This document shows, piece after piece, positions 1 to 64,000 of a DNA stretch of 64,000 bases. The stretch is from Lunularia cruciata (taxonomy: Eukaryota; Streptophyta; Marchantiopsida; Lunulariales; Lunulariaceae): contig OX419762.1 in assembly GCA_948567375.1 (NCBI GenBank), forward strand, positions 53,524,841 to 53,588,840, given 5' to 3'. The notes under the pieces are model-generated. The model did no database searches and was not told the origin of the DNA. It saw nothing but the letters and a program-made list of their open reading frames with translations. The position numbers were made by a program, and so were the translations under genes. Each line of letters opens with the position of its first letter. Position 1 is the stretch's first letter.

Positions 1-1508
1 CCAAAGCTTACAAGAGCAGATAACATAGGTGGTTCAATAATTTCTAGAGAAGGACATTTATCGATATAAATCTGCATCCACACACATTTTCATCCCTTTT
101 CTAGAACATCCAACATGGTTACAACCATGCCTAGCTTCCTCTCACTTTTGGATGCATAAAACAAAAAATTCTGCTGTAGATTTAGAACTTGGAATGAGAA
201 GTAAGCTCCTTCAAAATTTCAAGCCAATTCATTAGATAGATACAAAACAGATTTCAGCTGAAGCCAAAAATATCACTTGACACCACATACTGTGTCATGG
301 AATTTTGAGATGGATATCAGATGCAAAACTGATCAAGATCATTTAGAGCCTTGAGCACTACTTGCAAAGGCCAAAACTATGACAAAGAAAAAAATTGATT
401 TGGTCAGACCGGAGAGAGATCAAATGAGTGGGCCAAAGGACAGATTGCATTCACATGAGTCGGTGAGAAATCAACTAGTCGCAGCCCAAGAGGAGATTAG
501 CATGCCTTGATGACCTCCTCAATGACCATGCCCGCCTTTGCTATTCCACCTCCTGGATTTTCTATTCTACTCCGGGATTGATGATGGATTATAGCACAAG
601 TATGTGGATAGATATCAAGTTCTTCAAAACCAAAGATTGTTCCTAGTGCAGCTGCATCTAAAGGAGTACATGGCTTTCAACTTTTAAGAAGTACACGTTC
701 CACCTGATAAGAGTAGCCTCAGTAACTTGAAGCAGACCAGGTGGACCACCAGGAGATTGGGACCTTTCCCACCCACAACCCTAATATTAGCTTCCACCTA
801 GTAAAGGAAAAATTGAAGTTCAAGTGACCAATCCTTCACCACTCGAGCAGCACTACTCCTCCACCCCCAAAAAATCCCTTGTGACTTTTGGATCAATCAG
901 ACCCATATTCAATCAATCCATGCACAAATTCCTATCTTATAAATTTCAACCCTTTGACTTCCACACCCGATCGTCCTCACGTGCCAAGAAAAGGCTCATC
1001 AATTTTTGGAGCAGTACTCTTTGTGTAAACCCTAATGACACACCCCATTACTCATTTGGATCGTTGGACAAATAGAAATCCAGATAGTGAATGAAAGTAT
1101 AGTCAGCTGAACAACTCGTAATGAGGCTCTAAATTCTTAGTAATTTGTCTCATCAATTGACAAGTAGACACTACCTCCTCCAGCATTACATGCTCGGACA
1201 ATGCAGCAAGATTGCCATCAGCTTTGGTGGTGATAGGAACTGTGTGATCTAAGAGGCATCAACTCTTTGCTATTTCACCTTGCCAAATTGACACAATTTC
1301 ATGCACTGATCTTCTTCACCAAAACTCCCTTCCTCCTTTCTTCTCCCGCACACAACTTTCTCATCTCTCCCAACTAGTCTACAATTACAGTCTTGACCTG
1401 CTCTCATTTTTCTTCAACCACAATGTGGAATGATTGTCCATGATGATCTCCCAAACACCACGGCACTGAACTAGACTCTAGATACCCTCTATGTTTTTTC
1501 TTTGACCT
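1..1508. other. Unassigned AT-rich stretch
   Basis: I see no convincing coding region here. The longest frames (for example 824-1075) have no recognisable domain. There is no match by eye to the F1, F2 or F3 families found later in the window. It lies on the internal side of the primer-binding-like site at 1509-1522, so it may be the decayed leader or gag region of an old minus-strand LTR element; that is inference only. Confidence 0.4.
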
Positions 1509-1522
1509 CAACTCTGATAGCA
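1509..1522 (-). other. Degenerate initiator-tRNA-Met-type primer binding site
   Basis: On the minus strand this reads TGCTATCAGAGTTG, one base away from the common plant PBS start TGGTATCAGAG. It lies two bases from a TG...CA-type terminus (TGTTGAGAATC on the plus strand at 1525), the usual LTR-PBS spacing. This suggests the 5' LTR of an old minus-strand LTR retrotransposon to its right and internal sequence to its left. No coding region supports it, so confidence is modest. Confidence 0.35.
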
Positions 1523-1524
1523 AT

Positions 1525-1860
1525 TGTTGAGAATCAGATGAGAGTCATAGGAACCTTCACATATTAAGCATATCTCAAATGAATTCATACATTATACAAA
1601 AGGTACGTGGTTCACCTCTATGTGAGGCTTAGTCCACCAGAAAGCATCAGGGAAAAACTTTACTCACTCATGCTCACCGCCATCTCTGTCATGCAAGTCC
1701 TACTCTTTGATATTCTCTTGGTCCACTCTAACTATCCACCTATGAGTCAGCTATCCCAAATATAGTGTAACCCTATGGCATAAGAGTAAAACCTTACAAC
1801 TACTACTAATGTAGCCCTTTCCATAAGAGGATCAAAAGCACTCACCAAATTTATAGAGTT
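1525..1860 (-). repeat. Candidate old LTR relic
   Basis: Begins TGTTGAGAATC directly beside the PBS-like site at 1509-1522, as an LTR terminus should on the minus strand. The right end is not defined; recognisable F1-related sequence starts at about 1870, so the LTR is either cut there or its end is unreadable. There is no second copy in the window to confirm it. Confidence 0.3.
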
Positions 1861-1869
1861 TTTCAAGTT

Positions 1870-3905
1870 ATTCAACCTGCTTTACAACCTAATCACTCTC
1901 ATTCACTTCTAAACTCCACTCTATATGATTGTAATCTTGCTAGATTTTACCTTAAAAGAAGATTTCTCATACTTCATCTTACTTTGAAGCTTTGGTTTTA
2001 ACCATCCCACAAAATTCTTAGTAAATATGGCAACTATCCCAATCATAGGAGTATATATACTCATCTCTTCTCTTCTTCAACATTATGCAAAATCTTAACT
2101 TTAACTTCTCTAATATTTATGCACATAATCTTGATTTCTCTCCATCTCCATATCAAAAGAAGATATATCAATCATTAATATCTCATACATTTCATCAAGA
2201 AGAAATCTCTCAATAAGTGTGGTGTACCAGCTCTACCAAGTCTAATCTTATCATCATTATTCTCTTTATTTTTGTGTTCTAGTTCATATCATTCAAGACT
2301 TGCATCCAAAAACACTTAAGTTATAATAAGACCCGCTTCTTCTTTCTATTTTCATTATTTCTTATGCAAGTCCATTGAACTCTTTTACAAACATCTCTAG
2401 ATCTTCTCCTTCTATATCAATAAAAATTAGAAGTTTCTACATCTTAGCCTCTCACTACATTTCTTCTCTCTTCTTTCTATTGCCTCTCTCTATATATAAC
2501 TAGTAAAAGTATAAATATAACTTACCCTATTCAAGAGGTAAAAACTAAAGGTTATATAGAAGGCTCAAGTTGTCTTAAGATTTCCATGACATGGTCAAAT
2601 CTTAAATTCCATCAATTGAATCCTCATGCACATCTTTGCCATAAGCTAAAATACTATCTCCATCACTAATATTGAGAACTAATAAAGAAGGTAGTTTCTT
2701 TATAGTGGTACTAAGACTTTCTCTAAAATCTCCTATCAATTTCATTAAAAGTTCTATTGCTCTATTACACTCATGGCCTTTGAAATTTTTTGATTTCACA
2801 ACCTCATACAAAGCCTTGGTTTTAGATCTCCTTCCTCTTAGTCTTTGATGGAAAAGGTCACCATGCAATTCCAAATCAATTAAGCATTTCCTTCACTTAA
2901 CCTCTTGCTCTTTGAGCTCAATGAATTGGCCTTATATCCCTTCTCTCTACATGAAATCTCTCAGACTTGATACTTCCTAGGAGTAGGGAGAGCTACAAGT
3001 CATCCAAACACTCTTTAAATTATATTCTTTCATGACAATAACTACTATCAAGTCAACATCCTTGGAAAAACTTTTAAAACATCAACTTCTACTCTTGATA
3101 TATCTCCATGCTCCAAAGATAGAGTCAAAGCAATCAAACATGCTTTGGGTTCTTAAACCCTTGTTGATTAGAACCCAAAATTATGGAAACAAACTCTTGC
3201 ACACAATCTAAGTGATTATTTCTGAATGGAAAATCAAACTACTCTAGAATTGTAGGACATTACCAAGACCCTATAGGATCTTACTTGAAATACTTCAGAC
3301 CTTTTCATTCAACCATTTAACCTAAGCACCTTTTTATGCAACACACATCTTTGTTCCAAGATTTTATCTACAAACTATCTCTTTATTTCCAAAAAGCTAT
3401 AAATTTCTCTTTATAAATAATATCTATATTATTTTTAGGTCAAAAGATAGCTAATTATATTCAGTTAATTATATTCAATAGCTAATTCTAGTTTTTATAA
3501 TTTCTGATAATAAATAACCAAAAAAAATACATGATAAAATTTTGATAAAATGTTTAAGAATGTGCAAATTTATAAGTATACCCTACCAATTTCTAGAGTC
3601 TAGCTTGGTGCATATACAAGTTATTACTATAATTTTAAGTAGCTCACCTATAGAGTAAAATAAAATTTCATCTATAAGAATCTATAATAAAGATCTCCAA
3701 GGTAAAATTTTTTGTAAGAACCTTGTAATATTTAAAGCATTCATTCAAGACATTGCTCACTAAAGAACAAAATGAGAGATAGTTAGTTGAAAATGAAAGG
3801 ATGATGATAACCTCTTCATCCATTTTTATAAATTTATAAAATTCTTTTACACAAACGTTACTAACTACTAGAATAATTTTATTTATATAGCAAGAAGTCA
3901 TATAA
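1870..3905 (-). mobile_element. Ancient degenerate relative of the F1 retrotransposon
   Basis: Reading right to left this tracks the F1 order: part of the LTR (about 3690-3905, still recognisable around the motif CATTGCTCACTA), the leader, the leader zinc-knuckle frame (2602-2874), then the first part of gag (about 2440 down to 1870). Gag correspondence is visible, for instance, where 2005-2040 aligns with F1-B around 33520-33560. Divergence is heavy, with many substitutions and indels, no open gag frame and strong AT enrichment. The left end stops inside gag, so the element is truncated or interrupted. It is much older than F1-A to F1-D. Confidence 0.75.
2602..2874 (-). pseudogene. Relic of the F1 leader zinc-knuckle ORF
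   Basis: A 90-codon open frame that aligns along its length with the C-terminal half of the F1 leader ORF (compare 13340-13533): both have the GRRSKTK block, a downstream KGHEC and an ESLSTT/ESLSTA block. The second Cys-rich motif is decayed here (the CxxC cysteines are replaced, GHEC is kept). Upstream, outside the open frame, a worn version of the first CCHC motif can be followed at about 2880-2960. Its survival in an otherwise unreadable copy dates the leader ORF to before the present F1 lineage. No function known. Confidence 0.6.
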
Positions 3906-3959
3906 AATCAAAGGTCTTAGAGAATATTTAACTTGTGGAAACAAGTATGTTTGCTTACT

Positions 3960-5406
3960 AAGCTTATCTACAAACATTACAATTGTTGTTTGACCTTGCT
4001 TTGTCTTGGGCAAGGATGTGATGAAATCTAAGCTCATGGGTTCCCATCAAGCAGATGGGATAAGGAGTGGTTGAAAGAGTCCACTTGGTTTCTGGTTGCA
4101 TTGATAGCTCTTACAAGATTAGACAAACTCTCAAACATCTTGTGCCATGTTGGGCCACCACCATTGGCATTAAAGGGTACTCAAGGTCTCATCTACATCC
4201 ATGTGATCAGTAATTGGGAAGTCATGGGCTTCTTGAAGGCACACAAGTTGGAGATCACTCTTGGCTAGAACATAGATCCAATTCTCATAAAATAGAAGGC
4301 CTTCCTTGCCAAAGAAGGTATTGTACTCCTTGTCACATGCTGCAAAATGACCTTGTACCATCTAAAAGAAGGGATCTTGTTGTAAAGTTGTCCTAAACTT
4401 GATTTGGACCTTTGCAGTTGATAGACATAGTCGGAATTGCTATTGTGATGAGAGCAAGAGCCTTCAAATTAGGTCATCATGATAGGGCATCAAGGATAAC
4501 ATGGAATTGACCAGGTTTGCACTCAAGTTTGATATCAAACAATTGTAGTTGTTCCTCCCATCAATGATATCCACTCTCCATGTGTTCTACATGTAATGTT
4601 TGCAACAAGGGTTTGTGATCAATTTGCATGATCACTTGTTTCTCCAAGAGATAATGATTCTATACCTTGGTGGCATATACCATTACTAATTGTTCCTGAT
4701 CTCGAGCAGAGTAATTCCTTTATGTGATATTTAGTTGGTGAGACACAAAAGCAATAGTATGTAACTCATTTAGGAATTCTTGCTGCAACACGGTTCTAAT
4801 CGCAATGTTAGAAGCATCAAAATCAACCACACAAGGTAGTTGAGGGTCATAAACTTGAAGATACCATATCTTTTAGCTTCTGAAATGTTTCTTTGTGCTT
4901 GGTGATCCACCAAAAGCTTGATTTCTTCCCCAAGAGGTTGGTCAATGGTGCAACCACATGAGCATCGATGCTCACCACATGGTCACAGCCACATGGGAAT
5001 TTTCTAGTAACCGCTTTGGAGATCCAACTTGGAAAAGTATCATACTCCACTCAATTGATTGAGCAAGTCATCAATTTGAGGCAAGGGATATGCATTCTTC
5101 ACTATTTTTTTATTGACGCCATGATAATCAATATAGAAGTGAAGTCTTCCATCTTTCTTTGAGATAAATACTACCAATGCTTCCCAAGGAGATATAATAT
5201 AATCTATGAAATTCTTCTCTAACAACTTCGTTAGTGTTGTTCAAAGCTCATCCAACTCCTTTGGTGAGAGCTAATAGATTGGTCTACTCAATTGAGTACT
5301 TCTTGGCAATAACTCAATCTTGAAGGGCATACCACAATTCGAGTGTAATCCCATTGATAGATCATTTAGAAACACATCTGAAAACTCCTAGACTATTTGA
5401 TCAACC
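3960..5406 (-). pseudogene. Gypsy pol remnant (RT fragment, RNase H, integrase start) with internal deletion
   Basis: Minus-strand pieces of a Ty3/gypsy pol in the right order. About 5040-5225 is the N-terminal part of reverse transcriptase (SPWEALVVFISKKDG, IDYHGVNKK, YPLPQIDDLL). About 4500-4970 is the connection and RNase H region (LTNLL...FWWITKHKETFQKLK, then DFDASN). About 4170-4400 is the integrase zinc-binding region (LQEAHDFPITDHMDVDETL). About 3960-4080 is the start of the integrase core (LDFITSLPKTKQG, VDKLSK). The RT palm with the catalytic YIDD is absent between YPLPQIDD and the RNase H connection, so several hundred bases are deleted. The frame is broken many times. F2-2 later inserted at its right edge. 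Confidence 0.75.
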
Positions 5407-7267
5407 GGTGACAACCCGGCAAATATCACTTTTGCGGTAATCGGGTAAGTAAAGTTTGTTCCCATAGAGATACAAGTCAAAAATGTCTAAATACAAAGTC
5501 AAAGTAACAATTGCAATTCTTCTTGGTTGCATCTTTAATCTCTTGGGTAGAAACTACACTCAAAAGAGAGTAACAAGCAATGACATGCAGTCTTGTCACA
5601 AATTCACACTCCTTAATCACAACTCCATGAATTCTTTCCAAACAATCTTGATTGTGATGATTCAGGCTCTCCCAAAAATGGCACTTCACTGCAAAACAAC
5701 CTTGCCTTAGAATTGTGTTCCACCCCTCCACTGAAGGCACAACTTCCTCTATCAAAATTGCTTTACATCAACTTTGCACTGCAATCACAAATGCAAAATA
5801 CTACCAACACTACAATTCCTCTCAGATCTATCAAGGCATTGCTCCAATTGCACTTCACTCAAGATCAAACACACAGAATGAAGATCAAGGCTGTGGAATC
5901 CAACATCCAACAAGCATATTGACTTGCACTTCAAATTTCTCCACACACTCACAAATATAGACACAAAGTTGATACTCGGAATCAAGCTTAAGCAACGAGC
6001 ACTGCTTCACAACATTTTGCTTTATCTATTCTCAGAAATAATGAGCACTGAATAACATAAGACTATGAATGCCACTCTTAAATAGTGAAGCAATCAATAG
6101 TTATCTTCCTAATGCACCTCTTCCTAACAACTTTACAAACTTGTAGATCCAAAATGACAATGCACCTCTTCATATCTGCCTATTCAATTCTCAAATCGGT
6201 TACTAATCCGATCCGATGTCTACTTCTTCTTCAGCTTTCAAACCCGAACTTGAAGTAATTGTACTTCTTATTGCTCTGTCCTCGGGTTTCACAACTCCTA
6301 CATCTTCTACCAGATCTAACAATTCTCTTTCCTAATCTGACATTTCACTAGTGGGTAATCTATCTAACTCCTTATCTTCTGACCCACTCTTCTCTAATGC
6401 CTCCAATGGTAACTCCAAAGACATCTGCACTCCCACTTCATCTACTTCGGGTTTTGCTCTAACATCTTTCCAAAGTTTATCTATCTCTAACTTCACTAGA
6501 TCTAATCTAATCGTGATATTATCTTCGACTTCCAATATCTTCCTGTCTACCCAAGTTTTGAGACTAATTAACAGAGCATTCAAGTCTGTATCCTTTGCAT
6601 GTCTCCTCCTGCACTAATAACTTCAACTCGTGTAGCCTTGTCTCTTCAATACAAACACTGGCCTCTGTACTCAGCATCGCATTCATCCTGATTACGATCT
6701 CCTTCAATGGCTCCAATCTCATCTTCCTTTCACGCTCCCAATCTGCAAGCCAATCTTCCTTGTACATTGCCAACTTTGCCTCAAACTCGGCTTTCATAGT
6801 TTCTTTCTCCTTCTCCTTCTGCACAATCTTCTCCTCCTGATTATGAAGTAACTCTCATAATCTCTCTTCTTCCCTATATCTCATTGTCAACTCCCGTTGC
6901 ATAGTTACTTCTTCTCTTCTACACTCTCCATCACTCTATCAAGCTCTTGTTCCTTCTCTGCTACCCTCGCCATAGCATGGATAATTTCTAGTCTTGAATC
7001 AACAAATTGCTACTTCAAGATTTCGTACTCTACTACTTGTCTCTCCCTTGCTATGTCATTCTTCTTCACAAGTTCCTCTTGATACCTTGCTTCTCTCTTC
7101 AAGTTCTCAATAACTTGACACTGCCCTACTGCATCCCCTCGTAGTACTTCACTTTCCTCCTCACCTCGGATTATACTCCTCTTCAACTCTGAGTTCTCTT
7201 CTTCCAATCTTGCCAAAACCTACAACACAGTCTTCACCTCCGGACATGTCGTCTGCATCTCTTTCTT
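5407..7267 (-). repeat. F2-2 3' LTR, segment 1 (U5 side)
   Basis: Reverse complement of the last half of the F2 LTR. The terminus GTGACAACCCGG matches the other F2 LTR ends at 26864-26876 and 59951-59963. The sequence runs colinearly through the coiled-coil part of the LTR ORF to the TCTT at 7264-7267, where F3 inserted. It resumes at 24928. Confidence 0.85.
6332..7216 (-). pseudogene. F2 LTR ORF, C-terminal coiled-coil part (F2-2 copy)
   Basis: Three overlapping open stretches (7010-7216, 6564-6824, 6332-6583) match the C-terminal third of the LTR-borne protein best seen at 42807-43799. They are rich in Glu, Lys, Arg and Leu with heptad-like spacing, for example the run around 6700-6820 with KEKEKETMKAEFE. 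Indels and stops break the frame between the three blocks. It is the same protein as in the other F2 LTRs; function unknown. Confidence 0.6.
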
Positions 7268-7929
7268 TGTTGTGCGTATATACATCGCTACACAACATAC
7301 ATCGCTATCAACATCATACACTATAAAAGCACAACTCACACATAAGTCATACATAGACTCTAAAGTGCCACAATAATCAGATTGCTTAACATTCTCAACT
7401 CAACTCAACTCAGATCAGTACTTGATCTGTCACTCTGTAAATTGCCAACAACTGGGCACTGATTATAGTCAAGCCACACCCACTCAAACATAGAGAATCC
7501 AGGTGACGCTCGCCGGCCTCTGTCCACCATAGCCAGGAACTCGAAGGCTCAACATCAGAGAAGTGAGCTCTCTGGAGCTCACTTCGAAACTATACCCCCT
7601 GGACTTGAGCTAGCCCTAAAACCCTAACGGTCCCGCTGATGGTACACTCGATGGTGCAAACGGTGCAAAGTGACAGTGGGTCCCACCGTGAAGTCAGTAC
7701 CCCGAACACGAAATCTAACCGTCGGAAAGTAGTCCCTAGGAAACTACTAGAATAACTCTAACAACCATCACTGGAACTCCAGTGTCCGAGCATCTAGATG
7801 CGGAACTACAAATGGCGTGACAGCTGTTGTGCGTATATACATCGCTACACAACATACATTGCTGTCAACATCATACACTATAAAAGCACAACTCACACAT
7901 AAGTCATACATAGAATCTAAAGTGCCACA
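7268..7929 (-). repeat. F3 3' LTR with X-GC-Y-X structure
   Basis: From the PPT outward it holds block X (7825-7929, 105 bp, minus-strand start TGTGGCACTTTAG), a GC pair (7823-7824), block Y (7373-7822, 450 bp, homologous to 24477-24927) and a second X (7268-7372). The two X copies differ at about three bases. Each X has TG...CA ends. The X/Y boundary is the palindrome ACAGCTGT (7820-7827). The outer X abuts the target duplication exactly. Confidence 0.8.
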
Positions 7930-7941
7930 ATTGCCCCCCTA
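7930..7941 (-). other. F3 polypurine tract
   Basis: Minus strand TAGGGGGGCAAT lies immediately before the TGTGG start of block X. This is the expected position and composition of the plus-strand primer, and it marks X as the true U3 start of the F3 LTR. Confidence 0.75.
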
Positions 7942-8098
7942 GCTGGCGGTTAGGTCCCTCTAACTCCAGATAGCCATCTACTCTAAGTATATGGTATACC
8001 CTCTAATGGGCAAAGATCAGGAGGCCGGGTGCTATGGAGCCCCATCGTTAGTCGCCTGTCTGCAATCTATACCATATAAAGAATGAACTAGCTATAGG

Positions 8099-9769
8099 TC
8101 AAGTACATCTAGGACATAACCACTGTCCTTGAGGAACCACCGTGAGGGGAGGAGTCATACATGCCATATGCCATCCTCTCGAACAGCTATCACACACTAA
8201 CATAGTAGCAGCTCCACCAGAAGAGCCACATAACATACACCTCAAGCCTGCACGTACAAGTGCTAAGCTTGGGTCCATAGTGCCATCAATGTTTGGAAGG
8301 TGGCATGGCGCACAATTGCGCACATGATCCTTCCAAACAACACCATCACGTCCTTCTAACACAAGGACTCCAGATGGCAAAACCTCGCGCACTCTCAAGA
8401 TAGTGCGGCCTGTAGAAACATCAAGTGTCATCGGTGCTGTCTGCTGTAGATATACATAGTCGCCTGGATGAAATCGACGGATCGAGGGTCTATAACCTCC
8501 TCCTTGAATGGTAGCATAGCGTAAAGTATCTCTATGCTGAGCAATCGCCAAGTTCTCAAAGGCCATCGGCATCACTCTCTGAAAGATCTCTGCCCGCTGA
8601 GAACATGCGCTCATCCATACATCGGGGTCATCCAAGTCCAAAACTACAGTAGCATCTTGACGAATGGCTGCAAGTAAATCTGGATCTCGTCCATAGAGTA
8701 GAAAGTATGGAGAGAAGGATGCTAAGGAGGCTTGCCGGCTGAACCGATAGCCCATGGCCAACCAAGGTAATTGGAGATCCCAATCTCCCAAGTGGCCTCT
8801 CTGCAAACCATACTTTTGCAATCCTCTCTTCACCATCTGAACCACTCTCTCTGCTAAGCCATCTGCCTCAGGGTGATCTCGGGATGTAGTACGATGATCA
8901 ATCAAAGCCTTGTCACACAAGACCTGAAACTCTCCCAAGAACTCTGTACCCTGATCAGTCAAAACCTCAACTGGTGCACCAAAATGACTAAGAACTCGAT
9001 CCAGGAACGAGTAAGCTGTCCCTTCACTAGACTTGTCAGGAAGTGCCACCAACTCAATCCACTTGGAGAAGTGCTCCACCATCACCAAAACATACCGATG
9101 ATGGCTCACAGTCAGCGGTAAAGGTCCGGCGAAGTCCAAACTCCAACGGTAACCCAATCCCATGATAGATAATGGGTGTAATTGTGGCGTAGGAGCATTG
9201 AATGATGCTCTAACTCGGTCACAAACCACACATCTGGCAACAAACTGCTGTACCTCGGCCTGCATACCGCGCCACCAATAATGACTCTGGAGTAAGCTAT
9301 ATGTACGCTTTACTCTAAAATGTCCTAGCTCCTCATGAGCATGACGGACCAACTGTGGTCTCTGTGATGGAAGTGGTACTACTCGCACTTTACCATCCTC
9401 CCATACACGCAAAAGGTGTCTACCCTCCAATCTGAACCGTCTGGCTCGCTGAAGAACACGGTCTCTCTCCTTGGCCCCAACTGTGCCACCCATAACACCA
9501 GTGCAAAGATAGTCCACTAAGACATCATCATGAATGTCTCGCTGAATTGTACCAATATCTTCACTCTCTGGATCTGTGACCTCAATAACTCCTCCTGTAT
9601 GCGCTGAGAGAGATACCACCAAAGTCTCTACAAATATACACAGAAAGGCCGATGCATGCCAACCTGGCACCATCTCCTCATCTGTCTCACCATGCCAACG
9701 TGCTCCGGTCTGATCCTGCTGGCTGGGACATGGGTTTCTACTCAACCCATCTGCATCACGGTTCACCAC
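8099..9769 (-). CDS. F3 pol C-terminal part: integrase plus PHD finger
   Basis: A 556-codon open stretch, the end of the F3 polyprotein. It starts with the RNase H-integrase junction (DADGLSR). The integrase zinc-binding region follows (HAHEELGH ... CVVC). The catalytic core shows D212 (LDFAGP), D272 (LTDQGTEF) and E307 (DGLAER), a D-59-D-34-E spacing typical of retroviral-type integrases. After a basic C-terminal domain (FHPGDYVYL, near residue 435) the last 46 residues form a PHD finger. Chromoviruses carry a chromodomain at this place; here there is none. The upstream limit is a TGA, so the first codon is not a natural start. The integrase would insert cDNA in the nucleus; the PHD could steer it to particular nucleosomes (inference). 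Confidence 0.88.
   Translation of the reverse strand: MVNRDADGLSRNPCPSQQDQTGARWHGETDEEMVPGWHASAFLCIFVETLVVSLSAHTGGVIEVTDPESEDIGTIQRDIHDDVLVDYLCTGVMGGTVGAKERDRVLQRARRFRLEGRHLLRVWEDGKVRVVPLPSQRPQLVRHAHEELGHFRVKRTYSLLQSHYWWRGMQAEVQQFVARCVVCDRVRASFNAPTPQLHPLSIMGLGYRWSLDFAGPLPLTVSHHRYVLVMVEHFSKWIELVALPDKSSEGTAYSFLDRVLSHFGAPVEVLTDQGTEFLGEFQVLCDKALIDHRTTSRDHPEADGLAERVVQMVKRGLQKYGLQRGHLGDWDLQLPWLAMGYRFSRQASLASFSPYFLLYGRDPDLLAAIRQDATVVLDLDDPDVWMSACSQRAEIFQRVMPMAFENLAIAQHRDTLRYATIQGGGYRPSIRRFHPGDYVYLQQTAPMTLDVSTGRTILRVREVLPSGVLVLEGRDGVVWKDHVRNCAPCHLPNIDGTMDPSLALVRAGLRCMLCGSSGGAATMLVCDSCSRGWHMACMTPPLTVVPQGQWLCPRCT
8105..8239 (-). other. PHD finger domain at the integrase C-terminus
   Basis: Residues 511-555 of the integrase stretch give a full C4-H-C3 ligand set: C511, C514, C526, C529, H534, C537, C552 and C555 (CMLC, CDSC, WHMAC, CPRC). 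It has the hydrophobic and aromatic positions usual for PHD fingers (LVCDSC, GWH, QWLCPRC). PHD fingers read histone H3 tails, often by H3K4 methylation state; which state this one would read cannot be told from sequence. The domain is the very end of the polyprotein, followed by a stop at 8099-8101. Confidence 0.85.
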
Positions 9770-10335
9770 TCAAGGTTTGTGAACAACCGTGAAATCGTAC
9801 TCTTGTAAAATCAGAGCCCATCATGCAAGCTTCCTTGAAAGCTTGTCGGACTCCATCAACCACTTCAGCGGCTGATGATCAGTGATGAGAGTGAAGGGGT
9901 TACCAAACAGGTAACATCGGAAATGTGCTATTGCCCAAACTGCTGCCAAGCACTCTCCCTCATATGAACTATACTTCGCCTCCGCTGAATTGTTGGAGCG
10001 ACTAGCATAGGCCACCACAAACTCCTTCTCCTCATTATCATGCTGGGTGAGCACCGCTCCAAGCCCCAACATACTCCAATCAGTGTGAACTTGAAATGGT
10101 CGTCCCCTGATCGGTCTCCTCAAAATAGGAGCAGATGTCAACCTCTCCTTGAGCTCTACAAAAGCTCTCTCCTGCTCATCTCCCCAACACCACTCCTGTG
10201 TAAGCTTGGTCAGCTTCGTCAAGGCCTTGGCAATGGCACTAAATCCTCTAACATAGCGGCGATAGAAGTTTGCCAACCCAAGGAATGCTCGCACTCTGCT
10301 CATATCCGTAGGCCGAGGAATACGTGCAATAGCCT
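9770..10335 (-). pseudogene. F3 RNase H region, broken by stops
   Basis: Connection and RNase H of F3. After the frameshift at about 10333-10338 the frame resumes with IARIPRPTDMSRVRAFLGL (start of the connection). It continues through VHTDWSMLGLGAVLTQ, YASRSNNSAEAKYS, YEGECLAAVWA and LITDHQPLKWL, the normal gypsy RNase H landmarks. A TGA at 9821-9823 stands where Arg (CGA) is normal after KLA, and another TGA sits just before the integrase stretch (9770-9772). The domain removes the RNA template during reverse transcription. It is not functional in this copy. Confidence 0.8.
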
Positions 10336-11520
10336 CCCCTTGGTCTGCTGGACACCAAGTCCTCCGGGGTAGATAGTGTGACCCAAATACTCAACTTGCT
10401 CGTGGAAGAACCTACACTTCCCAGGATGTAGTTTGAGTCCATGAGATCTCAACCTCTCAAACACCTCCAACAACTGTCTCTCATGCTCCTCCACAGTAGT
10501 GCTATAAACCAAAATGTCATCAATATAGCACCGAGCAAAATCCAATCCAGCTAGGATCCTATCCATGACCCTCTGGAACTCAGCGGGAGCACTCTTCAAC
10601 CCAAATGGTAAGAACCTCCACTGATATAACACATCCTTGCCGTGAGGATCAATAGCCCAAAATGCTATCTTGGACTTATCTTCCTCCCTGATCAGCAACT
10701 GATGATATCCTGCTCGAAGATCCAAAGTACTGAAGACCTTTGCATGCCCAATCGCATCAAAAATCTCCTCCGGTATAGGCATGGCATACCGATCAGCCCT
10801 GGTCTGTCGGTTGATAGGACGGTAATCTCCACACATCCACCTATCTGTATAGTTGCCATGCATATCCTTCTTGGCTGGCATCATTGTCGCTGATGCATAC
10901 TCTCCATGTGAAATCTCCACCAAACCAGCCTCAAAAAGGTCACTACTCCGGCTCTGAATCAATGTCCTCTCCATATCACTATATTGATAAGAACGTCGGA
11001 AAACTGGTGTGTCGCTAGTCAGCTCAATCCATATACCAAGTCCCTTCAGAGCACCCAAATCCTTCATACTGAAGGCAAAACAACTCGTGTGACTCCTCAA
11101 GAACCTCCAAACCCTCCGTCTTTCCTCTCCAGTAAGCTTGGGTCCAAGATCTGGCTCCCAAGTATCCTTTGTAACTATAGTAGGAGTGGAAGGCTACATT
11201 GGGCCCTTGGGAGCAATGGTGTCATGCTCCCGACTACTAGAGGTCCCAACCTCTGTGTGAAAAACTCCCTCCACTCTGGCTGCAAGCTCCATACGTCCTC
11301 TAGCTGCATCCCATGTGGACCAAGGGTGTAATCCAAGTAGCCCACGCTCACCTGGATGGACTCCAAGTAGACCACTCTCCCTAGTAGCTACTGGATGTGT
11401 CCCAAGAATACCATGTCCACTCAGTCCATCACCCCCAGCATGTGCCTGAATCGTCTCGATCGGCACAAGGCTCACAAGTGTCCGAGTGGTGATGCCTATC
11501 AAGCGCATCCTACGCTGCTC
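10336..11520 (-). pseudogene. F3 reverse transcriptase
   Basis: Minus-strand RT in the same frame as the methyltransferase end. Landmarks: RWMCGDYRPINRQT, FSTLDLRAGYHQL, WRFLPFGLKSAPAEFQR and the catalytic YIDD at 10516-10527, then HPGKCRFF and YLGH. YIDD contrasts with FIDD in F1 and F2, so F3 belongs to another gypsy lineage. The stretch 11194-11520 before RT is a linker with three GLLGxHP-like repeats (11323-11412). A TAG at 11194-11196 stands where CAG is likely. A single missing base at about 10333-10338 shifts the frame after QQTK. F1-A lies directly upstream (11521). Confidence 0.87.
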
Positions 11521-12199
11521 TGTAACACCCATTTGTGCATGTGTGTGGTATTGTGATATTTAGCTTGGTATTACAAGTACTTAAGAGATATTATTTATAT
11601 AGAGATAAAGGATGGTTCTATATTAGTCATGGTTAGCTAAAGTTAGTCATAGCTAAGATAGATGGGACCTTACTTTAGAGGAAGTAGAAAAGATGAGCAC
11701 CACTATTTTGGATTTTAGTGTGTTGACTTGGTATTATTCCTAGGTGTTTGGCTTTGGGGAAAGAGTTGAGAACTCTTGGGCCCGCAAGCCTTTTTGTTTT
11801 GGATTCTTCTTTAGTCCAAGGATAGCCCATGTGAAGGAATCCTTGCTTTAGTGGTTGGGTCAAGATAAGGGGAATATGCCCATGTGAATGGATATTCCTT
11901 TCTACTTTTTGACTTTACTTGACTTTTAGTCTAGTAACTTGAGTAACTACGGTAATTAGTAACTTTGGTACGTAACTATTTCACAAGTATATAAACAAGG
12001 AGTGAGGAGGTACTCAGCATCCTTTCATTTGCAACTATCTCTCTCTCATTGAGTTCTCTAGTGAGCAATGTCTTGAGTCTTGGAGTGTTAGCCTTGGAGG
12101 AGTATGATGGAGTTGGGGTTCCTTGCCTTCTTAGTCCATGGTGCGCTACCATAATAGCCATCAGAGGTTCATCCTGAGTGAGAGACAGGCCGGCTCACA
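11521..12199 (+). repeat. F1-A 5' LTR
   Basis: TGTAACACCC...GGCTCACA, 679 bp. It carries a TATA box at 11988-11995. It differs from the 3' LTR at two positions seen by eye (GTGTGGTATT against GTGTGATATT near the start, GAGTAACTAC against GAGTTACTAC near 11944). Confidence 0.95.
11988..11995 (+). promoter_or_regulatory. TATA box of the F1 LTR
   Basis: TATATAAA about 205 bases before the LTR end, conserved in every F1 LTR in the window (for example 48488-48495). Transcription would start roughly 30 bases downstream, defining U3 and R. Confidence 0.65.
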
Positions 12200-12203
12200 T
12201 TTT

Positions 12204-12220
12204 TGGTTCCGTTGCCGGGA
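12204..12220 (+). other. F1-A primer binding site
   Basis: TGGTTCCGTTGCCGGGA lies five bases after the LTR end. It resembles the TGGCGCCGTTGCCGGGGA site used by Tat/Athila-type plant elements, usually attributed to tRNA-Asp. Confidence 0.7.
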
Positions 12221-12240
12221 CCTCTCTAGAAGGCAAGATA

Positions 12241-12411
12241 ATGTTCCGCGTCCAATTCTACATTAGGCAGAAGGAGGCTATGAGAGCTCACTTGGAGAGA
12301 ACATTAGGAGAGGAGAGGGCTGAACTTATGTTAGAGAACCAAGATCCATTTGTATACCCTGTAGTTCATTATGATGTCTTTGAGGTGATTTTGTACATCT
12401 TGTACACATGA
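12241..12411 (+). CDS. Small conserved F1 leader ORF 1
   Basis: ATG at 12241 opens a 56-codon frame (starts MFRVQFYIRQKEAMR, ends VILYILYT) just downstream of the PBS. It is identical in F1-B and F1-C and nearly so in F1-D. Near identity is expected for young copies, so conservation alone does not prove coding. It has a charged helical first half with EERAELMLE. No family recognised. Confidence 0.35.
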   Translation: MFRVQFYIRQKEAMRAHLERTLGEERAELMLENQDPFVYPVVHYDVFEVILYILYT

Positions 12412-13035
12412 GAGGAATTGGAGAGATTGTGTGAGGTGGATTGCAGATTTTGGGGATTAAGGTGATTTTGGGCAAAATCTCAAGTTTGAGATCTGGACTT
12501 GAGATTTCTACACATGATAGCTTGGGTTATCTTTCAGTTAGCACACTTGAAATTATTGAGAGAGCTTCTATGCGCACTGGGCTAGAATTTTTGAAAGTTG
12601 ATAGGGTAAAGTGCTCACGCAACTGCATGCTCTCTGGAAAATTGTACAGAGTCTGCCATTTCTTCAATTTTTAGTGAATTGTCCTGAAAATTTCCAAGAA
12701 AATTTAGTGCATTGTATCCTACCTGGTGCCACAAAAATTAGAGAGAGATAATTTTTGCGCAGTGCGTTATGAGTTTTTGAAGTGAGGGGGGTGGTTTTCA
12801 GACCAAATCTGAAATATGGGTGCTGAATAGAAAGGTGTCTAGGCCAAATGGCTCAATGAAAAGATCTAAAATTTTGCAGGGAGGGACGCCCTAGAGTTGT
12901 GATCAAGTGTGGAAAATTTCAGAGGACTGTGACATATTCGTTGGGAGATTTGAGTGACATTGTGAGGAAGGGTCAATTCTGCAGAGTGGAGATCTCATGC
13001 ATGAGAAGTTTGAGATCAACAAAAAGCATGTTTGA

Positions 13036-13533
13036 GTGTTTAGATTCATCTTTGGGAACATGGAGGGTCATCAAGAGTGGAAATTGAGATTATGCAAGGT
13101 TCCCCAAGGGTTTGAGGTGATTGTAGGGGTGGATTTGAGGAAAAGAGAGTTTACAATAGAATTTGAAGAGAGTGTTGAGAGGATCCAAAAACCTACACCA
13201 CTTGGAGGAAAGAGTGAGTCTAAGTGCTTTCTATGTGGAGAGAAGGGACATAAGGCAAGTTCATGTCCATTAACCTTTGAGAGCAAGAGATTGAGGGAAA
13301 GGAGAGGCTTACTTGACTTGGGTTTGCATGTTGGACCTTCTTCACCAAGATTGGGAGGGAGAAGATCTAAGACCAAGGAGTTGTGTGAGGTTTGTGGAGT
13401 TGAAGGACTTCCAAAAGGACATGAGTGTAGTGGAGTAAAAGCACTTTTGGAAACTTTGGTGAAGGATCTTGGAGAGAGTCTTAGTACAGCTACAGAAATA
13501 CTACCACCTTCATCAGCTAGTTCTCAAGATTAG
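13036..13533 (+). CDS. F1 leader ORF 2 with CCHC zinc knuckle, upstream of gag
   Basis: A frame of about 165 codons ending 236 bases before gag. It contains a canonical CCHC knuckle CFLCGEKGHKASSC (about 13228-13269) and a second Cys-rich motif CEVCGVEGLPKGHEC (about 13387-13431), then a Ser-rich tail. The same frame continues upstream with protein-like sequence, but has TAG at 12892-12894, TGA at 12955-12957 and TGA at 13033-13035, all shared by the copies; the real start or an intron is unresolved. In F1-B and F1-C a one-base insertion ends it early after LGEKS. Extra ORFs before gag are known in Ogre/Tat elements; this one would be a second nucleic-acid-binding protein. Confidence 0.55.
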   Translation: MFRFIFGNMEGHQEWKLRLCKVPQGFEVIVGVDLRKREFTIEFEESVERIQKPTPLGGKSESKCFLCGEKGHKASSCPLTFESKRLRERRGLLDLGLHVGPSSPRLGGRRSKTKELCEVCGVEGLPKGHECSGVKALLETLVKDLGESLSTATEILPPSSASSQD

Positions 13534-13769
13534 TGATGGAGATAATCTTTCAACTTATGGATAAACTATCCATGAGAGTTAGATTAATATGCACTCTAGG
13601 ATTTGATGTTGCTATAGAAATCTTGGAGCAACCTGAACCTTTTGTATTCCCTAGAGTGGATTATTCTCAGATGGTGTTAGTCATGTATATACTCTATTAG
13701 TAATAGAGTGAGAGAAAAGAAAAGAGAAAAAAAAAAATTAAGAGAAAAGAAAGATAGTGAGGGATTAAG

Positions 13770-16700
13770 ATGGGGAAACTTCCGGTTTTCTTTGGCAAGG
13801 ATGGAGAAGATGTAGAGGCCTTTGTGAGAGACTTCAAGAGAGCTTGCATAGGAAACAATGAGAGGAGGAAGAATGAGTGGGCCTCATTATTACCAGATTT
13901 CTTTGAGGATGCAGCACTTACATGGTATGAGTCAGAATACCAAAAGAGAGAGAGGAGAGAGGGGGAAGAGGAGTCTTGGGAGACTTTGACTTCAGCACTC
14001 ATTGAGAACTTTCTTCCTGATGAGAGTTATGAGAGATTTATGAGTGAGGTTACATTTCTCAAGCAAGGAGATGGAGAGAAAGTGAGGGTCTATGTGGAAA
14101 GAGTGGAAAAGTTGGAGTCCAGATTTCGCATAGTGTTGAGGAAGGGTGGGGATGATGTGGAGACTACAATGATTGGCATAGGGGCCATGCTCACCAAGAA
14201 TTTTGTGGGAGGATTGAGACCACAAATTAGAAGCAAGGTGAGATATGAGAAACCTTCTTCCAAGGTTGAAGCTATCAAGATCGCAATTCGTATGGAGGAG
14301 AGTTTGGAAGGGGATGAGAGTGATTTGGTGGTGAAGGAGGTTGTGCATCCTCCTCAAGGCTACAAGTATGGTGGAACTTCTGATACTTTGGTGACAAGGG
14401 TTGCACCACAAGTAGTAGTTACTCCAATTCTTGCACCTCCACCAAAAGATCCACTCCAAACCATCACAGAACAACTTGCGGATCTCAAGATCAATGTGGT
14501 GCAACTATGGGAGAAGAGAGAGGTGGATCAGAATGTAGGGAGAGGACCTAGGAGTTATGGAAACTATCTATATAGAGGAGGCCAACCAGCCAACAATTTC
14601 AATGATAGAAATTGTTTTGGTTGTGGAGGAAGAGGCCATATCCAAAGGAATTGCCCAAATTCCACTTACCATGGAGGAAGGGGTTATGAGGGAGCCAATA
14701 GAGGGAAAGAGGGAGGTAGTGAAACCCAAGTGGCTCCTAATCCCAACAAAGGTAAGGGGATAGCATCCATAGATGTGGTTGAGAGCAAGTATGAGAAGGG
14801 AGAGTGCTCAAACTCCAAGGGTCTTAATTTGGAGCTTTTGGCACAAGAGAAGAAGAGAGCTCGTTTTGCAGAGGATGTTCACTCTTCTCAAGGATTTACT
14901 TCAAGCAAGGATACTCCTATGTCTACTAGGAGCACTCGCACCTCAACACCATCAACAACAAAGACTCCAAGGAAGAAGTTGGGGATGGAGGACTTCTTGA
15001 TCTCAAAGCAACAATGGAACTACAATGTGTTGGAGGATGTTGGTAGTCACAAGGCTAACATCACAGTGGGCCAATTAATTGCTTTGAACCCTACCTTGAG
15101 AAAGGAGCTTAGAGGTGGTTTGAGTTCTACAAGGAGCAAAAAGAAGAAGAAGGCAAAAGTTCCAGTATCAATGGGGGTGGTGGATGCCAAGCCAGCACCA
15201 TGGGAGGCTTGTGAATATGCCTCCAAGATTGATGTGAGAGTGAATGGTCACAACATCAAGGATGCATTGGTTGATGGAGGATCAGCAGTGAATGCCATGT
15301 CAGAAAGGTTGATGAAGAAGTTGGGTATGATACCCTCAAGACCTTTAACATTTGTGGTGAGCATGGCAAACAAGCAACAAGTTAGACCAGTAGGGGTGAT
15401 GGATAAGGTGGTAGTTTCAGTTATGGGAGTTCAAAATCTCATGACTTTCCAAGTCTTGAAGGATTCAAGCTATGACTTACTTCTTGGGAGGCCATGGTTG
15501 AGAGCAGCACGCACAACTGATCGATGGCACAAAGGGTACTTGAGGATTGGGCCATCAAACCATAGAGTCACTGTTCCTGTGACTAACACCACCAACACTT
15601 CACATTCAGATACCCCATCTTCTAATTATTGGGAATCAGATTCTGAAGAAGGAGCTTCAGGTGTGGACACAAGCATGGAAGAGGAGACTTCCACGGAGGA
15701 AGATGAATCTGAATCTGATTCAGATGTGTATCCCTTGTGTGCTATGGATTTTGCACCTAAGCCAGAGGTTTTGAAGGACCCAGATAAATCACCATTGACA
15801 CTTGAGGAGGTAGAGAGAAGGTTATCTACCCTCAAGTATGGCCCAAATGTTACCAAGGAGGAGAAGGTGAGATTTGAGGAGATTTTCCGCAAGTTCATCC
15901 ATGTGTTTGCTTTTAGTTACAAGGATTTGAAGGAAGTCACCTTGGAGGAGCACAAGATAGAGGTGGAGTCACATGCAAGACCAATCCGCCAAAAGCAACG
16001 TCGCATTAGCCCACCAATATCTTTGGTTGTGAAGGAGGAGATTGATAAGCTCAAGGAGGCTGGATTTATCTTTGAGGTGGAGAATTCAGAATGGGTGTCT
16101 CCAATTGTCATTGTGAAGAAAAAGAATGGCAAGCTTCGGGTATGTGTGGATTACAAGAAGCTTAATGCTGTTACCAAGAAGGACTACTACCCATTGCCAT
16201 TCATTGATGAGATCTTGGAGGAGGTTGCAGGTCATGAGAGGTACAGTTTTGGAGATGGTTATAGTGGATATAACCAAATAAAGATTGCACCAGAGCATCA
16301 ACAACTCACCACATTCACCACACCTTGGGGAAATTACGCTTTCAAGGTCATGCCTTTTGGGCTTTGCAATGCTCCAGCCACATTCCAACGGTTCATGAAC
16401 AAGGTATTTGAACCTTTCATTGGGAAATTTGTGAGAGATTTCATTGATGACTTTTGTGTCTATGGGAGCAAGGAGGAGCACTTTGAGCACCTAATCAAAG
16501 TCTTGCAACGCTTGGATGAGGCAAATGCATCACTCAACCCAGAGAAGTGCATTTTTGGATGTGAAGAAGGTCTACTTTTGGGGCACATCATCTCCAAGGA
16601 TGGAATAGCAGTTGATCCTGAGAAGGTGAGGAAAATCTCAGACCTTCCATTCCCTTCAAGCTTGACAAAGTTACGCCAATTCTTGGGAATGGTTGGGTAC

Positions 16701-18596
16701 TATAGGAGGTTCATCTTCTCATTTTCCAACAAGGCTTATGCATTGACCATCTACATGAAGAAGGGTGTAGATTACATGGTGATTTTGGAAGACAAGGAGG
16801 CTCTCAAAGCTTTTGAGGAGCTCAAGCAATCCCTTGTTGTAGCTCCAATTCTTGCTAAACCTGATTGGAGTAAGCCTTTCATCCTCTACACTGATGCTTC
16901 TAATGTAGCTATAGGATGCACTCTTAGTCAATTAGACCAAGATGGGCATGATCATCCAATAGCTTATGCTAGTAGGCAGATGGTTTCAGCAGAGAAGAAC
17001 TACTCTGTCACAGAGAGAGAAGGGTTGGCAGTGATCTTTGGTCTCAAGAAGTTTAGACACTACTTGATTGGAGGGAAAGCCACAATTGTCACGGATCACA
17101 AGGCTTTGAAGTACATCTTCAACAAGCCTAATGTTGAAGGGAGACTAGCAAGGTGGATGATACTCTTGTCTGAGTATGACTACACAATTGAGGATAGGCC
17201 AGGAAAGAAACATGCAAATGCTGATTTGTTATCTAGAGCCTATGATCATGATGGAGATGAGCCAGTAGATGATTCCTTCCCGGATGAGGAGCTCATGACA
17301 ATCTCAGTCACTCAAGAGATTCCAATGGAGTACAAGGAGATTGTGGATTTTGTGACAAGAGGTAACTATCCAGAAGGGATGCATGCTAGGGAGAGGAAGG
17401 CCCTTGCAGCAAGATCTAGACCTTACACAATGGTGGAGGATATTCTTTTTCACCAAGGAGCAGATGGTCTACTTCGAAGAGCAGTGGGTAAGGAAGAGTC
17501 TATCCTACTCATAAAGGAGTTTCATGAAGGTTTAGTATGTGGAGGACACTTTGCAGGAAAGGTGACTGCTTTCAAGATTCTAGATGCAGGTTACCATTGG
17601 AGAGGGATTTTCAAGGATTGTCTTGATTATTGCAAAACTTGTCATGTTTGTCAAGCTTTTGCTAGAAAGTCTACATCCACTCCACCACTTAGATCAATTC
17701 CATTGCTAGGACCTTTTGAGAAGTGGGGAATTGATTTTGTAGGACCTCTCAATAGAACCCCAAGGAACAATCGGTACATTGTGGTAGTTACTGATTACCT
17801 TACCAAGTGGGTTGAGGCTAGACCATTGAGGGACAAGAATGAAGATGAAGTGGGTAGATTTCTTTATGAACGCATTATCACTAGGTTTGGATGCCCTTTG
17901 GAGTTGGTTTCTGATAGAGGAGGAGAGTTTACAAGAAGCATTACTACAGCCATGCTACGACATTTCTCTATCACACATAGAGTAACTACATCCTATAAGC
18001 CAAATTCCAATGGCTTGGCAGAGAGAACCAATCAGACCTTGTGCATGATGTTGGCCAAAGATGCAGAAATGGAGGGGGCTAAACATCATTGGGACAAGAG
18101 GATTCATGCAGTTTTGTGGGAGTATAGGACAACCATGAAGACTTCCACTGGATATTCTCCATTCCAATTGGTGTATGGTATTGAGTGTACCTTACCTATT
18201 CACTTTGATCTTCCTACCTTCCAAAGCATTCATAGGAGATTGAAGAAAGCACAAGGAAGTGATGCAGGGAAGTCAAGGAAGGATCAACTCATGGAGTTGG
18301 AAGAGGCAAGAGCAGTTGCTATGGTTCGAGTGGAGCAAGCCCAAAGGGAACAAAAGGAGAGCTATGACAAGAGGCAAGGCAAGAAGAAGGTGGAGCCTTT
18401 CAAAGAAGGTGATTGGGTAATGTTGTTTGATTCCATTCGATTCAAGAGAGTGCAAAAGAAGTTTTTGCCTAAGTACTTTGGACCTTTCATAGTAGAGAAG
18501 GTGTGGGGCAATTACACCTATGATCTCAAGGAGTTGGGAGGAAGACACTTTGATAGGATTAACCATGATAAGTTGAAGATGTACCATAGAAGGTAG
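13770..18596 (+). CDS. F1-A Gag-Pol polyprotein, intact 1608 codons
   Basis: One uninterrupted frame from ATG 13770 (after a purine-rich leader, context AAGATGGGG). Gag has a capsid-like region (residues about 1-200) and a zinc knuckle CFGCGGRGHIQRNC at 282-295. The protease aspartate is D502 in VDGGSAVN (DGG instead of the usual DTG/DSG). RT begins near 720 with catalytic FIDD at 891-894. The RNase H aspartate is D1042 (YTDAS). The integrase zinc region starts at H1252 and ends CKTCHVC. The DDE triad is D1322, D1382 and E1418 (59 and 35 residues between). There is a short C-terminal domain and no chromodomain. The copy has Arg where F1-B and F1-C have Gly in GGEFTGS, four residues after D1382. 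Expected activity: self-contained retrotransposition. Confidence 0.95.
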   Translation: MGKLPVFFGKDGEDVEAFVRDFKRACIGNNERRKNEWASLLPDFFEDAALTWYESEYQKRERREGEEESWETLTSALIENFLPDESYERFMSEVTFLKQGDGEKVRVYVERVEKLESRFRIVLRKGGDDVETTMIGIGAMLTKNFVGGLRPQIRSKVRYEKPSSKVEAIKIAIRMEESLEGDESDLVVKEVVHPPQGYKYGGTSDTLVTRVAPQVVVTPILAPPPKDPLQTITEQLADLKINVVQLWEKREVDQNVGRGPRSYGNYLYRGGQPANNFNDRNCFGCGGRGHIQRNCPNSTYHGGRGYEGANRGKEGGSETQVAPNPNKGKGIASIDVVESKYEKGECSNSKGLNLELLAQEKKRARFAEDVHSSQGFTSSKDTPMSTRSTRTSTPSTTKTPRKKLGMEDFLISKQQWNYNVLEDVGSHKANITVGQLIALNPTLRKELRGGLSSTRSKKKKKAKVPVSMGVVDAKPAPWEACEYASKIDVRVNGHNIKDALVDGGSAVNAMSERLMKKLGMIPSRPLTFVVSMANKQQVRPVGVMDKVVVSVMGVQNLMTFQVLKDSSYDLLLGRPWLRAARTTDRWHKGYLRIGPSNHRVTVPVTNTTNTSHSDTPSSNYWESDSEEGASGVDTSMEEETSTEEDESESDSDVYPLCAMDFAPKPEVLKDPDKSPLTLEEVERRLSTLKYGPNVTKEEKVRFEEIFRKFIHVFAFSYKDLKEVTLEEHKIEVESHARPIRQKQRRISPPISLVVKEEIDKLKEAGFIFEVENSEWVSPIVIVKKKNGKLRVCVDYKKLNAVTKKDYYPLPFIDEILEEVAGHERYSFGDGYSGYNQIKIAPEHQQLTTFTTPWGNYAFKVMPFGLCNAPATFQRFMNKVFEPFIGKFVRDFIDDFCVYGSKEEHFEHLIKVLQRLDEANASLNPEKCIFGCEEGLLLGHIISKDGIAVDPEKVRKISDLPFPSSLTKLRQFLGMVGYYRRFIFSFSNKAYALTIYMKKGVDYMVILEDKEALKAFEELKQSLVVAPILAKPDWSKPFILYTDASNVAIGCTLSQLDQDGHDHPIAYASRQMVSAEKNYSVTEREGLAVIFGLKKFRHYLIGGKATIVTDHKALKYIFNKPNVEGRLARWMILLSEYDYTIEDRPGKKHANADLLSRAYDHDGDEPVDDSFPDEELMTISVTQEIPMEYKEIVDFVTRGNYPEGMHARERKALAARSRPYTMVEDILFHQGADGLLRRAVGKEESILLIKEFHEGLVCGGHFAGKVTAFKILDAGYHWRGIFKDCLDYCKTCHVCQAFARKSTSTPPLRSIPLLGPFEKWGIDFVGPLNRTPRNNRYIVVVTDYLTKWVEARPLRDKNEDEVGRFLYERIITRFGCPLELVSDRGGEFTRSITTAMLRHFSITHRVTTSYKPNSNGLAERTNQTLCMMLAKDAEMEGAKHHWDKRIHAVLWEYRTTMKTSTGYSPFQLVYGIECTLPIHFDLPTFQSIHRRLKKAQGSDAGKSRKDQLMELEEARAVAMVRVEQAQREQKESYDKRQGKKKVEPFKEGDWVMLFDSIRFKRVQKKFLPKYFGPFIVEKVWGNYTYDLKELGGRHFDRINHDKLKMYHRR

Positions 18597-18630
18597 AGAG
18601 ACCTTCACTTTGAGGACAAAGTGAAAACTT

Positions 18631-18644
18631 AGTCCGGGGGTAAA
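18631..18644 (+). other. F1-A polypurine tract region
   Basis: AGTCCGGGGGTAAA immediately before the 3' LTR, identical in F1-B (reverse) and F1-C. The run GGGGG with flanking purines is the probable plus-strand primer. Confidence 0.65.
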
Positions 18645-19323
18645 TGTAACACCCATTTGTGCATGTGTGTGATATTGTGATATTTAGCTTGGTATTACAA
18701 GTACTTAAGAGATATTATTTATATAGAGATAAAGGATGGTTCTATATTAGTCATGGTTAGCTAAAGTTAGTCATAGCTAAGATAGATGGGACCTTACTTT
18801 AGAGGAAGTAGAAAAGATGAGCACCACTATTTTGGATTTTAGTGTGTTGACTTGGTATTATTCCTAGGTGTTTGGCTTTGGGGAAAGAGTTGAGAACTCT
18901 TGGGCCCGCAAGCCTTTTTGTTTTGGATTCTTCTTTAGTCCAAGGATAGCCCATGTGAAGGAATCCTTGCTTTAGTGGTTGGGTCAAGATAAGGGGAATA
19001 TGCCCATGTGAATGGATATTCCTTTCTACTTTTTGACTTTACTTGACTTTTAGTCTAGTAACTTGAGTTACTACGGTAATTAGTAACTTTGGTACGTAAC
19101 TATTTCACAAGTATATAAACAAGGAGTGAGGAGGTACTCAGCATCCTTTCATTTGCAACTATCTCTCTCTCATTGAGTTCTCTAGTGAGCAATGTCTTGA
19201 GTCTTGGAGTGTTAGCCTTGGAGGAGTATGATGGAGTTGGGGTTCCTTGCCTTCTTAGTCCATGGTGCGCTACCATAATAGCCATCAGAGGTTCATCCTG
19301 AGTGAGAGACAGGCCGGCTCACA
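18645..19323 (+). repeat. F1-A 3' LTR
   Basis: 679 bp, TGTAACACCC to GGCTCACA, followed directly by the duplication GCTC and F3 methyltransferase sequence on the minus strand. Confidence 0.95.
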
Positions 19324-20340
19324 GCTCTGCCAAGCCAAGGCTCACAATCCAGGTCAAACAGTTCAGGTCCATAGCCTGACCTAACACCTGACGCCTGGAT
19401 GCCTCTGACACTGCTGGAACAACGGTAATATCGGTGCGAAAACCCATCACCTGCTCTCTCTCATCAGCATTGGCCTCCACCAACTGCTGTAACTGTGAGT
19501 CCCAAACAAGTCCAGGTCCTCCCTCTCGAAAAGCATGAGAGCCTGGGAAACTCATGAGTGTGGGAAATGCAGCTCTAGGCTGTCCAACTAGGTTCACCAC
19601 TGCCATAGGTGACCTATTAGCCACTACCACTGTCTGAGACTGACGCCCAACATCCAAGATATCATCAACAAGAATGTGGTCTAGTCGTTGAATCCCATCA
19701 TAACTACGCTGTTTAGAACCTCTCTAGGTAAGAGGTTCGTCCACCAAAGACAAAGATGATGAGCCCATGATCCCACTCTGGCTGCATCTAACAATACAGC
19801 AGGTCCCATCCAAGAATGGACCTGATGTGTACTCACCACCACTCTAGTGCAAGAATCACCCAACAAAGGAACATTCTCCAAAAGGTAAGCTGGAGAAATA
19901 GACTGATGAACCTGGAGATATCGTAGTATCCGTAACATCTCCCAAAACACACCAGAATGAGGATCCTGAAGACCCAAACCACGGCCCGCACGTGTATGTC
20001 CCTAACATGGCCATCCAAAAATCACCAAGTGAACAGGCCCATGTCTCTCTAGGTCATGCGCCCCCAGTAAGGAAATGTCTCCTGGTAAGGCCTTTTGGTA
20101 ACCTCTGACTGCTGACATTGGTAATAACTCCGGATACCGATAGGCCAAGTGTGCCACATGATGTAGAGAGACTCGCCAAGCAGTCTCATCTCTCTCTACA
20201 TACAAGTACCTTTGTACTCGGATACCTACCTGTAACACCGCAGCTAGTCCGGTGCTGATCCCACCAAACAACTCCAATAGACATATCCCCTCTACTGGAT
20301 ACTGCCAAGCAATGAGTGTGGTATCCAGAGGTGTCAAAGC
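19324..20340 (-). pseudogene. F3 DNMT3-like C5 DNA cytosine methyltransferase domain
   Basis: A nearly complete cytosine-5 methyltransferase fold inside the retrotransposon polyprotein. Motif I, the SAM-binding loop, is LELFGGISTGL (about 20245-20277). Motif IV with the catalytic cysteine is IFGWPC (Cys at 20005-20007), followed by a TAG where C5 methyltransferases often have Gln. Motif VI is LLENVP (about 19867-19881). A DNMT3-type LDAARVGSWAHH..WWTNL block lies at 19732-19790. The motif IX-X region is NADEREQVMGF then SRRQVLGQAMD (about 19350-19470). Order and spacing resemble DNMT3/DRM-class enzymes more than DNMT1/CMT. The frame is that of Gag-protease until a one-base shift near 19690, then continues into RT across F1-A. 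This copy is dead because of TAG 20002-20004 and the frameshift. Confidence 0.87.
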
Positions 20341-20985
20341 AATCGCCTCTGGAGGCTCATCCTCACACTCATCCCTTGATGGTACGAAGGCTCCACTCCA
20401 AGCCTACTGCACCAACTGATCTGCATGCTACTGCAATGCCTCCTCTGAACTCCACAATGGAACATCCAAGGTGGATGGAACAATCCCACTTGTACTCCAT
20501 AGCCGAGTGATCTCCTCTAGTACTGGAGTATCCTCTGCATGGGTGTTCCCCTCCAACAAGTCACCAGGCCAAGTAACTGCACCGCTGAAAGCTAAAACTG
20601 ATGCTGCCATGGTCCCGGACTGTAGTGAGCCAAGACAGTCACTACTGAAGCGTACTGGTAGGCGACATACCCGTCCCTCACCAGACTGCCAACCAGGTCT
20701 ATAAGAGGCTGTCTCCTCCCAATAGTCAATGCTGAAACCCATAGGGTATAACACTGCTCCCCCAACTAGCACATCATATGACTCAACTATCGTCGCAATG
20801 GCCTAAGCTCTCACCACCGAGCTATCAGTCGGATGACCAACCTGAACCTGGACAACAAGCTCCCCACGTGTGATGTACTGTGTCAAACCACCACCTAGAG
20901 ATGTCTGGATCTGAAATGGACACCTCTCCACATCGGTCTTCCGTAACTCCAGACCAACAACTGCAGCCTTCCCCAACATAAGGGG
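20341..20985 (-). pseudogene. F3 protease body and linker to the methyltransferase
   Basis: Continues in the Gag frame after the TAG at 20986-20988, which follows the LLDSGA active-site loop. Visible blocks are LGKAAVVGLELRK and YDVLVGGAVLYPMGFSIDYW, the latter resembling the C-terminal strand of retropepsins before the pol linker. A spacer of about 130 residues follows, rich in acidic and Trp residues. Further TAG codons occur at 20806-20808 (RA-stop-AIA), after EEALQ and after DQLVQ. Each could derive from CAG by one C-to-T change. The protease would cut the polyprotein; no processing sites can be seen. Confidence 0.65.
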
Positions 20986-23235
20986 CTACGCACCAGAGTC
21001 TAACAAGACTCTTTGTGGTGTATAGACCTTCCCTAAAGGTCCCACTAAACAAAAGATCCTCCTCTGGTTATCCAATAGGACAACACCAGGTGTAAACCGT
21101 GCTCTCTCAAAGGCCGGTCTAGCTGGCAACTCCTCCAGTCTAGCCGCTGCTGCCTGCCATAAACCACTGGTCGCTGAACAGATCCCATGCTCCTCAACCA
21201 AGTCAGCTCCACTACCAACCACCTCTGCTCTAGTAGTAGGAACTGCACCATCCCTACTCTCACACAACGTGGCAGCCAACCGGAACACTGGGGCTGGGTC
21301 AACTCCCAATGTAAACATGTCACTGGCTGAAAATAAAGGATGCCGCATAATCAGCTGAGCCGCCCCCAACATCATGCTAGACTCAGTTTGTGTAGTAGCA
21401 GGTGGCAGACTAACAGGTACTCCATCAGGTACTCCATCATCACCTACCACACCTGCACTGGGACGTCTAGGAACCATGGATGTCGTCTGCAATGCCTCAG
21501 ATAGCATGAAAGACTGGGGAAGTCTGACCTGTCTCCCAACCTCTCCTCTCTGTGGGTCCAACTCCACTGATGCTCCTCTAGGCTCTGGAGCACGTATTGC
21601 ACTCCTAGTCACTGCTGCAGATGCATCCACCTGTGCTGCTCCACACATGAAGTCCAAAGCATCTCTATCACCAGCATATGAGGTGGAAGCCTCAGCACCC
21701 GAATCTGATCTCCTCTGAGCAATAGCCATACTAGCCAATCTCTGCTCCAACTGCTCAATCCGAGTAGCCATAGCTGTGTCAGAAGTAAGGGCAGGTACTG
21801 CACCCCTACTAGGTGTAGATCCTCTACCACCACCTCTACCACCTTGTCCTCCATGAACTGGAGCTCCTCCACTACCTGCCATAGCAGCCCTACCACTCCG
21901 TAACTCCGGGTGTAGGTCAAAACACCGGTCACTAGTGTGACCAAATCTGTAGCAATGCTCACATTGCCTCTGTGCTGGCTGTGATGCACCAAAGGTATCA
22001 GGTCCGCTGCCCTGAGTACACTCTCTCCTATGGTGAGGTCCACCACAAGTCCAACAAGCAACATCACCACTCATTGGATGCTGCTGACCCGAAAATGAGG
22101 GTAAGGGTCTAACTCCACTAGGCCCTCCACTCGCTCCATAGGATCTGGGCTGTCCACCCTGTCCTCGAAAACCAACTGGGCATGGTGCACTCTGCTGCAC
22201 TCTAGCAGAAGTCACAGCTGTGGATGAGGTCTCCCTACCAAATCCAGATGTCACCACTCTCTCCTCCACTATGTTGAGCTCAATACGCTCAGCCAAACCA
22301 AAGACTACTGCCAAAGTGGGCGAAGTAGCCTGCAACAACATAGCATCACGAACTCTACGTCGCAACTCCCTGTCCAGTATCCCATACCAAAATTGGACTG
22401 CTTGGGCCTCAGTAACTCCCTGAGTGAAACTGATCAGCCGCCTCATGCGAGTGTATGCCTCGCGTAGGCTCTCTCCAGCCTTCCGCTGGAACTCCTGCAA
22501 GCTCCTCAGCTTGTCAGTCCGCACTCCCTGGTAGTTCTGCCTCAAACATAGGAAGAACTCCACCATGGGGTTAAACCCCGGTACCACACCACCTCTTGCA
22601 ACGGTACCTCCTCTCGTAGTAGCACTATCTCTAGCTAGTGCACCTCCACTAGCTCCACCCACACTACTCGAGCTAGAACTTGTAGGTACAGCCGATCTAC
22701 TCTTGGCCACCGAGCCTGAAGTGATGGAGACATAGTGTGGAGACCAATACTGTCTCCATAACTCAATCTCCTCCAAATGAGCTCTCCTGAACTCATGGTA
22801 ATCATCCATTGGTGGACCCTCCAAGTGCTGAAACAACCCCTTCCATGCCATGAAGGGTGTGAACAAAGTCGGGTTCCGCATCTGCTGCAGATCACACCAA
22901 CTATCAAACTCCTGGATGAAGTCATCCAACTCAATGGTACCCACTGTACCAGAGTAACGCCTAGGGCCTTTGGAGGCCCCATAAATCTCGTCCATGTCCC
23001 ACAACAACAGTGCGGACACACCAAGTGCACTCTCAACTGAATCAGCTCCTATGTCGAACTCCAACTCAGAGTCAATCTCCTCCCTCACTGGGACCTGAGA
23101 TACAGGCTGATACCGAGCACCACTCCGAGTAAACCCATTGCGTATTGCAATGCTCACTCCTCTGGAATCTCCAGAGAACTCCGTCGTGACCACGTAACTA
23201 CAACAACAAACCTGAACCACCAACTGCAACCGCAA
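20986..23235 (-). CDS. F3 Gag plus protease active-site loop
   Basis: A 749-codon open stretch. The capsid-like region contains the Retrotrans_gag block (KLRSLQEFQRKAGESLREAY, then RRLISFTQGVTEAQAVQFWY, about residues 225-270). Two zinc knuckles follow: CWTCGGPHHRREC (residues 394-406, slightly irregular spacing) and CEHCYRFGHTSDRC (425-438). An RGG-rich stretch follows (about 455-475), as in RNA-binding nucleocapsids. The frame ends right after LLDSGA (D746), the retropepsin aspartate, because of a TAG. The frame is open far upstream without ATG; the first ATG is at 22993-22995 (residue 81), so the start is uncertain. Gag would package element RNA in cytoplasmic particles. Confidence 0.85.
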   Translation of the reverse strand: MRLQLVVQVCCCSYVVTTEFSGDSRGVSIAIRNGFTRSGARYQPVSQVPVREEIDSELEFDIGADSVESALGVSALLLWDMDEIYGASKGPRRYSGTVGTIELDDFIQEFDSWCDLQQMRNPTLFTPFMAWKGLFQHLEGPPMDDYHEFRRAHLEEIELWRQYWSPHYVSITSGSVAKSRSAVPTSSSSSSVGGASGGALARDSATTRGGTVARGGVVPGFNPMVEFFLCLRQNYQGVRTDKLRSLQEFQRKAGESLREAYTRMRRLISFTQGVTEAQAVQFWYGILDRELRRRVRDAMLLQATSPTLAVVFGLAERIELNIVEERVVTSGFGRETSSTAVTSARVQQSAPCPVGFRGQGGQPRSYGASGGPSGVRPLPSFSGQQHPMSGDVACWTCGGPHHRRECTQGSGPDTFGASQPAQRQCEHCYRFGHTSDRCFDLHPELRSGRAAMAGSGGAPVHGGQGGRGGGRGSTPSRGAVPALTSDTAMATRIEQLEQRLASMAIAQRRSDSGAEASTSYAGDRDALDFMCGAAQVDASAAVTRSAIRAPEPRGASVELDPQRGEVGRQVRLPQSFMLSEALQTTSMVPRRPSAGVVGDDGVPDGVPVSLPPATTQTESSMMLGAAQLIMRHPLFSASDMFTLGVDPAPVFRLAATLCESRDGAVPTTRAEVVGSGADLVEEHGICSATSGLWQAAAARLEELPARPAFERARFTPGVVLLDNQRRIFCLVGPLGKVYTPQRVLLDSGA

Positions 23236-23580
23236 GTCGCAACCGCAAGTACCCCACCAAGTGCCAACACCAACTAAACACCACCCACTAATGTAACTCT
23301 AACCGAGATAACTACACTAGGGGAAAGGCAACCTGTAACCTGCCATCATAACACGAACTCTCACGGTCTGCAGGTCATCACTTCCTGCCTCACCGGAGAG
23401 AAACAAAGGTAGTTTGACTGGTCATCATTCCAGCCTCACCACCGAGAGCACACCAGAGCACCAATGCTCAAAAGTCAAGGCACCTCACACAAACGTGGTG
23501 CACAAACAGGAAGCAGAGAATGGAGGGGATCCAATCACAAGAAATCTAAACAAAAACCCTCCATCTCATAACACAACACG

Positions 23581-23598
23581 GGACTGACTCTGCCACCA
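23581..23598 (-). other. F3 candidate primer binding site
   Basis: Minus strand TGGTGGCAGAGTCAGTCC, similar to the initiator-Met type TGGTATCAGAGC. It lies two bases after a CA dinucleotide (AATGCCA, ending at 23601), as in a standard LTR-CA-NN-PBS arrangement. It places the 5' LTR end at 23601. The match is imperfect. Confidence 0.45.
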
Positions 23599-23600
23599 TT

Positions 23601-24927
23601 TGGCATTTGACATAAGAGTAGTTCGTATCTAAGTCCTAAGCTACCATTATCACCAAGAATGGGATCAAACTGCCTCTCCTAGCCAAAGCTACATGTGTAT
23701 AGATAACAGTGGCACAGTCACTATGACAACAAGTGAGGGTGGACCAGTTGGTTAGGGCACCAGTCTAGGAACAAGAGATCTAGGAGTCAAACCCTGTTGC
23801 GCACAATCTAGCAAGAAAGGCAGATTTTGCCAACCAATGACCAAGATCTACACTAAACTAGCTAGCCTCACGCCAGCAAGGTAGCTTGCTGGCCCTTCTA
23901 GGCCTTCGTAGCCTCTCATAGCCCATAGCCCTATGCCTTGAAGCCTTGAAACGCCGAAATTCAGCCAAATGAGGCCTTTCTTCCAAACTAGCGAAACTTC
24001 TCCAAATCTGGCCAAACAACGAAACTCCTCCAATTCTGGCCCAAAATCTGACGTAAATCTGACGTAAAATCTGACATAAACCCTAAAGATGAATGTCCGC
24101 CAAATCCCCCGCTAACTTTCCACTCAAGCCAAATTGACAAAACGAGTTTTTCCAAATCACAATTTCATGAGAAGAGCTTTCTAACTCCACCTTCAATTTC
24201 ACTTTCTGAGCCCAACTCGCAGCAAATTGGTCATGCCTTCACCTCTTGAGCTCAAAATCACAACACTGCTCGAAAATTGCTCCTTCTTTGCTCGAAATTT
24301 GGCCAACGCTTCCGCACGCCGTCCGCCTAACTGCCAAATCTGCATCAACTGAACGAACTTCTGCACACTAGGGAAACACAAAACTTGAATCGAGCTAGCA
24401 TGATCCACCGAGCTTGGCGATACCACCAACACTCAACATTCCTGCACCCAATTTCCCCCTGACTTCACTTCTATGATGTAATCAGATTGCTTAACATTCT
24501 CAACTCAACTCAACTTAGATCAGTACTTGATCTATCACTCTATAAATTGCCTACAACTGGGTATTGATTACAGTCAAGCCACACCCACTCAAGCATAGAG
24601 AATCCAGGTGACGCTCGCCGGCCTCTGTCCACCATAGCCAAGAACTCGAAGGCTCAACATCAGAGAAGTGAGCTCTCTAGAGCTCACTTCGAAACTATAC
24701 CCCCTGGACTTGAGCTAGCCCTGAAACCCTAACGGTCCCGCTGACAGTACACTCGACGGTGCAAACGGTGCAAAGTGACAGTGGGCCCCACCGTGAAGTC
24801 AGTACCCCAAACACAAAATCTAACCGTCGGAAAGTAGTCCCTGGGAAACTGCTAGAATAACTCTAACTACCATCATTGGAACTCCAGTGTCCGAGCATCT
24901 AGATGCGGAACTACAAATGGCATGACA
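23601..24927 (-). repeat. F3 5' LTR (block Y plus downstream part)
   Basis: The right part, 24477-24927, is block Y (451 bp, minus-strand TGTCATGCC to CTGATTACA), shared with 7373-7822 at roughly 95 percent by eye. The remaining 876 bp down to the PBS-like site have no counterpart on the 3' side. Relative to the 3' side it lacks block X at its start. The outer end abuts the duplication TCTT at 24928-24931. The non-Y part may instead be leader if the PBS call is wrong. Confidence 0.6.
23734..23803 (+). repeat. Possible tRNA-derived SINE head
   Basis: Contains a tRNA-like A box region (GGACCAGTTGGTTAGGG, 23741-23757) and, about 30 bases on, a B box-like GAGTCAAACCC (23783-23795). The spacing is that of a pol III promoter. 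It lies within the non-shared part of the F3 5' LTR or leader. No tail, target duplication or second copy is visible, so this is only a candidate. Confidence 0.35.
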
Positions 24928-24979
24928 TCTTCTTGTGCTCTAAGTTCACTAAACAATGGGCACACAATTTCTTGCAGGT
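24928..24979 (-). repeat. F2-2 3' LTR, segment 2
   Basis: A 52-bp island between F3 and F2-1, starting with the F3 duplication TCTT and ending with the F2-1 duplication CAGGT. It matches the reverse complement of 58040-58100. It shows that F3 and F2-1 hit the same F2-2 LTR about 50 bases apart. Confidence 0.85.
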
Positions 24980-26876
24980 TGTGGTGCCCACATTTTTTGT
25001 TTTTTTCAAAATAGAGGAGAAGAAGTGTATAGAGAAGTCAGATTGCGCCTGTATGACCGAAGAAAGCAAAGAAAGGAGTCTTCGGGAGGAAACCCAAAGT
25101 AAAGTGGCTTTGGGTCATAAGGCGAAGTACTCAGAAATGCCCTGTCAGCATACAACCCGAAGTAAATTGCCTTTGGATCGGGGGGAGCTCAACCCAAGGC
25201 AAAGACAGTCTAACAAACTTTCATCGGCGTGAGAAATTCAAGAAGGGGCCGTTTCAAAACTGGCGGCTCATACGCACAAAGGTTGATTGATAGTGACAGG
25301 TGCATGTTGGAGGTGTGATTTCTTGGTAGGAACTTGAAGTGACGGAAGACGAAGAAGCACAACTCTATAAAAATCAAAACTGCAACAACGAAATGTTGAG
25401 CAATTTTCCTTCGCCGTTGAGGAGTCGTCTTGCAGGTGATCGGGGAAAGGGAAATAGAGTTGGACTCGTGTTAGTACGCAACGGAGAAGTTGCGAGAGTG
25501 AAATCGAGAGAAAGTGAGAAAGTAGAAGAGATGGGAGGAGGGAAGAAGAACTCCGAATTCACAATGAGAAATCATGCAATTCGGAGATTAGATGTGATAG
25601 CAAGGATCAAAGTCTTGAGCTGACTTCAGATCACCTTTCTGGCATGGAACTGGAACGTGAGTTTTCTAGGATTCATGACAGAAATCATCGAGAGTAAGTG
25701 TCTTGATGGACCCGAGGAAGAAGGAAAGAGAGGAAATCCGGCTCGCTGGACAGAGTCAGATTGGAGACTCGTACTCGGGAAGGAGGCAGGCTCGGAGCAG
25801 GGAGCCTTGTTCTTGGGGAAAGGAGAGATAGCCCAAGAAACGCAAGAGGTGAGAGATGCCTTCTCGTAAAAAAGAACGAAGAATAGGTATAAGGTTGAGA
25901 GCTACAAAGATCCTATCAAGAGGGGAATTGTGAGTGCTCTCATGGCAATCTTGAAGCCGGAGAGAACAACTTATGTGGTGAAACACCAAGCGGTGTTCTT
26001 CCATAAGTTGTTTGCAGGAGAACCTATCAATTGGGCGAGGTGTTTTCACGGGAGAACGGGGCAGACTGTGTGGAATTTGCGGGATAAGTCGCCTCCACAT
26101 TACATTGTGCCGTTTGCAGCACACTTCTACCTTGGGCTCAATCTACTGACCTCGGCGGAGTGGAATTTGATGGTGTCGCACTTCCATCCAGATGTGTGAA
26201 AGGAGGTCAATGTTGAGGAGCAGCAGTATATTCTCCAAATCCGGAGCACGGACGACTACTAAAGCAAAGTGCTGCGAAGCAGTGCTCGTCGCTTGAGCTT
26301 GATTCCGAGTATCAACTTTTTGATTGTGTTTGTGAGTGTGTGGAGAAATTCGAAGTGCAAGTCAGTGTGTTTGTTGGATGTTGGATTCTATAGCCTTGAT
26401 CTTCATTCTGTGTGTTTGATCTTGAGTGAAGTGCAATCAAAGCAATGCCTTGACAGATCTGAGAGGAATTGTTGTGTTGGTAGTATTCTGCATTTGTGAG
26501 TGTAGTGCGAGGTTGATGTGAAGCAATTTTGATCAAGGAAGTTGTGCCTTCAGTGGAGGGGTGGAACACAATTCTGAGGCGAAGTCTTTTTGCAATGAAG
26601 TGCCTTTTTCAAGAGAGCCTGAATCATCACAATCAAGATTGTTTGGAAAGATTTGATGGAGTTGTGATTAAGGAGTGTGAATTTGTGACAAGACCGCAAG
26701 TCAGTGCTTGTTACTCTCTTTTGGGTGTGGTTTCTACCTAAGAGATTAAAGACGCAACCAAGAAGAACTGAAATTGTTACTTTGCTTTGTATTTGACCAA
26801 TTCTGACTCGTATCTCTGCGGGAACGAACTTTACTTACCCGATTACCGCAAAAGTGATATTTGCCGGGTTGTCACA
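24980..26876 (+). repeat. F2-1 5' LTR, internally deleted
   Basis: TGTGGTGCCCACA to GGGTTGTCACA. Colinear with the 3' LTR except that the interval equivalent to about 42106-43978 is missing; the join is at about 26262 (GACTACTAAAGCAAAGTGC). Because both LTRs are copied from one template at insertion, the deletion arose afterwards. A TATA motif (CTATAAAAA) lies at about 25364-25372. Confidence 0.88.
25393..26259 (+). pseudogene. F2 LTR ORF, N-terminal part (F2-1 5' LTR)
   Basis: Starts MLSNFPSPLRSRL and aligns with 41237-42100. TGA at about 25621 replaces the CGA seen in the 3' LTR copy, and further stops follow (a TAA at about 25867, a TGA at about 26198). The acidic and coiled-coil parts are removed by the LTR deletion. 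It holds the block WARCFHGRTGQTVWNLRDK, shared by all copies. Confidence 0.6.
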
Positions 26877-26883
26877 TGATTTT

Positions 26884-26901
26884 TGGCACCGCTGCTGGGG
26901 A
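26884..26901 (+). other. F2-1 primer binding site
   Basis: TGGCACCGCTGCTGGGGA, seven bases after the LTR end; 15 of 18 bases agree with the common Asp-type plant PBS TGGCGCCGTTGCCGGGGA. Confidence 0.7.
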
Positions 26902-26964
26902 TACAAATCTCGGAAGTGGAAGAATACGAAGCCAAATTGGAAACTGGGTATCAATGCAATATGA

Positions 26965-28419
26965 ATGTCTGCATTGAGAGAACAACGGGAAGAGAGAGCT
27001 CAAAGATGAGCACTTCAGCGTGAAGAAGACGAACATCTAAACGTTCCATCCATCATTGACGAAACTGAACGAGAGGCGTTGGATTTTCAACTCCTTCATG
27101 AAGTGCAAGAAGCCCTACGAGAACTTGACCACAAGAAACGTGAAGGCGGTTGGAAAGGCTACTTCCCATCTCCCTCTTCTTCCAAGAAGAAGAAAGAATC
27201 GAGTGGGCAAACATATGCATTGCGGCCCAGTACACCAACTTCCCCTAGAGCTGTAAAGGAAGTTGTTTCCTTGAAGAACTTTGTTTGAGAAAAGATAGCA
27301 CGAACACTTACTGAAGATGAGTGTCAACATCTTCTACGAATGGTTCTTCGGTTGTCCCAAAGGAATTATGAAGAACCCATCAAAAGTGTTGATCCTGAAT
27401 CTTCCACTCGGGTTGAAGTTGACACCCTCATAGAAGAAATTGTCAAAGAAGATCCTACATTGACTTGACGAATTAGAATCCCTGGGCTGACAACACGGCA
27501 TCAATTCCAGCAAATCCTTCAGTTCTGTCAAGTTCCACATTACCTCAGCCAATCCCAGTGCATTGAACGATGACTTTGCTGCCTGTCACCCGACATGCCT
27601 ATCAAAAGTACAAGGGGATAGAGCAAGACAAAGACCCCGATGTATTCATTGAAGAATTTGAAGTCATCTCTTTTGCTAAAAAGGAGCATGACTCGGCGGA
27701 TCGATTGAGAATTTTCCCAAGTTTGCTCCGCAAGAAAGCTCAGAGCTAGTACACCCATGTGACCCAGAAGGGGTTTGTACTAGCGGACTGGGCAGACTTG
27801 AGAAACAACTTCCTGGAACGATTCCGGGAAGTTGACTACAATATGAGTGTCTTTGCGGCACTCAACGATTTGGACCGTGGCAAGAAGGAGAAGTTGAGAG
27901 ACTACTGTGAGCGGTTCATGGCACTACTGAACCGAGTTCCCAAGCAATCGGGGGTGGTGGGTTACTCCGATGCCCAAGCCATTACCTGGTTCCTCGGAGG
28001 CCTTTCACCAGAGATACAAATCTTTGCCAGGGAGAAGAACGTAACTTCCCTGGACAAAGTACTCAAACATGTCGCTTGTTATGAAGCCGGTAACCGGAGA
28101 AATCAGGAGAAGAAAGGCAAGAAGCCTAGAAGGAGAGCTTCGCACAGCACCTCCCCGTCTTTGGATGAATCCTCTACGACTTCAAGCTCTTCTTCAGAAT
28201 CTGAAGAAGAATCAAAGCCAAGACGAGTCAGAAGACATGGAGGCAAGAAACCAGTGACTCCTCCAGCAAAGAGTGTACATAAAGCGGATACCAAGCTGGA
28301 TGCCCTCATTAAGGAGTTTTTGGATTTCAAGATCTAGATGATTGGGGCCAAGGACCAAAGAAAGGCCCCAGCATTTGGACGATCCAATGTGTGGTGCACC
28401 GCATGGGGCAAATCCGGCC
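26965..28419 (+). pseudogene. F2-1 gag, first part
   Basis: ATG at 26965 starts MSALREQREERAQ, with a long charged N-terminal region up to about 27560 (stops at about 27007 and 27286). A frame change follows, then the capsid region from about 27570: VFIEEFEVISFAKKEHDS, LADWADLRNNFLERFREVDY, RDYCERFMALLNRVP. TAG at about 27748 stands where Trp is expected. A Ser/Glu-rich spacer follows (28140-28230). The frame then enters the first zinc knuckle, whose GH..C half lies beyond F1-B at 36215. Gag would form the particle; this copy cannot. Confidence 0.78.
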
Positions 28420-29098
28420 TGTGAGCCGGCCTGTCTCTCACTCAGGATGAACCTCTGATGGCTATTATGGTAGCGCACCATGGACTAAGAAGGCAAGGAA
28501 CCCCAACTCCATCATACTCCTCCAAGGCTAACACTCCAAGACTCAAGACATTGCTCACTAGAGAACTCAATGAGAGAGAGATAGTTGCAAATGAAAGGAT
28601 GATGAGTACCTCCTCACCCCTTGTTTATATACTTGTGAAATAGTTACGTACCAAAGTTACTAATTACCGTAGTAACTCAAGTTACTAGACTAAAAGTCAA
28701 GTAAAGTCAAAAAGTAGAAAGGAATATCCATTCACATGGGCATATTCCCCTTATCTTGACCCAACCACTAAAGCAAGGATTCCTTCACATGGGCTATCCT
28801 TGGACTAAAGAAGAATCCAAAACAAAAAGGCTTGCGGGCCCAAGAGTTCTCAACTCTTTCCCCAAAGCCAAACACCTAGGAATAATACCAAGTCAACACA
28901 CTAAAATCCAAAATAGTGGTGCTCATCTTTTCTACTTCCTCTAAAGTAAGGTCCCATCTATCTTAGCTATGACTAACTTTAGCTAACCATGACTAATATA
29001 GAACCATCCTTTATCTCTATATAAATAATATCTCTTAAGTACTTGTAATACCAAGCTAAATATCACAATACCACACACATGCACAAATGGGTGTTACA
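28420..29098 (-). repeat. F1-B 3' LTR
   Basis: Reverse complement of the 679-bp F1 LTR, directly beside the reversed PPT region TTTACCCCCGGACT at 29099-29112. Confidence 0.94.
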
Positions 29099-29146
29099 TT
29101 TACCCCCGGACTAAGTTTTCACTTTGTCCTCAAAGTGAAGGTCTCT

Positions 29147-32100
29147 CTACCTTCTATGGTACATCTTCAACTTATCATGGTTAATCCTATCAAAGTGTCT
29201 TCCTCCCAACTCCTTGAGATCATAAGTGTAATTGCCCCACACCTTCTCTACTATGAAAGGTCCAAAGTACTTAGGCAAAAACTTCTTTTGCACTCTCTTG
29301 AATCAAACAACATTACCCAATCGCCTTCTTTGAAAGGCTCCACCTTCTTCTTGCCTTGCCTCTTGTCATAGCTCTCCTTTTGTTTCCTTTGGGCTTGCTC
29401 CACTCGAACCATAGCAACTGCTCTTGCCTCTTCCAACTCCATGAGTTGATCCTTCCTTGACTTCTCTGCATCACTTCCTTGTGCTTTCTTCAATCTCCTA
29501 TGAATGCTTTGGAAGGTAGGAAGATCAAAGTGAATAGGTAAGGTAGACTCAATACCATACACCAATTGGAATGGAGAATATCCAGTGGAAGTCTTCATGG
29601 TTGTCCTATATTCCCACAAAACTGCATGAATCCTCTTGTCCCAATGATGTTTAGCCCCCTCCATTTCTGCATCTTTGGCCAACATCATGCACAAGGTCTG
29701 ATTGGTTCTCTCTGCCAAGCCATTGGAATTTGGCTTATAGGATGTAGTTACTCTATGTGTGATAGAGAAATGTCGTAGCATGGCTGTAGTAATGCTTCCT
29801 GTAAACTCTCCTCCTCTATCAGAAACCAACTCCAAAGGGCATCCAAACCTAGTGATAATGCGTTCATAAAGAAATCTACCCACTTCATCTTCATTCTTGT
29901 CCCTCAATGGTCTAGCCTCAACCCACTTGGTAAGGTAATCAGTAACTACCACAATGTACCGATTGTTCCTTGGGGTTCTATTGAGAGGTCCTACAAAATC
30001 AATTCCCCACTTCTCAAAAGGTCCTAGCAATGGAATTGATCTAAGTGGTGGAGTGGATGTAGACTTTCTAGCAAAAGCTTGACAAACATGACAAGTTTTG
30101 CAATAATCAAGACAATCCTTGAAAATCCCTCTCCAATGGTAACCTGCATCTAGAATCTTGAAAGCAGTCACCTTTCCTGCAAAGTGTCCTCCACATACTA
30201 AACCTTCATGAAACTCCTTTATGAGTAGGATAGACTCTTCCTTACCCACTGCTCTTCGAAGTAGACCATCTGCTCCTTGGTGAAAAAGAATATCCTCCAC
30301 CATTGTGTAAGGTCTAGATCTTGCTGCAAGGGCCTTCCTCTCCCTAGCATGCATCCCTTCTGGATAGTTACCTCTTGTCACAAAATCCACAATCTCCTTG
30401 TACTCCATTGGAATCTCTTGAGTGACTGAGATTGTCATGAGCTCCTCATCCGGGAAGGAATCATCTACTGGCTCATCTCCATCATGATCATAGGCTCTAG
30501 ATAACAAATCAGCATTTGCATGTTTCTTTCCTGGCCTATCCTCAATTGTGTAGTCATACTCAGACAAGAGTATCATCCACCTTGCTAGTCTCCCTTCAAC
30601 ATTAGGCTTGTTGAAGATGTACTTCAAAGCCTTGTGATCCGTGACAATTGTGGCTTTCCCTCCAATCAAGTAGTGTCTAAACTTCTTGAGACCAAAGATC
30701 ACTGCCAACCCTTCTCTCTCTGTGACAGAGTAGTTCTTCTCTGCTGAAACCATCTGCCTACTAGCATAAGCTATTGGATGATCATGCCCATCTTGGTCTA
30801 ATTGACTAAGAGTGCATCCTATAGCTACATTAGAAGCATCAGTGTAGAGGATGAAAGGCTTACTCCAATCAGGTTTAGCAAGAATTGGAGCTACAACAAG
30901 GGATTGCTTGAGCTCCTCAAAAGCTTTGAGAGCCTCCTTGTCTTCCAAAATCACCATGTAATCTACACCCTTCTTCATGTAGATGGTCAATGCATAAGCC
31001 TTGTTGGAAAATGAGAAGATGAACCTCCTATAGTACCCAACCATTCCCAAGAATTGGCGTAACTTTGTCAAGCTTGAAGGGAATGGAAGGTCTGAGATTT
31101 TCCTCACCTTCTCAGGATCAACTGCTATTCCATCCTTGGAGATGATGTGCCCCAAAAGTAGACCTTCTTCACATCCAAAAATGCACTTCTCTGGGTTGAG
31201 TGATGCATTTGCCTCATCCAAGCGTTGCAAGACTTTGATTAGGTGCTCAAAGTGCTCCTCCTTGCTCCCATAGACACAAAAGTCATCAATGAAATCTCTC
31301 ACAAATTTCCCAATGAAAGGTTCAAATACCTTGTTCATGAACCGTTGGAATGTGGCTGGAGCATTGCAAAGCCCAAAAGGCATGACCTTGAAAGCGTAAG
31401 TTCCCCAAGGTGTGGTGAATGTGGTGAGTTGTTGATGCTCTGGTGCAATCTTTATTTGGTTATATCCACTATAACCATCTCCAAAACTGTACCTCTCATG
31501 ACCTGCAACCTCCTCCAAGATCTCATCAATGAATGGCAATGGGTAGTAGTCCTTCTTGGTAACAGCATTGAGCTTCTTGTAATCCACACATACCCGAAGC
31601 TTGCCATTCTTTTTCTTCACAATGACAATTGGAGACACCCATTCTGAATTCTCCACCTCAAAGATAAATCCAGCCTCCTTGAGCTTATCAATCTCCTCCT
31701 TCACAACCAAAGATATTGGTGGGCTAATGCGACGTTGCTTTTGGCGGATTGGTCTTGCATGTGACTCCACCTCTATCTTGTGCTCCTCCAAGGTGACTTC
31801 CTTCAAATCCTTGTAACTAAAAGCAAACACATGGATGAACTTGCGGAAAATCTCCTCAAATCTCACCTTCTCCTCCTTGGTAACATTTGGGCCATACTTG
31901 AGGGTAGATAACCTTCTCTCTACCTCCTCAAGTGTCAATGGTGATTTATCTGGGTCCTTCAAAACCTCTAGCTTAGGTGCAAAATCCATAGCACACAAAG
32001 GATACACATCTGAATCAGATTCAGATTCATCCTCCTCCGTGGAAGTCTCCTCTTCCATGCTTGTGTCCACACCTGAAGCTCCTTCTTCAGAATCTGATTC

Positions 32101-33963
32101 CCAATAATCAGAAGATGGTGTATCTGAATGTGAAGTGTTGGTGGTGTTAGTCACAGGAACAGTGACTCTATGGTTTGATGGCCCAATCCTCAAGTACCCT
32201 TTGTGCCATCGATCAGTTGTGCGTGCTGCTCTCAACCATGGCCTCCCAAGAAGTAAGTCATAGCTTGAATCCTTCAAGACTTGGAAAGTCATGAGATTTT
32301 GAACTCCCATAACTGAAACTACCACCTTATCCATCACCCCTACTGGTCAAACTTGTTGCTTGTTTGCCATGCTCACCACAAATGTTGAAGGTCTTGAGGG
32401 CATCATACCCAACTTCTTCATCAACCTTTCTGACATGGCATTCACTGCTGATCCTCCATCAACCAATGCATCCTTGATGTTGTGACCATTCACTCTCACA
32501 TCAATCTTGGAGGCATATTCACAAGCCTCCCATGGTGCTGGCTTGGCATCCACCACCCCCATTGATACTGGAACTTTTGCCTTCTTCTTCTTTTTGCTCC
32601 TTGTAGAACTCAAACCACCTCTAAGCTCCTTTCTCAAGGTAGGGTTCAAAGCAATTAATTGGCCCACTGTGATGTTAGCCTTGTGACTACCAACATCCTC
32701 CAACACATTGTAGTTCCATTGTTGCTTTGAGATCAAGAAGTCCTCCATCCCCAACTTCTTCCTTGGAGTCTTTGTTGTTGATGGTGTTGAGGTGCGAGTG
32801 CTCCTAGTAGACATAGGAGTATCCTTGCTTGAAGTAAATCCTTGAGAAGAGTGAACATCCTCTGCAAAACGAGCTCTCTTCTTCTCTTGTGCCAAAAGCT
32901 CCAAATTAGGACCCTTGGAGTTTGAGCACTCTCCCTTCTCATACTTGCTCTCAACCACATCTATGGATGCTATCCCCTTACCTTTGTTGGGATTAGGAGC
33001 CACTTGGGTTTCACTACCTCCCTCTTTCCCTCTATTGGCTCCCTCATAACCCCTTCCTCCATGGTAAGTGGAATTTGGGCAATTCCTTTGGATATGGCCT
33101 CTTCCTCCACAACCAAAACAATTTCTATCATTGAAATTGTTGGCTGGTTGGCCTCCTCTATATGGATAGTTTCCATAACTCCTAGGTCCTCTCCCTACAT
33201 TCTGATCCACCTCTCTCTTCTCCCATAGTTGCACCACATTGATCTTGAGATCCGCAAGTTGTTCTGTGATGGTTTGGAGTGGATCTTTTGGTGGAGGTGC
33301 AAGAATTGGAGCAACTACTACTTGTGGTGCAACCCTTGTCACCAAAGTATCAGAAGTTCCACCATACTTGTAGCCTTGAGGAGGATGCACAACCTCCTTC
33401 ACCACCAAATCACTCTCATCCCCTTCCAAACTCTCCTCCATACGAATTGCGATCTTGATAGCTTCAACCTTGGAAGAAGGTTTCTCATATCTCACCTTGC
33501 TTCTAATTTGTGGTCTCAATCCTCCCACAAAATTCTTGGTGAGCATGGCCCCTATGCCAATCATTGTAGTCTCCACATCATCCCCACCCTTCCTCAACAC
33601 TATGCGAAATCTGGACTCCAACTTTTCCACTCTTTCCACATAGACCCTCACTTTCTCTCCATCTCCTTGCTTGAGAAATGTAACCTCACTCATCAATCTC
33701 TCATAACTCTCATCAGGAAGAAAGTTCTCAATGAGTGCTGAAGTCAAAGTCTCCCAAGACTCCTCTTCCCCCTCTCTCCTCTCTCTCTTTTGGTATTCTG
33801 ACTCATACCATGTAAGTGCTGCATCCTCAAAGAAATCTGGTAATAATGAGGCCCACTCATTCTTCCTCCTCTCATTGTTTCCTATGCAAGCTCTCTTGAA
33901 GTCTCTCACAAAGGCCTCCACATCTTCTCCATCCTTGCCAAAGAAAACCGGAAGTTTCCCCAT
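29147..33963 (-). pseudogene. F1-B Gag-Pol, two lesions
   Basis: Same 1608-codon design as F1-A, with ATG at 33961-33963. Two lesions: TGA at 32347-32349 in the protease region, where F1-C has CGA and F1-A has AGA; and a 10-bp deletion between two GATTC repeats at about 29297-29306, shifting the frame in the integrase C-terminus. Between them the frame is open for 1028 codons (29251-32337), with FIDD, RNase H and DDE residues intact and Gly kept in GGEFTGS. The CGA-to-TGA change is a CpG transition. The products might still serve in trans only in part, since Gag without protease would be made. Confidence 0.92.
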
Positions 33964-34249
33964 CTTAATCCCTCACTATCTTTCTTTTCTCTTAAATTTT
34001 TTTTTTTCTCTTTTCTTTTCTCTCACTCTATTACTAATAGAGTATATACATGACTAACACCATCTGAGAATAATCCACTCTAGGGAACACAAAAGGTTCA
34101 GGTTGCTCCAAGATTTCTATAGCAACATCAAATCCTAGAGTGCATATTAATCTAACTCTCATGGATAGTTTATCCATAAGTTGAAAGATTATCTCCATCA
34201 CTAATCTTGAGAACTAGCTGATGAAGGTGGTAGTATTTCTGTAGCTGTA

Positions 34250-34699
34250 CTAAGATTTCTCTCCAAGATCCTTCACCAAAGTTTCCAAAAGTGCTTTTAC
34301 TCCACTACACTCATGTCCTTTTGGAAGTCCTTCAACTCCACAAACCTCACACAACTCCTTGGTCTTAGATCTTCTCCCTCCCAATCTTGGTGAAGAAGGT
34401 CCAACATGCAAACCCAAGTCAAGTAAGCCTCTCCTTTCCCTCAATCTCTTGCTCTCAAAGGTTAATGGACATGAACTTGCCTTATGTCCCTTCTCTCCAC
34501 ATAGAAAGCACTTAGACTCACTCTTTCCTCCAAGTGGTGTAGGTTTTTGGATCCTCTCAACACTCTCTTCAAATTCTATTGTAAACTCTCTTTTCCTCAA
34601 ATCCACCCCTACAATCACCTCAAACCCTTGGGGAACCTTGCATAATCTCAATTTCCACTCTTGATGACCCTCCATGTTCCCAAAGATGAATCTAAACAC
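34250..34699 (-). CDS. F1-B leader ORF 2 (CCHC), short-ended form
   Basis: About 149 codons, same CFLCGEKGHKASSC and CEVC...GHEC motifs as at 13036-13533. It ends LGEKS because of one extra base (GAGAGAAATC for GAGAGAGTC), as in F1-C. F1-A and F1-D keep the longer Ser-rich end. The two end types define two F1 sublineages. Confidence 0.5.
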   Translation of the reverse strand: MFRFIFGNMEGHQEWKLRLCKVPQGFEVIVGVDLRKREFTIEFEESVERIQKPTPLGGKSESKCFLCGEKGHKASSCPLTFESKRLRERRGLLDLGLHVGPSSPRLGGRRSKTKELCEVCGVEGLPKGHECSGVKALLETLVKDLGEKS

Positions 34700-35514
34700 T
34701 CAAACATGCTTTTTGTTGATCTCAAACTTCTCATGCATGAGATCTCCACTCTGCAGAATTGACCCTTCCTCACAATGTCACTCAAATCTCCCAACGAATA
34801 TGTCACAGTCCTCTGAAATTTTCCACACTTGATCACAACTCTAGGGCGTCCCTCCCTGCAAAATTTTAGATCTTTTCATTGAGCCATTTGGCCTAGACAC
34901 CTTTCTATTCAGCACCCATAATTCAGATTTGGTCTGAAAACCACCCCCCTCACTTCAAAAACTCATAACGCACTGCGCAAAAATGATCTCTCTCTAATTT
35001 TTGTGGCACCAGGTATGATACAATGCACTGAATTTTCTTGGAAATTTTCAGGACAATTCACTAAAAATTGAAGAAATGGCAGACTCTGTACAATTTTCCA
35101 GAGAGCATGCAGTTGCGTGAGCACTTTACCCTATCAACTTTCAAAAATTCTAGCCCAGTGCGCATAGAAGCTCTCTCAATAATTTCAAGTGTGCTAACTG
35201 AAAGATAACCCAAGCTATCATGTGTAGAAATCTCAAGTCCAGATCTCAAACTTGAGATTTTGCCCAAAATCACCTTAATCCCCAAAATCTGCAATCCACC
35301 TCACACAATCTCTCCAATTCCTCTCATGTGTACAAGATGTACAAAATCACCTCAAAGACATCATAATGAACTACAGGGTATACAAATGGATCTTGGTTCT
35401 CTAACATAAGTTCAGCCCTCTCCTCTCCTAATGTTCTCTCCAAGTGAGCTCTCATAGCCTCCTTCTGCCTAATGTAGAATTGGACGCGGAACATTATCTT
35501 GCCTTCTAGAGAGG

Positions 35515-35531
35515 TCCCGGCAACGGAACCA
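35515..35531 (-). other. F1-B primer binding site
   Basis: Minus strand TGGTTCCGTTGCCGGGA, identical to F1-A and four bases inside the 5' LTR end. Confidence 0.7.
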
Positions 35532-35535
35532 AAAA

Positions 35536-36214
35536 TGTGAGCCGGCCTGTCTCTCACTCAGGATGAATCTCTGATGGCTATTATGGTAGCGCACCATGGA
35601 CTAAGAAGGCAAGGAACCCCAACTCCATCATACTCCTCCAAGGCTAACACTCCAAGACTCAAGACATTGCTCACTAGAGAACTCAATGAGAGAGAGATAG
35701 TTGCAAATGAAAGGATGATGAGTACCTCCTCACCCCTTGTTTATATACTTGTGAAATAGTTACGTACCAAAGTTACTAATTACCGTAGTAACTCAAGTTA
35801 CTAGACTAAAAGTCAAGTAAAGTCAAAAAGTAGAAAGGAATATCCATTCACATGGGCATATTCCCCTTATCTTGACCCAACCACTAAAGCAAGGATTCCT
35901 TCACATGGGCTATCCTTGGACTAAAGAAGAATCCAAAACAAAAAGGCTTGCGGGCCCAAGAGTTCTCAACTCTTTCCCCAAAGCCAAACACCTAGGAATA
36001 ATACCAAGTCAACACACTAAAATCCAAAATAGTGGTGCTCATCTTTTCTACTTCCTCTAAAGTAAGGTCCCATCTATCTTAGCTATGACTAACTTTAGCT
36101 AACCATGACTAATATAGAACCATCCTTTATCTCTATATAAATAATATCTCTTAAGTACTTGTAATACCAAGCTAAATATCACAATACCACACACATGCAC
36201 AAATGGGTGTTACA
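35536..36214 (-). repeat. F1-B 5' LTR
   Basis: 679 bp, ends TGTGAGCC (35536) and GTGTTACA (36214) on the plus strand, followed by the duplication GGCC and the continuing F2-1 gag. Confidence 0.94.
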
Positions 36215-37180
36215 GGCCACGCCAACACAGAATGCAATACTCGTAATGCATTCCCGGTGCAGCAAATTGATTGGGTTTCGAGATGGAACCAAGATGAGGA
36301 CGAGGAGGTTGTGTACCAAACTCAGGAGGTACAGCCTCAAGCGAGCACATTGTATCAAGGTCCGAGGTTTGGACCTAGGGAGTATAACCCCAATGCTCCT
36401 CCACGAAGACCACCGATGAGCAACCAAAATTGGCCTCAAAATGTTGCACCCGGAGCCTGTTATAATTGTGGCTCGATGGGACATTGGTCGCCAAACTATC
36501 CCGAGCCAAGAAGGCAAATTGCGTATGTTCCCCTGTGCAAAAATTGTAAAGGATCGGGGCATACGGGCAACCAATGTCCTCACCCACCGAATCCGCAACC
36601 GCCTGTAAAGTATGTACAGACCCCTGCTGAGCGTGTAGTCCTTCAGCCAAAGGAGGATACGAATGTAAATTGTATTACTCTTGAGGAAGAAAGACCTCAA
36701 GAAGGGAGTCCGGCCTTAGAAGGAGAATGGCTGGACCTTGAAATTTTGAAGGTTGAGACACGCTCTAGCAAGAAGAAGCGTGATCCCAAAGAACTGAGTA
36801 CAACCTCGTCTTCACAAAAGGCGAAGAGACTGCGCCCAAAAGCCATTCTTTTGGCCAAGGAGGAAAAGATCCTTGCAAAAGCCAAAGCTAAAGCCTTGCA
36901 GAAAGAATTAAAGGAGGCATTACTCAGGACTCAGGAACTGAGTTTGGAAGAGGAGACAAAGTTGAAGTCTCCAGTTTTTCCGGCAGACATCCGATCCGAA
37001 GTAAAGGGTCTAATCCAAGCCAAGGTGGGCCAACCCGAGGAACCTCGGGTCAAGGACATCAGCAAGCCCGTCACCATTTTGAAGCGTCCCAAAGTCAAAA
37101 GGGAACATGGAGAGACTTCGGACCCAAAGCCGAAAGCGAAGACGGTCAAATTGGAGGAGTTCTCCAATATGATATTGTAG
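36215..37180 (+). pseudogene. F2-1 gag, second part with zinc knuckles
   Basis: Continues gag beyond F1-B. The first knuckle ends GHANTEC here. The second is CYNCGSMGHWSPNY (about 36460-36501), with the last Cys changed to Tyr. The third is CKNCKGSGHTGNQC (about 36538-36579), intact. Three knuckles is more than the one or two usual for gypsy Gag. A long Lys/Glu-rich spacer follows. A frame change at about 37130-37180 separates it from the protease. Confidence 0.75.
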
Positions 37181-37184
37181 CAGA

Positions 37185-37860
37185 TCTTGCCACCACAAAT
37201 GCCAACGTTACATTCAAGCAGTTGTGGGAAGATAACAAGCTGTACAAGAGACAGCTGAATTTGGCACTCAAGAAGGTAAGGTCGATGTCAAAGAAGGACC
37301 TGCTTGCTATTTATCGTATTGAACAAGAAGATTTGAGATCTCCCGAGGTAGACGTAGAGATTGCAGGGTGCATGATCACATCGATACCCATTGATGCTGG
37401 GTCCAACGTGAATGTCATGACCGAAGATACTGCGAATCGACTTGGGTTTCATACGTTTGAACCCACACCCCGAGTTTTGAAGTTTGCAGACCAAACCAGG
37501 AGACGGCCATTGGGCATGCTGTCAAACATTACCATGATCATTGGAGGGGTACCCTTCAAGTTGAATTACATCATATTGCGACCAGTGACAAAAACTGGTT
37601 ACCCTCTGTTGATCGGCAGACCCTGGTTGTACAGTGCCCAAGTTGTGGTAGATTGGCATCAGCAGAAGTTAAGATTCAAGGACATTTTGTCCAAAGATCA
37701 GAAGCTGGTGACTATGAGTTGGACAAAGGTTCCCCATCTCAGGGAAACAAGTTCGTCGGAAGAGGAGGACAAATCCAAAGACTCATCGTCTTTGTCCTCA
37801 GACAAATCCAAAGACGAAGTCCAAGTTAATTACTTGGAATGCTATGAGGTGGATGTTTAA
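37185..37860 (+). pseudogene. F2-1 protease
   Basis: Frame resumes with VTFKQLWEDNKLYKRQL. The active-site loop is PIDAGSNVNVMT (Asp in about 37390-37396, DAG instead of DTG/DSG). Then LKFADQTRRRPLG, IIGGVPFKLNYII and PLLIGRPWLYSAQVVVDW complete a retropepsin-like fold. A Ser/Asp/Lys-rich linker follows, up to a TAA at 37858-37860. It would process Gag-Pol; here it is cut off from both neighbours by lesions. Confidence 0.78.
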
Positions 37861-39453
37861 GACAAAGATCCATATGACCTTGCCTCGGGTGAACCTGACT
37901 TGGAGGAAGGGGGTTTGATGGCAGCTTGCCTCGGGTTAAGCCAAGTAAGCCACGTTGAAGGAGTCATCAACCCCGATGACTGTCAAGATGTCTTATTAAC
38001 TGAAGGAAAAATTTTAAAAATCTCGAAGACAGTTACTTTGGAGGAGTTGGCAGGATACACTGCCTTGTTTATAGAATTCCAGGATGTATTTGCCTGGTCG
38101 ATTGATCAAATGCCGGGTATTCCATGAGAATTCGGAGAACACCGGATTGATCTGGTTGAAAGTGCAGTTCTGGTTCGGCAGTGACAATACCGCCTGAACC
38201 CAAAGTACTCGCTTTTGGTGAAAGATGAAATCGACAAGTACTTAGTGGCCAGAATCATCTTCCTTGTCTTAAGCAGTGAATGGGTCTCCCCCAGTGTCAT
38301 TTTCCCGAAGAAGAAAACAAGGAAGATCCGAGTGTGCCAAGACTTCCAAAAGTTGAACGCAGTTACAAGGAAAGATCATCATCCCTTGCCTTTTACCGAT
38401 ACAATTTTAGATCAAGTAGCTGGGCATCCTTGTTATAGTTTTCTCAATGGATTTTTAGGGTACAATCAAGTATCCATTCGAGAAGAAGACAAGGATAAAA
38501 CTACATTCACGACCAATTGGGGCACTTTCGCTTATAATCAAATGCCCTTTGGGTTGTGTAATGCCCCTGCTACTTTCCAGCGGATGATGAATTTAATCTT
38601 CAAAGATTTCCAGCGCAAATTTGTGGAAGTTTTTATTGATGACTTTTGTGTGTTTGGGCGAAGAGATGTACATTTAGATTACCTTTGCCAAACAATTGAA
38701 AGGTGTCATTTTTCCGGCTTGTCATTACACACGGAGAAATGCTTCTTCGCAATGAAGGAGGGAATTCTTTTGGGGCATCGGGTGTCAAGCCAAGGTATTG
38801 AAGTCGATGTTGAGAAGGTTAAGATAATCCCAGCTTTGGAATCCCCGAAGAACATCCAGGAGCTGAGAGCCTTCTTGGGACATGTTGGATATTACACACG
38901 CTTTGTGTCAAACTATGCAGTGCTTGCTGCACCACTTACAAAGCTTTTGAAGAAATCCGAAGACTATCTGTGGGAAGCAAATCAAGAAGAAGCTTTCCAG
39001 GTGTTGAAGAAGAAACTGGTTGAAGCACCAGTCATGAGGGCCCCAAATTGGGACGTCCCTTTTCATGTATATGTGGACACTTCGTCCATGGCCATCGGAG
39101 TCATCTTAAGTCAGAAGGACAAGAAGAAGAAGGACTACCCGGTGTATTATGCCAACCGACAACTTTCAGTTTCTGAAAAGAACTATTGGACGACTGAAAG
39201 AGAAGCACTCGGGATGGTGTATGCCTGCAAGAAATTTTGTCATTATTTGTTGGGGTATGAGTTTGTCTTCTATGTTGACCATTACGCATTGCAACATTTG
39301 GTCAAGAAGGCAGATTTACCGGGACGAATTGCAAGATGGATCTTGTTATTACAAGAGTTCACGTATATTGTACAAGTAAGGAAGGGAGCTTTGCATTCGA
39401 ATGCGGACTTCCTGTCCAGGTTGGAGACTCAAAGACCAGGAGTGGGAAATTGA
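37861..39453 (+). pseudogene. F2-1 reverse transcriptase and RNase H
   Basis: The linker (LEEGGLMAACLGLSQ, FAWSIDQMPGIP) has TGA at about 38125 and 38182, where Arg (CGA) fits. The open stretch 38215-39453 covers RT: EWVSPSVIFPKKK, VCQDFQKLNAVTRKD, GYNQVSIREEDKDK, MPFGLCNAPATFQR and the catalytic FIDDF (about 38631-38645). RNase H follows with HVYVDTSSMAIGVILSQ, then ANRQLSVSEKNYWTTEREAL, FYVDHYALQHL and SNADFLSRL. The frame is lost at about 39453-39503. FIDDF matches Tat/Athila-type RTs. Confidence 0.87.
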
Positions 39454-39502
39454 CCATCGGTTCCCTGACGAAGAGTAGTATCACTTATCAACAACGTGAA
39501 GT

Positions 39503-40720
39503 ATGAGGTATGCAGCTAAATATCATTATCTGAATACTCTCCATTGTCTTGAGGGGATGGACCTAGAACAGCGGGCAGTCTTTCTCAGGAAAATGGGGCC
39601 GTACCAGCTTAAGCACATCATTTTATTTAAGATGGGCGAAGACGAAGTACTTCGTAAATGCTTGGAGTCATACAAAGTAGGAGGAGTAATTGAATCTTTA
39701 CACTCCAAAGCATCGGGAGGACACTATGCTCTGGAGAATACTGTAAAGAAAATTCTTTCGGCAGGGTATTGGTGGCCTACAATGTGCAAAGATGTACATG
39801 CTCATATCCAAAGCTGTGATGCTTGTTAGAGAACAGGGAAGCCGATGGCTACTTCTCAATGGCCTTTGAGACCAATTTTGCCTTTGGCCCCATTTGAGAA
39901 ATGGGGGATTGATTTTGTGGGTCCCATTCAGCCAGTGACCCAAGTTATAAGAAAGTGATACATCTTGGTGTGCACTGACTATGCTACCAAGATGGTCAAA
40001 GCGGAAGCAACTCGCAGAGATGATGCTGAAATTGTGGCGGAATTCTTCTTTTGAAACATCATCTCCTGATATGGGTGTCCTATGAAATTGGTCAGTGACC
40101 AAGGAACACATTTTTTGAACTTTGTAATGGAGGCGTTAACCAAGTACTTCCAGATTAAACATCGGAAGACGACTCCTTATAACCCAAAAGCAAATGGCTT
40201 AACGGAAAAAGCGAATCGGTTACTTTGTAAAATTTTGAATAAGGTGACTGTCAATTATGCCTTTGACTGGGATACAAAATTACCAGCCCCGTTGTGGGCA
40301 TATCGAACGACAGAGAAGATTACAACCAAACAAACTCTATACTTCTTGACATATGGCTTGCATCCCATACTGCCAGTTGAATTTGAAGTTCCGACATATC
40401 GGGTTCTGTGCAAAGAACAAATGTTGGAAGAAGAAAGTCAAGATCTTCGGATTCCTCAACTGATGTGGTTAGAAGAGAAAAGAGACGATGTAATGCAAAC
40501 CACGAAAGAAGTACAAGCCAGAGGAAAGTCAGGCATGATTAGAGAATCAAGCCTGTAACTGTACAAGAAGGGGATTTGGTTTTGTTATATGACAATTGCC
40601 GAATATTTTTTCTTGGCAAGTTGCATTTGAGATGGATGGGTCCCTATCGAGTTCTTCATCTTTAAAAAGATGGATCCATGCAACTCGTCAACTTGGAAGG
40701 TAATCCTTTTGCCACTTGAG
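39503..40720 (+). pseudogene. F2-1 integrase
   Basis: H2C2 region: HSKASGGHYALENT ... CDAC (39700-39830), followed by a TAG where F2-2 has the Gln codon of CQRTGKP. Core: GIDFVGP, SDQGTHFLN, NGLTEKAN for D, D and E. Extra stops fall at about 39957, 40052 and 40070. C-terminal conserved block YGLHPILPVEFEVPTYR, then a basic tail to about 40720. No chromodomain. The stops (TAG, TGA) fit C-to-T decay. Confidence 0.82.
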
Positions 40721-40810
40721 TAAACGGGTGGAGAGTTTGGAGATATTGGACCATAGACTCGGAAGTTTCTAAGACACCCAAGGTCTATGTTTGCGGGGAC
40801 ACTCACATTT

Positions 40811-40823
40811 GAGGGAGGGGGTA
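40811..40823 (+). other. F2-1 polypurine tract
   Basis: GAGGGAGGGGGTA immediately before the TGTGGTG start of the 3' LTR; the same motif, reversed, precedes the F2-2 3' LTR at 47160-47174. Confidence 0.75.
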
Positions 40824-41208
40824 TGTGGTGCCCACATTTTTTGTTTTTTTCAAAATAAAGGGGAAGAAGTGTATAGAGAAGTCGGATTGCGCCTGTATGA
40901 CCAAAGAAAGGGAAGAAAGGAGTCTTCGGGAGGAAACCCGAAGTAAAGTGACTTTGGGTCATAAGGCAAAGTACTCAGAAATGCCCTATCAGCATACAAC
41001 CCAAAGTAAATTGTCTTTGGATCAAGGGGAGCTCAATCCGAGGCAAAGACAGTCTAACAACCTTTCATCAGGGCAAGAAATTCAAGAAGGGGCAGTTTCA
41101 AAATAGACGGCTCATACGCGCGAAGGTTGATTGACAATGACAAGTGCATGTTGGAGGTGTGATTTCTCGGTAGGAACTCAAAGTGACGGAAGATGAAGAA
41201 GCACAACT

Positions 41209-41217
41209 CTATAAAAA
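41209..41217 (+). promoter_or_regulatory. TATA box of the F2 LTR
   Basis: CTATAAAAA, conserved in the other F2 LTRs (about 25364, about 56570, reversed at about 46780). It lies only about 27 bases before the ATG of the LTR ORF, so transcripts starting at this promoter would begin with almost no 5' UTR before that ATG. Confidence 0.6.
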
Positions 41218-41236
41218 TTGAAACTGCAACGACGAA

Positions 41237-43799
41237 ATGTCGAGCAATTTTCCTTTGCCGTTGAGGAGTCATCTTGCAGGTGATCGGGGAAAGGGAAATA
41301 GAGTTGGACTCGTGTTAGTGCGCAAGGGAGAAGTCGCAAGAGTGAAATCAAGAGAAAGTGAGAAAGTAGAAGAGATAGGAGGAGGGAAGAAGAACTCCGA
41401 ATTCGCAATGAGAAATCATGTGATTTGGAGATTAGATGTGATAGCAAGGATCAAAGTCTTGAGCCGACTTCGGATCACCTTTCTAGCATGGAACTGGAAC
41501 GTGAGTTTTCTAGGATTCATGATAGAAATCATCAAGAGTAAGTGTCTCGATGGACCCGAGGAAGAAGGAAAGAGAGGAAATCCGGCTCGCTGGACAGAGT
41601 TGGATTGGAGACTCGTACTTGGGAAGGAGGAAGGCTCAGAGCAAGGAGCCTTGTTCTTGGGGAAAGGAGAGATAGCCCAAGAAACACAAGAGGTGAGAGA
41701 TGCCTTCTCGTCAAAAAGAACAAAGAATAGGTATAAGGTTGAGAGCTACAAAGATCCTATCAAGAGGGGAATTGTGAGTGCTCTCATGGCAATCTTGAAG
41801 CCGGAGAGAACGACTTATGTGATGAAACACCAAGCGGTGTTCTTCCATAAGTTGTTTTCAGGAGAACCTATCAATTGGGCCAGGTGTTTTCACGGGAGAA
41901 CGAGGCAGATGGTGTGGAATTTGCGGGATAAGTCACCTCCACATTACATTGTGCTGTTTGCAGCACACTTCTACCTTGGGCTCAATCTACTGACCTTGGC
42001 GGAGCGGAATTGGATGGTCTCGCACTTCCATCCGAATGTGCGAAAGGAGGTCGATGTTGAGGAGTAGCAATATATTCTCCAAATCCGGAGCACGGACAAC
42101 TACTACACGAAGACAGGAAAGAACGTGGAGGTCGTAGTAAGTACCCCGACAAAGAAGAGGAGTCGGCAAGGAGAAGCTGAAGAAAACAAGAAACCTTGGA
42201 AGATGCAGAGAAGTAACCTGAGGCAAAGTATGGTGGTGATTGAGTCGGAAGATGAAGACTCAGAAGGCGAGGCCGAGCTCAAGACGGAGGACTCGGAACA
42301 TGAGGAGGAACCTGAACTGACATCGTAGAGTGGAGATATGAGCAGTGACAATGAAGAAGGAGGAGAGATGACATTGGTGCCAGCGGCTAACAAGGAAGAA
42401 GAAGAAGTGCAAGCCGAGGTGGAAGCAGAAGACAACTCGCCGTTGGAAGATGAAGTTCCGATGGCCAAGGAAAAGAAGATTGCAGTGCAGCGAGGAGTTC
42501 GCTCGTGACGTAAGGCAAAGTGTGAAGCATGGCCGAGTAGAGGGAAGGAAGAGGTAGAAGAAAGCTCAAGTAGTGAGGCATCAATCCCGATACAAAGACT
42601 CCAGAGAAGAAGGCGAGTATCAGGAGAAAATAGAGACCACTTCGTGGGAGGAAGTAGTTGCCAGTGATGGAGTTGATTACCAGCGAGAGGTAGTGTGCCC
42701 GTTGTTGGTGAAGTTGGAGCACAAGAAGAAGGAGATGCAATCGACTTGTCTTGAGGTGAAGACTGTTTTGCAAGTCCTATCAAGATTAGAGGAAGAGAAC
42801 TAGGAGTTGAAGAGAGGTATAACCCGAGGTGAGGAGGAGAGAGAAGTACTACGAGCGGAGGCAGTAGAGCAAAGTCAGGTAATTGAAGACCTGAAGAGAG
42901 AAGTAAACTATCAAGAGGATCTAGTGAGGAAGAGGGACATAGCAAGGGAAAGACAGGTAGCTGAATTTGAAATCTTGAAGCAGCAGTTTGCTGATTCAAG
43001 AGTAGAACTTATCCATGCTATGGCAAGGGTAGCAGCAAAGGATCAAGAGCTTGATAGAGTGATGGAGAGTATGGAGGAGAAGAAGCAACTCTGGCAAAGA
43101 GAGTTGTCTGCACGGTATAAAGAAGAAGACCGATTACGAGAATTACTTTGTAATCAGGAAGAGAAAGTTGTACAGAAGGAGAAGGAGAAGGAGACGGTGA
43201 AAGCCGAATTTGAGGTAGAGTTGGAGATGTACCGAGAGGAATGGCTTGCAGATTGGGAATGAGAACAGAAGACAAGGTTGGAGTCATTGAAGGAGATAGT
43301 CCTCAGGGTGAATGCAATATTAAGTACAGAAGCCAACATTCAAATTGAAGAAGCACGACTGCACGAGTTAAAACTATTGGTGCAGGAGACAAGGCGAAGA
43401 CAAGCAAAAGACACCGAGATGAATGCCTTGTTAATAAAACTAAGAACTCGTGTAGACAGAAAGGTGTTAGAGGTAGAGGATAACATTTCAATTAGATTAG
43501 ACTTAGTGAAAAAAGAGTTAGAAAAACTTTGGAAGGATGTTAGAGTAAAACCCAAAGTAGATAACATAGGAGTCCAAATGTCTTCGGAGTTACCATCAGA
43601 GATATTAGAGAAGAGTGGGTCGGGATATAAGGAGTTAGATAGATTACCCACTAGTGAAATTTCAGATCAGGAAAGAGAATTTCTGGATCTAGTAGGAGAA
43701 GAAGGAGATCTGAAACCCGAGGAAAAAATGATAGGAAGTAAGATTACTTCGGGTTCGGGTTTGAAAGCCGATGACGAAGTAGACATCAGATCGGATTAG
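41237..43799 (+). pseudogene. Long ORF carried inside the F2 LTR (unknown protein, about 850 codons)
   Basis: ATG 41237 opens 276 clean codons (to TAG 42065). The same frame resumes to a TAG at about 42326; after a frame change, 42573-42803, 42807-43262 and 43278-43799 follow. N-terminal part: mixed helical region with conserved WARCFHGRTRQMVWNLRDK, followed by FAAHFYLGLNLL. Middle: acidic, Glu/Ser-rich (42240-42470). C-terminal third: long charged coiled coil (42800-43560), for example EKEKETVKAEFE. The stops replace CAG, CAA or CGA of sister copies. The N-terminal region reminds me weakly of the helical plant-mobile domain in Tat/Athila-associated proteins; function unknown. Confidence 0.6.
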
Positions 43800-44543
43800 T
43801 AACAGATTTGAGATTTGAAGAGGCATATATGAAGAGGTGCATTCTCATTTCGGATCTGTAGGTTAGAACAATTGTGGTAGAACGGTATAGTTGTTAGAAC
43901 TGTTGATTGCTTCAAAATTTAAGAGTGGCATTCGCAGGAAAATGTTGTTCAGTGCTCATTATTTCTGAGAATAGATAAAGTGAAGTGCTGTGAAGCAGTG
44001 CTCGTCGCTTGAGCTTGATTTCGAGTATCAACTTTGTGATTGTATTTGTGAGTGTGTGGAGAAATTCAAAAGTGCAAGTCAATGTGTTTGTTGGATGTTG
44101 GATTCCACAGCCTTGATCTTCATTCTATGTGTTTGATCCTGAGTGAAGTGCAATCGAAGCAATGCCTTGACAGATCTGAGAGGTGTTGGTAGTGTTGGTA
44201 GTATTCTGCATTTGTGAGTGCAGTGCAAGGTTGATGTGAAGCAATTTTGATCAAGGAAGTTGTGCCTTCAGTGGAGGGGTGGAACACAATTCTGAGGCGA
44301 AGTTGTTTTGCAGTGAAGTGCCATTTTTGGGAGAGCCTGAATCATCACAATCAAGATTGTTTGGAAAGATTTGATGGAGTTGTGATTAAGGAGTGTGAAT
44401 TTGTGACAAGACCGTGAGTCAGTGCTTGTTACTCTCTTCTGGGTGTGGTTTCTACCTGAGAGATTAAAGACGCAACCAAGAAGAACTGAAATTGTTACTT
44501 TGCTTCGTATTTGACCAATTCTGACTTGTATCTTTGCGGGAAC

Positions 44544-45222
44544 TGTAACACCCATTTGTGCATGTGTGTGGTATTGTGATATTTAGCTTGGTATTACAAG
44601 TACTTAAGAGATATTATTTATATAGAGATAAAGGATGGTTCTATATTAGTCATGGTTAGCTAAAGTTAGTCATAGCTAAGATAGATGGGACCTTACTTTA
44701 GAGGAAGTAGAAAAGATGAGCACCACTATTTTGGATTTTAGTGTGTTGACTTGGTATTATTCCTAGGTGTTTGGCTTTGGGGAAAGAGTTGAGAACTCTT
44801 GGGCCCGCAAGCCTTTTTGTTTTGGATTCTTCTTTAGTCCAAGGATAGCCCATGTGAAGGAATCCTTGCTTTAGTGGTTGGGTCAAGATAAGGGGAATAT
44901 GCCCATGTGAATGGATATTCCTTTCTACTTTTTGACTTTACTTGACTTTTAGTCTAATAACTTGAGTTACTACGGTAATTAGTAACTTTGGTACGTAACT
45001 ATTTCACAAGTATATAAACAAGGGGTGAGGAGGTACTCATCATCCTTTCATTTGCAACTATCTCTCTCTCATTGAGTTCTCTAGTGAGCAATGTCTTGAG
45101 TCTTGGAGTGTTAGCCTTGGAGGAGTATGATGGAGTTTGGGTTCCTTGCCTTCTTAGTCCATGGTGCGCTACCATAATAGCCATCAGAGGTTCATCCTGA
45201 GTGAGAGATAGGCCGGCTCACA
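44544..45222 (+). repeat. F1 solo LTR
   Basis: 679 bp, TGTAACACCC to GGCTCACA, with no internal element sequence. Flanked by GAAC on both sides (44540-44543 and 45223-45226). It carries private changes (GATAGGCC near the end, GAGTTTGGG near 45136). It arose by recombination between the two LTRs of an F1 copy or between two copies. Confidence 0.9.
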
Positions 45223-45277
45223 GAACGAACTTTACTTACCCGATTACCGCAAAAGTGATATTTGCCGGGTTGTCACA

Positions 45278-47159
45278 CAGGTACTCCACTCCATCACTCG
45301 CACCTACTTCCACCTTTGGAGTGATCTCCTTCTTTACCTCTTCTTCACCCGATACTCGCCTTCTTCTCTACAGTCATCGTATCAGAATAGATGCTTCACT
45401 CCTTGGGCTAGCATTCTCCTCTTCCCTTGCCTTGCTCGGACCCACTTCACACTTTGCCTTGCATCTCGACCAAACTTCCCTCTGAATCATAATCTTCTTC
45501 TCCTCTGGCTTGGGTACCTCGTCCTCCAACTTTGTGTTATTTTCTTCCTTGAGCTCCACCCGAACTTCTTCTTCTTTGGCAATAGGTACCAACGTCATCT
45601 CCACACATTCATCACTATCGCTACTCGTATCCCCACTTTGTAGCATGAGCTCCGGTTCCTCCTTGTTTTCCGAGTCTTTGGACTTGCACTCGGCTTTGCC
45701 TTCTAAGTCTTCCTCTGATGACGCGATCACCATATGCCTTTCCTTGGGTTTCCTCTCCTAGTCTTCTGAGGTCTTGTCTTCTCTATGTCTTTGCCTTCTC
45801 CTTGTCGACTTTGCTTCTTTTTAAGAAGCAGAGTCGACTTCGGAGTACTAACTTCTACCTCTGCACTCTTGCCCGTCTGTGCATAGTACTCATCAGTGCT
45901 TTGGATTTGAAGAATGTATTGTTGCTCCTCCATGTCAACTTCTCTTCTCAAGTCAGGATGAAAGTGAAACACCATTCTGCTGCGTTATGCCAAATTGAGC
46001 AAATTCAACCCGAGGTAGAAATGTGCTGCAAACGGCACAATGTAGTGTGGAGGTGACTTATCCTACAAATTCCACACCACCTGTCTCGTCCTCCCATGGA
46101 AGCACCTCGCCTAGTTGATAGGTTCTCCTGCAAACATCTTGTGGAAGAATACCGCTTGGTGTTTCATCACATAAGTCGTCCTCTCCGGCTTCAGGATTGC
46201 CATGAGAGCACTCATGATCCCTCTCTTCACTGGATCTTTGTAACTCTCAACCTTATACCCATTCTTCGTTCTCTTTGAAGAGAAGGCATCCCTCACTTCT
46301 TGGGTTTCTTCGGCTACCTCTCCTTTCCCCAAGAACGTGGCACCCTGCTCCGTGCCTACCTCTCTTCCGAGCTCCAATCTCCACTCTGATTCTATCTAGT
46401 GAGCCAAATTTCCTCTCTTCCCCTCTTCCTTGGGGCCATTGAGACACTTACTTTTGATTATCTCGGTCATGAAACTTGGAAAACTTACATTCTAGTTCCA
46501 CGCCAAGAAGGTGATCCGAAGTCGGCTCAAGACTTTGATTCTTGCAATCACATCTAACCTCCAAATTGCATGATTTCTCACTGCAAATTTGGAGTTCTTC
46601 TTTCCTCCTCCCATCTTTCTTGCTTCCTCACTATCTCTCGGTTTAACTCTCTCAAATTCTCCTCTACACACTAGCGCATCTTCAACTCTACTTCCCTTCC
46701 CACAATCTCCTACAAGACGACTCCTCAACGGTGAAGGAAAATTTCTCGACATTGCTTTGTTGTTAGCTCAATTTTTATAGAGTCGTGCTTTCTTTGTCTC
46801 TCTTCAATTTGAGTTTCTACCAAGAAATCACACCTCTTGCATGCGTCTGTCACTGTCAATTGTACTTCATGCGTATGACTGCCGGTTTTGAACGGTACCT
46901 TCTTGAATTTCTTGCCCCAAAGAAAGGTTGTTACATTGTCCTCGCCTCTGGTTGAGCTCCCCCCGATACAAAGACTTCTTACTTCGGGTTGTATGCTGAC
47001 AGGGCAAGTCCGAGTACTTTGCCTTATGACCCGAAGCCACGTTACCTCGGGTTTCATCCCGAAGACGCTTTTCTTTGCCTTCTTCGGCCATACAGGTGCA
47101 ATCCAACTTCTCTATACACTTCTTCTTCTTCATTTAAAAAAAAAAATGTGGGTACCACA
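45278..47159 (-). repeat. F2-2 3' LTR, segment 3 (U3 side)
   Basis: Starts with the second copy of CAGGT and runs to the minus-strand LTR start TGTGGTACCCACA (47147-47159). Colinear with the reverse complement of 56183-58050. It includes the TATA region at about 46780 and most of the LTR ORF. Confidence 0.88.
45374..46752 (-). pseudogene. F2 LTR ORF, N-terminal and acidic parts (F2-2 copy)
   Basis: Open blocks 46492-46752 (MSRNFPSPLRSRL start), 46111-46377 (ends at VFFHKMFAGEPIN), 45727-45975 and 45374-45733 (acidic middle) align in order with 41237-42550. Stops and indels separate them. The rest of the same ORF continues, across F2-1 and F3, at 6332-7216. Confidence 0.6.
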
Positions 47160-47174
47160 TACCCCCTCCCTCAA
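47160..47174 (-). other. F2-2 polypurine tract
   Basis: Minus strand GAGGGAGGGGGTATG-type sequence directly before the F2-2 3' LTR, matching 40811-40823. Confidence 0.7.
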
Positions 47175-47175
47175 A

Positions 47176-48007
47176 TGTGAGCATCCCCGCAAACATAGAC
47201 CTCGGGTGTCTTAGAGACTTCTGAGTCTATGGTCCAATATCTCTGAACTCTCCACCCATTTACTCAAGTGGCAAAAGAATTGCCCTCCAGTTCTACAAGC
47301 TGCATGGACCCATTGTCATAAAGATGAAGAACTCGATAGGGCCCCATCCATCTCAAATGCAACTTGCCTGGAAAAAATATTCGGTGATTGTCATATAACA
47401 AAACCAAATCTCCTTCATGCATAGCCACAAGCTTGATATGCTTATCTTGCCTGACTTTCCTTTGTGCTTGTACTTCCTTTGTGGTTTGCATTACATCGTC
47501 TCTTTTCTCTTCTAACCACATTAGTTGATGGATCCGAAGATCTTGGCTTTCTTCCTTTGACAGTCGTTCTTCGCAAAGAATCCAATATGTCAGTACTTCA
47601 AATTCAACTGGTAGTATGAGATGCAAGCCATATGTCAAGAAGTATGGAGTCTTTTTGGTTGTAATCTTTTTTGTTGTTCGATATGCCCACAATGCGGTTG
47701 GTAATTTTGTATCCCAGTCATAAGCATAATTGACAATCACCTTATTCAAAATTTTGCAAAGTAACCCATTCGCCTTTTCCGTTAAGCCATTTGCTTTTGG
47801 GTTATAAGGAGTCGTCTTCTGATGTTTAATCTGAAAGTACTTGGCTAACGCCTCCATTACAGAGTTCAAAAAGTGTGTCAATCGGTCACTGACCAATTCC
47901 ATAGGACACCTATATCAAGAGATGATGTTTTGAAAGAAAAATTCCGCCACAGTTTTGGCATCATCTCTACGAGTTGCTTCAGCTTTGACTATCTTGGAAG
48001 CATAGTC
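47176..48007 (-). pseudogene. F2-2 integrase, C-terminal part
   Basis: Open from 47902 down to 47264: LVSDRLTHFLNSVMEAL (second catalytic Asp; DRL where F2-1 has DQG), NGLTEKANGLLC (Glu), YGLHLILPVEFEVLTYW, then a basic tail (AMHEGDLVLLYD, GKLHLRWMGPYR) ending with TGA near 47264. It is cut at 48007 by F1-C, and the first Asp lies beyond it at 55841 onward. The tail here is more complete than in F2-1. No chromodomain. Confidence 0.82.
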
Positions 48008-48699
48008 TGTAACACCCATTTGTGCATGTGTGTGGTATTGTGATATTTAGCTTGGTATTACAAGTACTTAAGAGATATTATTTATATAGAGATAAAGGAT
48101 GGTTCTATATTAGTCATGGTTAGCTAAAGTTAGTCATAGCTAAGATAGATGGGACCTTACTTTAGAGGAAGTAGAAAAGATGAGCACCACTATTTTGGAT
48201 TTTAGTGTGTTGACTTGGTATTATTCCTAGGTGTTTGGCTTTGGGGAAAGAGTTGAGAACTCTTGGGCCCGCAAGCCTTTTTGTTTTGGATTCTTCTTTA
48301 GTCCAAGGATAGCCCATGTGAAGGAATCCTTGCTTTAGTGGTTGGGTCAAGATAAGACCACATGCTTAGGGGAATATGCCCATGTGAATGGATATTCTTT
48401 TCTACTTTTTGACTTTACTTGACTTTTAGTCTAGTAACTTGAGTTACTACGGTAATTAGTAACTTTGGTACGTAACTATTTCACAAGTATATAAACAAGG
48501 AGTGAGGAGGTACTCATCATCCTTTCATTTGCAACTATCTCTCTCTCATTGAGTTCTCTAGTGAGCAATGTCTTGAGTCTTGGAGTGTTAGCCTTGGAGG
48601 AGTATGATGGAGTTGGGGTTCCTTGCCTTCTTAGTCCATGGTGCGCTACCATAATAGCCATCAGAGGTTCATCCTGAGTGAGAGACAGGCCGGCTCACA
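48008..48699 (+). repeat. F1-C 5' LTR
   Basis: 692 bp including the 13-bp insertion at about 48356-48368 (ACCACATGCTTAG). It differs from the 3' LTR at about 48399 (CTTTT for CCTTT) and near its end (ACAGGCC for ACAAGCC). Confidence 0.94.
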
Positions 48700-48703
48700 T
48701 TTT

Positions 48704-48720
48704 TGGTTCCGTTGCCGGGA
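48704..48720 (+). other. F1-C primer binding site
   Basis: TGGTTCCGTTGCCGGGA, identical to the F1-A site. Confidence 0.7.
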
Positions 48721-49535
48721 CCTCTCTAGAAGGCAAGATAATGTTCCGCGTCCAATTCTACATTAGGCAGAAGGAGGCTATGAGAGCTCACTTGGAGAGA
48801 ACATTAGGAGAGGAGAGGGCTGAACTTATGTTAGAGAACCAAGATCCATTTGTATACCCTGTAGTTCATTATGATGTCTTTGAGGTGATTTTGTACATCT
48901 TGTACACATGAGAGGAATTGGAGAGATTGTGTGAGGTGGATTGCAGATTTTGGGGATTAAGGTGATTTTGGGCAAAATCTCAAGTTTGAGATCTGGACTT
49001 GAGATTTCTACACATGATAGCTTGGGTTATCTTTCAGTTAGCACACTTGAAATTATTGAGAGAGCTTCTATGCGCACTGGGCTAGAATTTTTGAAAGTTG
49101 ATAGGGTAAAGTGCTCCCGCAACTGCATGCTCTCTGGAAAATTGTACAGAGTCTGCCATTTCTTCAATTTTTAGTGAATTGTCCTGAAAATTTCCAAGAA
49201 AATTCAGTGCATTGTATCCTACCTGGTGCCACAAAAATTAGACAGAGATCATTTTTGCGCAGTGCGTTATGAGTTTTTGAAGTGAGGGGGGTGGTTTTCA
49301 GACCAAATCTGAAATATGGGTGCTGAATAGAAAGGTGTCTAGGCCAAATGGCTCCATGAAAAGATCTAAAATTTTGCAGGGAGGGACGCCCTAGAGTTGT
49401 GATCAAGTGTGGAAAATTTCAGAGGACTGTGACATATTCGTTGGGAGATTTGAGTGACATTGTGAGGAAGGGTCAATTCTGCAGAGTGGAGATCTCATGC
49501 ATGAGAAGTTTGAGATCAACAAAAAGCATGTTTGA

Positions 49536-49985
49536 GTGTTTAGATTCATCTTTGGGAACATGGAGGGTCATCAAGAGTGGAAATTGAGATTATGCAAGGT
49601 TCCCCAAGGGTTTGAGGTGATTGTAGGGGTGGATTTGAGGAAAAGAGAGTTTACAATAGAATTTGAAGAGAGTGTTGAGAGGATCCAAAAACCTACACCA
49701 CTTGGAGGAAAGAGTGAGTCTAAGTGCTTTCTATGTGGAGAGAAGGGACATAAGGCAAGTTCATGTCCATTAACCTTTGAGAGCAAGAGATTGAGGGAAA
49801 GGAGAGGCTTACTTGACTTGGGTTTGCATGTTGGACCTTCTTCACCAAGATTGGGAGGGAGAAGATCTAAGACCAAGGAGTTGTGTGAGGTTTGTGGAGT
49901 TGAAGGACTTCCAAAAGGACATGAGTGTAGTGGAGTAAAAGCACTTTTGGAAACTTTGGTGAAGGATCTTGGAGAGAAATCTTAG
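49536..49985 (+). CDS. F1-C leader ORF 2 (CCHC), short-ended form
   Basis: Same protein as at 13036-13533, with both Cys-rich motifs intact. It ends LGEKS through the one-base insertion shared with F1-B. The upstream in-frame TGA before the VFRFIFGN start is also present here. Confidence 0.5.
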   Translation: MFRFIFGNMEGHQEWKLRLCKVPQGFEVIVGVDLRKREFTIEFEESVERIQKPTPLGGKSESKCFLCGEKGHKASSCPLTFESKRLRERRGLLDLGLHVGPSSPRLGGRRSKTKELCEVCGVEGLPKGHECSGVKALLETLVKDLGEKS

Positions 49986-50269
49986 TACAGCTACAGAAAT
50001 ACTACCACCTTCATCAGCTAGTTCTCAAGATTAGTGATGGAGATAATCTTTCAACTTATGGATAAACTATCCATGAGAGTTAGATTAATATGCACTCTAG
50101 GATTTGATGTTGCTATAGAAATCTTGGAGCAACCTGAACCTTTTGTGTTCCCTAGAGTGGATTATTCTCAGATGGTGTTAGTCATGTATATACTCTATTA
50201 GTAATAGAGTGAGAGAAAAGAAAAGAGAAAAAAAAAATTAAGAGAAAAGAAAGATAGTGAGGGGTTAAG

Positions 50270-53200
50270 ATGGGGAAACTTCCGGTTTTCTTTGGCAAGG
50301 ATGGAGAAGATGTGGAGGCCTTTGTGAGAGACTTCAAGAGAGCTTGCATAGGAAACAATGAGAGGAGGAAGAATGAGTGGGCCTCATTATTACCAGATTT
50401 CTTTGAGGATGCAGCACTTACATGGTATGAGTCAGAATACCAAAAGAGAGAGAGGAGAGAGGGGGAAGAGGAGTCTTGGGAGACTTTGACTTCAGCACTC
50501 ATTGAGAACTTTCTTCCTGATGAGAGTTATGAGAGATTGATGAGTGAGGTTACATTTCTCAAGCAAGGAGATGGAGAGAAAGTGAGGGTCTATGTGGAAA
50601 GAGTGGAAAAGTTGGAGTCCAGATTTCGCATAGTGTTGAGGAAGGGTGGGGATGATGTGGAGACTACAATGATTGGCATAGGGGCCATGCTCACCAAGAA
50701 TTTTGTGGGAGGATTGAGACCACAAATTAGAAGCAAGGTGAGATATGAGAAACCTTCTTCCAAGGTTGAAGCTATCAAGATCGCAATTTGTATGGAGGAG
50801 AGTTTGGAAGGGGATGAGAGTGATTTGGTGGTGAAGGAGGTTGTGCATCCTCCTCAAGGCTACAAGTATGGTGGAACTTCTGATACTTTGGTGACAAGGG
50901 TTGCACCACAAGTAGTAGTTACTCCAATTCTTGCACCTCCACCAAAAGATCCACTCCAAACCATCACAGAACAACTTGCGGATCTCAAGATCAATGTGGT
51001 GCAACTATGGGAGAAGAGAGAGGTGGATCAGAATGAAGGGAGAGGGCCTAGGAGTTATGGAAACCATCCATATAGAGGAGGCCAACCAGCCAACAATTTC
51101 AATGATAGAAATTGTTTTGGTTGTGGGGGAAGAGGCCATATCCAAAGGAATTGCCCAAATTCCACTTACCATGGAGGAAGGGGTTATGAGGGAGCCAATA
51201 GAGGGAAAGAGGGAGGTAGTGAAACCCAAGTGGCTCCTAATCCCAACAAAGGTAAGGGGATAGCATCCATAGATGTGGTTGAGAGCAAGTATGAGAAGGG
51301 AGAGTGCTCAAACTCCAAGGGTCCTAATTTGGAGCTTTTGGCACAAGAGAAGAAGAGAGCTCGTTTTGCAGAGGATGTTCACTCTTCTCAAGGATTTACT
51401 TCAAGCAAGGATACTCCTATGTCTACTAGGAGCACTCGCACCTCAACACCATCAACAACAAAGACTCCAAGGAAGAAGTTGGGGATGGAGGACTTCTTGA
51501 TCTCCAAGCAACAATGGAACTACAATGTGTTGGAGGATGTTGGTAGTCACAAGGCTAACATCAGAGTGGGCCAATTAATTGCTTTGAACCCTACCTTGAG
51601 AAAGGAGCTTAGAGGTGGTTTGAGTTCTACAAGGAGCAAAAAGAAGAAGAAGGCAAAAGTTCCAGTATCAATGGGGGTGGTGGATGCCAAGCCAGCACCA
51701 TGGGAGGCTTGTGAATATGCCTCCAAGATTGATGTGAGAGTGAATGGTCACAACATCAAGGATGCATTGGTTGATGGAGGATCAGCAGTGAATGCCATGT
51801 CAGAAAGGTTGATGAAGAAGTTGGGTATGATACCCTCAAGACCTTCAACATTTGTGGTGAGCATGGCAAACAAGCAACAAGTTCGACCAGTAGGGGTGAT
51901 GGATAAGGTGGTAGTTTCAGTTATGGGAGTTCAAAATCTCATGACTTTCCAAGTCTTGAAGGATTCAAGCTATGACTTACTTCTTGGGAGGCCATGGTTG
52001 AGAGCAGCACGCACAACTGATCGATGGCACAAAGGGTACTTGAGGATTGGGCCATCAAACCATAGAGTCACTGTTCCTGTGACTAACACCACCAACACTT
52101 CACATTCAGATACCCCATCTTCTAATTATTGGGAATCAGATTCTGAAGAAGGAGCTTCAGGTGTGGACACAAGCATGGAAGAGGAGACTTCCACGGAGGA
52201 AGATGAATCTGAATCTGATTCAGATGTGTATCCCTTGTGTGCTATGGATTTTGCACCTAAGCCAGAGGTTTTGAAGGACCCAGATAAATCACCATTGACA
52301 CTTGAGGAGGTAGAGAGAAGGTTATCTACCCTCAAGTATGGCCCAAATGTTACCAAGGAGGAGAAGGTGAGATTTGAGGAGATTTTCCGCAAGTTCATCC
52401 ATGTGTTTGCTTTTAGTTACAAGGATTTGAAGGAAGTCACCTTGGAGGAGCACAAGATAGAGGTGGAGTCACATGCAAGACCAATCCGCCAAAAGCAACG
52501 TCGCATTAGCCCACCAATATCTTTGGTTGTGAAGGAGGAGATTGATAAGCTCAAGGAGGCTGGATTTATCTTTGAGGTGGAGAATTCAGAATGGGAGTCT
52601 GCAATTGTCATTGTGAAGAAAAAGAATGGCAAGCTTCGGGTATGTGTGGATTACAAGAAGCTCAATGTTGTTACCAAGAAGGACTACTACCCATTGCCAT
52701 TCATTGATGAGATCTTGGAGGAGGTTGCAGGTCATGAGAGGTACAGTTTTGGAGATGGTTATAGTGGATATAACCAAATCAAGATTGCACCAGAGCATCA
52801 ACAACTCACCACATTCACCACACCTTGGGGAACTTACGCTTTCAAGGTCATGCCTTTTGGGCTTTGCAATGCTCCAGCCACATTCCAACGGTTCATGAAC
52901 AAGGTATTTGAACCTTTCATTGGGAAATTTGTGAGAGATTTCATTGATGACTTTTGTGTCTATGGGAGCAAGGAGGAGCACTTTGAGCACCTAATCAAAG
53001 TCTTGCAACGCTTGGATGAGGCAAATGCATCACTCAACCCAGAGAAGTGCATTTTTGGATGTGAAGAAGGTCTACTTTTGGGGCACATCATCTCCAAGGA
53101 TGGAATAGCAGTTGATCCTGAGAAGGTGAGGAAAATCTCAGACCTTCCATTCCCTTCAAGCTTGACAAAGTTACGCCAATTCTTGGGAATGGTTGGGTAC

Positions 53201-55096
53201 TATAGGAGGTTCATCTTCTCATTTTCCAACAAGGCTTATGCATTGACCATCTACATGAAGAAGGGTGTAGATTACATGGTGATTTTGGAAGACAAGGAGG
53301 CTCTCAAAGCTTTTGAGGAGCTCAAGCAATCCCTTGTTGTAGCTCCAATTCTTGCTAAACCTGATTGGAGTAAGCCTTTCATCCTCTACACTGATGCTTC
53401 TAATGTAGCTATAGGATGCACTCTTAGTCAATTAGACCAAGATGGGCATGATCATCCAATAGCTTATGCTAGTAGGCAGATGGTTTCAGCAGAGAAGAAC
53501 TACTCTGTCACAGAGAGAGAAGGGTTGGCAGTGATCTTTGGTCTCAAGAAGTTTAGACACTACTTGATTGGAGGGAAAGCCACAATTGTCACGGATCACA
53601 AGGCTTTGAAGTACATCTTCAACAAGCCTAATGTTGAAGGGAGACTAGCAAGGTGGATGATACTCTTGTCTGAGTATGACTACACAATTGAGGATAGGCC
53701 AGGAAAGAAACATGCAAATGCTGATTTGTTATCTAGAGCCTATGATCATGATGGAGATGAGCCAGTAGATGATTCCTTCCCGGATGAGGAGCTCATGACA
53801 ATCTCAGTCACTCAAGAGATTCCAATGGAGTACAAGGAGATTGTGGATTTTGTGACAAGAGGTAACTATCCAGAAGGGATGCATGCTAGGGAGAGGAAGG
53901 CCCTTGCAGCAAGATCTAGACCTTACACAATGGTGGAGGATATTCTTTTTCACCAAGGAGCAGATGGTCTACTTCGAAGAGCAGTGGGTAAGGAAGAGTC
54001 TATCCTACTCATAAAGGAGTTTCATGAAGGTTTAGTATGTGGAGGACACTTTGCAGGAAAGGTGACTGCTTTCAAGATTCTAGATGCAGGTTACCATTGG
54101 AGAGGGATTTTCAAGGATTGTCTTGATTATTGCAAAACTTGTCATGTTTGTCAAGCTTTTGCTAGAAAGTCTACATCCACTCCACCACTTAGATCAATTC
54201 CATTGCTAGGACCTTTTGAGAAGTGGGGAATTGATTTTGTAGGACCTCTCAATAGAACCCCAAGGAACAATCGGTACATTGTGGTAGTTACTGATTACCT
54301 TACCAAGTGGGTTGAGGCTAGACCATTGAGGGACAAGAATGAAGATGAAGTGGGTAGATTTCTTTATGAACGCATTATCACTAGGTTTGGATGCCCTTTG
54401 GAGTTGGTTTCTGATAGAGGAGGAGAGTTTACAGGAAGCATTACTACAGCCATGCTACGACATTTCTCTATCACACATAGAGTAACTACATCCTATAAGC
54501 CAAATTCCAATGGCTTGGCAGAGAGAACCAATCAGACCTTGTGCATGATGTTGGCCAAAGATGCAGAAATGGAGGGGGCTAAACATCATTGGGACAAGAG
54601 GATTCATGCAGTTTTGTGGGAGTATAGGACAACCATGAAGACTTCCACTGGATATTCTCCATTCCAATTGGTGTATGGTATTGAGTGTACCTTACCTATT
54701 CACTTTGATCTTCCTACCTTCCAAAGCATTCATAGGAGATTGAAGAAAGCACAAGGAAGTGATGCAGAGAAGTCAAGGAAGGATCAACTCATGGAGTTGG
54801 AAGAGGCAAGAGCAGTTGCTATGGTTCGAGTGGAGCAAGCCCAAAGGAAACAAAAGGAGAGCTATGACAAGAGGCAAGGCAAGAAGAAGGTGGAGCCTTT
54901 CAAAGAAGGTGATTGGGTAATGTTGTTTGATTCCATTCGATTCAAGAGAGTACAAAAGAAGTTTTTGCCTAAGTACTTTGGACCTTTCATAGTAGAGAAG
55001 GTGTGGGGAAATTACACTTATGATCTCAAGGAGTTGGGAGGAAGACACTTTGATAGGATTAACCATGATAAGTTGAAGATGTACCATAGAAGGTAG
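50270..55096 (+). CDS. F1-C Gag-Pol polyprotein, intact 1608 codons
   Basis: Same length and domain order as F1-A: zinc knuckle at residues 282-295, protease D502, FIDD 891-894, RNase H D1042, integrase D1322, D1382 and E1418. It keeps Gly in GGEFTGS. Private changes sit at the RT entry: WESAIVIVKKK where F1-A and F1-B have WVSPIVIVKKK, and LNVVTKKD for LNAVTKKD. The WxSP motif is strongly conserved in gypsy RTs, so this otherwise intact copy may be weakened. It is in the sense orientation of the window, opposite to host F2-2. Confidence 0.95.
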   Translation: MGKLPVFFGKDGEDVEAFVRDFKRACIGNNERRKNEWASLLPDFFEDAALTWYESEYQKRERREGEEESWETLTSALIENFLPDESYERLMSEVTFLKQGDGEKVRVYVERVEKLESRFRIVLRKGGDDVETTMIGIGAMLTKNFVGGLRPQIRSKVRYEKPSSKVEAIKIAICMEESLEGDESDLVVKEVVHPPQGYKYGGTSDTLVTRVAPQVVVTPILAPPPKDPLQTITEQLADLKINVVQLWEKREVDQNEGRGPRSYGNHPYRGGQPANNFNDRNCFGCGGRGHIQRNCPNSTYHGGRGYEGANRGKEGGSETQVAPNPNKGKGIASIDVVESKYEKGECSNSKGPNLELLAQEKKRARFAEDVHSSQGFTSSKDTPMSTRSTRTSTPSTTKTPRKKLGMEDFLISKQQWNYNVLEDVGSHKANIRVGQLIALNPTLRKELRGGLSSTRSKKKKKAKVPVSMGVVDAKPAPWEACEYASKIDVRVNGHNIKDALVDGGSAVNAMSERLMKKLGMIPSRPSTFVVSMANKQQVRPVGVMDKVVVSVMGVQNLMTFQVLKDSSYDLLLGRPWLRAARTTDRWHKGYLRIGPSNHRVTVPVTNTTNTSHSDTPSSNYWESDSEEGASGVDTSMEEETSTEEDESESDSDVYPLCAMDFAPKPEVLKDPDKSPLTLEEVERRLSTLKYGPNVTKEEKVRFEEIFRKFIHVFAFSYKDLKEVTLEEHKIEVESHARPIRQKQRRISPPISLVVKEEIDKLKEAGFIFEVENSEWESAIVIVKKKNGKLRVCVDYKKLNVVTKKDYYPLPFIDEILEEVAGHERYSFGDGYSGYNQIKIAPEHQQLTTFTTPWGTYAFKVMPFGLCNAPATFQRFMNKVFEPFIGKFVRDFIDDFCVYGSKEEHFEHLIKVLQRLDEANASLNPEKCIFGCEEGLLLGHIISKDGIAVDPEKVRKISDLPFPSSLTKLRQFLGMVGYYRRFIFSFSNKAYALTIYMKKGVDYMVILEDKEALKAFEELKQSLVVAPILAKPDWSKPFILYTDASNVAIGCTLSQLDQDGHDHPIAYASRQMVSAEKNYSVTEREGLAVIFGLKKFRHYLIGGKATIVTDHKALKYIFNKPNVEGRLARWMILLSEYDYTIEDRPGKKHANADLLSRAYDHDGDEPVDDSFPDEELMTISVTQEIPMEYKEIVDFVTRGNYPEGMHARERKALAARSRPYTMVEDILFHQGADGLLRRAVGKEESILLIKEFHEGLVCGGHFAGKVTAFKILDAGYHWRGIFKDCLDYCKTCHVCQAFARKSTSTPPLRSIPLLGPFEKWGIDFVGPLNRTPRNNRYIVVVTDYLTKWVEARPLRDKNEDEVGRFLYERIITRFGCPLELVSDRGGEFTGSITTAMLRHFSITHRVTTSYKPNSNGLAERTNQTLCMMLAKDAEMEGAKHHWDKRIHAVLWEYRTTMKTSTGYSPFQLVYGIECTLPIHFDLPTFQSIHRRLKKAQGSDAEKSRKDQLMELEEARAVAMVRVEQAQRKQKESYDKRQGKKKVEPFKEGDWVMLFDSIRFKRVQKKFLPKYFGPFIVEKVWGNYTYDLKELGGRHFDRINHDKLKMYHRR

Positions 55097-55130
55097 AGAG
55101 ACCTTCACTTTGAGGACAAAGTGAAAACTT

Positions 55131-55144
55131 AGTCCGGGGGTAAA
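55131..55144 (+). other. F1-C polypurine tract region
   Basis: AGTCCGGGGGTAAA directly before the 3' LTR, as in F1-A. Confidence 0.65.
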
Positions 55145-55836
55145 TGTAACACCCATTTGTGCATGTGTGTGGTATTGTGATATTTAGCTTGGTATTACAA
55201 GTACTTAAGAGATATTATTTATATAGAGATAAAGGATGGTTCTATATTAGTCATGGTTAGCTAAAGTTAGTCATAGCTAAGATAGATGGGACCTTACTTT
55301 AGAGGAAGTAGAAAAGATGAGCACCACTATTTTGGATTTTAGTGTGTTGACTTGGTATTATTCCTAGGTGTTTGGCTTTGGGGAAAGAGTTGAGAACTCT
55401 TGGGCCCGCAAGCCTTTTTGTTTTGGATTCTTCTTTAGTCCAAGGATAGCCCATGTGAAGGAATCCTTGCTTTAGTGGTTGGGTCAAGATAAGACCACAT
55501 GCTTAGGGGAATATGCCCATGTGAATGGATATTCCTTTCTACTTTTTGACTTTACTTGACTTTTAGTCTAGTAACTTGAGTTACTACGGTAATTAGTAAC
55601 TTTGGTACGTAACTATTTCACAAGTATATAAACAAGGAGTGAGGAGGTACTCATCATCCTTTCATTTGCAACTATCTCTCTCTCATTGAGTTCTCTAGTG
55701 AGCAATGTCTTGAGTCTTGGAGTGTTAGCCTTGGAGGAGTATGATGGAGTTGGGGTTCCTTGCCTTCTTAGTCCATGGTGCGCTACCATAATAGCCATCA
55801 GAGGTTCATCCTGAGTGAGAGACAAGCCGGCTCACA
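55145..55836 (+). repeat. F1-C 3' LTR
   Basis: 692 bp with the same 13-bp insertion as the 5' LTR. Followed by the duplication AGTC and F2-2 integrase. Confidence 0.94.
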
Positions 55837-55840
55837 AGTC

Positions 55841-56182
55841 AGTGCAAACCAAAATGTATTGCTTTCTTGTGACTCAGGTCACTAGTTGAATGGGACCCAC
55901 AAAATCAATTCCCCATTTCTCAAATGGAGCCAAAGGCAAAATTGGTCTCAAAGGCCATTGAGAAGTAGCCATCGGCTTCCCCGTTCTTTGACAAGCATCA
56001 CAGCTTTGGATATGAGCATGCGTGTCTTTGTACATTGTAGGCCACCAATACCCCGCCAAAAGAATCTTCTTTACAGTATTCTTCAGAGCATAGTGTCCTC
56101 TTGATGCTTTGGAGTGTAAAGATTCAATCACTCCTCCTACTTTGTATGACTCCAAGCATCACCAAAGTACTTTGTCTTTGCC
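55841..56182 (-). pseudogene. F2-2 integrase, N-terminal part
   Basis: Minus-strand block with the H2C2 motif (HSKASRGHYALKNT ... CDACQRTGKP) and the first catalytic Asp (KWGIDFVGPIQ). It is the missing half of 47176-48007. Its Gln codon after CDAC is intact, unlike in F2-1. Cut on the right at 56182 by the F2 solo LTR, within the segment equivalent to 39640-39660. Confidence 0.82.
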
Positions 56183-59100
56183 AGTGGTGCCCACATTTTT
56201 TTGTTTTTTTTCAAAATAGAGAAGAAGAAGTGTATAGAGAAGTTGGGTTGTGCCTGTATGGCCAAAGAAGGCAAAGAAAAGAGTCTTTGGGATGAAACCC
56301 AATGTAAAGTGACTTCAGGTCATAAGGCGAAGTACTTGGAAATGCCATGTCAGCATACAACCCAAAGTATGGAGTCTTCGTATCAAGGGGAGCTCAACCC
56401 GAGGCGAAGACAATGTAACAACCTTTCGTTGGGGCAAGAAATTTAAGAAGGGACCATTCAAAATCAGCGGCCCATACGCGTGAAGTACAATTGATAGTGA
56501 TAGGCGCATGAAAGAGGTGTGATTTCTCGGTAGAAACTCAAATTGAAGAGAGACAAAGAAAGCGCGACTCTATAAAGATTGGGCTAACAACAAAGCAATG
56601 TCAAGCAATTTTCCTTTGCCATTGAGAAGTCGTCTTGTAGGTGATCATGGGAAGGGAAATAGAGTTGAAGACGCGCTAGTGTGTAGAGGAGAATTTGAGA
56701 GAGTGAAACCGAGAGACAGTGAGAAAGCAGGAGAGATGGGAGGAGGAAAGAAGAACTCCGAATTTGCAATGAGAAATCATGCAATTTGGAGGTTAGATGT
56801 GATCGCAAGAATCAAAGCCTTGAGCCAACTTCTGATCACTTTCTTGGCATGGAACTGGAATGTCAGTTTTCCAAGTTTCATAACAGAGATAATCAAGAGC
56901 AAGTGTCTCAATGGCCCTGAGGAAGAGTGGAAGAGAGGAAATCCGGCTTGCTGGATAGAGTTGGATTGGAGATTTGTGCTCGGGAGAGAGGCAGGCACGG
57001 AGCAGGGTGCCACATTCTTGGGTAAGAAAGAAGTAGTAGAAGAGACTCAAGATGTGAGAGATGCTTTCTCTTCAAAGAGAACAAAGAATGTGTATAAGGT
57101 TGAAAGTTATGAAGAAGAGAGGGATTGTGAGTGCTCTCATGGCAATCCTGAAGCCGGAGAGAACAACTTATGTGATGAAACACCAAGCGGTGTTCTTCCA
57201 TAAGCCGTTTGCAAGAGAACCGATTTATTGGGCGAGGTGCTTCCATGGGAGGACGAGACAGATGGTGTAGAATTTGCGGGATAAGTCGCCTCCACACTAC
57301 ATCGTGGCGTTTGTAGCACACTTCTACCTCGGGTTGAATTTGCTCAATCCGGCGGAGTGAAACAAAATGGTGTCTCACTTCCATCCCAACTTGAGAAGAG
57401 AAGTCTACGTGGAGGAGCAGTAGTACATTCTTCAAATCCAAAGCACGGATGAGTACTACAAGAAGACGGGTAAGAGCGTGGAGATAGAAGTGAGTACTCC
57501 AAAGTTGAAGAAGCGGAGTCGGCAAGGAGAAGCTGAAGACAAGACAAGACCTCGGAAAGTCAGGAGAGGAAATCCGAGGAGAGGCATGGTGGTAATCGCA
57601 TCAAAAGACAAAGACTTGGAAGGCAAAGTTGAGTGCAAGTCCAAAGACTCAGAATGCAAGGAAGAACCGGAGCTCATGCTGCAAACTGGAGATACGAGTA
57701 GCGACAGTGATGAAGGTGGAGAGATGACGTCGGTACCAGCTGCTGCTATGGAAGAAGAAGAAGTTCGGGTGGAGCTCGAGCAAGAAGATAATGAAAAGTT
57801 GGAGGATGAGATATGTGAGCCCGAGGAGAAGAAGTCTACGATCCAAAGGGGAGTTTGTTCAAGATGCAAGGCAAAGTGTGAAGCGGGTCCGAGTAAGGCA
57901 AAGGAAGAAGCAAACGCTAGCTCGGGAAGTGAGGCGTCGATTTCTGATACAAAGACTACAGAGAAGAAGGCGAGTATCGGGTGACGAAGAAGTAAGGAAG
58001 GAGATTGCTACGTAGGAGGAAGTAGTTGCGAGCAATGGAGTGGAGTACCTGTGGGAGATTGTGTGTCCATTGTTGGTGAAGTTGGAGCACAAGAAGAAGG
58101 AGATACAGTCGACATGTCCGGAGGTGAAGACTGTGTTGCAGGTATTGGCGAGATTAGAAGAAGAGAACTCGGAGTTGCATAAGAGTATAACCCGAGGTGA
58201 GGAGGAAAGGGAAGTACTGTGAGGGGAGGCAGTAGTGCAGAATCAGGTGATTGAAGACTTGAAGAGAGAAGTGATGTATCATGAGGAACTTGTTAAGAAG
58301 AGTGACATAACGAGGGAAAGACAAGTAGCAGAGTATGAAATCTTGAAGCAGTAGTTTGTTGATTCCAGATTAGAAATTATCCATGCTATGGTGAGGGTAG
58401 CAGCAAAGGAACAAGAGCTTGATAGAGTGATGGAGACTGTAGAAGAGAAGAAGCAACTGTGGCAGCGGGAGTTGATAGTAAGATATTGAGAAGAAGAGAG
58501 ATTACAAGAGTTACTTTGTAAACAAGAGGAGAAGATTGAGCAAAAGGAGAAGGAGAAAGAAACGGTGAAAGCCAAGTTTGAGGTGGAATTGGCAATGTAT
58601 AGAGAAGATTAGCTTGCAGATCGGGAACGGGAAAGAAAGATGAGATTGGAGCCATTGAAGGAGATTGTCATCAGAATGAATGCAATGTTAAGTACAAAGG
58701 CCAGTGTTCGGATTGAAGAGACGAGGTTGCATGAGTTGAAGTTGTTGGTGCAGGAGACGAGGAAGAGACAAGCAAAACATACAGATTTGAATGCGCTGTT
58801 AATGAGTCTCAGGACTCGTGTAGATAGGAAGATATTAGAAGTAGAAGATAATATTGCGATTAGACTAGACTTAGTGAAATTGGGGATAGATAAACTTTGG
58901 AAAGACGTTAGAGCCAAACCTGAAGTAGATGAAGTAGGAGTGCAGATGTCTTTGGAGTTACCATTGGAGACAATAGAGAAGAGTGGGTCGGGAGATAAAG
59001 AGTTAGATAGATTACCCACTAGTGAAATTTCAAATCAGGAAAGAGAATTGTTGGATCTGATAGAAGATGTAGGAGATATGAAACCCAAGGACAGAGTAGT

Positions 59101-59963
59101 AGGAAGTTAAGTTACTTCGGGTTTGGGTTTGAAAGCGGAGGAAGAGGTATACATCGGATCGGATTAGTAACCAATTTGAGATTTGTATAGGCAGATATGA
59201 AGAGGTGCATTGTCATTTTGGATATGCAGGTTTGTAGAGTCATTAGGAAGAGGTACATTAGGAAGATAATTGTCATTTGCTTCACTACTTAAGAGTGGCA
59301 TTCACAGGGAATTGTTGTTTAGTGCTCATTATTTTTGAGAATAGATAAAGCAAAGTGCTATGAAGCAGGGCTTGTTGCTTAAGCTTGATTCTGAGTATCA
59401 ACTTTGTGTTTGTGTTTGTGAGTGTGTGAAGAAATTTGAAGTGCAAATCAATGTGTTTGTTGGATGTTGGATTTTGCAACCTTGATCTTCATTCTGTGTG
59501 TTTGATCCTGAGTGAAGTGCAATTGGAGCAATGCCTTGACAGATCTGAGAGAAATTGTAGTGTTGGTAGTATTCTGCATTTGTGAGTGCAATGCAAAGTT
59601 GATGTGAAGCAATTTTGATCAAGGAAGTTGTGCCTTCAGTGGATGGGTGGAACACAATTCTGAGGCAAAGTTGTTTTGCAGTGAAGTGCCATTTTTGGGA
59701 GAGCATGAATCATCACAATCAAGATTGTTTGGAAAGATTTGATGGAGTTGTGATTAAGGAGTGTGAATCTGTGACAATCCTGCAAAACAATGCTTGTTAC
59801 TCTCTTCTGGGTGTGGTTTCTACCTAAGAGATTAAAGACACAACCAAGAAGAACTACATTGTGACTTTTGACATTGTATTTGGAAATTTTTGACTAGTAT
59901 CTTTGCGGGAACAAACCTTACTTACCCGATTACCGCAAAAGTGATATTTGTCGGGTTGTCACA
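56183..59963 (+). repeat. F2-3: solo F2 LTR inserted in F2-2 pol
   Basis: 3781 bp from AGTGGTGCCC (first base worn from T) to TTGTCACA, with no internal sequence. Flanks TTGCC (56178-56182) and TCGCC (59964-59968) form a 5-bp duplication with one mismatch. Collapsing it restores the F2-2 sequence in register with 39630-39660. This is the most complete F2 LTR in the window. Confidence 0.88.
56598..59110 (+). pseudogene. F2 LTR ORF in the solo LTR F2-3
   Basis: ATG 56598 opens 201 codons (MSSNFPLPLRSRLVGDHG). A deletion near 57110 shifts the frame. Later blocks are 57478-57984 (basic, then acidic), 58040-58222, several coiled-coil pieces, and 58640-59110 (coiled coil, VRIEETRLHELKLLVQETRKR). 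Stops occur for instance at about 57268, 57358, 57421 and 58220. The order equals 41237-43799. Best reference copy for the acidic middle region. Confidence 0.6.
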
Positions 59964-59968
59964 TCGCC

Positions 59969-61370
59969 CATCTTGAATAGAATGCTATGTTTGAGCTGGT
60001 ATGGCCCCATTTTCCTAAGAAAGACTGCCCTCTGCTCCGGGTCCATCCCTTCAGGACAATGGACAGTATGCAGATAATGATATTATGCTACATACCTTGT
60101 ACTTTGCATTGCTGTTAATTGATATAACTCTTCGTCATGGAACAGATCATCAAGGAATAGATCGTCAATTTCCCACTCCTGGTCTTGAGTTTCTAACACG
60201 GACAAGAAGTCTGCATTTGAATGTGAAGCTCCCTTCCTTACTTGTACAATATATGTGAATTCTTGTAACAACAAGATCCATCTTGCAATTTGCCCAAACA
60301 AATCTGCCTTCTTGACCAAATGTTGCAATGCATAATGGTCAACATAGAAGACAAACTCATATCCAAGCAGGTAGTGGCAAAATTTCTTGCAGGCATACAC
60401 CATCCCGAGTGCTTCTCTTTTAGTCGTCAAATAGTTCTTTTCAAAAACTGAAAGTTGTCGGCTGGCATAATACACCGAGTAGTCCTTCTTCTTCTTGTCC
60501 TTCTGACTTAAGACGACACTGATGGCCATGGATGAAGTGTCCACATATACATGAAAAAGGACGTCCCAATTCAGGGCCCTCATAATTGGTGCTTCAACCA
60601 GCTTCTTCTTCAATACTTGGAAAGCTTCTTCTTGATTTGCTTCCCACAGATAGTCTTCAGATTTCTTCAAAAGCTTTGTAAGGGGTGCAGCAAGCACCAC
60701 ATAATTTGACACAAAGTGTCTATAGTATCCGATATGTCCCAAGAAGGCTTTGAGCTCCCGGATGTTCTTCGGGGATTCCAAAGCTGCAATTACTTTAACC
60801 TTCTGGACATTGACTTCAATACCTCGGCTTGACACCCGATGCCCCAGAAGAATTCCCTCCTTCATTGCAAAGAAGCATTTCTCCAAGTGTAATGACAAGC
60901 CGGCAAAACTACATCTTTCAAAAGTTTGGCAAAGGTAATCCAAATGTACATCTCTTCGCCCAAACACGCAAAAATCATCAATGAAGACTTCCACAAAGTT
61001 GTGCAGGAAATCTTTGAAGATTGAATTCATCATTTGTTGGAAAGTAGCGGGAGCATTACACAACCCTAAGGGCATTTGATTGTAAGCGAAAGTGCCCCAA
61101 TCGGTCGTGAATGTGGTTTTATCCTTGTCCTCTTCTTAAATGGATACTTGATTGTACCTTGAAAATCCATCGAGAAAGCTATAACAAGGGTGACCAGCTA
61201 CTTGATCTAGAATTGTATTGGTAAAAGGCAAGAGATGATGATCCTTCCTTGTGACTATGTTCAACTTATGGAAGTCTTGGCATACTCGGATCTTCCTTGT
61301 TTTCTTCTTTGGGACAATGACAATGGGGGAGATCCATTCACTACTTTAGACAGGGGAGATGATTCCGGCC
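59969..61370 (-). pseudogene. F2-2 reverse transcriptase and RNase H
   Basis: Open from 61075 down to 60083 (330 codons): MPLGLCNAPATFQQ, the catalytic FIDDF (about 60966-60980), LGHRVSSRGIEV, then RNase H with HVYVDTSSMAISVVLSQ, ASRQLSVFEKNY, FYVDHYALQHL and SNADFLSVLE. Stops at about 61136 and 61345 interrupt the RT N-terminus, seen as far as the segment equivalent to VARIIF in F2-1. F1-D inserted there; the duplication is probably GGCC (61367-61370), unconfirmed because its right side is outside the window. Confidence 0.85.
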
Positions 61371-62049
61371 TATAACACCCATTTGTGCATGTGTGTGGTA
61401 TTGTGATATTTAGCTTGGTATTACAAGTACTTAAGAGATACTATTCATATAGAGATAAAGGATGGTTTTATATTAGTCATGGTTAGCTAAAGTTAGTCAT
61501 AGCTAAGATAGATGGGACCTTACTTTAGAGGAAGTAGAAAAGATGAGCACCACTATTTTGGATTTTAGTGTGTTGACTTGGTATTATTCCTAGGTGTTTG
61601 GCTTTGAGGAAAGAGTTGAGAACTCTTGGGCCTGCAAGCCTTTTTGTTTTGGATTCTTCTTTAGTCCAAGGATAGCCCATGTGAAGGAATCCTTGCTTTA
61701 GTGGTTGGGTCAAGATAAGGGGAATATGCCCATGTGAATGGATATTCCTTTCTACTTTTTGACTTTACTTGACTTTTAGTCTAATAACTTGAGTTACTAT
61801 GGTAATTAATAACTTTAGTATCTAACTATTTCACAAGTATATAAACAAGGGGTGAGGAGGTACTCATCATCCTTTCATTTGCAACTATCTCTCTCTCATT
61901 GAGTTCTCTAGTGAGCAATGTCTTGAGTCTTGGAGTGTTAGCCTTGGAGGAGTATGATGGAGTTGTGGTTCCTTGCCTTCTTAGTCCATGGTGTGCTACC
62001 ATAATAGCCATCAGAGGTTCATCCTGAGTGAGAGACAGGCCGGCTCACA
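61371..62049 (+). repeat. F1-D 5' LTR
   Basis: 679 bp with a worn first dinucleotide (TA for TG) and changes such as ATACTATTCATATAG near 61440 and TATCTAACTATT near 61818. The end GGCTCACA is intact. Confidence 0.92.
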
Positions 62050-62053
62050 TTTT

Positions 62054-62070
62054 TGGTTCCGTTGCCGGGG
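62054..62070 (+). other. F1-D primer binding site
   Basis: TGGTTCCGTTGCCGGGG, one base from the other F1 sites and closer to the canonical Asp-type PBS at its end. Confidence 0.7.
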
Positions 62071-62747
62071 CCTCTCTAGAAGGCAAGATAATGTTCCGCG
62101 TTCAATTCTACATTAGGCAGAAGGAGGCTATGAGAGCTCACTTGGAGAGAACATTAGGAGAGGAGAGGGCTGAACTTATATTAGAGAACCAAGATCCATT
62201 TTTATACCATGTAGTTCATTATGATGTCTTTGAGGTGATTTTGTACATCTTGTACACATGAGAGGAATTGGAGAGATTGTGTGAGGTGGATTGCAGATTT
62301 TGGGGATTATGGTGATTTTGAGCAAAATCTCAAGTTTGAGATCTGGATTTGAAATTTCTACACATGATAGCGTGGGTAATCTTTCAGTTAGCACACTTGA
62401 AATTATTGTGAGAGCTACTATGCGCACTGGGCTAGAATTTTTGAAAGTTGATAGGGTACAGTGCTCACGCAACTACATGCTCTCTGGAAAATTGTACAGA
62501 GTCTGCCGTTTCTTCAATTTTCTGTGAATTGTCTTAAAAAATTTAAAGAAAATTCAGTGCTTGTATCCTACGTGCTACTACAAAAATTAGAGAGAGATCG
62601 TTCTTGCGTAGGGAGTTATGAGTTTTTGAAGTGAGGGGGGTGGTTTTCAGACCAAATCTGAAATATGTGTGCTGAATAGAAAGGTGTCTAGGCCAAATGG
62701 CTCAATGAAAAGATCTAAAAATTTTCAGAGAGGAACACCCTTGAGTT

Positions 62748-63381
62748 GTGATCAAGTGTGTAAAATTTCATAAGACCATGACATACTGGTTGGGAGATTT
62801 GAGTGACATTGTGAGGAAGGGTCAATTTTGCAGAGTGGAGATCTCATGCATGAGGAGTTTGAGATCAACAAAAAGCATGTTTGAGTGTTTAGATTCATCT
62901 TGGGAACATGGAGGGTCATCAAGAGTGGAAATTGAGATTATGCAAGGTTTCCCAAGAGTTTGAGGTGATTGTAGGGGTGGATTTGAGAAAAAGAGAGTTT
63001 ACAATATAATTTGAAGAGAGTGTTGAGAACATCCAAAAACCTACACCACTTGGAGGAAAGAGTGAGTCTAAGTGCTTTCTATGTGGAGAGAAGGGACATA
63101 AGGCAAGTTCATATCCATTCACCTTTGAGAGCAAGAGATTGAGGGAAAGGAGAGGCTTACTTGACTTGGGTTTGCATGTTGGACCTTCTTCACCAAGATT
63201 AGGAGGGAGAAGATCTAAGACCAATGAGTTGTGTGAGGTTTATGGAGTGGAAGGACTTCCAAAAGGACATAAGTGCATTCGAGTCAAAGCACTTTTGGAG
63301 ACTTTGGTGAAGGATCTTGGAGAGAGTCTTAGTACAGCTACAGAAATACTACCACCTTCGTCAGCTAGTTCTCAAGATTAG
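62748..63381 (+). pseudogene. F1-D leader ORF 2, decayed
   Basis: Equivalent to 12899-13533. A one-base deletion (CATCTTGGGAAC for CATCTTTGGGAAC) breaks the frame at about 62898. The last Cys of the first knuckle is Tyr (TTCATATCC), and a Cys of the second motif is also Tyr. The 3' end has the long A-type form ending SSASSQD. The loss of knuckle residues fits an older, unselected copy. Confidence 0.6.
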
Positions 63382-63612
63382 TGATGGAGATAATCTTTCA
63401 ACTTATGGATAAACTATCCATGAGAGTTAGATTAATATGCACTCTAGGATTTGATGTTGCTATAGAAATCTTGGAGCAACCTGAACCTTTTGTGTTCCCT
63501 AGAGTATATTATTCTCAAATGGTGTAAGTCATGTATATACTCTATTAGTAATAGAGTGAGAGAAAAGAAAAGAGAAAAAAATTGAGAGAAAGAAAGATAG
63601 TGAGAGGTTAAG

Positions 63613-64000
63613 ATGGGGAAACTTCCGGTTTTCTTTGGCAAGGATGGAGAAGATGTGGAGGCCTTTGTGAGAGACTTCAAGAGAGCTTGCATAGGAAACA
63701 ATGAGAGGAGGAAGAATGAGTGGGCCTCATTATTACCAGACTTCTTTGAGGATGCAGCACTTACATGGTATGAGTCAGAATACCAAAAGAGAGAGAGGAG
63801 AGATGGGGAAGAGGAGTCTTGGGAGACTTGACTTCAACATTCATTGAGAACTTTCTTCCTGATGAGAGTTATGAGAGATTGATGAGTGAGGTTACATTTC
63901 TCAAGCAAGGAGAAGGAGAGAAAGTGAGAGTCTATGTGGAAAGAGTGGAAAAGTTAGAGTCCAGATTTTTCATAGTGTTGAGGAAGAGTGGGGATGATGT
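63613..64000 (+). pseudogene. F1-D gag start, frameshifted
   Basis: ATG 63613 with MGKLPVFFGKDGEDVEAF as in the other copies, open for 72 codons. One T is missing at about 63826-63829 (GAGACTTGACTT for GAGACTTTGACTT), which gives an immediate stop. Beyond it the gag sequence continues to the window edge. Confidence 0.85.

Follow-up and report, generated by a model that had tools for sequence, protein, structure and literature searches.

A predicted DNMT3-type C5-cytosine methyltransferase (MT) was found in the minus-strand translation, at 20403-19324, of a 64,000-nucleotide stretch of Lunularia cruciata DNA (hereafter the window), where its coding stretch forms part of a Ty3/gypsy retrotransposon (the MT element). 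This MT is a standing domain of a high-copy gypsy family. In our preferred reading, to which we give a probability of about 0.5, a first frame encodes Gag, protease (PR) and MT, and a second one, encoding reverse transcriptase (RT), RNase H, integrase (IN) and a PHD finger, would be translated when ribosomes read through a leaky TAG codon. The DNMT3-type MT would have been captured long ago by a group of green-lineage elements and then selectively kept, presumably for a benefit to the element. Its place ahead of the leaky stop would mean that the MT is produced in the quantities of Gag and enters the particle; there it would most likely methylate the DNA of its own element, either ahead of integration or during it, and the PHD finger of the integrase may read histone H3 at the target.

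The MT element in the window

The MT element spans 24927-7268 (-) and is interrupted by a younger gypsy element, F1-A, at 11521-19323 (+), so that Gag, PR and MT (23298-19324) are separated from RT, RNase H, integrase and PHD finger (11193-8099), both halves being on the minus strand, as are all features described in this paragraph. The left terminal repeat, A1 (24479-24927), starts with TGTCA and has no adjoining B copy. Gag and the start of PR, which reaches LLDSGA and then a TAG, occupy 20989-23298; two zinc knuckles were seen by eye, and the Pfam match of Gag to Retrotrans_gag (E 0.029) is below the cutoff. The remainder of PR and the PR-MT linker (20431-20985), aligned with proteins P0033 and P0011, contain an internal TAG at 20805-20803. 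MT motifs I-VIII lie at 19684-20403, with a TAG in motif IV at 20004-20002, and motifs IX-X at 19324-19723. An in-frame TAG at 11194-11196 marks the MT/RT boundary and is followed by RT (10303-11193, RVT_1 1.5e-29), RNase H (9824-10390, RT_RNaseH_2 1.6e-33) and an integrase with H2C2 and rve domains (8099-9769, rve 9.5e-13), which ends in the PHD finger (1e-10, at about 8239-8105). A candidate polypurine tract, AGGGGGG, was located by eye at 7934-7940, directly ahead of B1 (7825-7931, 97% identity with B2); A2 (7375-7822, with 22 differences from A1 in 449 positions) and B2 (7268-7374, terminating in ACAACA) complete the right end. The 4-bp target duplication AAGA stands outside A1 (24928-24931) and outside B2 (7264-7267).

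F1-A is a clean nested insertion, foreign to the MT element. It carries a 1608-aa open frame, LTRs at 11521-12199 and 18645-19323 with 99.7% identity, and a 4-bp target duplication, GCTC. When F1-A was removed in silico, the empty site read AEQRR through in a single frame, which indicates that MT and RT once shared a frame. Gypsy polyproteins at 13770-18596, 29251-33963 and 50270-55096 are near-identical members of the F1-A family, two of the three with intact 1608-aa frames. The MT element is flanked on both sides by the arms of an inverted repeat (5408-6024 and 26260-26875, about 90% complementary), and the Rfam scan gave 0 matches.

All the MT motifs named in the preliminary description are present in the minus-strand translation, and the order of motifs I, IV, VI, VIII and X is canonical, unlike that of the rearranged DRM enzymes. 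The single frame proposed there holds for motifs I-VIII (20403-19684), but motifs IX-X are read in another one (19723-19322). The suggested PF00145 (DNA_methylase) profile matched 19686-20808 with X at the stops (E 5.9e-5, 23.1 bits against a cutoff of 22) and was weak when the MT was supplied as separate pieces (E 0.22 for one of three, no match for the other two), the piece with motifs IX-X (19324-19723) having no Pfam match by itself. With X at the stops, the window MT also matched human DNMT3A (E 1.4e-6). In-frame TAGs interrupt the window copy at several places, and its frame shifts after motif VIII, ahead of motif IX. With a TAG cutting motif IV and the arginines of motif VIII gone (GSWAHHLCLWWTNL), it cannot encode an active enzyme, and this copy of the MT element is dead.

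Copies, in-frame stop and selection

The genome (566 Mb, 74 contigs) was searched for other copies, and 40 matches of 6256 first-look candidates were scored. At least 39 further MT copies were found, with 96-97% identity to the window MT (all 40 scored matches, the window's own included, reach at least 96%). With human DNMT3A as query (150 scored of 1995 candidates), at least 149 places had an E value of 0.001 or lower, and 10 of 149 matches sit in open frames of 1428-1431 codons. A one-off host-gene insertion, with the MT confined to the window copy, is ruled out by the at least 39 further copies and the 10 open frames. Eight of the DNMT3A-query loci were inspected: six are element copies, one (L031) is a DNMT3-like gene with introns and canonical motif order, and one (L035) is a DRM-like gene with rearranged order; neither gene has PR or RT near it within its locus.

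Twenty of the 39 further copies were taken as whole stretches for comparison. The Gag-PR-MT-RT order anticipated in the preliminary description was found in all 20, in full as Gag-PR-MT, in-frame TAG and RT-RNaseH-integrase-PHD, and the same order is seen in an intact relative, L001, a 9285-base contig with identical ends (1-127 and 9159-9285) in which Gag-PR-MT is open to 3488 and is followed by TAG and, in the same frame, by RT-RNaseH-IN-PHD at 3492-6632. L001 had been binned in a Synechococcales (cyanobacterial) genome; by its content it is surely a misbinned eukaryotic contig. The MT frame is free of indels in 20/20 copies and free of stops in 9/20. The earlier claim of a DNMT3-like MT as a standing gypsy domain is thus borne out by the DNMT3A match, by the genomic copies and by the 145 matching proteins and the clade of 41 element MTs described below.

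All 18 copies that cover the MT/RT boundary (L017 and L019 do not extend over it) have a TAG there, followed by CAGCCA in 17 and by CAGCTA in one. In L001 the TAG is followed by CAATCA, which also fits CAR-YYA, and the window copy retains the TAG and has lost the hexamer with a short deletion. CAR-YYA follows none of the other TAGs (0/100 in L001, 0/3393 in the 20 stretches). Decay as the source of the window TAG at 11196 is ruled out by the presence of the same TAG in 18/18 copies. A study of SIRE1 reportedly describes stop readthrough ahead of an envelope-like frame; the stop of the MT element sits instead between MT and RT, and its readthrough is predicted from sequence. The arrangement, UAG-CAR-YYA in frame between two long frames, is that of the TMV-type leaky UAG and is shared with SIRE1 and MuLV; the CAR-YYA hexamer is described as essential for this type of readthrough (PMC2754532, PMC2194720). 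The MT does share a frame with Gag-PR and RT, as the preliminary description had it, but the in-frame TAG-CAR-YYA splits it from RT. Hence the MT is part of the Gag-PR frame, and with a leaky stop behind it the MT is probably produced at the level of Gag.

Pairwise dN/dS across the copies (L017 left out) was 0.33 for MT, near the 0.28 of RT, and 0.24 for RNaseH, 0.35 for PR, 0.47 for IN and 0.64 for Gag, so that the comparison proposed at the outset came out in favour of a maintained domain. MT variants common to at least two copies comprised 13 nonsynonymous and 17 synonymous changes, against 39 and 19 among singletons (p 0.04), and in RT shared variants were likewise less often amino-acid changing than singletons (p 0.026). 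This effect is absent in IN (p 1) and PHD (p 0.47), which counts against our preferred reading, and the p values come from nine uncorrected tests, so that the result is moderate evidence that the MT has been kept under selection. Between window and L001, the identity of the MT (48% and 57%) falls short of that of RT (61%), RNaseH (73%) and IN+PHD (68%), which also counts against the preferred reading.

Plants silence transposons by cytosine methylation, and an abundant element that encodes a writer of this mark therefore turns the usual arms-race picture round. One possibility, also named in the preliminary description as a quieting of the element's own copies, is that the MT restrains the element: it would methylate new copies, which the host would then silence, so that damage is limited and the element tolerated. 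The copies do carry a strong CG and CHG signature, with singleton C-to-T rates per site of 0.36 at CG, 0.28 at CHG and 0.058 at CHH and a rate of 0.015 for A/T transitions (L017 and L019 left out), and 60 of 138 stop changes are CAG to TAG, a count that includes foreign L017 columns. Counts of ORF1 stops (9-17 per copy) were left out, since the reading frame applied to them was that of L024, a copy with 17 stops of its own. Restraint is also named as one possibility in PMC5890265. The CG/CHG-biased C-to-T pattern, however, fits host methylation equally well, as host enzymes would leave the same signature and the genome has the DNMT3-like L031 and the DRM-like L035, and the high copy number speaks against a strong form of restraint; we consider this explanation unlikely. 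CG sites are commoner in the coding region of the MT element (454 in about 7.4 kb) than in F1-A (53 in about 4.8 kb), and the three F1-A-family polyproteins are much poorer in CG than the MT element. This gives no hint that the propagating lineage has undergone heavy CG self-methylation and counts against the preferred reading.

Relatives, enzyme type and origin of the MT

A search with the window MT stretch returned 145 protein matches (best E 7e-119); named sources in the 120 listed include Marchantia polymorpha, Calypogeia fissa and Sphagnum, and a second protein search (41 matches) added Closterium. Since Marchantia has relatives of the element and its genetics is easy, the function is open to test there. 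The second frame of L001 returned 997 matches, and the 120 listed include proteins of Klebsormidium nitens, Closterium, Calypogeia, Riccia, Haematococcus and Tetrabaena. Among these 120 relatives, classed with an MT profile trained on the same proteins, the MT lies before RT in 13 (first class) and between RNaseH and integrase in 30 (second class); the predicted protein has no MT in 77, many of which are pieces of the second frame only. Independently of this profile, precomputed PF00145 matches exist for 9 of the 30 second-class proteins; of five second-class proteins scanned against PF00145, three gave no match, a fourth fell short of the cutoff and the fifth attained it, a result that counts against the preferred reading. 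Scans of viral contigs with three queries found no relative, and a Streptomyces sequence (L002) matched over 34 residues.

Among solved C5 methyltransferases, DNMT3 is the nearest to the element MT by both sequence and fold. A 23-row MT profile scored against PDB gave 3.4e-20 for DNMT3A, 5e-8 for DRM, 1.5e-7 for HaeIII, 1.4e-5 for HhaI and 9e-4 for DNMT2. The MT domain of L001 was modelled with AlphaFold2 (mean pLDDT 73, pTM 0.79), and the best 50 matches of the model among solved structures were all DNMT3A/3B chains (E from 1.7e-16, about 22% identity), with TM scores (target) of 0.70-0.78 against isolated catalytic domains. A DRM or CMT/DNMT1 type is ruled out by the profile scores and the motif order. 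In a survey of 69 MT slices of at least 250 aa each, the catalytic Cys was kept in 64 and the motif VI Glu in 64. The near-universal Pro ahead of the catalytic Cys in motif IV is replaced by Glu in 16/28 second-class and 5/10 first-class slices and in 0/31 other MTs.

This replacement could be taken as a sign that the MT is retained to bind nucleic acid or to shape the particle and not for catalysis, as could the second-class proteins P0216, P0230 and P0233, which lack the catalytic residues, and the decayed domain of Tetrabaena P0250. The retention of Cys and Glu in nearly all slices and a dN/dS of the window-type MT close to that of RT stand against such a role, which appears very improbable. 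The Klebsormidium MT gave no methylation in yeast, an assay judged inconclusive because human DNMT3B failed as well (PMC5890265).

For tree building, RT rows were thinned at 85% and MT rows at 75% identity. In a careful RT tree (70 rows), the window branches together with a Calypogeia element (100/98), and a group of 13 rows (100/99) unites it with L001; a single clade of 26 (100/97), placed among first-class rows, takes in all 22 second-class rows. Four proteins inside this clade (P0204, P0210, P0196 and P0229) have no MT and are apparent MT losses. P0252 and P0216 were left out of this tree; both are in the second-class clade of a quick tree. In a careful MT tree (45 rows), the 41 element MTs form one clade (98/98), and 19 second-class MTs also group as one clade (91/83). 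Relative to the outgroups, which were only four (own-genome DNMT3 and DRM, human DNMT3A and M.HhaI), the element MTs are a separate clade on a long stem; that the outgroup branches are few and long counts against a single capture. This tree leaves out 14 rows, including Tetrabaena P0250, Marchantia P0141, P0216, P0230 and P0233, and the decayed Tetrabaena MT appears in a quick tree only. Given one clade of 41 MTs and second-class clades by both RT and MT, a single capture with a single move is the most economical account, and these trees make a single ancient origin of the element MTs probable.

The phylogeny called for in the preliminary description is less clear-cut in a cruder form, in which human DNMT3A is not separated and falls among the element MTs. 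That placement would suit separate captures of host DNMT3 genes by Klebsormidium and bryophyte elements, the published view for Klebsormidium (PMC5890265). RT and MT trees also disagree in places: the RT tree places P0158 in a group with L001 and the window (100/99), the MT tree with Klebsormidium P0201 (95/73), and P0266/P0267 are likewise discordant. Against this, the better aligned tree unites the 41 element MTs to the exclusion of its four outgroups, and PHD finger, integrase type and split repeats are also common to the elements. We regard separate captures as rather unlikely. Should the single-origin tree stand, the capture confined to the Klebsormidium lineage that was proposed in 2018 will have to be reconsidered.

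What was known before is a DNMT3 in a gypsy element of one charophyte alga: KnitGypsy-Dnmt3 of Klebsormidium nitens, published in 2018 by de Mendoza et al. and called lineage-specific, has a gypsy Pol with DNMT3 and A-coding-B-A-B repeats (Fig. 4 legend), and purifying selection was reported (PMC5890265). It resembles the MT element in gypsy domain set, repeat order and DNMT3-type MT, which in both lies between PR and RT. The architecture had been thought unreported in the preliminary description, which this publication contradicts, as does K. nitens P0201, probably KnitGypsy-Dnmt3 itself, with PR-MT-RT-RH-IN in one protein and its MT inside the element clade. The MT of KnitGypsy-Dnmt3 is described in the Pol frame with RT (PMC5890265), whereas that of the MT element is in the Gag-PR frame with TAG-CAR-YYA after it, the TAG interrupting the frame in 18/18 copies, the window and L001. 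The terms PHD and Physcomitrella are absent from the available text of PMC5890265, whereas the MT element has a PHD finger and a land-plant host. DNMT3s embedded in retrotransposons are mentioned as previously reported in PMC12344493, and according to a review land plants such as tracheophytes lack transposons with DNA methylases (PMC6338049), against which the high-copy bryophyte family stands. No paper on bryophyte MT-carrying elements was found in the open-access literature (subscription papers and preprints were outside the scope). New here are the land-plant range, the probable shared origin, the predicted readthrough stop, the PHD finger and the second MT position.

Repeats, integration and PHD finger

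The repeats follow the order A-coding-B-A-B, and all four (A1, B1, A2 and B2) are present in 16 of 20 stretches and in the window; in L017, L024, L027 and L029 one or more are missing within the stretch. The order RT-RNaseH-integrase, the TG...CA ends and a target duplication of 4-5 bp are those of Ty3/gypsy elements, but in place of two full direct LTRs at the ends the repeats are split. Target duplications of 4 bp occur in 7/7 copies that show both ends with flanks, the window included, and the seven have no sequence in common. A DIRS element, with tyrosine recombinase and no target duplication, is ruled out by the rve integrase and these duplications. The Symbiodinium elements SymbioDIRS-Dnmt3 and SymbioLINE-Dnmt are, like the MT element, retrotransposons with their own C5 MT, and SymbioDIRS shares its DIRS-like repeat order; by description they are set apart by a tyrosine recombinase or LINE machinery (PMC5890265), the MT element having a DDE-type integrase and 4-bp duplications.

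The divergence between A1 and A2 has a median of 1.6% (16 copies) and is 4.9% in the window. A purine run precedes B1, and at the B1-A2 join GC stands within a constant ACAACA-GC-TGTCA, which looks like a circle opened there; the split repeats and this constant join suggest a circular DNA intermediate. Length changes occur at the A2-B2 join in 2/18 copies and at the A1-internal and internal-B1 joins in 0/20 each, which is suggestive only as a hint on the route. No TGG primer site was seen by eye after A1.

Of the 120 listed relatives, 92 have a PHD finger at the end of the integrase, and this finger is nearest to the fingers of CHD4, KMT2D, PHF12, KDM5 and UHRF1, several of which read unmodified H3K4. 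Plant chromoviruses are Ty3/gypsy elements with a chromodomain on the integrase; the MT element is like them in gypsy order and in having a chromatin-reader domain at the integrase end, but this domain is a PHD finger instead. A chromovirus is ruled out, since no chromodomain matched and the integrase C-terminus is a PHD finger. The frequency of the finger and its nearest relatives would also suit an MT that acts in trans on target chromatin, guided by the integrase PHD as a split DNMT3 reader-plus-writer. MT and PHD are, however, on opposite sides of the stop in the MT element, and the target duplications have no common sequence, so that action in trans seems distinctly improbable.

Returning to methylation of the element's own DNA, a fuller version of the preferred reading can be put forward tentatively, at somewhat under even odds. 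A PHD-bearing gypsy lineage extending from green algae to bryophytes would have captured a DNMT3-type MT once, in ancient times, and the MT would have changed place once, leaving its site between PR and RT for one between RNaseH and integrase. With the TMV-type stop, each particle of the bryophyte-type branch would hold many MTs and few integrase-PHD proteins, and a circular intermediate opened by the DDE integrase would deliver pre-methylated DNA. At the right end of one copy, L026, a GC and the beginning of another A copy come after B2, which looks like a tandem of two elements.
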